Shown here: one piece after another, positions 1-64,000 of the stretch
How the letters are laid out: each line of letters opens with the position of its first letter
How positions within the stretch are numbered: the first letter of the stretch is position 1
Assembly: GCF_037975245.1 (NCBI RefSeq)
Contig: NC_092564.1
Coordinates: 10,082,484-10,146,483, forward strand
DNA from: Apostichopus japonicus
Lineage: Eukaryota; Echinodermata; Holothuroidea; Aspidochirotida; Stichopodidae
DNA: 64,000 bases
Direction: 5' to 3'
Position numbers and translations under genes: made by a program
Notes under the pieces: generated by a model
Database searches by the model: none
What the model was told of the DNA's origin: nothing
The model's input: only the letters and a program-made list of their open reading frames with translations

Positions 1-652
1 AGGATGAAATAAATGCTACTGGTGGTCTAATATTCAGGAGAATTGAAGATGATTTAAAATTCCCGGGTGAAACAGGAAAGATTCCATGGGAGCTGGGTTG
101 GTGCATGTGTGCCATGCATAACTTCAACCTTTTCTGGCAGAATATCTCAATGGTCATGGTGGTAATATTTGTGTGTAGTTTGATATCCCAAGCCACCAGC
201 TATCAGATGGTGGGAACTAGGGCCAAATACGTTGATATGGAATTACTGACACTTATTACATGAAGGAGAGATAGGATTGCACGGCAGTTGACATGTAAAC
301 TTGATAGGATTTGAAACCAGTACAATACTTGTAGGAATCATTGAAGTATGTGGTCAGAGTAAGAGGGTATTTAGTCACAATTATTCGTCACAATTATTGC
401 TCATATTCAAATAGTTATATAGAATAACCCCCTCCCTGCCCCACCCATCCTTTTATGACGTATTGTAGTAGCATACAAATTGTGGCAAGAGAAAGAAGTT
501 GGTCAAACTGAGCAGGCACTCAAATTATTCTGAACACTTTTCTGGCATTGTGGACATGTGACTGATCTATACAGCACATATGATTTTCCAAGTATTTGAT
601 TTTACAAGATATTTTACAGATTTAAAAGCTTACATATATCAGGTTCGTATTG
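1..652. other. Non-coding, no feature recognised
   Basis: AT-rich sequence with no long open frame, no convincing splice-bounded exon and no repeat that I can match to the rest of the window. Confidence 0.5.
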
Positions 653-660
653 TGGTGTAG

Positions 661-1759
661 CAGTGGCGGCGGAACCGGGGGGGGGGGGCTTGGGGGGGCT
701 CAGCCCCCCAATGAAAAAGTTGAGGGGGCAAATGCATGATAAGCCCCCCCAATATTTACCAAGGCTCCGAAACGTGCATCTGCCCATTTTTCAATGCATA
801 CTTGTCGATCTGTCCGATGCACACGTATACTATATAGGTGTAATAATTTTAGTAATTGCTGGGGGACCCTGGTCCCTCGGACTGTCCCCTGGCTATAGAC
901 CACATTGTCACCCCAACCGCGTCTTCACGCCCCGTGAAAAGTGGAAGCAGTTAGTGTGAGTACCGGTAAGCGTAACACAACTTCGTCTTAGGCCAATGAC
1001 TTGCCTCATTTCAGCCAGTTCTCCAACATCCCCTTACTTAGTGGCGGAGCGTCCATATATACAGTCAGGGGGCGGATCCCCCCCCCCTCCTGACGGACTC
1101 AAATGGACTGCTGGCGCCCTTTTTCAGCTTTACACTACTTTTAACTGATTCGCGATTATTGACTATTTTATTGCGCTCTCATATACCTATTGACATTTGT
1201 CATATTCTGTTGGTGTAATTTTCCGACAAAATGGCGACGACACCTATTTATTCTCCGTTTATCTGCAAATTAGCAAGGCCCGAAAAGGGTCATTTCCTGC
1301 AATCTAGGGAGTAACTTTACTCAATTTTTTCCCGTACGCTCCGCGCCAACCTGTGGTGGCGCTCCGCTTAGATAGTGTCGAAAGCGCCCCTACAGACCAT
1401 TCTTGCCCCCCCTGACCAATACCCCTAGCTCCGCCACTGCCCTTACTACACTCAAAAACGTCTTTGCGAGAACACTACGAGTAATAGCTACTCTCTTAAA
1501 ACACCATCGAATATACAAATTACAATGTTTTTACAGACTTTTACGTGCAATCTGAGAAATTGCAGGCTTGAGACCCATATTTTAGGGCTAGGTATTCGCA
1601 GCATAAAACACTCGGGAAGTGCCGTTTCCGGCCATCTGGGGGTTTGAAAAAACCCCAAATTTTCTTGTACGCTTCGCGCCAACCGATGGTGGCGCTCCGC
1701 TTAGATAGTCTCCACACATTAGCCCCCCCCCCAATAATTTTTCCGTTCCGCCGCGCCTG
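661..1759. mobile_element. hAT-like non-autonomous element, interrupted by a second element
   Basis: The left end reads CAGTGGCGGCGGAAC and the right end is its imperfect inverse, GTTCCGCCGCGCCTG. An exact 8-bp duplication TGGTGTAG lies at 653-660 and 1760-1767. Eight-bp duplications and CAG-type ends are typical of hAT transposons. Without the inner insertion (1039-1439 plus its 8-bp duplication) the element is about 690 bp, close to the related copies at 40540 and 55707. Long G and C tracts lie just inside the ends. There is no transposase frame; the short open frames here are incidental. Confidence 0.85.
1039..1439. mobile_element. hAT-like MITE nested in the 661-1759 element
   Basis: About 401 bp with ends TAGTGGCGGAGC and GCTCCGCCACTG, inverse to each other apart from the outermost base. 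It is flanked by the exact 8-bp duplication CCCTTACT at 1031-1038 and 1440-1447. It sits inside the older element at 661-1759 and so inserted later. G/C tracts lie next to the ends; there is no coding capacity. Confidence 0.85.
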
Positions 1760-1767
1760 TGGTGTAG

Positions 1768-3450
1768 TACAGATTGACTCTATGCATAAAAGCAAAGGCA
1801 AAATTAGAAACATAGAAGAAAAACAAACAGTAACAACATTGTATTAACTTTTCTCTCCTTTTGTATTGAAACATACATTTCTTCAAAAGAATCGCATTCA
1901 GGAAATTTAAGATTACATGGTTGTAATACGATTGCTGCATGTTTGCATGTTCAATTCTCTGGTCTGATGCAATTCGTGGCCACAAGTCGACTAGGTTTGG
2001 TTAAGTTCTCATTCCTTCTTGCAGTGTATAAGCTAACTTCCATTTGTGTGTGAGGAATCTAGTTGGCAGTAATTCGGCACTCTTCCAGTACAAAGTCCAA
2101 GTATGTGATGCAATCCAGAGGTTAATGTTGCGTTAGTTCCTTGGTCCAGTGAAACATCCATCTTGAATTCCCTAATTATGTAGACGAGAAAAGATGTAGT
2201 GTTACATTCAAATATCATATAGCTACAAATTTTGTAACAGTTGTCGTGTGAAGGCCTGTAAACCTTGAAAACCTTCACTGTATACCTTCACTGTAAACCC
2301 TTCTGATGGACAGAAGGAGCGCCTGTTAAAATCTAGCACGGTGGAGCCATCTCTGTTGAGAGAATTTATGGATTGAAAAGATGGTTTTGGGGATGCATGG
2401 ATGATGGTAGCAAGTATAAAAAAAGAAGCAACGAATTCCAAGAAGCTGGGGAAAAAACATAGGCAAGAGCAGATATCTCACAGTGAACAAAATGATTTAG
2501 TTGCTGGGCATGTTGATGTAATTTGAAAAAAAAATCATATATCGTTGATTATATTAGTTGTTGGGAACTGTTGGTCAAAATAACAACAACAAAAAAACCC
2601 AGACCTAAACGTAAAATGAATGAGACAATTTAAACTCCTTAACCCGAAGAAAAAGATCCTTCCCCACTGAGAGTTGATGGATTAAGCTTTACTATACCAC
2701 CAAATGCCCAAAAATTCAAACGATGTGTATGATCTTTGACAACCAAAAAGTAAATTGTCAACATTTATACAATTACGTGTATAGAAACACATGTACAAAT
2801 ACATACAAATGTGTTTTATGCAAAATAATACATTTATACAACTACTGTACCTCTCTACATACATATATAAGGAATCTGTCCTTTATATTCTAGCTTATCC
2901 TTTAGAGACCACTTGACAAAACTGGAACTACAAACCTTCCATAGAGTCCTGCGGTCTTCTCAACCACCCTCGGGAAGGATTTTCAACCACAGTATAACTT
3001 GAAACCTGAAACGAACAGTTTGGCTGAAACTAACAAGGATGGAGCTGTCAGGGTAAATAAGACTCCAATTAACTTTCAAAAATCCTACCTTCTTGAACTT
3101 TTGGATTGACTTACAGAAACAGGTGCAATGGTGAAGTTCCCCACCAATTCATGTTCTGATACTACGTACTGTACATTGAAGAAAAGACTTCAGATATACT
3201 AAAATGAACAGTGCGGACTAAATTTCGGTATCATTTAAATTCAAAAAAAAAAAAAAATTAAATTTAAAATTAAAATTTCGGTATTATTTTGAGAGGAAAA
3301 TTTAGGCAGAATAGCTAAAATGAAGATAACATTTTGCATCTCTGTATAATCAGATCTATCTCATAAGAAAGGTACTATTTCAAGAAAAAATGGGTAGTGC
3401 TTTTTCACCAAAATAATTTTCTGTCTGGGCAGTGGCACGCTTAGGATTTC
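1768..3450. other. Non-coding, no gene recognised
   Basis: Low-complexity A/T-rich DNA with short incidental open frames only. No splice-bounded exon was found on either strand. Confidence 0.5.
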
Positions 3451-3454
3451 AAAG

Positions 3455-3890
3455 GGAATCAAATTCAAAGTTTCCCCTGACTGATTTAGGTAAGGGTTGA
3501 ATGAAGGATTTGATAAGGGAGGGGAGCTGCACTGGGGTCAATGAAGCAGACTCCTGTATAGAGGGGCCTGAAGGTACTTCCCTATAACATTTTACATGTC
3601 AAATGTGAATTCGGAGGCATTTCTAGACTATAGTGTAGGTTGTATAAGAAGCTGTAAAAGGAAGATTTTGCTAATCAATAATGATGATAAAAAATCAAAC
3701 TTCCCCTTGACTGACTAAGGTAGAGGCCTGAACCTTAATTCGAGAGCCAGAGGCGAATCAAGGTGCTGCAATGGTGTCATTGAAGTTGTCTTCTTTGTAC
3801 AAGGTTAGGGGTCTCCCTGGAACAGAAGTAACATGTCAAATTGTGCATTCTGTGGCTTCTAATGAAGCTTCTAGATGATAAATTAGGCCT
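3455..3890. repeat. Diverged tandem duplication, unit about 220 bp
   Basis: Two consecutive segments share an ordered set of blocks: a CAAAGTTTCCCCTGACTGA-type start, an inner 'tcaatgaagcagact / tcattgaagttgtct' block, and 'acatgtcaaa' before a 'ttctaga' end. The copies are strongly diverged with several indels, so this is an old duplication. Confidence 0.5.
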
Positions 3891-3899
3891 AAACCCATG

Positions 3900-6800
3900 G
3901 TTTTGCTGATAAGTACTTTGTGGAACATGAAAAGGGCGGGGGGGGGGGGGGAGGGGTTTGTTTTGATTTTAGAACTTACTTAGTCAAATTCTTACCTGGC
4001 TGAATGCACAAAAAAAAAAAAAAAAAATGACCCAGCTTGGTCCCCCTCTTGATCCCCTTCCCTCTTTTTGAACTCCACTGTGTTCAATTATTTCAGTATA
4101 ATTATCAGTTCTGATTTCTCCAGCATCATAACTTAAATGGGGCTATGGCTCTGCTAAGTTATTTCAGTTCCTGAATATTCTTTTTCTGAAGATTTTCATT
4201 TGCAAATGCCATACATCATTTCCTATTATGCCAGTGGCATAGACCTGTGCTGAGCCCAAAAATATTTGTCTGCCTGCTGCTACCCTCCCGCATAAAAAAA
4301 GACGCAATTTTGTTTTCTCGAAAATAGTTTCTGCCTGCCCACCTAGAAGAGCATTGTGCTCCACTAACAAAAGTCTAGCTAAGCCCATTTTTTATATTAA
4401 CCCCTGAATGATTTTTTTTTTATTAAGGTCCAATACCCTGGCACAATAACACCGTGGTGAATATGATATTGCAGACTGCAATGTTGACCTTAAATCAGTA
4501 GGGGCTAGAAAAGTTCTTTATTCAGTTAAATGTAGCACAAAGAGACATGCCAACATGTTTTCAAAGAGCCACCCACATATTCTTTTTGAAACTGCCAAGT
4601 GAAGCGAAAGAAGGAGCAAAATGGAAAGCACTGCTTGAAATAATAATCAGTCACTGATTTATACGATGATTAAGCGACCCACAAATATGCCAGAGGAGAT
4701 TGAAGGCCATATGGTAGTCTACTATAGTACTCTATCTAAGGATATTGAAGGAAGTCTAGCAAATTGGTACTTGCTCAAGCTGTGTTTAGTATTACTCGCT
4801 GTTACAATTGGAACAGATTAAGGTCTCTAAAAAGTTTCAAATGACAATAAATTCTCCAACACCACCACAGCAGGAATGCCCAAAGTTTGTTTCCAATGTG
4901 GCCCAAGTTAGAATATATTGCAATCTTGGAAGTCAATATACGTACATTAGTAGATCAACATTTTGAAATGTGTTCACTGATGAGTTGCTTCAAGCTCAAT
5001 AGTATATTGACCACACAGTTTTAGCATGATAAAAAATGCTAAAGGTTTACAAAAGTACTAACCCTCAGGGCTCGGATAATACTTCAGACATATTTTATCA
5101 CCATTTTTTTTTTTGATATGAGAAATTCAAGAGCCACTGCAAACAAACCACATAGAAAATAATACAAACAACCTGACTCTAAAGGAAGCCAAAATGGAAC
5201 TGTAAGCTTGACTAGACTAGACATTTTGTATCTTGGATGCATGCAAAGACAGGTAACCGTTTAAAACATTATCTCTACAACTTAACTAGCCAACAAGATT
5301 AAACTTTGGATATCAATCCATACCTTCAATCTCTGAACCAAGAAAACTGAAGATATTGCAGATGGGGATGTTGAACGGTAAAGATTCTGAGAGATATGCT
5401 GATGTATGGCATTTTGCTTTTGCTAAACAGTTTGGTACAGTATATTTAACATATATTGAATGTCAATGTCATTTAACAATCAAAAAGCTGGAGTAACCTC
5501 TATCTAACAAAGTTTTAATCCAATTGAAATATTGTTTTGTTTATTTGTTGTTTTCACAATGTATGCTTGCTTTCAGGTAGCTTCCCAGTTCACGACTGGG
5601 TCATTGTGTATGTGAGGGTGGTTTTCTGTTACACTTCACATGACCTTACTATGATAAAGCATCGTTAAGTCTTTGAGAATTTTGACCAGTGCATCCATCA
5701 ATTTCTTTCTTTCTTTGATTGCTGTGGTAAGGTGAAGTCACAGGAATGCATCTAATTCTTGGACTGATTTGCTTATGAATAGGTAAAATCATTACATGTC
5801 TATTGGATCACTTTAGAATGATCCAGTAGTATTATTACTCCCTTTCAGCAACATCTACAAGGGAATGTCTAGGATCATTAGTGCTGCTTTTCATTAAATC
5901 CTATAAATAACATTGGATGACAATATTCCACACCCAACAACTTTTAATTTGGGGATTGATGCAATCATTCATTATACTATTAAGTATGAATTCCAGCAAT
6001 CAGCCAGTTTAAAAAGACAAGGTACTTTTTTGTCCATATAACTTGGGTCCCGTCTTTGCTTCCGAATAAGATCCTGCCAGGATTGTAAAATCAGGCCATC
6101 TAGCTTAAATACATTTGAAATTGTTTGCAGTAGAAAAAAACAGTGCTCCCTCTCCCTTCTCTTTCAGACAGGGTTTCCTTGCCCATCACTTGTAATGTAG
6201 CCCTAGTTGGATTCAAGCTGCCATTTCTTTGGAAAGAATAAAAGGCTTTCTTGACAGTAAAAGTCACACCATGTTTCACTTACAGGGAATGCAATGTGAG
6301 AAACAATTTTTGGATTGGGGGAAGGGGGCCCAGAATGCTGGTAATGCAAGCTGGGATCTCTGCACTATTACTAAGCCACATCTGTGGGGGGGGGGGGGTC
6401 GAAAGGCCAACCATGGGGTGAAACACCCTGAAGCTTTGTGGATATTATTTCCAATTTTGGAGGTAGACACATAAATTATGGGCAGTGGAAGCCTTCTTGC
6501 CTGTTTTGTTGATAATGGCAACTTTTTTATTTGGAAGGAAAGCGCAAAACTTTCGGGGGGGGGGGGGGGTGTGCATGTGCACTATTCTCCATTATTCTGA
6601 TTCAGGCAATTTCTTGAAATACTCTCAATACAATCCAGAATATTGGGGGGGGGGGTGGATGTGGTTACAACACACCACTGTGTGTCTGTTATTGTTATTA
6701 AGGTGAAACATGTTTCATGCAGTAGGTAATAAAAAGAAAGAAATTGTCACCAACTAATTGTTTGTTTCATTTGCACACCTTAAACTTTCTCCTTATAAAT

Positions 6801-6960
6801 TTAACATTTTTGCCATGTGCAAGTCTAGTCTGCTAAAGTGCCCATGTACCATATGTATTATTTATATAGTTTGGATCAATCAAGATTAGGGTCATTACAG
6901 CACCAGAGCTTGAATTAAGGGTCTAGAGGGGCGGGCAAGCTTTTTAAATGGACGGTCGGA
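3900..6960. other. Non-coding, poly-G and poly-A tracts
   Basis: No supported gene. Several pure G runs occur (around 3938, 6385, 6556 and 6644), with an A run near 4010. The open frames here, such as those spanning the G runs at 6229-6706, have low-complexity translations and are not credible genes. Confidence 0.5.
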
Positions 6961-6972
6961 AATTGCCTTAGA

Positions 6973-7006
6973 CAGGGAGCTGCTACTCTAGAGTAGCAGC
7001 TCCCTG
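6973..7006. repeat. Perfect 34-bp palindrome with 8-bp flanking duplication
   Basis: The left arm CAGGGAGCTGCTACTCT is followed with no spacer by its exact inverse complement. The 8-mer GCCTTAGA occurs at 6965-6972 and again at 7006-7013, sharing the last G of the palindrome. Relatives of the arm occur at 28186, 43966 and 58957. This looks like a very small inserted element rather than a terminator or operator. Confidence 0.8.
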
Positions 7007-7800
7007 CCTTAGATAATTATTGAAATGGCACACAGCAATGGAAGAAGTTTTCGACATCACAAGGCACGGACAGCAATTTTTGCTGGAGTTTTAAACAATT
7101 TTTGGGCCCTGATTTAGTTTGATAAAATTTTATAATCTGATGATCATCCAGATAATTACGAGGGCACTTACGGGAACTAATTTAAAGGGGTAATTATTGC
7201 TGTCGCAAACAGATGATTTTTAAGGGCATTGCATTGTTTTAACAGCCATTGAGGTAGAGACATCTTTGCTGTCTCCTTCTGGGTGAGAATTATTTATTGC
7301 AACAATACATCATAGCTTTCTCCAAACATTGCAATAGGAAATGATGATGTTTAATCATCACATTTTGGTTCAATAATGACAGAAATTTCTGAGATCAATG
7401 AAAAGTTAAAGTATAAGACCTTATCAGATCGGTTGTGTATGGGCAACAAAGTGCTTCAAAAGTTATGATCATTGAAACCTGCAACAATGAGTCTGTGTGT
7501 TGCATTGCTGCTTAAATATATATTTTTAGCATCTAGACTGTGGGAAGTTACCCATGGTATAACATGTACCAATAACCTGTTTTAATCACCCAACACCCAC
7601 CCAGAGCACCAATTTTTTGAAGTAGATTTTACTTTTTGGATGTAGTTTTGAAGATTTCTTCAGATCTATTAAATCCCTATACGAAACTAAACAGAAGTTG
7701 ACTAAACTATGTTCACCAAAACAAGATAATTATAGCATTGGAGAACTTGCAGACTAATTGTAGCTTTTAATTTTTTAGTTATCACGTTAAAAATGGTTTC

Positions 7801-8270
7801 AGACTTTGACACCTGTTGACCTCTTCCCACTAGGGTTCTTTTACTTACTAGCGAACTCCTTCCAAACTTCACTTTTGATGTTTACAAGGTTTTCACTTTG
7901 ACCTCTGTTGACTTTAAATGACCTTTGACCACAGAAAACAACCAGGTATTTTACTCACTAAGGTGGATCCAGGTACCAAATATGAAGTTCATCCAACAAT
8001 TACTTTGGATTTATTGTACATACCAGGTTTGACCTCTATTGACCTTCACAGAAATGTTCTTGCTCTCACTAAGGTGGATCCACATACCATATATGGATTT
8101 CTTTGAAAATTCAATTGGGAGTTACAGCATTTCCAAGCCAAAAGCATCACACACACACAAGCCATCACCATCGTATAGATTCCTTTTTGCTTTGGCAAGG
8201 AACAAAAAGTTAGGCCTTGCAGTTGTCATATGTTCTGACGATACTGGCAGTTAACTGTCAGTTTACTTGT
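7801..8270 (+). repeat. Dispersed repeat of the TGACCTTTGACC family
   Basis: Shares ordered blocks with copies near 13440, 19380, 20930 and 41700: a 'ttttcac..tttgacctctg' block, 'aaatgacctttgacc', an 'actcactaaggtggatcc' block and a 'catcacacacac' end. The 13-mer at 7919-7931 (TGACCTTTGACCA) is a direct repeat of nuclear-receptor half-sites with 1-bp spacing (DR1). The open frames at 7918-8254 are translations of this repeat. Confidence 0.7.
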
Positions 8271-10061
8271 TATGTATCCCATACATTCATTCTAAGTGAC
8301 AAGGGACTAAAAGAAATGGAGAACGGACTATTATAAATACGACAACAGTTTTTACAGCTATCTATTTCTACCTCAAGATCTTAACCCAATTAAAAAATTG
8401 CAGACAATAGGTTATGGTTTATCATTATGTACAAGTCAGAAAATAGACAATAATGACGATTTTTAATGATAACCCAATTTGATAGAACAAGGAAAACAGA
8501 ATCGGTAACACAAATGTGTTACCATAACATCAAAAAAATTAGCTGACTAATTGATTAAAATCATAAGAGCTTCCATAAGACTGTCATTAAATATGCAAAA
8601 GGAGATCTTAACCTGAGAGGGTCAAATCTTTGATATGAAACATGGGACAAAACGTTTACCTTAATTCTTTAATGGTTTTTGTGATGAACTATGTGATGAA
8701 AATACAGACTGTGCAATACAAAAAAAAAAAAAAATTAAAAAAGAAAAATGGGAAAATTGTTCCCTTAATATGGGTGTATCAATCTACAAAAGTGATTTTA
8801 AGCTCAATTTCTCCATAATCTTTCTTCAACCTTAGCAGTTGAACACAAATTTGAAATGTCACAAAAGCAGGATATTTTGGCCAAGCAATCCATTAAAATG
8901 CATTATGAATGGTGGAATAAATTGACCAGCTAAACAATACTTGTAAAAGGATACAGACCATAGTTAAGTCAATACTTCAGAGGACCAAAGAGTCAACAAA
9001 TAACATAAAAACTAAACTACGTTTTTTTTCTTTTCGAATTCATTAGTGAATTCAATATGCACTGATTCTGAACACAGGAGGATGTGTGATCTATTTCCTT
9101 AAGTGATAATAAGCTATGAAGGTTATCCCTCAAAATATATTCGACATCTCAATAGCATTATGAATAACTGAAACCTTTATTTGTTATAACCACAGAGATT
9201 TTGACAGATTCACAAATGGCAGTATAAACCATTTCATGAGGGACCTAACAGCCGATTTTAATTTTTTTTTTTAAGCAAACATGGCATTTTAATAAATGTC
9301 AAAAACTAAATAGAGGTATTAATATCTCATAAGGGTCTTAACGGTCAGTCTTACTATGTACAATAGTTCATAAAGATAGTGTAACAGCAGCAAATCTTTG
9401 TATGTACTACAAGAAGATATTGGCAGTAATGAAGCAACCTTAAATTTTAAATCTAAGATTGCCTGATCACCTTTAGTACAAGCAGCGATAAGTGTTTTCT
9501 TCTCTTTAATAACCTTAAAAGAATGATTTGCTTGGTACAAACTTTGCGTCTTAAAAAAAAACAAGATAATCACTTTTTTATTCATTGATTCTAAAACATT
9601 ATTGTAGTGAAGCTTGTATCACTCTTTTATTGGTTGATTCCAATCACACATTGAATGCATGAACAGACTTGGCCAAAAATCAAAATTTCTCAATCAGGCA
9701 AAGCCCCACACTCAACATAACATCGTTTTTTAAGATTGAGATGTAAGGGACATAATGTGAGGTGCAAATCATCCAAAGGGTTTGAAAAAACTATCCAAAA
9801 TTAATTCATCCCCAGCTGAGAGATCACATCAAACAAAATCCTAGAAAAGACAAGTATTTGCAAAAACACTTCAAAAAATTTGAGGTTAATCGAATCAATT
9901 CAATAATAAGTGACTAAGAAAGTTAAGCTTCCGTCAACTTGAACAAACTTCCAAGCTAAATGGAACGGACCAAGTTATATCAAGTTCAGAACACCTGTTT
10001 TGAAACTGGACAACAAGTGCTGTATGTTAGAGCACCAGGGTTCTAATTTCAATAGCTTAAC
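8271..10061. other. Downstream region of hnRNP paralog 1, probably terminal 3'UTR/intron
   Basis: No coding frame. If the 3'UTR exon at 10062-10404 is internal, the terminal exon must lie here. A candidate polyadenylation signal AATAAA on the minus strand is at 9577-9582; a second TTTATT (plus strand) lies near 9176. Neither can be proved from sequence alone. Confidence 0.35.
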
Positions 10062-10404
10062 CTGGTCCAAACAAATTACTGACAAATAAATATGAGCGAT
10101 TGTTCTACTAATTATGACGGTCTCCAAGATAATTTCTATTCTCTTAGCTTCTGTCCATATCCCATTAAAATATTTGTTAGCTGATGATCCTGACTATATA
10201 TCCTGGCTGGCCATCTGAATCTTTACTGATAAACTGTTCTATCCTGTCCCAAACAATCTTCAAAGGCTGCTGACCCTCCTGGCTTTATCCCATGGCTATC
10301 GACGTTCTAGTGGTGCTCTTATTTAGTACAAACTGAATGATCTTAAATGGTAATGGGGGGCAATCCTTCACTGTTGACTATTTACACAACCCCAAAGAAA
10401 CAAT
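10062..10404 (-). promoter_or_regulatory. 3'UTR cassette exon of hnRNP A/B paralog 1, near-identical to 30300-30647
   Basis: On the minus strand the block starts after a strong acceptor (pyrimidine-rich, ending ATTTATCACAG) and ends at ACCAG followed by GTTAAG, a weak donor. It contains no AATAAA and no long frame, so it fits an internal untranslated exon. Against the copy at 30300-30647 I count about two substitutions and one 5-bp indel, and identity continues some 30 nt into the upstream intron. The paralog 1 donor has an extra T (GTTAAG against GTAAGC), which may reduce its use. Inclusion would put an exon junction more than 300 nt past the stop codon, a setting that triggers nonsense-mediated decay. 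Confidence 0.7.
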
Positions 10405-10748
10405 CTGTGATAAATGAATGAAAGAAATCAGTTCAGATTAATCATAAGTACACAAATACAAACAAAGAGTGATTGAAAACTGTAGATATCATTTAACCAC
10501 AAATACCTCTTTGAGAATGGAAAGAAAATTAACTTGACATATTCAAGTGTCACTGAAAGTTGATATTGATATTCAGTACTTTTGCAGACCTAGACTTTTT
10601 TACAAAGTTCAATTACAAAAAAAAAGGAATCACTTTCAGAATTATTAAGAATTCGGACAGCCTATTACAACAACCTACTACTCAGCAAATAAAAATTCTG
10701 GTGGGCATGATTTTCCTTTAAGCAATATGAACTCTTAAAAGGATAGTG

Positions 10749-10754
10749 TTTATT
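10749..10754 (-). terminator. Candidate intronic polyadenylation signal, hnRNP paralog 1
   Basis: AATAAA on the minus strand, about 20 nt past the 3'UTR splice donor (intron from 10772) and some 23 nt past the stop codon. If the intron is retained, this could give a very short 3'UTR. No equivalent signal is seen at the same place in paralog 2. Confidence 0.35.
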
Positions 10755-10776
10755 GTTTTGTTATTGACTTACCTCT

Positions 10777-13700
10777 TTAGTATGGCCTGTATCGGCCACC
10801 CCTGGTGCCTCTGCCGGCTCCCTGATCGTAACTACCGTAGCTGTCTCCACCATAATCACCGCCTCCGTAGGCACCACCGCCACCACCACCATAGCTGCCA
10901 CTATTGCCATAGCTGCTGCCACCGCCGTAGTTGCCTCCGCCAAAGCCGCTACCCCCTTTCCTGTAGTTATCACCTCCGTAACCACCGCCGTATGAATCAT
11001 CTTGATAATTATCTGCAAGAAGAATCAATCAGAGAATATGCCACTCAGTTTTAAAGAGAAAAAGAGAGACTTAAACACTAGTACCATCTAAGATTCTTCT
11101 GAACTTGAATTCAAAGACACAGCTAATCCTAACATTCCAACATCAGAGAATAAACTTCTCAACTGATTTTTTAATGAAAACGTCAACACTTTTTTGACAG
11201 TTTTGTTAACATTATACAATGCAAATATGTGATGGGTACCAGTCATTTCTGTAAGTGGTTTATTCTCACTTTGGGAATAATGCCTTCATGCCATTTCAAA
11301 TCTCTGAACATTGCCCTTGAGCCCTTTTGGAAAAGGTGAAAAATTGCTGTGGAGCCCTGCTATTCCAAGGCAATTACGAAATCATGCTAACAAGTTGTCT
11401 TGGCCCTCTCAAGCCCTGCTAGATGCAAAGATAGCTATGCTAGATATGGAAACCTAGCTATTTTGTATGCAAGTTTTATATTAGCCCCAAGTGACCTTTG
11501 ACTCCCACCAAAACAATGCATTCTTGTGTACTCATTAAAAAGAACTTGTTGAATGGACCTATCTTGAGATGGTACATGTTACTGCAATACGTTAGATAAT
11601 ACTCATTCGTGCAAACCTCTTCTGCATCCCTCACTTACTCCTGTACACAACGGTGTAACCACTGGTGACTCTTTGGGAATTATTACTTACCAAATCCTCC
11701 TCCACCTCCACCCCAAGCTGATCCTCCACCGTAGTTGTCAAACCGGTTTCCTTGATTGAAACCGCCACCTGAAATCATGGTTAAACAAGAAAACAAAACA
11801 ACATAGCAACACAAGACTTTCTCATGGATGATGTCATCTGGGCAATCCAGCTGAAAACCTCTTCCGTTTCTCGTTTCGTCAATCGTTAATAAACAGAGAA
11901 ACAAATATTTCTACAAAAAAGAGAGATTTTATGTACAGAGAAGTTTGAGAGCATAAAATACATTCAAATGTATCAGGTTTTGAAGTATCAATCAACAAGT
12001 AGGTTTTAATAGCCTAAAAGCTTTTGAAGAGCATTTTCCCAGATGACATAACAGACCTCTTGGGAGTAGCTGAAGGTTTGTGTCCAAAATAAGTTACATT
12101 CAATCAGCCATATCTTGAATTAAGGAGCAAAAAAAAATTGAGATGGGGTTTTCAACTAGCAGTGTCACATTAATTGTCACCAGAAATATCCTTTGATGGG
12201 ATATTCCGGTCACATCTAATGTGACCCTTCTATGGACTAGAAAAATATTCCACAAAGTTAGCTGAAAAACCGGTATTACGACGTCTTTTCCCCAACTCAA
12301 AATACGGTGACTGTGATATAGTGATTGTTACTTATTTTGAAACCTGAGTAATGAATGCCTACCTCGGCCACCTCGGCCGCCACCTCGGCCACCACCTCTT
12401 CCTTCGAATCCACCTCGTCCACCACCTCGTCCACCACCTCCTGAAATACAGTAAGGAGTTTTACATTTTTTAACTCAAGTCTGGATATCACAAGCAGCAT
12501 ATCACAACGGATAGCAAAGAATATTCACTGTGTATGAGAGTTATTACACATATTAATTTGGTGGCTAGCACATCAACCTTTAAGGGTAGGAGAACACGTA
12601 GGTACTTAGCAATTTCACTTCATGGAGACCATACTGTTTTCTGACAACAATTTGAACTTTTGAAGCCCTTTCAGAAACAGAGTCTTCAACGATGACATGG
12701 CTTAAATTATAGTGATGTACACCATGTCAGTAACCTGCTTGTTTGTAAACATATGATGAATCATGAGATTTGGTAACTTGGGTTCTATGTAGTATTCTAT
12801 CTTCATTGCATGCTGGACAATTGGTCAAGAGTCTGTCCCTATCCTTAAGTCAACACTTTATTATAAAGCAGAGAAAACTTACCTTCCATTTGTTCCTTTG
12901 GTGCTGCTTTCTTCACTTCCACATTCCTTCCACTCATTGTAAGTCCTTGAATAACTGAAAGTCAAGTTAAAAGACTTACTTGAGATGATAGCATTAAAAC
13001 TGTACAAGTCACTTCACCAATAGGTACTGTGTGTATATTGATGATGACAAATAAAAGCTTCCAACCACAGATTTGTGCAATCTGTGTTAAGAGCCTATGT
13101 GAGCTAAACTGATGACACCAAGCAAATTGCAGTTCTGATTGGTGGCTTAAATGTACAAAGATAATTTCTAAAGGCATAAAAAAGAGCTTTTTGTCGTGGC
13201 AGTGAATAGGAAATAAAACATGGACGAAACATCCTCAGCTCCTTCATGTTGAAAAAGAACAATGCAAAACCAATGTCATCTGGTAACAAAACTGGGATTT
13301 AAGAATTGTTAGAACCAAGTCGATAAACACCATCAGTTCGCAGCTTTAAATGAATGGAACAGATCTGCAAGCCAATTCCTTGCCACAGTTGTATGTGAAC
13401 ATTCAACAGTAACTTTGAACAAGATGTATTTATTGAGATATCATTTTTACAAGGTTTTCACAGTTTGACCTGTTGATCACATAATACCTTTGACCTGCAG
13501 AGAAAGTGAAAGGGGGCGTCTTGTACTCCAAATTAAGTGGATCATAACCTACGTATGAAGTTCATCCACTACAAACTTCCTGAATTACGATGCTTACACA
13601 TCAAGGTGCCAAATGCTCATGCCATCACCATTGATTCTTTTTGCCCAGGAATAAAAAATCCAGCAACCGGGAAAATTTCATAATTGGGTAACAACAGTGC

Positions 13701-16245
13701 AGGACAAACACAACTGGAGAAATGTTATTCTTTTATTTCATTGGTTAATTCACTGTTGAATGTATTATCTACACCTAAGTCATATTTAAAGTATCTCACC
13801 CATCAATACCAAATGTTGTTGGTTCATAGTAACAAGCACATGCAAATGACTAACTGCTTTCTCATATGAAATGGTCACAAAAGGTTTTACTCACTGACTA
13901 ACTTGTCCACAAAATCTTCATGTTCGAAGTCCAAGAAGCCAAACCCACGCAACTTTGTGGGATCATCCTTTCTCTTCAGCAGATCAATCTTTGTAGGAAC
14001 GATAGGTGCACACCACTGGCGAATGAGGTCTTCTGCTTCTTCTTCACTAATATTTGGAATACCTCCAACAAATATTTTCTTGACCTTCAAATGTCCAGTT
14101 CCAGACTGATCCTGAAATATTGGAGAGAAAGAAAGAGGCTCATCAACATTTTTGCAGAGGGCACTGTCATATCGGTCCTAATGTACTGTTTAATAATCTC
14201 TGATTTATAGAAGTACATTCGCTTGTAAAAATTTGAAAATATAGGCCATAAGATCTCTCCTTCAATAATTACGAACTAAGCAGTAAGTACACTTCAACTT
14301 ATGTTACCATTATGATCTCAGTCAAAGGGGGAAACTTGTCAAGATTCACAGAACTAGATAGGACCATGATAAATCTTTCAAACAGGCATACTTACATCTC
14401 GTGGAATGGCCCTCTTGATCTCAACTTGTTTTTCCTTAATCAACAAGCCACCACTTTCCCTTCGTGTTTCCAGCACGCTGTCTGTGGCTTCAACTGCATC
14501 AAAAGTGACAAATCCAAATCCACGAGAATTTTTTGTAACAGCGTCCCTGATCACGACACAATCAACGATGGAACCGTAGCTTGATAACACTTCCTTGATA
14601 TCCTCCTCTGATGATTTACGATCCAATCCGCCAATGAACAATTTTCGGAGAGATTCCAAATTGTTCTGCAGGAAGTAATTGAAAATGAAAACAAATATAA
14701 CTTTGATAATGATGATTAATTTCTCCATAATCAAAGGTTGTTCCTGTAACTATTCGTGAAAGTCTGTAGAGAAAGACTAATTCTTGATTTGAATATGATA
14801 TCATATATCAGTTTTAGGAAATTCATGCTTATTTGTGAAGTTAGGTTTCAGATTTTGCTCAATTTTCAACCACCTGTACAAAATTAAAACTTTGTAACGT
14901 CAATGGGTATGTATGTGAGAGTGTGCTTAATCCACACGCAATAGCCATAGACAATGGCTATGAATACCACTTTCATCTACCCTGGGCTTGTACGAGAATC
15001 TTGCACAATAGAGCTTCCAGATGTGAAAATCATGGGGAAAAATATTGTTGCAATAATGTTGGGAACGTTATGAAAATCCAGAGAGAAAAAATGCCGTATT
15101 GGCTCCAGTTAAGATATGCTACAGAGTGTTAGGATAAGTTTTGTCCCCCTGCAAGTTGGATATGCATCGGAAATGAAAAACATGCCAACGACGGATCGAA
15201 TGATACAGTAACGCTGTTGTTGGAAATTCAGAGGTGTAAATCTCGGAGGTAGAAGAGAAATCCTGGTATGCCTGTTTACAGGAGAGAATGGGCAATTTGC
15301 CATTGAAAATGGCACACACACACTAAAATACAACAAAGTGGCTATTCTTACGACTGTTCGTAAGAATAAATTCCGACTACGCATGCGCAGTTGCTATATT
15401 TATGACAGGAGAACTATTTTTTACGACCAGGAGTAACAATAATTTCCGGTTAGGGTTAGTGTTAGGATTGGGGTTTAGGGTTAGGGTTACCCCTACAACA
15501 TGGGCAGTTGCTTTATTTACTTTACTGCGCTTGAATTCGCCTTTGTCGTAAGAATAGTTTATAAATAATTGTTACGAATTGTCGTAAGAATAGCCACGGC
15601 CAAAATACAAACACATCCAGATTTTTGGAAAATTGTATTTTATTGAGGAAAAATCTTACTGTCGTATTAACTTCTAAAAATTTTACAAAATGCGATAAAA
15701 TAGTACTGGTTGGCAGCTCTGAGTTAGGCTAAATAATTACCAACGCTACTTATATTAAATATCCATCGATCCTCTTCCGAACCTAATCTATCCTGAGAAT
15801 CTACAGTCTCTATCCTGCTGGAGCCAAATTCTATAATTCTCCATCCTATTCAATAATTTCAATGTGCCCTTTCCCTTTTGTCTACAAATATTTATACTAG
15901 CTAGCCTAAGGCCTATATCTTATTTAAACGGGAACACAAGATACAATTATTTCAAAACTGAGGAAATTTCATGGATTATGCTACCTTACACTACGTTTAG
16001 CATGTAGTATTATTGGTAGCCTAGCCTTTAATGGTGGTATTAAACACTATGCCCAGCATTAGTAACTAGGCTAGTACGCTATCGCGCACACTACTGCCAT
16101 AGTCATACTCATGAACAAAGACGTAGGCCTAGGCCAATAGCCTAACGTGAGGCCTTCCCTATGCGGTCTGATAATGGCGGTTGACATAAAAAAAAAATTA
16201 GAACTGCATTTAATTTCTTACGCCTGAATCGCCGTTATGATCCAT
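10777..16245 (-). CDS. hnRNP A/B-type RNA-binding protein, paralog 1 (7 coding exons)
   Basis: Nuclear RNA-binding protein acting in splicing and mRNA handling (family knowledge). Coding exons: 16245-16222, 14665-14396, 14111-13895, 12954-12883, 12440-12363, 11768-11691, 11012-10777; total 324 aa. Frames join exactly: phase 0 at the first two junctions, phase 1 after. Exon 1 encodes only MDHNGDSG. RRM1 carries RNP2 KLFIGGL and RNP1 RGFGFVTF; RRM2 carries KIFVGGI and RGFGFLDF. Three Gly-rich exons follow: an RGG segment (GGGRGGGRGGFEGR), a GGGFNQGNRF segment, and a Gly/Tyr/Ser tail ending RGGRYRPY, which fits a PY-type nuclear import signal. The stop is 4 nt before a GTAAGT donor, so an intron lies in the 3'UTR. 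The RRM2 region with IRQWCAP is unlike the usual A1/A2 sequence. Family call firm; orthology to a named hnRNP is not. Confidence 0.9.
13440..13690 (+). repeat. TGACCTTTGACC-family repeat inside an intron of hnRNP paralog 1
   Basis: Shares 'acaaggttttcacagtttgacct', 'tcttgtactcca', 'tatgaagttcatccac' and 'gccatcaccat' blocks with the copy at 7801. The half-site pair here is decayed (TACCTTTGACCT at 13485-13496). It lies in the intron between 12954 and 13895. Confidence 0.6.
15334..15601. mobile_element. Small TIR element with telomere-like core, in intron 1 of hnRNP paralog 1
   Basis: About 268 bp. Inverted ends GTGGCTATTCTTACGAC and GTCGTAAGAATAGCCAC are exact complements. The 9-mer AAAATACAA lies just outside at 15325-15333 and 15602-15610, an 8-9 bp target duplication. 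The centre carries irregular TTAGGG/GGTTAG units (about 15445-15490), and further 'TTCTTACGA' and 'TCGTAAGAATA' copies lie within the ends. There is no coding frame. Confidence 0.7.
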
Positions 16246-17056
16246 TATTGTTTTTTCGAAAGGAGTTAAACGTCTCTCAGAAAGCCCTTTTCGTTCAGAT
16301 TGAGATGCTGGAAATAAGCAGGCTGGGTGGCTGTTTAATCACGCGGACTATGGTCACAAACTAACGACGACTGGAACCACGCTACCAAAGATCGTTTCAT
16401 TGATCAGACGCAATAGACCGTGGCCTTGGAAGTGCCTTAGTATGGAACGCCAAAAACTGACAGTTGATGTTAATGGCAACTTATATTAGAAGCATGTGGC
16501 CGTCATACACATAGAAAAGAAAAACGAGGTGTCCTATACTCATAGTATGTACGTTTTAGTTCCACCCTGCAAGCATGAACTCGCGAAGAAGCCTCATTGG
16601 CTTATCAAAGCCGCAAGCTGACCGACGTCAGTATCTAAGATTCATATTTAACGTCCATGACTATGGATTGTCAATTGTCAACAACTCTGTAAATTGACGA
16701 CATACATTGAATCTTGGAGTGACTCGAACTGGGGACCTTATGATTGGAAGGCCACTGAGCTAACACTCCGTAGTACGACATAATGAAAACATCTTCACAA
16801 CCCCACTCACCCCTCGAAACGAAAAACAGGTTTAATGAAACACACCTTTAATAATGTGATTTCGATGTTCATAGCACAGAATTACACCATCTAATGTATT
16901 ACTGTCAACTTGTGGGGAGTAGGTTCCCACACAAATAGGCCTACATACGGTTCATACCTGTTGGTTAGAAAGATATAATATTTTACGTTGGGTTTCGAAA
17001 AATTGTGTTATATTTGTGATTTAGGGCCTACCTGTTTAACACTATCCTCTTCGTGA
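16246..17056. other. Upstream region of hnRNP paralog 1
   Basis: Presumed 5'UTR and promoter region of the minus-strand gene. No TATA box or core element stands out. Apart from the tRNA-like sequence at 16715-16769, nothing else was recognised. Confidence 0.4.
16715..16769 (-). pseudogene. tRNA-like sequence lacking most of the D arm
   Basis: The minus strand begins GGAGTGTTAGCTCAGTGG, with an acceptor strand and a good Pol III A box, then goes directly to an anticodon-arm-like CCTTCCAATCATAAGG, a T arm with GTTCGAGTC (B box), and CACTCCA, which pairs with the start. The 3' half of the D stem-loop is missing and the anticodon loop would be 8 nt, so this is not a functional tRNA. It may be a SINE head or a tRNA pseudogene just upstream of hnRNP paralog 1. 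Confidence 0.5.
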
Positions 17057-17130
17057 GATATTATCAAAGGCGTAGGAGGCGGGGAGGGGGGGGGGGTGGG
17101 GGCTGCAGCCCCCCAACCAAAAGTTTTGGT

Positions 17131-17550
17131 GAAAATTTGGGCAATATGCTGAGAATTTTTCGGGCACCTACTGAAAGAAGAAAAATTTGCAGTGTGTTTT
17201 CCAATTTTTTTAATGAAAATTCGGGCAATATGTTTAAATTTTTCGGGCACCTACTGAGAGAAGAATAATTTGCAATATGTTTTTCAATTTTTTTTTTTGA
17301 TGAAAATTCGGGCAATATGCTGAGAATTTTTCGGGCACCTACTGAAAGCAGAATAATTTGCAATGTGTTTTTCAATTTTTTTGAGTGAAAATTCGGGCAA
17401 TATGCTGAGACTTTTTCGGGCACCTACTGAAAGAAGAAAAATCTGCAGTGTGTTTTTTCAATTTTTTGTGTGAAAATTCGGGCAATATGCTGAGAATTTT
17501 TCGGGCACCTACTGAAAGAAGAATAATTTGCAATGTGTTTTTCAATGGTT
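17131..17550. repeat. Minisatellite, about five copies of an 84-88 bp unit
   Basis: Each unit contains 'gaaaattcgggcaatatg', 'tttttcgggcacctactga' and a 'gtgtttttcaattttttt' end. Copies differ by a few substitutions and T-run length. The array makes three frames appear open on the minus strand; those translations (repeated FSRCPKN motifs) are an artefact of the repeat. Confidence 0.85.
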
Positions 17551-17639
17551 AAACTGATATTATTATTTTCGTAATTATTGTAACGACTTCCCCAATTATT
17601 ATAACCAATATGGAAGGGTAATAACACGGAAAATATAAC

Positions 17640-17795
17640 CAAAATTTTTCGCGCTCTCTGCGCGCATGCAACGTCTTAATGTGCATATCATATAGGCATT
17701 TAGTGGTTATTTGCATGTGGTGTAATAACCGATGAATACCTATATGATATGCACATGTGCGCGAGAAAAATTTTGGTTATATTTTTCGGGCAAGT
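17640..17795. repeat. Foldback inverted repeat
   Basis: The arm 'atataaccaaaatttttcgcg' (from about 17633) is the inverse of 'gcgagaaaaattttggttatat' (to about 17782), and 'gtgcatatcatatagg' is the inverse of 'cctatatgatatgcac'. The spacer between arms is about 50 bp. It may be a small element of its own nested in the 17065-17850 element. Confidence 0.7.
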
Positions 17796-17869
17796 CGTTA
17801 CAGCCTCCCCCCCCCCCCCCCCCAAATCAAATTGGGCTCCTACACCTATGGATATTATTATATGATTTA

Positions 17870-18570
17870 CATGAGTCACGATCACGTCTCAAAAAAATTA
17901 TCAGCATAAAATAAGTTACAATTAGTCCCTCAATAGAAAATAATGTCTAATGGTACATTTTTATCAATGCACAACAAAATCCCACCCCACCCCCCTCCCA
18001 GACCAGTTCAAAATTAGAAATCCGTAAGGTAAGCATCACGAGGAAGACAATTTAACTTGAATGAAATTATCACTAAATTCGATGAAGGCATGAAGGAAAA
18101 TTTAGTAGAACTTGCGATGTTCTTGATCATCTGTAAAATTTGAAAGGCATAGCGGTAAAATATACTTCTTTTCCCCGAGCAAATACATTTTGTGACCTAC
18201 ATATACTGAGCATGCACCTAATTGTGTTCTAAACCACGGTCAATCAACTTGTCTTGTGTAAACTGTAGGCATGTGTAAGTCGGGAGTAAAATCTGATATG
18301 TTTGTGTATGTGAATTTCCTAGTTTTTTATTTTTATTTATTTTCAATGTTCCATTGTTTTGCGTCTGAGATTAATCGGGCATATTTCGTTGTTATTGTAA
18401 TAGAACGCTATATATTTAGTTACGATTCTGTGAACTTGCCGGTTTCTTATTTAAATGTAGGGTTATGCCATTTTGGCATAGCTGGCATGCCTTAGACATG
18501 TAACCCCGCAGGAAGCCTTCCGTTCAGATATAGAAATCCGTCAAGGCGCGTGGGGTAGCCCCGAAATCTA
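17870..18570. other. Non-coding, no feature recognised
   Basis: AT-rich DNA with short incidental frames only. Confidence 0.45.
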
Positions 18571-18574
18571 TTGT

Positions 18575-18960
18575 TCTCTCTTAGTTTAGTTTAGTAGAAA
18601 AAGGGACCAGGAGGGACACTTAAGTCCCCATCAAGGACCCCATAGACTTAGAGAGAGAAAAAAAAACTGAAGACACGAACACTCAGACCCTATTACAAAG
18701 CATTCTTAAACCCATTGACACTACTTGCAAGTACAACTTTCTCAGGCAAACCGTTCCACTCATTCATACCCTTATTAGAAAAAAAGTTATGCCGGGCCTA
18801 CTATGTGACTTTTGGAGTTTAAGACAATGACCTCTGGTACGATAAATAATATCGTTACTTTGTTGACTTGTTGACGTACGTAACACGTTCGAAACTTTCG
18901 GGATTATTCTTAAGTACGTTTTGGGTTTCGGTTTTGCGGCAGATGACAAACACATTTCCC
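18575..18960 (-). pseudogene. 5'-truncated non-LTR retrotransposon: C-terminal RT fragment and 3'UTR
   Basis: The minus strand encodes a tail typical of CR1/Jockey-like LINE proteins: TRGHCLKLQKSHSRPGITFF, then after a -1/+1 slip in an A/T run, MNEWNGLPEKVVLASSVNGF and KNAL followed by a stop. The 3'UTR continues through 'cttgatggggacttaagtg' to 'ctaaactaaactaa'. The RT core and everything upstream are missing. A second copy of this 3' end lies at 42545-42705 in the opposite orientation. Confidence 0.75.
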
Positions 18961-19379
18961 TCCGGCTCTACATAAATGTCCAAGTTGCAACGCTCTTCCG
19001 CCAATCAAAGTATTTCTTTGCTTTCTGCTTGCTTCCCCTGAACTCTTGGACGGTCTGTAACTTAAAACACCAGTACTTAGTATTATTTGGTTTTAAGGTG
19101 TCTTCCTGTATATTTTAACACTGATGGCATCTCGCTAAAACGCATTATATGTGAAACATTTAGTACTGCATTCATCTAGTGTGCATCTGCAGTAGCAAAA
19201 AAGAATGCAAATTGCATAGAGGTTTCGATGACTTCATTGCATTAGACAGCTGCTTGTTAACCAGAAATAGCTGTCACAATATAAAAGGCTCGAATCACTA
19301 TTTTGATGTACAATTACACTATGGCATGGTAAAGACAAAAAACAATATGGGTCTTGTACTCAATGTGATGCGTCCAGAC

Positions 19380-20260
19380 ACTAAGTATGAAAAGTATCCA
19401 CGATTCCCATCGTTAGATACCAAGTAAAAGGGTTTTCCGAGTTTGACCTCTGGTGACCTCAAATGAGATTTGACCTCACAAGCAACAGGATTCTTGTACT
19501 CAATATTGTAATATTATAACAAGCCCGGCTCCTCCGACATGTAATATTATGTCGGGACTCGCGAGAGAGATGTACTGGGGTTATCTTGATGCCGTATTTT
19601 ATGCTTCTTCAGGAGACGTTTCGAACGGAAGATAGAAGAAAACAATGAGTTCTCAGAAAAACAAGTTGACAAGATAGGATTTGATTAGTGATTCGGTATA
19701 ATTTCTTCTCTGTCGATTCTCTTACAAATAAAACAAAATTACAACGATTTGACTCCGTCAATTACGCAATTCGAAGGAGTGATGAAATGGTGACGAAGTG
19801 AAGAACTTGCAGAAACATGTCGCCTTTTATACATTACTCCACCGAAAATCCCACTGCGCATAATCAAAAGGCAGCCAATAACCTGCTTATCCTACATTAG
19901 CTAACGATATAAAAATCATTGGATGAATGACTGATCTGCTCTGATTGGTTGGGAGTTTGGAAACCACCCCTTTTTTATATGGAAACTTCCAAACCACGTG
20001 AGAAGAACCTTCTCGAATGTTCTACAGACACATTGAATCTATTTTGGGAAAAGGCCCTGTAACATGATTCAATAAGATAGTTAAACTTCTCGTGGGAAAA
20101 CTGGATCCTTGACCTAGATAAATATATATGGGCCTGTACGGTCTCTCGATGGAGTTTTTCGGGAACATCAAAGAGATGGTATCACTATTTCATAACAATA
20201 GGGAAAATCCACATACCATGTATGAAAAGTATCCATGATTTCTACTATGATAAATCACGT
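19380..20260 (+). repeat. TGACCTTTGACC-family repeat split by a 0.7-kb insertion
   Basis: The left part (19380-19506) has 'agtatgaaaagtatccacga', 'gtttgacctctggtgacctc' and 'ttcttgtactcaat'. The family then resumes at about 20205 with 'aatccacataccatgtatga'. The sequence between (19507-20197) is foreign to the family. Confidence 0.55.
19507..20197. mobile_element. Possible solo LTR
   Basis: An insertion of about 691 bp with TGTAATA and TAACA at its ends, so a TG...CA terminus with a short imperfect inverse. It contains a TATA-like 'aaatatatatggg' near 20125 and a CCGACAT/ATGTCGG hairpin near the start. The flanking duplication is not clean, which leaves the class uncertain. No retroelement coding sequence is present. 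Confidence 0.4.
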
Positions 20261-20929
20261 TTTATAGGTTGTCAGGCCTCCACACTGAAAGATTTTTAAG
20301 TACTGGTTATTTGGCGACCGTGACTAAAAATCTACTCGCCAAAACGCAAAATTCACTGGCCACTATGACTGCTGTTCAAATCTCCATAGTACAGATATAC
20401 AAAATTAGAACTTTCTATGAACAAAGGTTAGGCACTAAAGCAGATACTTTTTAAAAATATTTGGCGAGGCCTGCCAGCCTGTTGTCTTTGGTAGAGATCA
20501 ATATGTAAGCTGAATACAAGGAAAATGTCCATCTCGGTTATCAGCTGCCAATGTGAATATTATTTGTCATATCTCAATGCTTTTTACTGGACTTCTTTGA
20601 AGTATATTGTTCATCCTGGCTATACGCTATAGCCTAGCGTGTCACATTCATAAAAGATTATTCATGTACCATCATCGAAACCACACTGCAGTTTTGCGGT
20701 CTGGTTCCTTTTAGGTTTGTGTAAATTGAATTTTACCTTACCCTTGTACGTACATGCAGTATGTGAAACTTTATTCACATGTAGGCCCAATGTACGGAGT
20801 GCTGATCAAATAGCGACATTGCCCGCTCAGCGGACTTGTATTACTCCTGCACCGGTTAGCTGCAGCATGCATGCATCCGGTAAATATGATACATATATAT
20901 CCACACCTGCTACGAATGCCATTTGCATC

Positions 20930-21215
20930 ACTAGTTTGCTGGTACTATCTAAGGATGCCCATAAGTTAATGTCCAATTGCCAACAACCTGTCCTATTCTT
21001 ATGAGGCCTAACCCACATGTTATCCCCAATTTGACCTCTGGTGACTCCGAATGACCTTTGACCTTCACAAGAAAACAATGCACTTCTTCTACTCCATGTT
21101 GTACACCTACTCACCAAATATGACATTGGTCCAAGCTTCCCTTCTTGAGATAGGCCTATCAAGTTTACAGGCAAGGCATCACACACTCACCTGCCTACAT
21201 GATTGCATAGAATAC
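20930..21215 (+). repeat. TGACCTTTGACC-family repeat with a perfect DR1 site
   Basis: Its start ('ctatctaaggatgccc', 'ccaattgccaacaacct', 'cctattcttatgag') matches 41700 and on. A perfect DR1 TGACCTTTGACCT is at 21052-21064. It continues to 'atgacattggtccaagcttc' and 'catcacacactcacc'. The frames called on both strands here are repeat translations. Confidence 0.7.
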
Positions 21216-22149
21216 GATTATTATTAAAACCAAAAAGCCTTTCATCCCTATGTGCTTCTTCAGTATTTATTAACAAGCTGAGGCATCAAACACTGACAAA
21301 TGGCTGCATAGATTCCTTTGGCCATTGTAAAGGTATCAATTTTTAAACTTCTTCTGCAAACCTCATTTTGGGTTTGGGTATTCCATCACCACTGGTAAAG
21401 AAAGGTCCAAATTAACTGTTGAAACAATTGTGGTGTTTCAGAGAAACTTTGAGTAAGCATGTCAACATTTCAATGTTTTAAAGATCTCTTGACGGAAAAA
21501 TGTCAGAAAGTTGACAGATTATAGGGAATATGAAACTTACATATGATCACTTCAATGCCCAGCACTCAAAAGTTTCGTTACCGCAGACAGAAATAATAAA
21601 GAGGGTGTGAAGTTAACTTGACATACTTGAATAAAAATGAAAATAAACAAACAGAAGGATTTTGGCTTTGCATTTCTGTATTTTCCCCCTTACAATTCTT
21701 TTAAAACTATTTTAAGATAACCGGCATATTTTAAATGCTTGTAGATCAGAGTGGGCTGTCAATATCCCATTTGACTAAAGAGGCTCTGGACCTTTAGGAA
21801 CTGCCCAACTGCCAGACGGCCCCCTGCTGCTGACAATTACGAGAATGTTGGACCCCCCCTCCAGAAGTGCACATTAAAAAATCTTGATACCTAGGGCCTA
21901 TGTACTTTTACACGAGCTAACCTTGAGTTGACATTATGTGTGTTCTCAATAGGGTAAACAACATTGAAATCAACACTAAATATTTCTATATGTTTCTAGC
22001 CATCGGTTCAATATGAGGTAAGTAAGAATGCTACATTCTATCCATTATTTTGGGGAGTAATTCCAGTCAATAGGTACGAGACAAACCCACGTTTTCATGC
22101 TTGTATGATACAGGAATTTTTAAACGATAAATATACTTAACTTGTGTGA

Positions 22150-22545
22150 AGAATTACTTGTTAACTTATGTGTGATCGACTGAAAGTGTTTCATATAACT
22201 GTTGTACCTATTGCTGTATCAACTCAATGCTGGTTTGCTAGATAAAAGAACCAAATACCAAAAACTCATGTAAATACTTGTTAACTTATAAATATTATTA
22301 CTTGTTAACTTATGTGTGATCGACTGAAAGTGTTTCATATAGCTGTTGTACCTACTGCTGTATCAACTCGATGTAACTATTTGTACACTAATAAATATGA
22401 TCCCGACCGATAGCGGTACCTATTGCTGTATCAACTCTATGCTGGTTTGCTAAATAAAAGAACCAAATACCAAAAACTCATGTAAATACTTGTTAACATA
22501 TAAATATTATTCCAACCGATAGCATTCCATATATACTTACTGCTG
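22150..22545. repeat. Irregular tandem repeat
   Basis: Blocks 'tacttgttaacttatgtgtg', 'gatcgactgaaagtgtttca', 'ctgctgtatcaactc' and 'aaaccaaataccaaaaactc'-type recur two to three times each with internal deletions. The longest recurrence distance is about 170-280 bp. No function was recognised. Confidence 0.7.
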
Positions 22546-22789
22546 TAACTATTACTATAAACTCAATGCTTGTTTTAATTAGAGAAAGGAACTCGATGTG
22601 AGTAGTGTTGAGTTTCTATCGCATGTATATTTTGAAGTCAAAACTGATAAACAGCGGGGCTCAGCTGATAACCTTTTTGATGAATACAAAGAGCCACAAA
22701 CGAATGCTCTCCAATAGCAGTAACCGGGTAAGGATGTTAGGTCACACTGGATACAGGCTGGGACTTCTTTCTCTAGCACTGTTCACTCT

Positions 22790-23072
22790 TTAAAGGGTGT
22801 GAAGACTCCCGCAAAAAGAAACGTCTAATGCCGGTAATCTGACCTAGTTTCGAATGAGGTGTAACAGAAGTGTTAGACACCACCATCGAAAATACACACA
22901 CAGCTTGCTACCGTCTGTAATTAGACACTAGTGTTCAGTCAGTACATACAGCTGCAGTCAATACCCACAGCACAGTGTATAAACGATACATCAATGGACA
23001 TGTCAGGTCCATCTAAAGATAACAAGGTATCACGTTTCATTACTGTCTGCATTTTGTAGGGACACGAACAAA
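22790..23072 (+). repeat. Dispersed repeat, inverse copy at 34415-34701
   Basis: Begins 'taaagggtgtgaagactc' and includes 'gacctagtttcgaatgaggt', 'cagtacatacagctgc', 'acccacagcacagtgtat' and 'aacaaggtatcac'. Its inverse complement with scattered changes occurs in an intron of hnRNP paralog 2. No terminal inverted repeat or target duplication was found. Confidence 0.8.
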
Positions 23073-23079
23073 ACGTCAC

Positions 23080-24560
23080 GGTTTAGGGCGATTCTTCAAT
23101 GCCTTTAAGTGCAGGCTACTGTCTCATTGCAGCATCCTAGGGCAGCTTCCCTTATCATGCATGTTATCTTCCGGGTGACCTCCATCTGGTGTAGCAAGGA
23201 AAAAATATATATTTAAGATAAAGGAGTTCTTGTGAAACACCTGGAAAGTGCTCCAAGTCATACTGATAGGAATTCCTCCTTTTTGTGTTAAAAGAAGTAA
23301 AACTTTGTGATAATTTTGGGCCACATGCTACCAGACTCAGAAAAACAACGACTGAAATATTTGAGCTCCTTTAACAAACATGTCACATTTTTATGAGTTG
23401 ACCTAAGCAGTAAGCATACATGTTTATATTACCACAGTATATATATATGTATGTATATGCATATACTTACAGTATATACATGCGTGTGTGTATTTGTATT
23501 CAATTGTGTATGTATGCATATGTGTATATATATCTATTGTGGGTGGTGGGGTGGGTAGGTTATACGTATTGGGTTGGTGTGTGGGTGGATATAAGTGTTA
23601 CTGTTTTCTTGTATTGCTACCTCAATTTACTTATGGTAGTGCTCTACTAGACAAGCTCTCCGGGTTTTTTTGGAGTGCTTCCTTTCACAATTTTCCCTGT
23701 TGTTGATACGTTATGTCACTTAGTTAACTTTTCTGTTATTATATTGTGAAGAAACAAATAAATGAAATGAAAAATGACCCCAAGAATCATTGTGTCCCAA
23801 ATGGGCAATAACACCAACAATAACAGGATAACAGCACACTGTGCTACACCTTTTATCCATTTTTGCCACTACAGAATTTCCCCATCGCAGTGATATTGTC
23901 ATATTTAATATTGCCATTATGAAATGTCGATTCTGCTGGAATATTAGAACCAGAACATCAAAGGTGTTTGTAGCTCAATCGACTTATAATTATAGCATCA
24001 TTCATGTAAAATCAACAGGTCAGACAGAAGCAAATATTCTACAGCAACCTTAACAGAGAAGTCTAAAGATTACTCATATTCATTCCAAACAACCCTCCAT
24101 AACAACACCTCACCAAAAGATGAACTCATATGACTAACAGTTAAAAGAGTAAATAACATTTACAAATGTCCTCAACCTCTCAAACATTGTAAACATTACC
24201 AACACTGTTCTCTTTTAACACCCATACAGAATGTAACATAATTGGGCTGTACTGACATCAAGACAAGTACTGGAAGTCTAACTGAAATGTTCACAAAGCA
24301 TTTTACTGAGCAAATGCCATGAAAACAGAAAGTATAAGGAACAAACTCAGAATGCAGAAATGCATTGTGGTTTCTATGATGTGACATGAGAAGTTTTCTT
24401 TATGAATCTGATATAATGTATAGTGAGGGTGTACGACATACTTGATCTTAGTAAAGCAGTGTTATGTGACAAACAAATTCACAATGACACAGGCTGTCCT
24501 GAAATGACCAACGACCTCAACAACAGGCTTCTTATACTAAATGTGATAGATACATCAACA
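23080..24560. other. Non-coding with TATG/TATA microsatellite
   Basis: A TATATG/TGTATG-rich stretch lies at about 23440-23545. The frames across it are low-complexity. Nothing else was recognised. Confidence 0.45.
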
Positions 24561-25960
24561 CACTTGTTTACAAGATTTTCACAATTTGACCCCTGGTGAC
24601 CCCAAATGACCTCTACAAACTAGAGCACCAATGGTGCAGAAGCTCATACCTTTTCGAGCTTAAAAATGTAGGGCCCACAAAACCAATTTTGGGCCCGTGA
24701 GGGATACCCCCCCCCCCTCCATTAGCAGAATCCTGGCCACACCACTGGCTATAATTCCTATTTTCCCCTTTAAATCCTATTTTACCCACTCTCTCAACAA
24801 TACCACTGACCTACCCTATTAAACTTTCTCCCCTCTACCTTAGCAGACATAACAAGCACTCCCTACAAGGCATAACTTCACAAGCTGCCTACATACCTCA
24901 GGCTCAAAGACTTCTAAGAATCGGCAAGTGCTGATTGGCTATAGGGCTCTCATGCTTACAGTTCAACAGTTAATAACAACTCCCAGTCCTGCTTTAATTC
25001 CACTAACAGCCTCTGCAGAGCTTAACCACAAATGTAAACAAACACTGCAGACACTGGGAGACAAATTAAAGGAGCTTTGGCAAAAAGTGAAGGCTCAGAT
25101 TTTTTTAAACAATGGGGATTAATTGTAATTAATTAACTTTTGACTAAATTTTTTTAGGCATCACCTTATTCATACACAATCCAACAATCATCAGTTCAAC
25201 TTTGAATATGATCCATCAAAATCTTGAGAAGATTGAGATATTTGAATATATTACAAAGAATGACCCCCGATGACCCCCTAAATGACCTTTGACCTCAATT
25301 TTCCGAACACCCCTCGTAACTCTCATCCCGAGGAACATTGTGACCAAGTTTCATTATAATTGGCCATACACTGTACGAACAGGAGCAATTTGAAAATATA
25401 GGGCCGCGGCCCGGGCCACAAAAGACCCCTAGTTGATCTTTGATCTCAAATTCATGAACACCCTGAAGGTAAAACTACCATAGTACTATCGTGACAAACC
25501 CTCGACATTGTACCATGGAATCTGTAGGAGAAGAAGCATTTTGCATATTTCCACAAAATGGCCCATTACGGCCCACAGGTGACATTTGACCCCAAATTTT
25601 GGATCATCTCTGATGGACCTATACCTAATGGTCCTTGTGTCCAAGTTTCATGAAATTTCATCAAACACTGTGCGAGTGGGAGCGGTTTTACCAATTGTTG
25701 ACGGATAGAGTGATAGAATGATAGAGTGATAGACGCCGCACTGTAACAATAGCTCACACCAGCATGCTGGTATGAGCTAAAAACAATAAACTTCTTGTAC
25801 TCAATGTGGTGCTTCTACACACCAATTATGAAATTGGTCCGTACCTCCCTTCTTGAGATATCGTGTTTGCAAGCTGGGCATCACAAACATACACATATAC
25901 ATACACACATACACCACTGTGAATGCAAAGGTTACGATTATCATCGAACCTAAAAGGTTT
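24560..25960 (+). repeat. TGACCTTTGACC-family repeat split by a 1.1-kb element
   Basis: Left part: 'tttacaagattttcacaa', 'tttgacccctggtgacccc', 'aaatgacctctacaaa'. Right part resumes near 25785: 'cttcttgtactcaatgtgg', 'cttcttgagatatcgtg', 'gcatcacaaacatacac', 'aaggttacgattatc'. The material between is a separate insertion (24641-25778). Confidence 0.6.
24641..25778. mobile_element. Insertion with inverted ends AGCTCATACC/GGTATGAGCT
   Basis: The 10-mer AGCTCATACC at 24641-24650 has its exact inverse at 25769-25778. The right end also forms a 30-bp near-palindrome (25750-25779), preceded by GATAGAGT/GATAGAAT repeats. Inside are a second series of TGACC-type blocks, including a perfect DR1 at 25283-25295, and 'aagtttcat' motifs repeated at about 240-bp spacing. 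The class is unknown; it may itself be composite. Confidence 0.45.
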
Positions 25961-25969
25961 TCTTTGTTA

Positions 25970-28180
25970 GAAAAAAAAACTCACCTATTACCACAAAGTT
26001 TCAAAAGTTGACAAGATGCCCAACTGTTGATTCTTCAGTCTCATGGGTCAAGCTCCTTCACCCATCATCCCCTGTTCACTGAAATTCAAATAGGAAGATT
26101 TGGAAGAGTAAATAATCCAGTTTGACTGTCATAATAATATTCATTATGTCATTGCCTGCATCCTTAGACAGAGGAAATAAAACCTAATTGTTGAAATATC
26201 CTACAGTATGCTTATCTTAGAACTACACATTACAGACACTACTAAGAACTTGATTAAATAACCACGCCCTCATCTCGTACACACTAAGAAATGGAGATTC
26301 CAAGAATCACGGTAAATTGGCAAAATTGGTTGAAATTTAGAAAGTCAGACAAATTCAATATCTTAAATGATAAAAGTAATCATTTTTCTTTGACATTTTT
26401 CCATCTTTCAGGTCACCTGAGGACTAACCCAATGAAACTTTGACCCAATGTTCACTTTATACTACTGTAGGAACCCAAATGAACTGTATATGCCAAACAA
26501 ATTTCAGTCTTTGCAGAGACAGGACGAATATAAGAAAAATCAGGCAATCCAACAACCTTCAAGCTTACATTTCTCATTTCCCCCCCCCCCCCCGCCCCAA
26601 GTTGAATAGAAGCTATATTTCACTAAATCTTCAACTAATGTACTTATCAGTCTTATCCTTTTGATACGGTAAATGGTTAAACAGTTCTACTTCTTCAAAC
26701 ATCCCATATAATCTTTACCAACTTTTGCTACTGAAATGATGCCACCGTTTTCTGACCTTAAGAATCTGTCTAGGTAATTCCAATTCCAGGGCTTGTTCCA
26801 ATATGATTCTGTTCCATTTCCAGTTTTCTATTAAACCTTCAAGAATATCAGGATCTGCTAGGCTTTGAATACTTTGCTTAAGTATTCACATCCTGGTCAC
26901 TTTGTCTTTACTATATCAAGCATACATCTGACAACCTCACCTCTACCCCCAACCACTCTTCAAACAAAGCACCCACCAAATGCACTCCTTGCTAAGAATC
27001 CTTTCTTTGTAGACATATTCTTCGTTTGGGTTAATATATGATTTTTTTTATCTGCAGATATCTATCTGTTGGTATTGACTTAATTATACTGCTGGTATTC
27101 TTGACATCTCTTCTTTCAAGGTGGGTTAAAGTTGGGTTCCGTCAAGCTCTTCCTTATGTTAATTTTAATCAGTGACATGTATTGAAGCTATTTACTGGCT
27201 GAATGCATGTGGATTCTGTTGTTTGCTAGGCATAAAGAACTATAAAAGTCAAAACCAATACAGAACAGTACTACAACTGATGTGTGGAAGAAATCAAATT
27301 TGTGTACTTGCACTTTTTAGGCAAGTGGGTAATAAAAATTGGCCTGCTATTGTAGGTTTTGCAAATATATTTAGATGCTGGAGAGAATGAGTTTGCAATA
27401 AGATGGTACATAATAATTAATAATGCTTCAAAAACAAGAGGGGTGGGAAGGGGGGGGGGGAGGGTAGAAGGGGAGCCACCAAGGATTAGTTACCTAGACA
27501 GTATGTTTAAAGGGAGAGGTGGATTTCAGGGCTCATTTTCAGTACTTTGGTGCTTGTGTGTCTCAAGAATGGTCAAATGCTCAAGTTTAGAGCACCTCAT
27601 CCAAAAAACAAGTATTTTGTCTCGAAAAAAAAAGAAAGAAATCCAGTGCCCCAAAAACAACTGAAGGCAAGTGGAATTCTTCATTAGGTATCGCAATGTC
27701 CAAAGAGATTTCTTGATAATGTGAAAGAGAGGCTTTGAAACTAATGAATGATCTGTGGAAGCCTGTACATTTAATGCTCTGAACAATCTCATGTTCCCAC
27801 AGAATGCCAAACTGGTAAAAGTGAAGGTTATCAAGGTCTTTTCTATATTCTCTGGTCATTTCTGCTGACCCCCTTCCTCTCCCCCCCTTTTTTATCTTAA
27901 AGCAGCATTTTGCGTCCTTGTCTATGGGTTTTCTAAACCTCACTGACTCCACGATACCATAATGACATACATAACTAGCTTATATATTCAAATCTTACTT
28001 CAAATGGTGGCATAAAAGTCGAAAAATTTACAACTTTCAACTTTGTTTTGCTCGAAGTTATTTTCCATTTATCATCCAAATAAACCGCGCCCATAATATG
28101 AATATTTAAACGCTACCAACGACATTGGCTAATACGTAATACAACACAATGATTGATTTGTGTAGATTGTCTATGGCAGT
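25970..28180. other. Non-coding, no gene recognised
   Basis: C run near 26581 and G-rich stretch near 27448. Open frames at 27359-27952 overlap on both strands and show no recognisable domain or splice-bounded structure. Confidence 0.45.
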
Positions 28181-28185
28181 TGTAC

Positions 28186-28213
28186 CAGGGAGCTGTTAGA
28201 GTCCAGCTCGCTG
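28186..28213. repeat. Short imperfect palindrome of the CAGGGAGYTG family
   Basis: Arms ACCAGGGAGCTG and CAGCTCGCTGGT pair at 11 of 12 positions around an 8-nt loop. Flanked by GTTGTAC (28179-28185) and GTTGTGC (28214-28220), a possible decayed duplication. Confidence 0.5.
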
Positions 28214-28219
28214 GTTGTG

Positions 28220-30299
28220 CCAAGTTACCAACTCGACGTTTGAATCTTTTTGCAATTGATACTATCAACAGGGTTCCCCAAGAACTTTAAATGTGATTCA
28301 TGACTACCAGTTCCTATGATCCTGCATCTGCTCGAGTCGTCAATGTGTCCCCCATGTTTATGCCATGCCACAAGCCAATCTAAATCCATCTTTGATTTAA
28401 GTATGATACTCACAGGGTTATAACTCTCTCAAAGAAATTTAGGGAAACGTTGGTCTTTGTGATCTCGGGCACTAACTTCGCTTGCAGTAACCGTATTTGC
28501 CCGATTTAGTTACTGTTAAAAATTATTATGAAACATCAAAATTTCAAAACTGTCTTCTTGCAAGAGGTTATGATGGACTGACATTTCAGTCTTGGCAGGA
28601 AGTGTGTCAGATGTTACCAGACGATCCTACAAGGGTCTATACAGTGGGCTCTCTGACTTCTTTTACCTACACCTTCTTCTACCTACACCTCTTCTATCTT
28701 CACCTACACAGGCCGTTTTGCAGTAGATAAGCAATTCTGTTAACAGTTTCTTTTTTCTACTTTCACAAGGAATTTCTACGGTTGCAGTATTTAGCATTTC
28801 AGAGGGGTTCTTTACAGCACGATAGCTGTGCTATGGAACCATCACAAATTATGAGACTAACAATTAACCCAAGGCCGATCAGGAACAAGCCATCTTTGTA
28901 ACAAAATTCAAAGAAAGAAATGTGGGACTTTTACAGGACAACGAGTAACATTCATCTATTCTATTTCGACAATTGGAAGGCAATCGAAAAACAAAAAATT
29001 TTGTAAGCAAGAATATTATTGTCTATGAAAACGATGTATAAGAATGTGGACTGTGCAATACTACATGCATAAATCTCACAAGTTTCCCCAATTAAATTCT
29101 TTTGTAATGTTCAAAAAAACTTATTTGTTAAAAGGGATGAAACGCTTTCCATTTGTTCTGACTTTGAAGTCAGAACAGACAGTTATAGCCACATAAACAG
29201 GAAACTTTATAGAAAAATTGCTATTATTTAGTAGTAATAGTTGCGCTTAAAAAAAAAAAAAACCTTTGACACGTAACACATGATATGACAAAACTTATAT
29301 ATGGCTCTTTGTTTGAGCTGAGTTCAAGTGTATGAAAATAATTGCAGCCTGGACAAAAATTACAGATATGTGGGTTTCAACCGCCAAATAAATGCTAATG
29401 ATTAACAGAGACAAATATGCCATGAACATGATATTTCCCAGTAAAACCAAGGAACTGTCTATCTGTATCAATGCCAAGAGCATGCTACCTCTATTCTATT
29501 ACCATCAATCATTGTCATTATGACAAACTACAATGGAATATCTCCCAGAGAATTAGCTCCAGGAAAGCAAATGTTACACCTTAATTAGCATACTACAAAA
29601 GGACTGCTGTCTGCTACAGACTTGTAAAACAGCTGAAAACAAACAAACTATATTGCAAAGTAATCACCAAGCTCGGTCAACAAATGTATACAATTTGGTT
29701 TGAGACATGGCAGCTTTGTAAGAAGAGACATCTCAAGTACTTTAATATTACAACCCACTGAATATGAGTATCACAGAGTATTCAGTAACAGCCTGTGTTG
29801 TCTGGTGGTGGGAGTCAATTAACTCTGTTATTTTGGCAGTGGCTATGACGTATTGGTAATTCCTCCCAATCTGAGAAAACAACCGTCTTTTAATTATTAT
29901 GTACAAATCAAAAATCCCCCCCCCCCCCCCAAAAAAAAAAATTGGGCAAAGAGCACAGAATTTTGGGGGCTGGCTGGAACGTGAGTTGAACCAGTCCGAA
30001 GTTGGTTGTTCACATACTGATGTAATATATATATAATCATTCATGTTAATACACATATTAACACATGGAAAAAGAAAAATAGAATAAAGCAACAAAATTA
30101 ACAAAATGTATCACCAAAACATTTTAAAACTTTGGGTGGTCATTTTTTCCTTAATTAAAGTCACAAAAGTTGCAAGGAAATTGTCACATTGACGTGAGTA
30201 AATGAAGACGTTCAAATTACATCTACATACGAGGACCTGCCTTGAAACAAAAGGGGAGGTGACTGTTGAAAAACCAGATTCCTCACTTTAATAGCTTAC
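28220..30299. other. Downstream region of hnRNP paralog 2
   Basis: No coding frame. The terminal 3'UTR exon of paralog 2 should lie here if the 30300-30647 exon is internal; I cannot place it. A C/A homopolymer block lies at about 29917-29940. Confidence 0.4.
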
Positions 30300-30647
30300 C
30301 TGGTCCAAACAACTTACTGACAAATAAATATGAGCGATTGTTCTACTAATTATGACGGTCTCCAAGATAATTTCTATTCTCTTAGCTTCTGTCCATATCC
30401 CATTAAAATATTTGTTAGCTGACGATCCTGACTATATATCCTGGCTGGCCATCTGATCTGACTCTTTACTGATAAACTGTTCTATCCTGTCCCAAACAAT
30501 CTTCAAAGGCTGCTGACCCTCCTGGCTTTATCCCATGGCTATCGACGTTCTAGTGGTGCTCTTATTTAGTACAAACTGAATGATCTTAAATGGTAATGGG
30601 GGGCAATCCTTCACTGTTGACTATTTACACAACCCCAAAGAAACAAT
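30300..30647 (-). promoter_or_regulatory. 3'UTR cassette exon of hnRNP A/B paralog 2, near-identical to 10062-10404
   Basis: Acceptor ATTTATCACAG on the minus strand and a strong donor ACCAG/GTAAGC frame a 348-bp exon without a coding frame. It is about 99% identical to the paralog 1 block: two substitutions and a 5-bp insertion are visible. The last coding exon stops 4 nt before its own donor (31469), so this exon follows the stop codon in the spliced transcript. A further donor at its end implies another exon and hence likely nonsense-mediated decay when included. Confidence 0.75.
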
Positions 30648-31468
30648 CTGTGATAAATGAATGAAAGAAATCAGTTCAGATTAATGAAAAGACGAAAAAT
30701 ATACAACAGACTGAACATGTTAAGGAGAAAACAACCCAAGATATATAAACTTAACATTGACCATATTGTAAGATACCTAACAAGCTCTTACCGAAGACCC
30801 CCTATCATACTTCTGGACCCCTCCTGCTCCACCATCACCCCTGACAGTTATCTAACTGTACTATGGTATCATAATACTGAATGTTGTAGAGTTGCCTACT
30901 TTCCAAACATGATGTTTCACACTGCCTGTTCCCTTGTATATTATGCTGACTGCACCACTGGAAATCTTTTGTTAAGGGATCCCCTGATCATTATGTCAGG
31001 TGTAGCCTGAACATGAACTGTAGCACAAGTGAATGTTATGTTGTGCTCTCATGAATTAGTGTTGCCCTCTCCTCTGAATATCTTTTTTTATGTTACTTGT
31101 TACATTTTTTTTCATCTTTTTTCCCCCAATATTACCTGATCTCCTGAATGTACATCTTTTATATTACCTGCTCCCTCCCTCTAAATGACTATTACTATTT
31201 TTTTTTTATGCTAACTATACAAAAATCGAATTAACATCATTCTTTGCAATCATCCTTGTTAATTCAGTCACTTCAGCACAAACTTGCACTTCACTGGTTG
31301 AAGTAGTCGTTGGACTGTACAATATTTGAAGGTAGCGGTATACAATATATAAATGTTATCAAATGAGAGATGGTGATACACTGGCTTTGCTAATGATAAC
31401 ACAGTACCAACCGTCTCTTTTTTCACAAAGCATTTCAGTCTTTTGAAAATGATTTGCTAGTGACTTAC
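30648..31468 (-). other. 3'UTR intron of hnRNP paralog 2
   Basis: Bounded by GTAAGT (minus strand, from 31468) and CACAG (to 30648). It carries T-rich tracts near 31080-31210. The 117-codon frame on the plus strand (30657-31010) has no recognisable domain and starts inside the cassette-exon homology, so I do not call it a gene. Confidence 0.55.
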
Positions 31469-31472
31469 CTTG

Positions 31473-34400
31473 CTAGTATGGCTTGTATCTGCCACCACGG
31501 TAACCCCTGCCACCTCCCTGTTCGTAGCCGAAACCGCCATCGCCACCATAATCACCGCCTCCGTAACTGCTATATCCGCCACCACCATAGCCACCACCGC
31601 CTCCTCGTCTGTAACTATCACCTCCATAACCGCCACCATATCCATCATCTTGATAATTATCTGTAACAGTACCAGCAAACTCACACTGATTCCATAATAT
31701 TATGTCCTTATCATTAGATTACATTTACTGTAAAAATTGTTCCAACCTTTAACATTCAGATATGACAAAAACTGTCATAGACACAAATCATGTTCAGCAC
31801 CTTTGCCCTCTGCTGACCTTCACCCTCTCAAAGCTCAAACCGATACTGATCTTGAACACATTCAATTAGAAGCACATGATAATTACCTATATAGTTAAGT
31901 TTGTTATTTACAGATCTTGAATTCACATAGAACCACATGATAATTACCCTATTTAGTTAAGTTTTGTGTTTACAGATCTTGACTCATTCACATAGAAGCA
32001 CATGATAATTACCTATATAGTTAAGTTTTGTGTTTACAGATCTTGACTCATTCAATTAGAAACCACATGATAATTACCTATAGTTAGTTTTGTGTTTACA
32101 GATCTTCTACTCATTCACACAGAAGCACATGATAAGCTTAGTTTTGTGTCTGCAAATGATTGCATCAGATGGTTATTGCTAGACACCAATCCAGTGAAAG
32201 AAAGGATATTAGCTTGTCCTCTGGGTCTAAAACAATAACCATCCAGTTCAAGGATATGGTTTTAGGCACAGAATTAATTTTAATATGATTTTTGACCCTT
32301 GAGAGATAATCATCAGTTCCTGGTTGTACTTCTATATCACTTTTAAATGACCCTTTAAACATACGAGGTTCATCAACTAAAGTGACTGGACTATCCAGTC
32401 TAATACACAGACCTTTAGGTCGGTTCTTCAGATCCAACAACAATAAATTCCAGTGGAAAACATAAGAATTTATAGACATCCAATGTTGACAGTATATTAC
32501 AAATTAGTCAAGGACAAACATTGGTGCTGACTGTCATCTAAGGATGCTTTCTTGATTCCATGAGGTTGAAAAGGACATGTTTATGTTTGCATTGTTAGAA
32601 TCTATAAAACAAAAAGGATTGACATTAATGCCTGCAATGATTTTCATCATTTTAAACATGAAGGGGGGATGTTCCAGGGACTTAGCATATTCTGTCTAAA
32701 GTCATCCATTAATAATAAAAATACTCCTCTGTGAATGATTTCTCTTCCTTACCATATCCTCCTCCTCCTCCACCTCCATAACCTCCTCCACCTCCATAAT
32801 AGCCAGATCCTCCTCCTTGACCACCATAGCTGTCATACCCTCCTCCTTGATTGTAGCCACCACCACCTACAAATATCAATTAAAAGGTTTCCAACTTTAT
32901 CAATCGACAAACACAAGATTGACATCAAAAATACCTTTCTTTCTTTTTGAGATATGTTTACACATTTTATTAATTTAAACTATGCTGACCAATCATAGAC
33001 TTTCTGACCTAAATATGACAATAATAACACATTACAACTGCTATTCTTCAGTTTTCATAGTTTGACATCTGCATGACATGTAAGATTGCACAAAATATAT
33101 GAGGCTTCTAGGATTTGGTACATGATCATTTTATCCTCAACTTTTTGAAATACCCTGTGAACAAGCTTGGTATCACACACATTGGTATCACACACATTGG
33201 TATCACACACATTGGTATCACACACATTCCAGCACACTTTTACAATCTCACATATCTGCTAAGGTACCCTGACTTCTACCAGGGCTTTCATTTATTTGGG
33301 TCATTTGACACTTTGGAAGGGTAAAGAATGCTTACCATGTCGACCTCTCCCCATTCCTCCATCATAGCCACCTCTGCCGCGACCACGACCACGACCGCCT
33401 CGACCACCGGATCCTATAAAATAGGTTTAAAAAATGGTGAATGACAGAAAATATTGATCAGCGAATGAAAACTTTCTGCTTTAATGACTTATAACAGCCG
33501 AATGAAGCATACATGCCAATGTCAACGGCTATACCTTAACATATATAAACTAGAGCAATAAAACTATGCAGAATCTCAATACCGTGCAGAGTGAATAGGG
33601 CTGAAACATGTTATATGACAAAAATGCTGGAAACTTCACATTTAAGGCAAATATAAAATTGTCACAGCAGTTTGTAATTTGTGAAGAACGTTTTTTCTTG
33701 CTTGCATTTTTTCAGCAGTAAAGCGAACGATGCATGAACAGCCAAGGCTGTTGGATATCATGTACCACCAGAGACATTCAATACATTAGTCCGTTGGGCA
33801 GTCGACCCTAACACCTTCCTCCCGGCTCGTCATCTGTTATCAAGCCAAACATTACCCACCCATTTGATCCTTTGGTGCTGCTTTCTTCACTTCCACTTTC
33901 TTTCCGTTCATAAAGAGTCCTTGCAGAACTGCAACCAAAAGAATCGAAAGACTGTGGTTAGACAACAGCAAATGAAAGTGGAATCAATTTAGATAAGGTA
34001 CTGGAAATGCTGCAGCAGAATCCAAAATCAGCAAGGCTGCATCAAGATCAACTAACGGAGATTATCTTTGTAAACCAGCAGTGCCTGTTGTGTTTCAATG
34101 TGGAGCACAAGAGCATCCAGGCTGCATTTAGGCTGCAGCCGAGTAAGGGGCTTACTTTTGACGTGGTGCCTAAACAATCTGACCTGCAGTCTGTCTGATC
34201 TGTAAATCTTGTTCCTTCATCCTCAAGAAATTAATTTTCTCCTCGAAACTTATTTTATGAGGTGGTTACACAGACAAACAGCTGTTACGTTTTCAAATGC
34301 CCTCGTCATATTATAGAGGATTAACTTAAAATTTTGACACGATTAATGGCATTGAAGACTCGCCCCAAACCCGCGTGCGGCCATCTGAAAAAGTTAACTT

Positions 34401-37400
34401 GCAAGTGAGGATTCGTTTGTGTCGCTACAAAATGCAGACAGTAATGAAAGGTGATACCTTGTTATCTTTAGCTGGACCTGAGATGTCCATCGCTGTATAA
34501 TTTATACACTGTGCTGTGGGTATTGACCGCAGCTGTATGTACTGACTGTACACTAGTGTCTAATTACCGACGATAGCAAGTTGTGTGTGTATTTTCTGGG
34601 ATAGATGGTTGTGTTTAACACTTCTGTTACACCTCATTCGAAACTAGGTCAGATAACCGGCATTAGATGTTTCTTTTTGCGCGAGACTTCACACCCTTTA
34701 ATTAAATTTAAAATAACAAAAAAGGATGAAAGATCACAGTCATATGCAAATTTATTCAATGAATTAACTCACTGACTAATTTGTCCACAAAGTCTTCGTG
34801 TTCGAATTCTAAAAACCCAAAGCCACGTAATTTGCTGTCATCGTCTGGCTTTTTTAAGAGTTCCACGTTCGTTGGTTTGTACGGGGCACACCATTTACGA
34901 ATGTAGCCATCTGCTGCTTCTCCGCTAATATTTGGAATCCCACCGACAAATATCTTCTTCACTGACAAATGTCCCGTTCCGCTTTCGTCCTTAACGAGAA
35001 GGTAAAATTTGATTAAAAAAGTTAGGAAGGTGGCATCGGGTGGTTAAATCTACACTTGGAGATGTGTCCTAGAAATTGGTAAATATAATTCACGAGCTTA
35101 GTAATGGAGAAACTATTTGAAAACTAATGAAACTAATGAACTAACAAACTAATGAAACTATTTGAGATAACTGTGATTGACTGTGTAAACAATATTGACC
35201 TGTTATCAAAAAAAGGACCCTCTTGAGTACCCACTTCAAAGGATTCTACCCCGACAGGAGTTTGCAGCTAAACAGGTACAACATAGCTAACTGGGTGGCA
35301 TTTAAGATGACAACTATACCCTCCTCCTCCACAACTACCCTCCCTCTGAGTAATCCATTCCTTTACATTGGGATAGCACACATGGGTTCATCCTGGCCAC
35401 TACTGACGAGCTTTATTCATCATAAATAATCCTACAACACAGGCGTACTTACATCCCGTGGAATGGCCCTCTTGATTTCCACTTCTCGTTCTTTTATCGA
35501 AATGGGGCCGCTTTCCCTTCGTGTTTGCAGCACGCTGTCTGCGGCTTCAACTGTATCAAAAGTGACAAATCCAAATCCACGTGATTGTTTCGTCACAGAG
35601 TCCTTGATGACGACACAGTCGACGATATTACCATAGCTTTCTAACGCTGCCTTGATATCATTATCTGTTGACGATCGGTCCATGCCGCCTATGAACAATT
35701 TTCTGAGATTCTCAGAAGAGGCCATCTATGGGGGGGAAAAAAGGATATTAGTTCAAGAATTTCAAACTTACTTGAATTAGATTCGAAGCTCTGCAAATGT
35801 TTTTGTCAAATTGACCAAATTTCATGGAGCAATCTACTCCATCTTAATGTTTGTGAAATTATTTTCAGTAATGGCTTTGGCTGGACACAATTCAGTTGTC
35901 TATTTAGACTATTAATCACCGTCACAAAAGGGGAAACTGTTAAGAAACTATTTGAAAAAGGAAATTTTTGGGTTCATCCCACAGCAGCTCATAGTCATTA
36001 GGCCAAGTGCTGTGAAGTACCATCTTGCCATCTTTTTTGTGTTACCATCTTGCCATCTTTTGATTGTTTTATATTAAAAAAAAAATTCTATTTATGTTTT
36101 GATAGTCTTATTGTTGCTAATTTTTCAGCTGTAATAGTTAAGTATTTTATTTTTTTGTATGCTGTCATATTTTATTGCTTTTGTCTTTAATTTCTGAATT
36201 TTATTGTTTTTAATAATTATTGTTAAGTTATTTATTTCTGTAATTTTTAGGATGCAATATATTTAAATTGCATTATTTTTAAGCTGTAATATTTTTTAAG
36301 TTGTATCATTTTATGCGTTTCTGTGAAGTGCTTTGAGATCATTCTTTTGATGTAAAGCACTATATTTGAATAAATTATTATTATTATTATTATTAAGTAG
36401 TTTTCACACCACTTGCACTTGAGAAGGCAAGTCATTATATGTCACACACACATACACTGCTTTATAGAACACTGATATTAAAAGAGGAAGGTAGATAAAA
36501 GAAGTTAAATACACTGTATTTGAGAATGTAACAATGATTTTATAACTATAGGTTGGGGATGGAAATAATTCAGTCTGATTGAAAGCATACAATAGCTCTG
36601 CTATTTAATTAAGATGGATTTCCACTTAAATGGGTTGAAATGTTCTGGAAAAAAAGGGTTTTGTTTTTTGCTGTCTAAATTGCTGGTATGATGTGGTTGC
36701 AAGTGTTGTTGTATAAAATTTATAGCTGTGAAACTGAATTCTAAATTAAAGTTCTTTTTCAACAACCGATCTCAATGGGAGTTTGTTATGTATGGACCTA
36801 TTTTTCATGAGTGACTTTGGTTTATGGATCCTTGTTTTAAAAATGAAGCTCAAAACTTAAAAATAACTGATTAATTTTTAGTGCAACAATGTAATAACTC
36901 ACCAGAATAGTTAATTAAAGCAATACATCCATCATTTCATTGATTGTCACACATTTGGTCAGTACTCAGAACCTAGCTTTAGGTTGGGCCTGTGAGTAAC
37001 TAAGGGTAAGGTTAGGCCTAATTTTAGGTAACAACATAACCACCTATTCCCTAAAGAAACATTGGAAAAGCCCAGTCGCAACTCTGTATTAACCCTTCCA
37101 ATTACTTATTGGAGTGTGAAATAAAGCCCGGGTCACATCTGCGCGACACACATTAAACACGCGATTCAACTCGCAATACAATTGAAGGTTGAATCGCGTA
37201 GTTAGACACGGGTATCAACTTGTTGCGCAATAAGAGTTGCGACATCAATTGGGGTTGATTTGAAATAGAGAAATGTCCTAATCAGCGCAAGTTCTCAGAA
37301 GCAACTTTTCTGATTCGACCAATCAGTCGCGCGTATGAGACCACAAAGTTGAATCCAAAATCGCGTCATTTTAGTTGCGAGTTGAATCTCGTGTTGAATC

Positions 37401-39298
37401 GCGCAGATGTGACCCGGCCTTTAGCCTAACACAATGACAGGCAGTAGTAATTTCTCTGAAGAAGAAAGTCCAGAGCACTTTCGGTGTCAAAGGAATATAA
37501 TAGGTGGCCTAGTATGGTAGTGTACAGTAACTGTGTGTGTTACCCGAATTCGCATACTGTGATGTATAGTTGCACTGAAAGACACTGTACTTGCCTTATT
37601 TGTAAGTCAAATTGTAAAAAAATTTCAATGGCCATCTACAAAGCCAGAACCAAATTGTGTATTTTGAGAAACTTTTGAGTAGTTTAATTCTTTCTATTTT
37701 TTGTGGAATTTGGTCAACCTATATCACATTGCTGAATTGATAGAACTAAACCACTGAGCAAAATCAATGAGATTGATTTTGGAGTAATAGTAATCTCTTT
37801 CCTTCTTTCTTAGCCATGATTTAAATGCAAACAGACATGAACACTGCACAAAGTTACATCATAAGTATGATTACAAACAAGTCACATATGTGCTTAAATT
37901 AAAGTGATGCAAAACGATATCTTCTTTATTTTTAAAATATTAACTCCTAGGCCTAAACCTTCATAGACACATACTGCACATGTAGTTTGCAATGTTCAAT
38001 AGCTACATGATGATCACTAATAGACTAATGTCACTCGATCCTTCAAAGTGTATGGTTGGTAAAGGTTCATGTTTTTGCACTTCTCAACATTGACGTAATC
38101 GGTCCAGGTTGATTATGATGTACATATAACTAGTGGTACGCTGATGATTAACAGGCCTATTGTCAAACTCGATGCCACACAATACACATCGGGGAACAGA
38201 GCGGGACATGATACCCGTCATCTTTTAAAATAGGTGGGGCTTATTCACAGGGCAGCCCTGCGAATAGCCGGACACAAGTATCTTATTCACAGGGCAGCCC
38301 TGCGAATAGCCAGACACATACACCTTATTCGCAGGGCAGCCCTGTGAATAGCCAGACACAAGCACCTTATTTGCAGGGCTGCCCTGCGAATAGCCAGACA
38401 CATATATAGCCAGACACCTTATTCACAGGGCAGCCTTAGACTGGGTTAACGGGCTCAGTAATTTTTGGGGCTATTCGAGTTTGCTTTTGGGCACCAGCTA
38501 TCTTTTAGAGAGTCTTAATTGGGAGCCTCTATATTTTGAGGAATTTATTGGCCTTTGGGATTCCTATCTTAATGCTGTTAGGATTGGTTTTGGGAGCCTA
38601 GGGCCTTAAGATTGAACCAGTCTAGCATTAGTACCGCCAACATAAAAATGTCATCCCTCGATCATTTTCACCTTTGTTTTTGCAGAGTGACTGCTCATTT
38701 GCATGTAAAGGTGTGGGAGGGGGGGTGTCACACCTTTGACCATATTGGCTTTCAGGCAATATCGGCTTTTGGGGAATCCCAAGATAAGCTCCCTTAAAAT
38801 AAGCTTTTACACTTGAACTGCTGGGGCTCCAAAAATTAGCTTATGAAGTGGCTAAGACTATTTGGGCCCAAAAGGTTGGCTTTTTCAAGGCCCCTAAACT
38901 GACTGGTATCAATAGCAAAACCTAATAATAAACCTATTTTCAAAATCGTCACAGCCCTGCGAATAAGGTGTCTGTGTACGTTATTCGCCGGGCTGCCCTG
39001 CGAATAATCACTTCGTTTAAAATAACATTATCGCCTCTACTATCGCGAATTTACCGTATACCATTTATAGTACTGTACCAGCAATACGAAAAAGTGGTAG
39101 TACAACTACTAGTAGGCTAGGCTTACAGTTAATGTGTGCTAGCCTAACAAAGTCAGATGGGTCCATTATTAATCATTGACAAAGACTAAACATGGTACTC
39201 AGTAATTTAAACTAGCCTTAGAAAAGCTTTGAGTAATTCGCGGTCTGTTTTGCAAGCACTCAGCTACTTACATCAGTGTTACCGTTGTTCGATGACAT
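31473..39298 (-). CDS. hnRNP A/B-type RNA-binding protein, paralog 2 (8 coding exons)
   Basis: Same family and role as the gene at 10777-16245. Coding exons: 39298-39272, 35725-35453, 34989-34773, 33928-33860, 33413-33336, 32866-32753, 31660-31473; the three Gly-rich exons bring the spliced product to 321 aa with every junction in frame. (Seven exons carry codons; an untranslated 5' exon may precede.) Exon 1 gives MSSNNGNTD; exon 2 begins exactly at an ATG (MASSENLRKLF), so translation could also start there. RRM1 has KLFIGGM and RGFGFVTF; RRM2 has KIFVGGI and RGFGFLEF. The RGG segment reads GGRGGRGRGRGRGG; the tail is Gly/Tyr-rich and ends RGGRYKPY, a PY-type import signal. RRM1 is about three quarters identical to paralog 1. 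One extra Gly-rich stretch (114 against 78 bp exon) distinguishes it. Intron 1 is about 3.5 kb and full of elements. Confidence 0.9.
31853..32155. repeat. Tandem repeat, about 62-66 bp unit, in the last coding intron of paralog 2
   Basis: Four full units and one partial, each with 'gaagcacatgataattacct', 'atagttaagttttgtg' and 'tttacagatcttgactcatt'. On the transcribed minus strand every unit contains AGGTAATTATC, a donor-like sequence. Confidence 0.85.
33168..33228. repeat. Four perfect copies of a 15-bp repeat
   Basis: TTGGTATCACACACA is repeated head to tail without mismatch, in the intron between coding exons at 32866 and 33336. The lack of divergence suggests a recent, slippage-prone array. 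Confidence 0.9.
34415..34701 (-). repeat. Dispersed repeat, inverse copy of 22790-23072
   Basis: Inverse complement of the 22.8-kb copy with scattered substitutions. It lies in the intron between 33928 and 34773 of hnRNP paralog 2, ending about 70 bp from the RRM2 exon. Confidence 0.8.
36060..36395 (+). repeat. Non-LTR/SINE 3' tail with (ATT)n end
   Basis: Ends 'gtgaagtgctttgagatca', 'tgatgtaaagcactatat' and 'gaataaattattattatt', a 3' tail seen in many animal non-LTR elements: a GCGCTTTGAG / AAGCGCTATAT stem followed by an ATT microsatellite. It lies in intron 1 of hnRNP paralog 2; no coding part remains. Confidence 0.6.
37124..37421. mobile_element. MITE with 23-bp inverted ends and TA duplication
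   Basis: Ends 'AAGCCCGGGTCACATCTGCG' and its inverse differ at one position. TA flanks both sides (37122-37123 and 37422-37423), which fits a Tc1/mariner-type target. Further internal inverse motifs such as CGCGATTCAACTCGC and GCGAGTTGAATC extend the fold. 298 bp, no coding frame, in intron 1 of paralog 2. Confidence 0.75.
38241..39007. mobile_element. Element with palindromic 42-bp repeats at its left end
   Basis: Five units of about 42 bp start near 38240, 38282, 38324, 38366 and 38418. Each contains ATTCRCAGGG, one centre base triplet and CCCTGYGAAT, a palindrome, followed by AGCCAGACACA. The right end (38952-39007) carries the same motif inverted, so TTATTCACAGGGCAGCC and GGCTGCCCTGCGAATAA form inverted ends. 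No target duplication was found. Confidence 0.65.
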
Positions 39299-39994
39299 TG
39301 TTAAGTGTCTCAGAATTTTGTTTGATGTTGCTGTGCGTTAAATGGTGATCTTGCTACACAGCACATATCACGATAATAGCAAATCATTCGACCTTTGATT
39401 CAATGTGTTGTATTTAATTGGACATAAATTGAGTCGTGTGTAGTTGTAGCCTAACCAGGTACGCCAGTGAATACAAAACGTGCGTCATTGTGACATGTCA
39501 GTTTTGAGGCATGCGCAGGCGAACCGGTACTGCACAAAAGATAATCACCATGGGAGGCTGAGTCGGGATGTATGTAGATAGTGACACGATATCATGGAGT
39601 AAACTGACCATTCTTGAAGTGAGGGCCAAAAGTAGTGTGGGCTTCTCGTTGTGTGTTTATGAGAAAGTGTCAAGATAAATAAGGCCGATTGATTTCAAAC
39701 CGGTGTGTGTACGGGGCATATAGTGTCTTCCCGCTCAAAGGTCAAATAAAAGACAAACAGCATTTTGACCGTTACGCATGTATACCGAAATGATAAAGTT
39801 TACCAAACCCTCTAAACATGTAGAATATCGGACTCTGTATGTCTACAAAATGACAAATATCTAGTGATCAAAAAAGGCCAGTGTCAAGGTTATGGAATTT
39901 GTGCGTTTTGCGTCTAACAGCCGACGGACTTCCAAAATTAAGGTGCAGTACCGGAAGAATTTTGGTGCTCAAGTATCTCAACTACACACGGCTA

Positions 39995-40489
39995 TGGCAA
40001 GCCATGTGGGACAAACACTGCATAATATATCCGCGTATTAATTCGAATATATACGCGTATTAATTCGAATATATATGTGTTGTAGCCTACATGTGTAAAG
40101 TTTCGCTTTTTGAAGCGATCTCGCGAGCCCGCCAAAACATTTATCCTTGGTATATGTACACAGCAAGAGCGGAAATGTATTTTTTCGTGTATATTCTAAT
40201 TAATCCGTGCATATATTGGATTTAATCCCCATATATATTTTATTTAATACGTGTATATATTCGAATTAATACGTGTATATATTCGAATTAATACGTGTAT
40301 ATATTCGAATTAATACGTGTATATATTCGAATTAATACGTGTATATATTCGAATTAATACGCGGATATATTTAAGCCATATGATTGGCTAATAATATATA
40401 GGCGTATATATTCCAATTAATACGCGTATAAATTCCAATTAATACGCGGATATATTATTCAGTGTTTTTTTTTCCCACATGGCTTGCCA
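39995..40489. mobile_element. TA-flanked element with minisatellite interior, copy 1
   Basis: Ends TGGCAAGCCATGTGGGAC and GTCCCACATGGCTTGCCA-type inverse, with TA outside each (39993-39994, 40490-40491). Inside are many units of GTATATATTCGAATTAATAC and a unique segment with 'cgcgagcccgccaaaaca' and 'agcaagagcggaaatg'. The short frame 39881-40063 runs into this element. Confidence 0.8.
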
Positions 40490-40510
40490 TACACGGCGGT
40501 ATACTAAAAC

Positions 40511-40539
40511 CATGGAGGTAAAACAGTTTTACCTCCATG
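40511..40539. repeat. Short palindrome, later split from its flank by a hAT-like insertion
   Basis: Arms CATGGAGGTAAAAC and GTTTTACCTCCATG are exact inverses around one base. CTAAAAC precedes it (40504-40510). The same CTAAAAC follows at 41189-41195, just beyond the hAT-like element 40540-41180 and its duplicated CCTCCATG. Before that insertion the palindrome was therefore flanked by a 7-bp direct repeat. Confidence 0.75.
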
Positions 40540-41180
40540 CAAGGGCGGCGGAAGCACTTTTAATCTGGGGGGGGGGGGGCACCGACATCAAAGGGCACTT
40601 TGCAGAAATTCGATTTGACTGATGCAGCCTTATATTTAGTACCCTTTATAACTCTTATTGTATTATCTTATTTGCGTATACACATCACTCCATCAACGCC
40701 CCCCCCCCCCCCCCTTCAAGGAAAATATGCATACTGGCACTGCAATATCGATGTGCAAATTGGGAAACAAGGAACAAGTTTTCTTTTGAGACAAAATGAG
40801 GTGGAATCATGCTAGTTGCTAATGTAGGAATCATCCGAATTAGAGTTTATAACAAATTTTTTCCATTCGAAATAGCTTTGAGTTTGACCCACAGAAATTC
40901 ATTAACAGCCAGGGGCGTAGCCAGGATTTGCAAAGTTGTATATACGACTATCTGAGCGGAGCACCACCATCGGTTGGCGCGGAGCGTACAAGAAAAGTTT
41001 TGGTTTTACAAACCCCTCAGATGACTGGAAACGGCCCTTCCCGAGTGTTCATTCTGGTTCCCTGGCCTCTTGCTAACTTGAGACACCTCAATTTTTATGT
41101 AGAAAAAGGGCACATTTTTAACCTGAGGAAAAGTGGGGGCACGTGCCCCCTGTGCCCCCCCCCCGGTTCCGCCGCCCTTG
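40540..41180. mobile_element. hAT-like non-autonomous element, copy 1
   Basis: Exact inverted ends CAAGGGCGGCGGAA and TTCCGCCGCCCTTG, with 8-bp duplication CCTCCATG at 40532-40539 and 41181-41188. 641 bp; inside lie G and C tracts and a 'ggggcgtagccaggatttgc' motif resembling the end of the 58075 element, so it may be composite. The frame 40928-41230 is the same non-coding sequence that appears open again at 56106. Confidence 0.9.
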
Positions 41181-41699
41181 CCTCCATGCTAAAACCAACC
41201 AGACATCAAAACTGCAGTGTGGTTCGATGATAAAATGTAACACACTAAAGGCTGTAGGCAGGGGGTAGGAAGCTTCCAAAAAGTATGGGGGGCACAACAT
41301 CAGAGGGGCACTTTCTCATTCCACAACCACCACTCGTTATGCTATAAACTGATACAAACCGGCCATATATGATGCGTTAGTATGCTATCAATACTATTTA
41401 TTGAGATTATTTATTGTTAACCGTGCTACAAAAAGATATGGGATGCCATTTTATAAATAGCATGTACAAACTAAAAATAATTAAAATTAAATTTTAAAAG
41501 TAACAAAAGCTTAAGATATCCAAAAGACAGTTCTTCATCAAGGGCACATTTTATTTGCCAGTGGGGCACATTTGCAAGTTTTGGGAAAAAAGTGCCCCAT
41601 GCAAACAGTACAACGTTTCATTACGCACCTTTGTGCACAGACATGTATGCAGCGACGTACATGACACTCCAAAAGCTACCGACTCAATTGAGATTTGGT

Positions 41700-42200
41700 C
41701 GAGACTTCTGATTCTTATCTACGGATGCCCTTAAGCGAATTTCCAATTGCCAACATCCTCTCCTATTCTTATGAGAGGTAACGCACATATTATCTCATAA
41801 GCTGGTCGGTGGGAGACACGGTGTATTATAGAACAAGATTTCCAACATGCGCCCTCTAATGATTCCAAATGACCTTTGACCTCCACCAAAATTGTATAAC
41901 GTGTCACAACTGCAAACTAAATATGTTACTGGCCCAAGCTTCTCTTCTTGAGATATCGTTTTTACCAGGTTTTCACAATTTTACCCCGGGTGACCCAATT
42001 GACTTGATTTCGCCCAAGAACAATAGGCTTCTACTTCATGTGGTACTCCGTTACGCCAAATATGAGATTGTTCCAAGCTTCTCTTCTTGAGATATCGTGT
42101 TTACAAGCAAGGTGTCACACACATACACGCACATACACACCGACACACTCTTATCCGCCTTCATGACTGCAAAGGTTACGATTATCCCCGAAACCACTAA
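41700..42200 (+). repeat. TGACCTTTGACC-family repeat with a perfect DR1 site
   Basis: The most complete copy in the window: 'ggatgcccttaagcgaat', 'ccaattgccaac', DR1 TGACCTTTGACCT at 41870-41882, two successive 'caagcttctcttcttgagat' blocks, 'gtgtcacacacatacac', and the 'aaggttacgattatc' end. Confidence 0.7.
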
Positions 42201-42544
42201 AAAGCATTTGACTAGAACGACATGCATGGAAATTAAAGTTAGTTATAGGTAAGTGTGTTTCAGGGAGGCAAGGGGGGCAAAAGCCCTTTCCCTATATAAG
42301 AACTACCGGTACTTCCCCCAGCCCCTTCCCGTCTCCTATTTTGTGCCTATGAGTAATACATGTGTGGCATAGGGGATAAAGAATACCATTCGAGACTTTT
42401 GTTACGATGTGTTTAGGGCGGCTTCTTGTTGGTTGCAATTGTATATCATCATGTAGTAATTGGCTACATTCAATGACACCGCCTTCAATTAAAAAGGATA
42501 ACACTAACGATAGAATGACAAACATGAGTTATACCGTTATACCT

Positions 42545-42705
42545 TGCAAGTAGTGTGAATGCTTTGGACAAGCACTTTAAGCATTGTAATCGGGTCTGGG
42601 TGTTTGTGTCTTCAGTTTTTTTCTTTCTCTCCTATAGAGTCCTTGATGGGGACTTGAGTGTCCCTCCTGATGCTTTTTTTCCCCTACTAAACTAAACTAA
42701 CCGTA
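42545..42705 (+). pseudogene. Non-LTR retrotransposon 3' end (copy of 18575-18960)
   Basis: Starts 'cttgcaagtagtgtgaatgc' (LASSVNALDKHF, the RT C-terminus with a short deletion) and runs through 'ttgtgtcttcag', 'tccttgatggggacttg' to 'ctaaactaaactaa'. It matches the minus-strand copy at 18.6 kb. Confidence 0.7.
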
Positions 42706-43330
42706 CGTACCCAATCGCCCCTGGCATGATAATGATAGAGATAAATGTCATGAACAATTTCCTCAAGGGTTATCCCTTCCCTCCAAAGATTTTAGCATAT
42801 TCAAACTGTATGACATAATCTATAGCCCGGAAACTACGTGTTTAAAATTTCATGTTTTTTTTTTCTTTGAATTTATTTCACTGTTTATTATCTGTATTTC
42901 TGAATCTAAAATAATTAGTACAAGGAAAGAAAAACCACGAGAAAGTTACTTTTCAGACCCTATAGTGTCACGAACCTATCATGCAAAACATACTTACAAA
43001 ATGACACGCGCAAGACGCGACTTTTAAACTAGGATTCATCCACAAAGAAGCAAAGTTTTTCTTTGCTGTTTGGGAGAGATGTTCAACAAAAAATATCTCG
43101 GTGATATAGGCTATGAACTGAGTGGGGTAACTTATTGGGCATTATGTCTCCTTTAGCTGTTTAAGGTGGCATATTCCTATTGGAGTCTATACCAGTCCGC
43201 CCGAATGTTCTCCAATCTCAGGAAAAGTGCCAAATGGCAGTAGAAGAACATCTTTTTTGATACGTTATCATTCATGATCTGGTTTTTAGTGGCTTGCATG
43301 TTGAGGAGCATGAATGGAAGTACATGTGTA

Positions 43331-43764
43331 TGGCAAGCCATGTGGGACAGACACTGCATAATACATCAGCGTATTAATCGTAATTTATACGCGTATTAAT
43401 TGGAATATATACGCGTATTAGCCAATCATATGGCCCAAATATATCCGCGTATTAATTCTAATATACACGTATTAATTCGAATATATACACGTATTAATTC
43501 GGATATATACACGTATTAAATAGAATACATATGGGGATTAAATCCAATATATGCACGGATTAATTAGAATATACACGAAAACACATTTCCGCTCTTGCTG
43601 TGTACATATATACCAAGGATAAATGTTTTGGCGGGCTCGCGAGATCGCTTCATAAAGCGAAACTTTACACATGTACAACACATATTATATTCGAATTAAT
43701 ACGCGTATATATTCGAATTAATACGCGGATATACTATGCGGTGTTCGTCCCACATGGCTTGCCA
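43331..43764. mobile_element. TA-flanked element with minisatellite interior, copy 2 (inverted)
   Basis: Same TGGCAAGCCATGTGGGAC ends and TA flanks (43329-43330, 43765-43766) as 39995-40489. The unique internal segment is in the opposite orientation relative to copy 1. The GAATTAATACG array is shorter, so length is 434 against 495 bp. Confidence 0.8.
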
Positions 43765-43965
43765 TAACCGTAAGCTACCTTTGGCAGCAATTTTGTATGG
43801 CGCCACTAATTTTTTGAATTGACATGAGCTTGTGTAGTGCGTCGTAAATCGTTGTTATTTTGCACCTTGAAGGTCAGAGAGAAAATCACACCATTACATA
43901 TACCATTACGTAGATGCACACAGTCGGAATGCGACTCAATGATGCGTGATAATACAGCGTATAAT

Positions 43966-43989
43966 CATGGAGCTATTAATAGCTCCATG
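43966..43989. repeat. Short perfect palindrome
   Basis: CATGGAGCTATT is followed directly by its inverse; the symmetry extends 2 bp further on each side. Possible decayed 7-bp flank: GTATAAT (43959-43965) and ATATAAC (43990-43996). Confidence 0.6.
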
Positions 43990-44175
43990 ATATAACATAT
44001 ACGCACTGTGTAGGGCTGTATTGGTTATTGAAATTCGGATGGCCACAAGAATAACGAAAGCTTCCACTTGTTTTGATTCGATAGATGTGTTGTCGCGCTG
44101 AAGAGGGGGAGGGGGTGGGGGTAGAAGCTGGTGGGGACGGGTGGGTGTCAGTTCTAGAAGAACAACCCTAGTTCT

Positions 44176-44579
44176 CAATGGCGCAGGAATGTACTTTTGA
44201 GTGGGGGGCTGAAGACTGATGGCCGGCCTGGGGGAGGGGTCTAAGTGGAGGGGTGTCCCCCTCCCCTTTGGATTTTTTTTTGCATTTCCAGGTGACCTCA
44301 GATGCAATTTTGTGCAATATAGCACACTTCAACACCCACTCCATTTTGTAAATAGTTTTGCATTTTCACCTGGCCTCAGATGCAATTTGGTGCTCCAAAT
44401 AAGATTTTTTTCTGCCAAAATGTTCTGAGTAAAATGACGAATGTTGTTATCATTTATTGAGAAATGAAAAAGGGGTTTCTTGACTTGCGAAGCGGGGGGG
44501 GGGATGATACTTCCGCCCCCCATATTTTTCACTGGGGGGGGGGGGCTGGCGCCCCCAGCCCCCGGTTCCAACGCCCTTG
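44176..44579. mobile_element. hAT-like MITE
   Basis: 404 bp with ends CAATGGCGCAGGAA and TTCCAACGCCCTTG, imperfect inverses, and exact 8-bp duplication CTAGTTCT at 44168-44175 and 44580-44587. The 'ggaggggtctaagtggaggg' and 'tgtccccctcccctttgg' stretch is shared with the element at 58075. Confidence 0.8.
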
Positions 44580-44589
44580 CTAGTTCTCC

Positions 44590-45866
44590 AAGATGCAGTT
44601 TCTGGAAATCCCCAGTAAAAATTCTTGAGAGGATGACTTAAATCACAAAAGTTGAGTCACGACTGTCATTTGTTTACGTCCACATTGTACTGAGTAGTTA
44701 TATTACTTTTAAATTTTGATAAACTACGGTAGTTTGACTATACGTAGTCTTCTACGTAAGAGAATATATTATGATAGTTTCTTTGATGTCATACTGAGGG
44801 CCCCCGATAGGGAAAGTAAGAATTACCGAAGCATCACAAAACAATTAAGTTTACAATGCATTACGAATTTTTCAAAGCCGGGTGTCAAGGTCAGTATATG
44901 TCATCGATCATCATCAAGGGTGATTTTTTGTTCATATGAATAGCAGATATGAAGGTTAACATGTTGAGGGATATATTTAATTAGTAAAACTTATCATTCA
45001 AGGTTAAAGTCTACCTTAAATAACCGTGTTATTATATGGCAATGAATGCCGTGCTATACTTAGAAGATTACTATATTCGAGTGCGCACATTTTGTCCCGT
45101 CTCCAGGGAGACAGTGTTCATGATGGCCAACAATATTGACTCAGAATGGGGTATGTTTCCTTCTCTACCTAGCGACTGGGTCGACGTTCCTCCTTCCCAA
45201 AACAGTTTGGTGGTGTTCTGTGTTAAACTAACAGTGTTTGAGTTAGCTGGTCCTCATATTTTTTCCTTTGCAGAAAAGTACCGTATTGTTTCTTAAAGTG
45301 AAGGCGCACACTGCGTGCATGAGAGGGTGGTGGGGGGGGGGGGGTGTTTACGGAAATGGTGATATGTTACATCGCGGTCTAGTGAGAATTGCCTCTTCTA
45401 GTCTTATGATACAGAATACACCTATTCATATCATGACTCGGGCTTTAATTGGAAAGGATTAAAGAATACGTAGTATATGTTAAAGTATTACATTAAAATA
45501 TATTTATGTTCAATAGGCCTATGTTTCTCTGACATTGTATAAAAGCGTAAAGTTATGTATTTCGAACATGGCTTTGCATATTATCAGTTATACAACTTAT
45601 ATTATCCTAATTCAGTAATATTAATTTGGAGAGACGCATATCTTTGATGACTATACAGTAAATGCGGCGATATGATCTCATGAACATCAAAATAAAATAT
45701 CAGACGCCATTTTGGGTCTGTCCAACATACACATAGTATAACGATTGCATAAACGACGAAATATCGTCTAATTCATATATGCAATATCATCTCTATATAG
45801 CCTATGCGTGCAAAACGCATACAATACTTAATTCCCACATCATTGCAAGAAGCATACATTACCATT

Positions 45867-45942
<76 letters not shown>

Positions 45943-47090
45943 GTGATTGGAAGTGACACAGCCAATTGATTTTTGCGGAGCTTTCGAGCAAACTAGCTCT
46001 TCTTCAGTGCATGATCATCGAAAGTGATAAGGAGTAGCAGGAAAGACAGACACGTAGAAAGGCACCTGAAATATGATTATTGTGTAAGTCACCGTGAACG
46101 CGGATACATAACACATATTTGTAAATAATTAACTTTGAAATATTGACTATGTGTCCACGCAACCGTTATATATTCCCATAGGGTTTATAATAACTCGCTT
46201 TTATAGGTTATTCAAACAAAGAGTAATTCAGTATATGATTTATCGTAGACTAATATAAAATGGCTTACGTTACAAGTATTGCTTTGCAGTTATAAGGCGT
46301 ATACTCGTCAAATTTCAATGTGCATCGGTGTTCATGCAGTAGTATACATGCACCAAGGTATTAACATGCTATATATTGCTTTACGCCTTAACTTGAAAGT
46401 ACACTTATAATCCGTCGGTTTCAAGCTATCAGCAATGGAATTTACAAAACGGCGCTCGCAGGATGATAAAAATAAAACAAAAAAATCATAGCGCAAAAAA
46501 TGCACTAATAGCGCAAATATCCCTCAAACCAGTACGGTTTATTATCATTAGGTCTACACGCGAGGTTGGGCTATAATAACCGCTTTCATTTTATTTGTGT
46601 GTGGGTTGTTCCGCGACAGTTCAACGTATTGGTAAAAACATATATTTACTATATATATATATGTATTTTGGGGGTGGGGTGGGTGGGGATACTGATGACA
46701 TTTAAACCAACACCGAGAAAATAGTACTAATGTCTGGTTGAAATTTTGGAGACACCAGCTAGGCTTTCAGTTTCAAATAATCAGAGAGACCTTTAATTAA
46801 TAGACCTATACTCGACTTGAACAAAATCTAACATAATATTATTTTCGTCTTTTAACTTCAGCATAATATAGGTGGCTACATTAAACCTAGTTGCTACAAA
46901 GATAACAATTAAAAACTTGTTTTTTCTTTATAATGAAACAGAGTTTAGTGAAAGTGTTCATAGTTTGTAAAATAAGTAAAAAAGCTAATCACTTTACAAG
47001 TAGAGGGCATATATATTTCTGTTAATACATCTTTTCTACAATAACTTTTTATTACCAGATTAATTGGTTTACCCGTTATGAAAAATATTC
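44590..47090. other. Intergenic, (AT)n microsatellite
   Basis: A pure (AT)n tract of about 35 units lies at 45869-45938. G run at about 45332. Frames at 45036-45462 have no recognisable domain. The stretch next to the membrane-protein gene may include its 3'UTR. Confidence 0.5.
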
Positions 47091-47095
47091 ATACT

Positions 47096-47101
47096 TTTAT
47101 T
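47096..47101 (-). terminator. Candidate polyadenylation signal of the membrane-protein gene
   Basis: AATAAA on the minus strand, starting 9 nt past the TGA stop; another lies at 47048-47053. The first would give an extremely short 3'UTR, so the second, or one further on, may be used. Confidence 0.3.
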
Positions 47102-47109
47102 CATATCAT

Positions 47110-49188
47110 TCATTCCGCAAGGAAACCGTCATTGTCTACAACTCCATTCTCCTTCCCATTCATTTCGATCGTCTTCGTCGAGGACGAGTGTTCTGGTGAC
47201 GGTACTATTTTACCGTTTCGAATTGGTCGCATAATTTGTTTTAATAACATCATGGTGATACAGACCAACAACGAAAAGATTCCAGTCAACATGACCATTA
47301 GGGCGATTAAGTCTACCTTAAAGTCCAATTCTTGAACCAAGTAGCTCACAATGACTAACAATGTGTACATAATGAGACAAAGGAAGATATAGACGATCTC
47401 CATAGCTGCACTTATCGGTCTGTCACTCTCGTTTGATACTCGACGTTTTATGAAGGCTTCTATCTTTAAGAAAAGCCAAAGCCAAAACCAGGTCCATACT
47501 ACCGCCAAATACTCAATCGATGGGATACGAACCAATTCGTTTAAGCGGATCCAATGGCGTCCTTCACTGTCCACAAAGTAGAAACCATACAGGCCGATGC
47601 ATATGATTATGTAGACCAGGAATGGTAATGGATTAGCCCACCACGGTAGTTTCTTCCAAAAAGTGAGACCAAATAACTGCGTCATAACAAGAAGCCACAT
47701 AAAGCCGAAAAAGAACATCGCCCAGAGATCGCTACTAGGTCCGCCAGTCTGTACCGCCACAATAGTAGCGTGAATGGTTACCCAGGACTCCAGGAGGAGT
47801 CTCCAGTATCTATTTAGGTGGATTTTTGTAAACATCAGACTGCCTTGCAGCATCAGTAACCAAGTGTGGATAAATCCGAAAAGATGTCCCCATGTGTTTT
47901 CCATTGGATGATACCAAAAGGTGTATATCGCTCCCCAAGCGAAAGCGTAACCGTGGTACTTCCGCATGAGATTGATCGGACCGAGGTCGAGTCGCAGAGC
48001 TCTGCTGACCTTGCTCTTGTGTTGAGACGAGGGCCAGCCAAAGAAAAGTCCCCTATCTCGATACTCAAGGAGGAGAACAAATACGAGAAGCATTATGACT
48101 GAACTTTGTGAGCTAGCTTCTGAGACGTCTTGGGCAGTTGCGTCATATGTCCAATGCGTCTGAGCGAGATGAACGGCATGGAACGCCATATTTCCAATAA
48201 GAGGTATCCACTGGTACTTGGTCATTGTGTTGCTGTATTTAAGACCACTGTCGGGGTTCCAGGCCCTCAATCTCTGTGCGATGTAAATGGTTGCCCACAT
48301 AAACAGTTGATGAGATGCATAGCAAAACCATACGATACCACGGGATAATGCGTTGGCCTCGGCCGGGGGAAGCTGCCAATAGTACCATCTGCTCGATGCC
48401 GTCGCATCGCAACGACCTGGTACGCCTACTTCAATGACCGTCGGCTCTGGCAGAAAACGTGCGGAAGAGGTTTCGCTGTCGTTGTGCGTCCATCCAGATT
48501 TTGCGTCCCAGTTTCGTAGTTCACCAAACCCCATCATGGCTGCCAACAATGCTAAGATGAAACCGATACCAATCGACCAAGCAAATACATCTTGTGGTAT
48601 ACCAACAAAGGTGGCCTGTTAAGAAAAAAGGTGGGGGGAAGGGATGTTTTATAAGCAGCATGTGAAGAAATCATATTAATTAGGTCATAACTATAATATA
48701 ATAAATAAAAATATATAAAATATTGTGTGGACTGAAGACATGTTGTATAGCTATGGAGTCCGTTAAGTATGATCATGAACATACTTACTACAAATGTTCA
48801 TTCAAACAGAATATGTAAATTACAAATTGAATCTTGATAACTCTCAACTTATCTAATTTTATACAGGTAACAATGATATCTTCCTTTAGGTTAGTGCAGC
48901 TTCATATGTTTACGTGAATGTCGTTCTTGGTTTTGCGGAGTGGGATAACGCTACAAAATTCCATCAATGTACCCCGGTTGGCGTTTATGCCCTCTAGTAG
49001 GATTTTGGCCGACTTAACCCATTCAGATTCAGGTACCCCAGTTTTTCTATAGCCGATAATTTCAACACCTTATTGATCTGAAATTTGAAGTTGTGTATAG
49101 AACCTCCTTCCTTCTACCCTCAACCTCGCAATGCAGCAGAGCTTCTTACCACTTTATCCTTCTTTTTCTCACTTGTCTTTTCATCCAT
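47110..49188 (-). CDS. Unrecognised multi-pass, histidine-rich membrane protein (2 coding exons, 514 aa)
   Basis: Exon 1 (49188-49150) gives MDEKTSEKKKDKV and ends at GTAAGA; exon 2 (48615-47110) follows acceptor TTCTTAACAG, phase 0. An acceptor CTCCACAG at 49210 indicates an untranslated 5' exon farther upstream. I see about 12 hydrophobic segments (near residues 24-44, 106-129, 149-167, 185-198, 233-249, 257-275, 286-304, 311-333, 342-360, 381-401, 416-440, 448-471), a charged N-terminus and a polar C-tail with SPEHSSSTK. At least ten His sit in or beside segments 2, 3 and 5-7: FHAVHLAQTH, KYHGYAF, YHPMENTWGHLFGFIH, KIHLNRYW, TIHATI. Trp is frequent. This could bind a metal or haem, but no known family signature is evident and I assign no function. 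The single long exon has clear coding character and is richer in G+C than its surroundings. Confidence 0.85.
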
Positions 49189-49209
49189 TCTTACGTCAGT
49201 ATTATGATT

Positions 49210-52200
49210 CTGTGGAGAAACACAAAAAGAAACCGCAAAACGATGAAATCGGATAATGGAAACGAATGAATTCAAAGCAGTCCGTGGTAATTAACGAAGC
49301 TGTTTCACTGTATCCAATGCGAGTATGTTTACGATCGCACCACGGCAAGAAAATGATCGGACCGTGATGTGGATTACTTGTCATATACTAGCCAAGTGTA
49401 CGATCGAACACCGTAGATTTGGGCAAAGGATGGAAGTGGGGGGGGGGGGGGGCGTGGTTCCCCACTTCAACTGTCAGTCATGTAGAATGCTTTAGCCGGG
49501 GAAGAAATAGACTACGACTGCCTAAGGTGTACATCCACTTTTTAACCTCACACAAGAATTGTATTTATTAGCACAACATTGCCATAAGAGCTAATGATAG
49601 GGCTAATTCATAGTTTAAATCTGCCTCAAAAGGCGCCATTTGACATCTATTTTTTTTTTTCTGGAGGATTCCACACCTCCTGCGTAGGCGTCGGTCTCAA
49701 TGACCCAAGAACCAAATTCTCTCCTTTAATAGCATAGCCTTGATTCGCCTTTGACCTTTCCATTTATGTTCAGCTCATATGACGTAAGAGTCCCCCCCCC
49801 CCACACACACACAGCACGCCACTGTGAAAACATAGTTCAAGGAAAAATCCAAATGTGGAAATAAACTTTAAAATATACATTATTTGATGGTAACATTAAT
49901 CGTATAACGCAAAGCGCATGATCGCACATGTTTAATTACGACGATACAAGAGTTTGCGTGATTGCGTAAATTAATCGCGAGAACCTTAAACTACATGTGT
50001 ACTGCCCAGCAAACACATAACGTTTTCATAACATTTTAGAAATGCTATATAAATGTTTTATTAAATCATAATCTAAATAACATTTTATTAACATCGAAAT
50101 AATGTTATTTGCAAACATCGAAATGTTTAATCATGTTTTATTAACATCACATCTACAACATTGTTGAATAACATAAATATGATGTTTAAAAAACATTATC
50201 ACTCTACATTTGGAAATCATTAGAAATGTTTTAAAAATGTCGGCTTTTCGAGATCTTATTATTTTGTACCATTAATTTTACATTACTTTGAAGATACACC
50301 TGTATAGGCCTATTGTTGCAATGCTTTTTGTCGAAAGTATATCAAACCATCGTTTATATAACAGTTCTTGTACGTGATCTTGTTGGGTGTATATAGGACC
50401 CTATACATACAGGTCGGGGAGGGGGGGGGGGGGGAGTAGGTGGCGTGGATCCCAACAGCTAAATTTGATAACGTCTATTCCGCTTGGATGTAACTCGCAT
50501 TAATAAATTGAAAATAAAATTTTATCCTTGTCGATATGTAGACAAATACTTTTAATCTGAGAAAATGACTTCGCAGCTTATACGTAGGCTATAATGTGTG
50601 TTGAAACCCACGGATAGGCTAGCAAATTTCATCACGGCCCATAAGTCAGTTTACCCTTCCCCCTCCCCCTTCCCCAGTCTCCCGTGCACACTATAGTATA
50701 TAATGAAAACAAATAATGGTCTACATACATACAGGCTTTAATGGTATTTGTAATTGTAATTATAATTTTGGACAGCCGCGTTTTATTAAATGATGAACAA
50801 GGTATACATACAGGTACCAACCAGCCTTGTAAAGCTTATGTATTTCCGTCAATAAATTGACCCTATATACAGGCGAAGGACGCATATAGGCATATCATGA
50901 ACGGTTCAAGCCCGCAAATAGGGCCGGTAGAAGGGGAATGACCGGTTGAGAGATACCCATGTGGTTCCACAGTCCGGTTTCGCTATATGGTATCGCTATA
51001 TACGGACCGTACGTTTACTCGATGAATTAACTTTAATAAATCGTTCAATGCATGAACTTTGCTTACGGTCGAATACAACTTTCTTTTCCATAAATTGGTT
51101 CCCATGATGTTTTCGGAAGGAAACTTGTTGTTTATAGCACCGGAACAATTCACAGATCTATCTCTCAGTTAATTGCCTCAGATAGCCGGGCAATAGACAA
51201 AGGCCTAGTAGGCCTATACCTGTTCATGCAGCACCGAGGATGATGCCCTTTCAAGCTGCTCTCAAAGGCATAGAATCCTGCACCTAATCTAAACAGTTTA
51301 GTTAATTCACGTGCAGTTTAGTTTATTCACGTGTGAAATTGCACGTAGGCCTATGATGAAATAAGTCAGGCAGGTATACCGGTTAACATGGAAAGCATCA
51401 AATTACACTGATCACAATATGTGATTTCCTTTGTTATGCACAAATCCGTAGTATAGGGCTAATGATGAAGTTCCACTGACATCTGAAATTACTTCCAAAT
51501 CGGCAAACCAATTTGTCTCAGTCTTCTGGACTCAAACGTCAGTAGTATCGACGTAGCACAACATTAGTCTATAGTATACCTCGCATTCAATGTTTCCGTA
51601 CAAGTTCCATCACAATACATTGAGATATATACGCAAAAGCTGTCTCAGACCGGGCTATAGCACAGTAGGCCTGTACTGCGGTTTAATTATCCTGCATGTG
51701 TAGGCCTAATGTGTTTGAAGTTCCTGCCTATGTTTCATCTGATAGGATATACAACGACAATGGAACGTACAAGGATAGGGTCATATACTTACCATTTAAA
51801 GATAAAGACAACAAACCTCTTCTCGATACTGTTAATGAATGACAAAATTAAGCACTGACATCAATTGTATCGGCGTTTGTATAACAGCACATACTGACAA
51901 ACCCGTAATATCATTGTACTGTAGCTATATGCAATATGCACAGCTATATGCACAGTCATATATGTAATTTATATGAATGATCAAAGGTCTCCCTGGAATT
52001 ATATAAGTTTTATATAATTATCAATTCGTTCACTACCGCAGAGATTACATAAACCTCTAAACGAATGCATAGTATCCAGTTTGTCTTAGAAAAAGGTCAT
52101 GATCAAGCGTACTCAAGCATTGCCAAACGTTTACATAAAGGGGCTTAGCGCCGGGTAGCCTATAGCCTACATTCTTGGAAATTTCAAGCATTTTAGTACG

Positions 52201-55200
52201 CCTATTCTTTCCCAGCAATTAAAAGTCAAAGTGCGTGAGACCAGAATGTCTCAGTGACTGGAAACAGTGAAATGAAGCTTGTTGATGTTTGAAGATATGC
52301 CTTTCGCCAAGTAGTGCGGAGCCTGTAGGATAGATGTTAAAAAGGGGCTCTAAATTAAATAAAAAACACACATACATGACTTCAGTTTCAAATGCCTTTT
52401 TCGTCATATGTATCGCCCAGATACCACACTCCCCTTAATTACTGTGTTAAAATAATAACCCCAATTGAAGGTGATAATTATTGGCTAAATTTCATGACCT
52501 TAAACCGTGACCCAGTTGTTATATAGTAACTATAATAGTAATAGAGCATGTGCAGAATCAGTGAATCGGATATTGATAGCTCGCAAGCATTTAGCGCGGG
52601 CCCCTGAATTGGGTTGGGGGGGGGGGGGGGTAGGGGGTAAAGCATATGCCTATGCTACTTTTGCTACTAGATTAATACGGCCCTGCAAGTGGTTGATATA
52701 TGATTTTCTATGCATGCAATTGAGGTAACATGCTCATTGGTATATATACAGTTGGAAGCCATGTTGTCTCCGAGGAGGGGAAGCACATTTCGATCCCTCC
52801 CCCTTAAAAATCTGCAGTTTGGTAAATTGGTGCAAGTCTACACGAAGCCAATTCGCATTCTGCATGATCTAGGTCAGTATTTGTGGTAGGCTTTTATGGT
52901 AATATCGGCCTATACCTGTTTAGAAGAGACATTCTCTTCTGAAGGAAACGGTAAAACAGTCGATACCGTTCTTTAATGTCAGAGAAAGTAGAGAACAAAT
53001 CCGTCTTCATCAAATCCTATTTTACCTGTAAGAAGGCTGTTGACAGCGTTGCGATGTATACTTAGCATGCATGCAATGTTTAATTCACTGTTTGATGATT
53101 GAAGGTTTGTCATCAATCTAGAATTCGTAAGGCCTCAAAGCGAACAATATGCAGTACCTTTCGAGAAACTCAAACATTTGCATTTCGATTTATTACACTT
53201 TGACGAAACCAGATTTAGTCTTAATCGCATCTTCACGCAACAGACTATCGCGAGGTGTATACAAAGTAGCTAGTTAACTAGGTTTAGCCTATTCTAGACA
53301 GCAATTGAAAGAAATGTTTTAAATAGATGTCTGCAATTTTCCTTCAATTCTTCATTTTTGCAGCAAATGTTGAAATGGTTGAACATTCTGAGGCTAGCGT
53401 GATTAACAGTTTTGTTACAAAATGTTGTTTCACGAAATTTATTGAATGAGGAATTCATCACTTTGCCTACAAACTGTTGAAATGATGACCGTTTCTGACC
53501 ATAAGTTATCACTTCGTTGCCAAATGTTAAACATTGTGAAATACATTAAGCGATCAATCGATAATATTGCTGCAAAACTTGTTCTACAATTAAATTACTT
53601 AATTAGTTAAAAGTTTGCAACTATATTGATGAACAGAACTTAACATTTTGACGGCACCTGAACATTTCCATACAAACAAACAAACCTATGGCAGCTCATT
53701 GTGACTTTGTGCAGTCACCTTCACATTGGTTCTTGTCATTAATCACTCAAGTCTCCTCATGCATGTAACTTGCACACGCAATACTGATACAACCATTTCC
53801 AATATAAGTGATTTATTAGGTGCAGGATGAAGTCATGTAACCATTTCCTTGCCCCGGTCGGTAGTTACATAGGGTTATGTACCGATTAAAACAATATACA
53901 TATGTGGAAAATCTAAATGGATCACTCTCTAGCCATGTCAGAATGAATTTTGATATGCATAGACAGTCTAAAATGACTGCTGTTAGTCTAGGTTGTATTA
54001 TATATACCACTTTGTAATTTTGTGATAAATATCCGAGATTCGTCAATTCAAGCGGCTGGATTTCTTAGTCTAAATACACAGTCCATTAGGTCAACCCTGG
54101 TCAACCCTACAAAAAAAAAAAATCACTAGATAAACAATAGACTTTTATTATCTAAAATAACATGTGTATAAATATCATAACAAATTTGTCAATGATAAGC
54201 CGTGTTGAATGTCATGCAACGGTGCTCTGATGTTATATACGACTGTGATAAGAACTTGATTGTTTGTGTGATTTTAATTGATAAAACAATAGATTAACAT
54301 TAATATTTAGTCATGTACTGTCTGCGGAGTCGACGCCGTCATCATCAAGTTAGCCTTAATTAAAGGGACATTACAAAGATTAAACATAGGCCTATATTTG
54401 AAAGGTGAATACCTTTTAAAGGAGCATAAGTCATAAAAATATTACCAGCACTCATTTATATGCTTTTTGATTAGACTATGACACATACAGTACCAAGAAA
54501 AAAAAAACATTCCGCCTAAAATTCGTGCTTTTATGTTGTCATTAACATGTTAAAGTATATTCACGTCTTAATGTCAGCTATTTTCTGCGAAGACTTGAAT
54601 TGATCGCATAGCTTATACGTCTACAAAATACAGAAAATTGTTGAATTGATTGCCTGTTGCGATTCAACAATTTTGTTATTTAATGACGAATTACTCACTT
54701 AATTGTTACGTTATTTGCAATTCAATAACTTTTAGCAAAGTCTACTTTAACTAGCCCATTGAGGTATTTTCAATCTAACATTTTGGAGACGATTGATTAT
54801 TTGATGAAATTTGTATTCGATTAATTTAACTTTCTTTTTAAAGTGGTGTAATGCACACATCACAAGTGAGACATTTCCAAACCCTTTGTTGGGATTTGAG
54901 CCCGGGTCATTGAAGCATATTCTCATGTATAATGGGGTGGGGAGGGTGGGGGTACTTTCTCCAGAACCCAAAAAACATCGTCAAATGGAGGACTCCGATG
55001 CATAATTAAACTTGTACAAAAAAAGGTCTGACCGCATGGTTGTTTTAAAAAAAACTGAAGTAACTCAAATATGAGGCTGATAAAAGTGGGGGTTCACCAC
55101 TACAGACCCCATAGATCCGCGCCTGGGACCATAATATCAGTTGACCTATGCCGTGTTACCATCCTGCATGGAGCAGTGTCTCTTGGTGTAGGCCTAGCCT

Positions 55201-55698
55201 TACTCCATAAAATCTGATTAAGGAGACTATTCTCTATATACTGTACCTTTCAGATGTATTCACCGTCTTATACATATACGGTGTATTGTTATAATGGACC
55301 ACGCCCTGTCGGTCAAGACATCGACCTCCTATAGCAATATGGATGCCAGGTTATAATGTATACAGTTAAGTTATGGCAAAACTCTGCAGCAAGCGTAGCA
55401 TAATTATATACAAAGCAAAAGTAACTGGTTGCCGATTAAAAGTGTGACGTAATAATATGCTAGCGCGTTAAATAATTCGAATTATAATCATATCAGTAAT
55501 ATCCAAAGGCAATGATGCATCGCGCCGTTGTGGAAATACATTATCTTTATTCGGTGCACGATCCCAGAGTTTGAATGACCACTCTTACATAAGCAGTGGA
55601 ACCAGTATCCGCGCGCGCGTATTCGTTTGACATAGCTGTTCGCTCGTGAAAATGTTTTGCCTTATTTCTAAGATGGCCGCGACCGGAACTACTATATT
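49210..55698. other. Intergenic or 5' intron of the membrane-protein gene
   Basis: An untranslated first exon should lie somewhere upstream of 49209, but I cannot place it. Between 49990 and 50250 'aacattttattaacat' and 'gaaatgtt' motifs recur irregularly. G runs occur at 49438 and 50415, and a mixed one at 52617. No coding exon was recognised on either strand. Confidence 0.45.
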
Positions 55699-55706
55699 TT
55701 CGTAGT

Positions 55707-56355
55707 CAAGGGCGGCGGAAGCACTTTTAATCTGGGGGGGGGGGGGCACCGACATCAAAGGGCACTTTGCAGAAATTCGATTGGACTGATGCAGCCTGAT
55801 ATTTAGTACCCTTTATAACTCTTATTGTATTATCTTATTTGCGTATACACATCAATCCATCAACGCCCCCCCCCCCCCCTCAAAGAAAAATGCATACTAG
55901 ACTGCAATATCCAATGTGCAAATTGGGAAACAAGGAACAAGTTTTCTTTTGAGACAAAATAAGGTGAAATCATGCCAGTTGCTAATGAAGGAATCTTCCG
56001 AATTAGAGTTTATTTCTTGTTAATATCTTAAAAAAATTTTCCATTCCAAATAGCTTTGAGTTTGACCAACAGAAATTCATTAAAAGTCAGGGGCGTAGCC
56101 AGGATTTGCAAAGTTGTGTGCACGACTATCTGAGCGGAGCGCCACCATCGGTTGGCGCGGGGCGTACAAGAAAATTTTTGGTTTTACAAACCCCTCAGAT
56201 GGCCGGAAACGGCCCTTCACGAGTGGTCATTCTGGTTCCCTGGCCTCTTGCTAACTTGAGACACCTCAATTTTTATGTAGAAAAGGGGCATATTTTTAAC
56301 CTGAGGAAAAGTGGGGGGCACGTGCCCCTGTGCCCCCCCGGTTCCGCCGCCCTTG
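55707..56355. mobile_element. hAT-like non-autonomous element, copy 2
   Basis: Same exact inverted ends as 40540-41180 (CAAGGGCGGCGGAA) and the same interior at about 95% identity, in the same orientation. An independent 8-bp duplication TTCGTAGT lies at 55699-55706 and 56356-56363. 649 bp. Different flanks with clean duplications show two separate insertions, not a segmental duplication. Confidence 0.9.
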
Positions 56356-56675
56356 TTCGTAGTATAGAAAAGGAACCGTGACAGTAAAATGAAACACCGG
56401 TTATTTGAATAAGTGGAATTGAACAGAAGTTTTGACAAACACATATGATATACACATCAATCATTTCTTGTTTGTCACTGATGCAATTTACCACCATCAA
56501 CCGGCCCTTACCACCATCAAGCCTTCACAGGATCCTCCAGTAGAAAGATCACTAGTTTACATTTTGTGCAATCTCTGAAAAGGTTTTCCTGACGCCCTCT
56601 CTTTAAACCACCTAATTAGCAGTAATTAATTTCAAAGTCATCAATGCTGAGATTACACTACTTCGAGGTTTCCTC

Positions 56676-56679
<4 letters not shown>

Positions 56680-56736
<57 letters not shown>
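56680..56736. repeat. (AT)n microsatellite
   Basis: Pure AT dinucleotides, about 28 units, followed by GTGTGGG/TGTG/TATG-type sequence. Confidence 0.95.
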
Positions 56737-56741
<5 letters not shown>

Positions 56742-56833
56742 GGTGTGTGTGTGTATGTATGCGTGTTTATGGTTATGTATGTATATGATAAAGGTTACTA
56801 TACGTGGGTACCCAGTCTTTGTTCCGCACTTTT

Positions 56834-57181
56834 ATGAATATTTTCTGTGCAACTTTCATACGAGCAATATGACCTTGAATTTCTTATAGAGAGAAAGGTT
56901 CTATTTGACTGTAGCCTACGCAGGCCTATTATATATTTCGGAATAGCTTCAAGTGAAATCGCAATGACGTAACTGTTCAACGAATTAGGCTTACAATTTG
57001 ACTACAGAGAATGAATATTTTCCGTGCAACTTTCATACGAGCAATATGATATTGAATTTTTTATAGAGTGAAAGTTTCTATTTAACCTACGCAGGCCTAT
57101 TATATATTTCGGCATAGCTTCAAGTAAAATCGCAATGACGTAACTGCGCAACGAATTAGGCTTACAATTTGACTACAGAGA
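56834..57181. repeat. Tandem duplication, unit about 175 bp
   Basis: Two adjacent copies starting ATGAATATTTTC, each with 'gcaactttcatacgagcaat', 'cgcaggcctattatatattt', 'cgcaatgacgtaactg' and 'ggcttacaatttgactacag'. They differ by a few substitutions and one small deletion. Confidence 0.9.
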
Positions 57182-57189
57182 AATGTGAA

Positions 57190-58066
57190 GGAATTAACAT
57201 TGCTTATATGCACTCAACGTGCAGTAGAACAAGGCAAACTGCTTTCAATACATCTAGTACAAAACATATGGCACAAGCACAAGCATCCGTTTAGTCGGTA
57301 AGATCGATCAACCTCACAATAACGGGAGATAACATTCAACTATACACATTACATAACAAAAATCCAATTTTAATGACTGACTTAGAAAAAGACGCCTATA
57401 AACGTACCTTGAAAAAATGCGTTATACATATATAGATATATATGCCTTGCTTCTCCAAATGCCGATGGTTCTGTGATGTGCAACATTAAACGTGAATGCA
57501 ACGATATCATCCAACGATCCCGTTAATTCGACAAAATGTTTAAACTTTATTTACGACTTAGCTCCACACAAAGAGTTCATATACTCTATATAGGCTGTAT
57601 TCGTTTGGCTGTGCAAAGTAAATGCACACGTGAAAGAAACACGGGTTCCATATACCCACACTGTTTCTGTGCAACACATTATTGATTATCTATTCGGTTG
57701 GATGAATCTACGCTTATAGTAAAGGTCTAACAACCTGTGTCAAAACACTAAAGAATACCTAGCGACAATGCGCTGTCGTTGCAGTTACCCAACCGTATAC
57801 AAAATGCTTTCCGGGTTGCTATATATACTACACTGCAGTAAAATCTAGTGTGTGGGGATGTGACTGGGGGTGGGGGAGGGGACGCACACAATACATACGA
57901 AAAGAAAACCCATTACGGCCAATGACATATGAAGCTACCAAGAAGCGTGGAACTTTCGAGAAGAAAAAAAGTCGATATATTATGAAATGAAATATTAATC
58001 AACTCTGCTTGCCAGACACACCTTTTGCAAATATGAATGACCCAGCTCAGACCTATGATATCAGAT
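57190..58066. other. Non-coding, no feature recognised
   Basis: AT-rich DNA with no credible frame and no repeat shared with the rest of the window. Confidence 0.45.
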
Positions 58067-58074
58067 GTCGCCGG

Positions 58075-58681
58075 CAAGCGCGTAGCCAGGATTTTGAGGA
58101 TTTGTTCATGGGGGTGTTTTGGTGGAGAATGACATGGGGGAGGGGTCTAAGGGGAGGGGGTGTCCCCCTCCCCTTTGGCGAAAAAATGGAATTTTAAGGC
58201 CTCTAGATGCAATATGGTGCAATTTTTGAGCTCAAATCATGCAAAAGATTATTGATAATTATTTTGTGGAATAATTCTATTCACATCAGAAAAATGTAAT
58301 CCTATATAGACTCAATTATTGATGCAAGGAAAATGCGAACCTAAAGAGATACCTATATAATTTAAAAGCAACTAGGTTCAACTTCAACTCAAAAGTTTGA
58401 ACTGTAAGAAGGATAATTTGGGGAATCAGAGATAAAAAGATCAAGGGAATTGCGAACCCATAGTTCCCCTAGAGTTCCCCTTCGTTTGGACTGTAGAAGT
58501 CTGTTGACAAGCAAACTGGGAACCCAAAGAGCTAACTGTACTCTCACATCATTGATTTTGGCATATTTGGTATCACGTCACTGGTGTTTCTGTATATATA
58601 TATTTTTTTTGGGGGGGGGGGGGCACTTGGGCCATGAAGGGTGTTTGAACACCCAAAACACTCCCCTTGGCTACGCGCCTG
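58075..58681. mobile_element. hAT-like element with GCGTAGCC ends
   Basis: Ends CAAGCGCGTAGCCAGG and CTTGGCTACGCGCCTG are inverses with two mismatches; an exact 8-bp duplication GTCGCCGG lies at 58067-58074 and 58682-58689. 607 bp. The G/C-tract interior is shared in part with 44176-44579. Confidence 0.85.
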
Positions 58682-58956
58682 GTCGCCGGGAATTTCCTAC
58701 TGTGGATGTCTGAAGTATGTATTTTGGTATTATGGAAACGTAAGGGTGCCATCAAAATGTTCAGATTTCTCTGTAGATAACGGCAATTTTCTTTTAAAGG
58801 CAAAATTACCATGTATTTTAACAAATTCCCTAAACTTGACCAATTCTGGGCATTTATTAATTGATCAACCCATCATTTAGTTTCAAAATGACAATTCATT
58901 AATTCCGTCAAAAATTCAACATTTCATTGCAAAATTATAAAATTTGGTCATTTAAC

Positions 58957-58982
58957 CAGGGAGTTGTTATAACAACTCCCTG
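58957..58982. repeat. Short perfect palindrome of the CAGGGAGYTG family
   Basis: CAGGGAGTTGTTA is followed directly by its inverse. TTTAAC occurs just before (58951-58956) and just after (58984-58989). The arm matches the 6973 palindrome at 11 of 13 positions. Confidence 0.7.
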
Positions 58983-58989
58983 CTTTAAC

Positions 58990-60889
58990 GCAAATGGAGC
59001 ATTTTACAATTTTCTAAAAGAAATGTTTATGCTGTTCTTAACATATCTGATCGTTTCCGTGTTGTGAAAAACTGTACAAATACTACTATGATGTGTCCTA
59101 TTTATCAGATTGAAACAAAACCTTAAACTGGTGGGATTAAAACAGTTATCATTTTGATCAATTTTTCTACAAAATATCAAATTTCGAAAAGAGCGAGATA
59201 TTACATGGCACAGAAAATTAGTGAATTTAAAACTTTCGTGAGATAGCAGAAATGATGCCATCATATAACGAAATATTTTGTCATATTTCACACTTCTGCA
59301 TTTACCTTTTTTTTCACAAAAAAAGGATACTAATTTGTTGTAAAAGAAAAGATGTTTTGTCACTTTTTTTGGTGTGGGGGGGGGGGTGGCAATTGCCATG
59401 TGCCCCTATGGCAAGCTGCCATTGTATGTAACTAACTATGTTAATACTAATTATCACATAACATCACTTGTTTGAGTGGGAAGAAATACCTCACGAGTTT
59501 TCATATTAAAATAGTTAATATTAACTATTGCACCTGGCAATCAAATGAATCTGATGAGAAATGGAATGTGACATTGCAATAACAAGAATAAAACGAGACT
59601 ATTGTGTGCTTTAAGATGACATAAATGTGCACTATTTCTGACATAAGACAAAAACAAAGAAAGAAAAATGAAGAAACCTGACAACCTCTTCAGAAATTGG
59701 GAATTAAAGAAATGGACGGCAATAGATGTACTGCTTGCATATTCAACAATATATTTCTCTCAGTACTGGAAATTACAATGATGACATTACCAATTGCAGA
59801 AACATTACAACGTAACAAAAATAGGATATTATTCTGGTTGTTGGAAGCTCGTAATAGTTTTGTTTTGTAATGATTATGGAACACAGAGTTAACGACACCA
59901 AAGTCAGAAAAAACATTAATAATGCCATAACATATTGGTTCAACTTGCAAAGTGTTAATTTCACTGTGTAGAGTTTTCTTTAAAGGCGGTTTCTTCATTT
60001 ACGAGAGCAAAAAGAAACAAAGAAAGAAGTATTTCAGCCGCTTACTAATTCTGATATCCCGACATCTAACAACCACTCGAACCATTCGAAACGATAAGTC
60101 ATAAGTCCTGATGGAGTGGGAATTGGTATGGGGCGAGGGGACGCAATGGAAGGGGGGGGATCAGATGACGTTGCTATATATTGTCACTTATTTACACAAC
60201 AGACACACCTCAAAGCAGATGTTGACTTTCTCTGCTTAACTGGTTATTCATCACCAAGGGGTGGGTCTGTTCACATGTCCTCCAATAAGGGCAATGATTG
60301 TTGGAGCCACTCATTGGGTACAGTCAGAAGACTTTAATGTTTCGGTAAGATCCAGCCACATCCTGTGTCCAGTGACTATTCAAATATTCCAACTGGTCTT
60401 ACAGCCTTTGCGGTTTTCTTTGAGGCTACCCAATCATTTCCTTAGGTAATTCAAATTCTCTTACTGGCTTTTGGAGGTGTGTAGACCACCACTTGCACAA
60501 AGTGTAGACAGTGTTGCCGTGTCGACAAAGCTGATCAATTATTGTGTAAGGTCATGAACATTTCCTCCAACTGGTTAGGTGTCTGTGTATTACATACCAG
60601 TCAACCAACCTACATTCCTTGCTATATATGTATTCACATCCAAAACAACATTACCATATTTTGCAAGATTAATATTAAATACATGTTCTAAGGTAATACA
60701 CATCTTCTCACAGTGGGTTGGTACGTGTGTGTGTGTGTGTACACCACAGACATAGTACATATCCAGAAGATGTTGCTTCATCTGCGAGGCTTATCGATCA
60801 TCTTCTGAGGTAATCCACATTTTCTTCTCCTGGATTACGAGTGTGTCAAGCAACCCACCTCTTCACTCATCTCATTTTCTGGGGTAATT
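58990..60889. other. Non-coding, probable ORC2 3'UTR/downstream region
   Basis: The part nearest 60889 should contain the ORC2 3'UTR (minus strand), but no convincing AATAAA was found close by. Between about 60340 and 60860 the motif 'ttctgaggtaatccacatt' and variants recur loosely. Frames at 59004-59399 and 59690-59998 show no recognisable domain. Confidence 0.4.
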
Positions 60890-63107
60890 TCACATGTCCT
60901 CTTGCAGTTTGAATTCCTGCAGTGTTGAAGATTCCACTGGAATGGATAGGAGTTCAGCACCATCAATACCCTTAATACAAAAAAAAAAGAAGAAAAAAAA
61001 GAGAAAAAAAGAGGAAAAATGTATAAGATGATGCAGTTTGCATTATGTACCAGTTCCACTAAAAAATTGATTTTACATCTTCCATTTGCAAATTGCACAT
61101 TAAAGCATATTTTTTTTTTCATTTTTGCAAACACTTTCTCTCCTTTAGAAATGGATATGTCACAGTTGTATATCTCTGTAACATTAGAACCAATTATTCA
61201 TTTTTTTCACTCTGTTTTATGATCCCCTGTATCAAGCCAAAGAGAGGGACTGTTATTGGTTAATAGAGTTTGATGCAGAATTTTAGTCCTGGCATGATAT
61301 AGTCCAAGAAACAAAAAAGGTAACATTTGAGTGCTAGTAACAAGTTCTCCAGCTGTTTTGGTTTACAAGATATTCACCTATATTAAATCTCTGGAATGCT
61401 CCTTTAAGGCTATTAATTGATGATGACAACGATTACTCAGTACAGGCTTAGTCTTAATCCATTATTTAATAAATTCTTAGCAACTCAACAAACAGTCCCA
61501 CATCCTTTTAACTTCATATTAAGAACAGAATACCTTTATATGACATTCAAGACTACATTGTCCTTGTCAAATTTGTACTACATTGTTCACATGTCATTTT
61601 TGAGGCCATAAAATACTTATGAGTTCCCATTCAGTTTTGTTTTTTTCATCTGAGGCAGTTACCTAATGGTTTGTGTAATAGACTATATAGTCTATTCACT
61701 TTCATTTGATAAACCTTACTTGCTTAAAGGGGTATTTCTCAAAACATTTAAAGTGTTATAGAAATACAACTTGGACACATATCAGTGGTATTTCTAACAA
61801 TCTACAAAAAATATCAAACTTAAGTTTGTGTCTGAAGTCATTCATTTAATGTAGGGTCAGGATTCCAATCAGCTTTCAGAATCACTCAGCATTTTTGCAA
61901 GTCACCCAAAAATCGAACTTATTTCGTAACTGTTTTCATAACTGTTGTTGAATAAAAAAAACTGTTGTTCAAACAAAACTGTTGTTAAACAAAGGACCTA
62001 TGTAGTAAAATAAAAGACCAGAGATTTCACTTGATATTTTTTTATCTCAAACATGTATAAAAAAAAGAATGGAAATTTTTTTTTTTAATAAAAGCCTGCC
62101 AAGTTTTTGGACTGAAACCCTGGAGCCTCTCACAATGAAATACAAAACTTCACCTTTTGAGAGCCTGGCAAGTCAATCAAGGCAGACTGATGCTTTTGTG
62201 AAACTTTCAACGATATTGACCTGAAAAACGAAATGATATCCACACGGCAAAGTCATTGTTCACTAGAGCAGATGCAGTCAACCAGAAAACTATCACCAAT
62301 CTTGTCCCCAAACTGTTTGATGATACCATTGTCTGCACTTAACACCCTTTTTAACACCTTTTAAGTGATGTGTTTGATCTAGCGCTGGAATTTCAAAGAG
62401 GTTTGAATAGTAATTTAAAAGTGCTGTTTTCTTGGTGGTTCAAGAATAAAAGGAACTTAGAAGTTCAGGAATGTATAGAACACAGAGGGTCCATTCATGC
62501 AACCGTTTAGAGGTGATTTTGTTTCACTGTCCCATCGAATGTTGTGCATCTGCTGACCCCCCCCACCCCCAAAAGGAAACCTCTTTCAACGCCTTTAGTC
62601 TGAAGCCATATAGACATTACACTCCCTCTCATTAAGTAGTTGTGTACGATGCATTGTTCTTAAAATCGAATGATTTCTGCCAAATTTGAGCAATACAATC
62701 CCAAATTGCACCAAATAATTTGTCTGAAAAACCCCTCAGTAAATCAGACAAAGATACCATTGTTATTCTCATAGGAATATCTGTTATTTTCAAAAGAAAC
62801 GACTGTAGTATCAACTCTATACAGTGACCTTGTTTGACCTCTGTCTTCCTTTTTTGGTTTCATTTCATAATATATATAGGTATCATTGTCAATGTTTACA
62901 ATGGCGGTTGTAACCATGTTTTCTCTACTTGCTTGTTTCCCTCGATATTGGAACATCTTTAGCTAGTTTAAATGATTGAAGAACTAACCTTCTTGAAAGT
63001 TAACAGCTTGTGATCTTTGAACTCAGTCAGCTGGGCTCGTAGAGTGAGGTCACTACTGACGTAGAATGCCTCACGGCAGCGCTGGTAAAGGTCTTGGAAG
63101 GTCATGC
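60890..63107 (-). CDS. ORC2: Origin recognition complex subunit 2, C-terminal two exons (partial)
   Basis: ORC2 is a core subunit of the origin recognition complex that marks replication origins in the nucleus. The first exon here (63107-62989, acceptor TTTCCTCAG, donor GTTAGT) encodes [20 protein letters not shown] followed by [19 protein letters not shown], the C-terminal winged-helix motif of ORC2 (recognised from the typical F..LY..CREAF..SSDL.LR.QLTEF.DHKL pattern). The second (60970-60890, acceptor TATTAAG) encodes [20 protein letters not shown] then KLQEDM and TGA, the usual short ORC2 end. Phase 0 at the junction. The exon enters with two bases of a split codon, so coding sequence continues upstream, outside the window or beyond 63108 where I could not find it. 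The 2-kb intron holds no recognised element. Confidence 0.9.
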
Positions 63108-64000
63108 CTGAGGAAACAAGAAACAAAAATAGATAATTAACTTAGCTAATGGGTACAAAAGTCAGATTTAGACAAGATACTGATACAAGTAAATATAAAA
63201 CTAATCTACTTTTATCTATTTTTGAGATACAGCCGATATCTACAATATCTGGCGATGAAACTGTGAATTAAATGATAAAACACTCATCGATCTCTCGGCG
63301 ACCAAATATCGAAAATATGTCTCTGCTCGATTAAAACTTTTCCAAGATTTTGATCACTACATTTGAAATCTAAAGAGAAGACTTTAACAACCATTCAGCT
63401 CAATAGTTGTCTTTAGTTGCTCTAAATATCGGTCTGCTATTGAAAAAAGGGCTCAAACGTTACACTATCTGCTCCAAGCTGTATTCTTTCCTATGGAATA
63501 ATCACATGTAAATTTGATAAGTTCAACAACAAAGTATAAAGTCATGTAATAATACAGAATATATCTGCAATTACTTCCCTTCTAAGCTCCTTTAAATCTT
63601 TTGGAGCAACCCTGGAATTTCACAGGGTGTTGTTTACTAGCTGGTCTCACACAATTTCATACAAAGAACAAGTTAAAGGTTTATTGTTCGTTCCAATAAA
63701 GACACCAGCAAAACGATTATAATGGTGATGGCCTTATCATCCTTGTTTGGCTCTGAATATGTAGTAAACTGTAACATCACAAACTGACACAGAGACATCA
63801 GAAAGAGAGTGACTAATTACCAGTTTGTTTTGGACACATATTTATTCACAGGTGGGAAATTTGGAATAAGGGGAAATTTCCCTAGCCCTGTTCCTTGTCC
63901 TCAAATGAATAAATCAAACAGAACTTCTAACAGAAATCTTCTTGATGCATGAAAGAACAAAACTACTAAATCCAACAAATTGAAACAGGCAAATGTAAGT
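63108..64000 (-). other. ORC2 intron
   Basis: No exon with both splice signals and an ORC2-like translation was recognised in this stretch, so it is probably all intron leading to upstream exons outside the window. Confidence 0.55.

Follow-up and report, generated by a model that had tools for sequence, protein, structure and literature searches.

Vertebrate HNRNPD and HNRNPDL are paralogous hnRNP genes with 3′UTR exons, and cross-regulation has been proposed for them. A second group of described systems lies in the HNRNPA1/HNRNPA2B1 family. Human HNRNPA2B1 responds to its own protein; it has a small UTR intron that lies too near the stop codon for nonsense-mediated decay (NMD) and further splicing of the UTR that does trigger NMD (PMC3091714). 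Human HNRNPA1 and HNRNPA2 both carry the stop codon one exon before the last and compensate for each other by cross-regulation via their 3′UTRs, in which no splicing change was detected (PMC8068773). The SR genes provide a further reference: most of their unproductive-splicing elements reportedly disappeared and were replaced following gene duplication, although one homologous event is common to SRSF4 and SRSF6, which are close paralogs (PMC4379411). Among the literature matches listed, none was on point for Apostichopus hnRNP splicing, for NMD in hnRNP genes or sea urchins, or for gene conversion of poison exons, which does not prove absence.

We analyzed a window of 64,000 nucleotides from the echinoderm Apostichopus japonicus and searched the genome around it (671,581,487 bases in 35 contigs). 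RRM matches on the contig that holds the window, combined with tblastn, revealed four hnRNP A1/A2B1-type genes arranged in tandem on the minus strand; A and B lie in the window, C and D outside it. By tblastn, RRM1 of gene A is 77% identical to that of B, 46% to that of C, and 43% to that of D. Pfam RRM_1 matches gene A with an E value of 1.7e-20 and gene B with 8.5e-21; RRM2 of gene A matches RRM_7 (E = 2e-9) and taken alone has no RRM_1 match in Pfam. Both A and B have a glycine-rich C-terminal tail, and Gly-rich exons are also present in C and D. In a comparison with solved structures, which covered gene A alone of the cluster, RRM1 and RRM2 matched hnRNP A2/B1 (E = 3.2e-34) and A1 (E = 8.2e-33) best, with both RRMs aligned, whereas in the hnRNP D-like structure a single RRM was aligned (E = 3e-24). 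Gene A thus has the tandem RRM pair of the UP1 kind that typifies hnRNP A1/A2B1-type genes. In view of these best matches, HNRNPA2B1 and HNRNPA1 are the better vertebrate comparison, in place of the HNRNPD/HNRNPDL parallel drawn in the preliminary description.

Judged from the sequence, the near-identical block of genes A and B is the first exon past the stop codon in this hnRNP A1/A2B1-type gene cluster (Table 1). We did not favor reading it as a coding exon: it is positioned after the stop, and the 5-bp indel between the two copies would break the frame. A GT donor is found four bases beyond the stop in the sequence of all four genes, with approximate scores of 11.6 bits in A, 11.8 in B, 11.6 in D, and a weak 4.1 in C. 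The genes therefore resemble HNRNPA2B1 in having A1/A2B1-type RRMs and a 3′UTR intron too near the stop for NMD, and further 3′UTR splicing or inclusion of the exon would make the stop seem premature, as it does there. The likeness is one of anatomy. Unlike HNRNPA2B1, the cluster has four tandem paralogs that share the exon start, two that share nearly the whole exon, and a strong donor at the exon end in B only. As with HNRNPA1 and HNRNPA2, the genes are paralogs within one family, the stop codon is in the exon before the last, and the 3′UTR is the predicted target. However, the human effect was measured, whereas for the cluster it is a prediction based on motif density and on the sequence that the genes share. 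Like the ultraconserved poison exons of SR genes, this is a non-coding exon of a splicing-factor gene that is strongly conserved, here in a comparison among paralogs. In contrast to the SR genes, with their loss and replacement after duplication, the four paralogs have kept the exon start, and the copies in A and B look homogenized.

Table 1. Features of the hnRNP A1/A2B1-type genes, in window coordinates except for the window itself
Feature	Position	Strand	Remarks
Window	C4:10082484-10146483		
Gene order by RRM1 start	B 35707; A 14650; C -5247; D -22981	minus	
Gene A, RRM1 segment + first part of RRM2	14650-14396 + 14111-13895	minus	from translation and splice sites
Gene A, last part of RRM2	12883-12954	minus	
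Gene A, last coding exon	10773-11012	minus	Gly-rich; C-terminal RYRPY
Gene A, stop TAA	10779-10777	minus	donor after 10773, four bases beyond stop
Gene A, 3′UTR intron	10405-10772	minus	368 nt; final 38 nt same as in gene B
Gene A, AATAAA inside 3′UTR intron	10754	minus	
Gene A, 3′UTR exon	10062-10404	minus	343 nt; end donor CAG/GTTAAG, weak, 3.75 bits
Gene A, core GGTTGTGTAAATAGTCAACAGTGAAGG	10365-10391	minus	common to paralogs
Gene A, UGUAAAUA in core	10386-10379	minus	exon position 19
Gene A, two AATAAA signals	9631, 9582 (region 9577-9631)	minus	putative exon terminators if end donor unused
Gene B, RRM1 segment + first part of RRM2	35707-35453 + 34989-34773	minus	
Gene B, last part of RRM2	33857-33928	minus	
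Gene B, last coding exon	31469-31660	minus	C-terminal RYKPY
Gene B, stop TAG	31475-31473	minus	donor after 31469, four bases beyond stop
Gene B, 3′UTR intron	30648-31468	minus	821 nt
Gene B, 3′UTR exon	30300-30647	minus	348 nt; end donor CAG/GTAAGC, strong, 11.8 bits
Gene B, conserved core	30608-30634	minus	with UGUAAAUA at 30629-30622
Gene B, ATTAAA	30287-30292	minus	starts at eighth base beyond exon end; putative competing poly(A) signal

Three substitutions and a single 5-bp indel separate the exons of A (10404-10062) and B (30647-30300), and identity continues through the final 38 nt of the upstream intron. The preliminary description had the coordinates, the splice-site positions, and the indel right, but counted about two substitutions; the intronic identity that it reported is real, but longer than the length of about 30 nt that it gave. 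Its further claim, that the coding exons are more diverged than the block, held up. Over the RRMs, A and B are identical at 136 of 181 residues in protein (75%) and at 419 of 543 bases in coding DNA (77%), with a dS of 0.83 (NG86), 0.81 (YN00), or 0.60 (LWL85). The longest identical run reaches 223 nt in the block, compared with 27, 14, and 29 nt in the three RRM coding segments. Differences between A and B are found at 24 of 56 fourfold-degenerate sites but at 3 of 381 sites in the block, and the flanks are likewise far less alike, a contrast that a gene-conversion tract would show. At the fourfold rate, the binomial probability of three or fewer differences in 381 sites is ~1e-86, so the identity of the block is not due to chance.

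The beginning of the exon is shared more widely. A genome DNA search with exon A listed a further copy, the third, which lies in gene C 13 kb beyond the window and has 73% identity over the first 111 bases. In a direct comparison, the exon start of gene D, more distant still, matched as well (E = 8e-12), with a 4-base deletion in the core. The first ~45 nt of the exon thus recur in all four genes, the four bases deleted in D aside. A four-way alignment showed that CACAG/ATTnTT (acceptor and exon start), GGTTGTGTA[A/T]ATAG, and CAGTGAAGGATT were kept. The 28-nt core has three genome occurrences at up to 3 mismatches (none for a control), and the pattern GGTTGTGTAWATAG-(0-6)-CAGTGAAGG has four, one at the exon start of each gene (none for the reversed control). 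No fifth copy of the core was found in this genome pattern search, which takes exact matches and may leave some stretches uncovered, so that a diverged fifth copy could escape it. A genome DNA search with exon D returned D alone and missed A, B, and C; it is therefore too blunt to demonstrate absence.

Alignment of the A and C exons comprises 113 events, 22 of them non-identical. The longest identical run of 30 was matched by just 206 of 20,000 shuffles, and the A-C identity is therefore concentrated. When the gene regions of A and C were compared by blastn, the exon was the sole part of the genes to align; the other matches fell in or around a tandem array, at 17091-17856. For B and C, the same comparison recovered the exon together with a single 57-base piece of RRM1; it also gave two matches of 369 bp and 27 bases, the longer one elsewhere in the two gene regions. 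Since the exon start is present in all four genes and the coding sequences of C can barely be aligned with those of A and B, the exon start predates the split of A and B and has been conserved. These comparisons support long-term selection on the exon start.

We then considered whether the cluster proteins could recognize the exon. Human hnRNP A1 RRMs favor 5′-YAGG and 5′-YAGN, according to a study of that protein (PMC5503513), and we transferred this YAG specificity to the proteins of the cluster. We turned to YAG after a scan had placed CAG among its highest-ranking motifs. Of 96 three-base families, none is more extreme for exons A and C jointly (32,188 windows, taken from both strands of 113 kb). 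Exon A holds 24 YAG per 343 nt and exon C holds 26, numbers that are reached by 0.25% and 0.06% of the windows, respectively, the exons themselves included. In 104 kb, the densest three non-overlapping minus-strand windows overlap C (28 YAG), A (26), and B (25); the next one holds 24, as does the best plus-strand window, and the 24 YAG of exon A proper are equalled by two other non-overlapping windows. All five YAGs in the alignable part of exon A stay YAG in C, compared with 57 of 102 identical positions for all three-mers. Given the AG content of the exons, the excess over dinucleotide shuffles is modest: the YAG count was reached by 39 of 2,000 shuffles for A, 59 of 2,000 for B, and 6 of 2,000 for C. 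UAG alone was not enriched over dinucleotide shuffles in A or B, its count being reached by 798 and 866 of 1,000, respectively; for C it was reached by 194 of 1,000. Because A and B are nearly one sequence, the enrichment represents two independent cases, A/B and C. Exon D has 7 YAG, and a reading of the exon as a binding platform therefore fails to cover all four genes. The claim of shared cross-regulation made earlier for this locus thus gains support from the clusters in A, B, and C but not from D, which lacks one.

Taken together, the post-stop 3′UTR exon is a good candidate for shared auto- and cross-regulation. We propose that it was inherited by all four members of the tandem cluster as the first 3′UTR exon after the stop. 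When abundant, the cluster proteins would bind it and reduce the expression of one another's mRNA, and Pumilio may work via the core. Gene B could join the exon to a further exon and so expose its stop codon to NMD, while A, C, and D would more likely use the block as a terminal 3′UTR exon. The near-identity of A and B would come from recent gene conversion limited to the exon as an island of homology. This reading, of a shared auto- and cross-regulatory 3′UTR platform like that of HNRNPA1/A2B1 with the A and B copies homogenized by conversion, is the likeliest of those considered, and we give it an about even chance of being right. If true, it would locate an HNRNPA1/A2B1-style post-stop 3′UTR exon in an echinoderm. 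The cluster would then contrast with the loss and replacement of elements that the SR gene study describes among paralogs (PMC4379411), and it would offer a natural setting in which to test if cross-regulation is maintained by gene conversion.

The block had been described as a cassette exon coupled to NMD. In the fullest form of this idea, both A and B would include the exon, which would place a junction ~350 nt beyond the stop and send the mRNA to NMD; skipping would leave a single junction 4 nt beyond the stop and give a stable mRNA. The 4-nt gap between stop and donor in all four genes would make skipping NMD-safe, and human HNRNPA2B1 does likewise. The exon of gene B ends in a strong donor of 11.8 bits, and identity between A and B peters out ~ten bases past this site. 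However, the equivalent site in A carries an inserted base and reaches 3.75 bits. Over the 800 nt from the exon start, C offers no donor above 5.5 bits, the listing limit of these approximate scores, and D offers one of 6.5 bits. Poly(A) signals also speak against a cassette, with ATTAAA just beyond the donor in B and AATAAA at 9631 and 9582 in A; the end donor of A and the nearby poly(A) signal each hold one of the few differences between the A and B copies. Moreover, no conserved downstream 3′ exon emerged when the gene regions of A, B, and C were compared by blastn with sensitive settings. Since the strong end donor is found in B alone, NMD by exon inclusion, as claimed earlier, is plausible for that one gene and doubtful for the other three. 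A terminal 3′UTR exon would be the simpler reading for A, C, and D, and gene A mRNA may also end before the exon, given the AATAAA at 10754 in its 3′UTR intron. The case for a cassette with NMD is weak for the block overall, and we regard its operation in both A and B as rather unlikely.

The core itself suggests another function. A paper on Pumilio gives its motif as UGUANAUA/UGUAHAUW (PMC7226987), and UGUA[A/U]AUA is present at exon position 19 in all four genes, against a background of 0.27 per kb, an observation made post hoc. The site lies within the most conserved stretch of the four genes, and the single difference in D falls at the free position of the motif. The exon might then be constitutive, its core kept for Pumilio or another 3′UTR factor, with no alternative splicing or self-binding; that A, C, and D have no strong end donor fits this. 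Yet the YAG clusters of A, B, and C, the strong donor of B, and the kept bases that follow the motif (CAGTGAAGGATT) would all be left unexplained, and we regard an ordinary constitutive exon of this kind as rather unlikely.

Beyond its start, the exon has a different history. The last two thirds are near-identical in A and B only. In exon A this remainder, ~230 nt, gave one weak 28-nt match to C, equalled by 14 of 500 shuffles, and no similarity to D, for which 384 of 500 shuffles reached the observed score. Constraint alone could in principle produce the A/B near-identity, if the whole exon were an ultraconserved RNA element and conversion had played no recent part. Poison exons of splicing factors can indeed be ultraconserved, as the SR gene study states (PMC4379411). 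Long-term constraint on the exon start is real, and the identical tract coincides with the exon plus its splice signals. D also has TGAACTGAT upstream of its exon just as A and B do, a sign of some constraint at that place. But C and D conserve the exon start alone, and the 38-nt intron flank that is the same in A and B is mostly different in C. Constraint would have to be near-total in A and B and near-absent in C and D. The same kind of constraint in all genes would hardly give both outcomes, and we consider constraint as the sole cause decidedly unlikely.

Gene conversion accounts for this pattern more simply. From the RRM1 exon to the block, blastn aligned no intron of A with one of B beyond the edges of the splice sites. 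As the neighboring introns cannot be aligned and the coding exons are far more diverged than the block, we infer that A and B underwent recent gene conversion. The unalignable introns would leave the exon with its splice signals as a natural island for conversion, hence a tract that matches the exon. Recent A/B conversion on top of selection is the simplest and most likely account of these sequences; a constraint specific to A and B is possible. Selection and conversion had been offered as alternatives, and both seem to apply: selection to the first ~45 nt, in all four genes, and conversion to the other ~230 nt, in A and B. A more speculative extension is concerted evolution, in which the family would retain a single post-stop exon as the joint target of its proteins and conversion would reset the exon of A and B and so tie paralogs with diverging proteins into one cross-regulatory loop, with NMD in B and a stable long 3′UTR in A; we put this forward tentatively, as something that probably goes too far. 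That a mobile element or an assembly duplicate was inserted in both genes, as two near-identical copies 20 kb apart might suggest, is extremely improbable: a whole-genome DNA search found the sequence in at least three places, the matches listed all being within the cluster at the same gene position, on which ground we rejected a mobile element; the genome pattern search for the core, with its four matches in the cluster, speaks against it too; an Rfam scan of the whole window at the gathering threshold gave no match to any family; and the A and B copies have unlike flanks and differ from each other.

We also compared the folding of the exons with that of shuffled sequences, and low structure, which we count in favor of the shared platform, is confined to A and B. 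Exons C and D fold like their shuffles, and low structure was likewise absent from four flanking stretches. Exons A and B are less well folded than all 60 of 60 shuffles each, and B is also less well folded than 100 of 100.

The proteins of the tandem hnRNP A-type genes differ at their C-termini: gene A ends in RYRPY and gene B in RYKPY, whereas in genes C and D, where SSFGP[MV]RGG is present, the protein end is RRY. The upstream region of gene C holds sequence related to the tandem array at window 17124-17546.

Features of the cluster and the window (C4: whole-contig coordinates of NC_092564.1; window: positions within the window)
Feature	Coordinates	Strand	Detail
Four hnRNP A-type genes in tandem, D to B	C4:10050265-10118190	one strand throughout	
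Tandem array	window 17124-17546		units ~85 bp
Inverted pair	window 39988-40327 + 43438-43771		93% identity across 343 aligned bases
Direct pair	window 40540-41180 + 55707-56355		~650 bp, 92% identity
Self-complementary tracts	window 45867-45938 + 56675-56736		near-perfect
Open frame	window 47110-48618	(-)	502 codons

Judged by eye, the product of the open frame looks multi-membrane-spanning; a search of it at 1e-3 returned no Pfam family match. The direct pair is perhaps a repeat element. More partial copies of the inverted pair lie close by, and the two self-complementary tracts match each other in either orientation.
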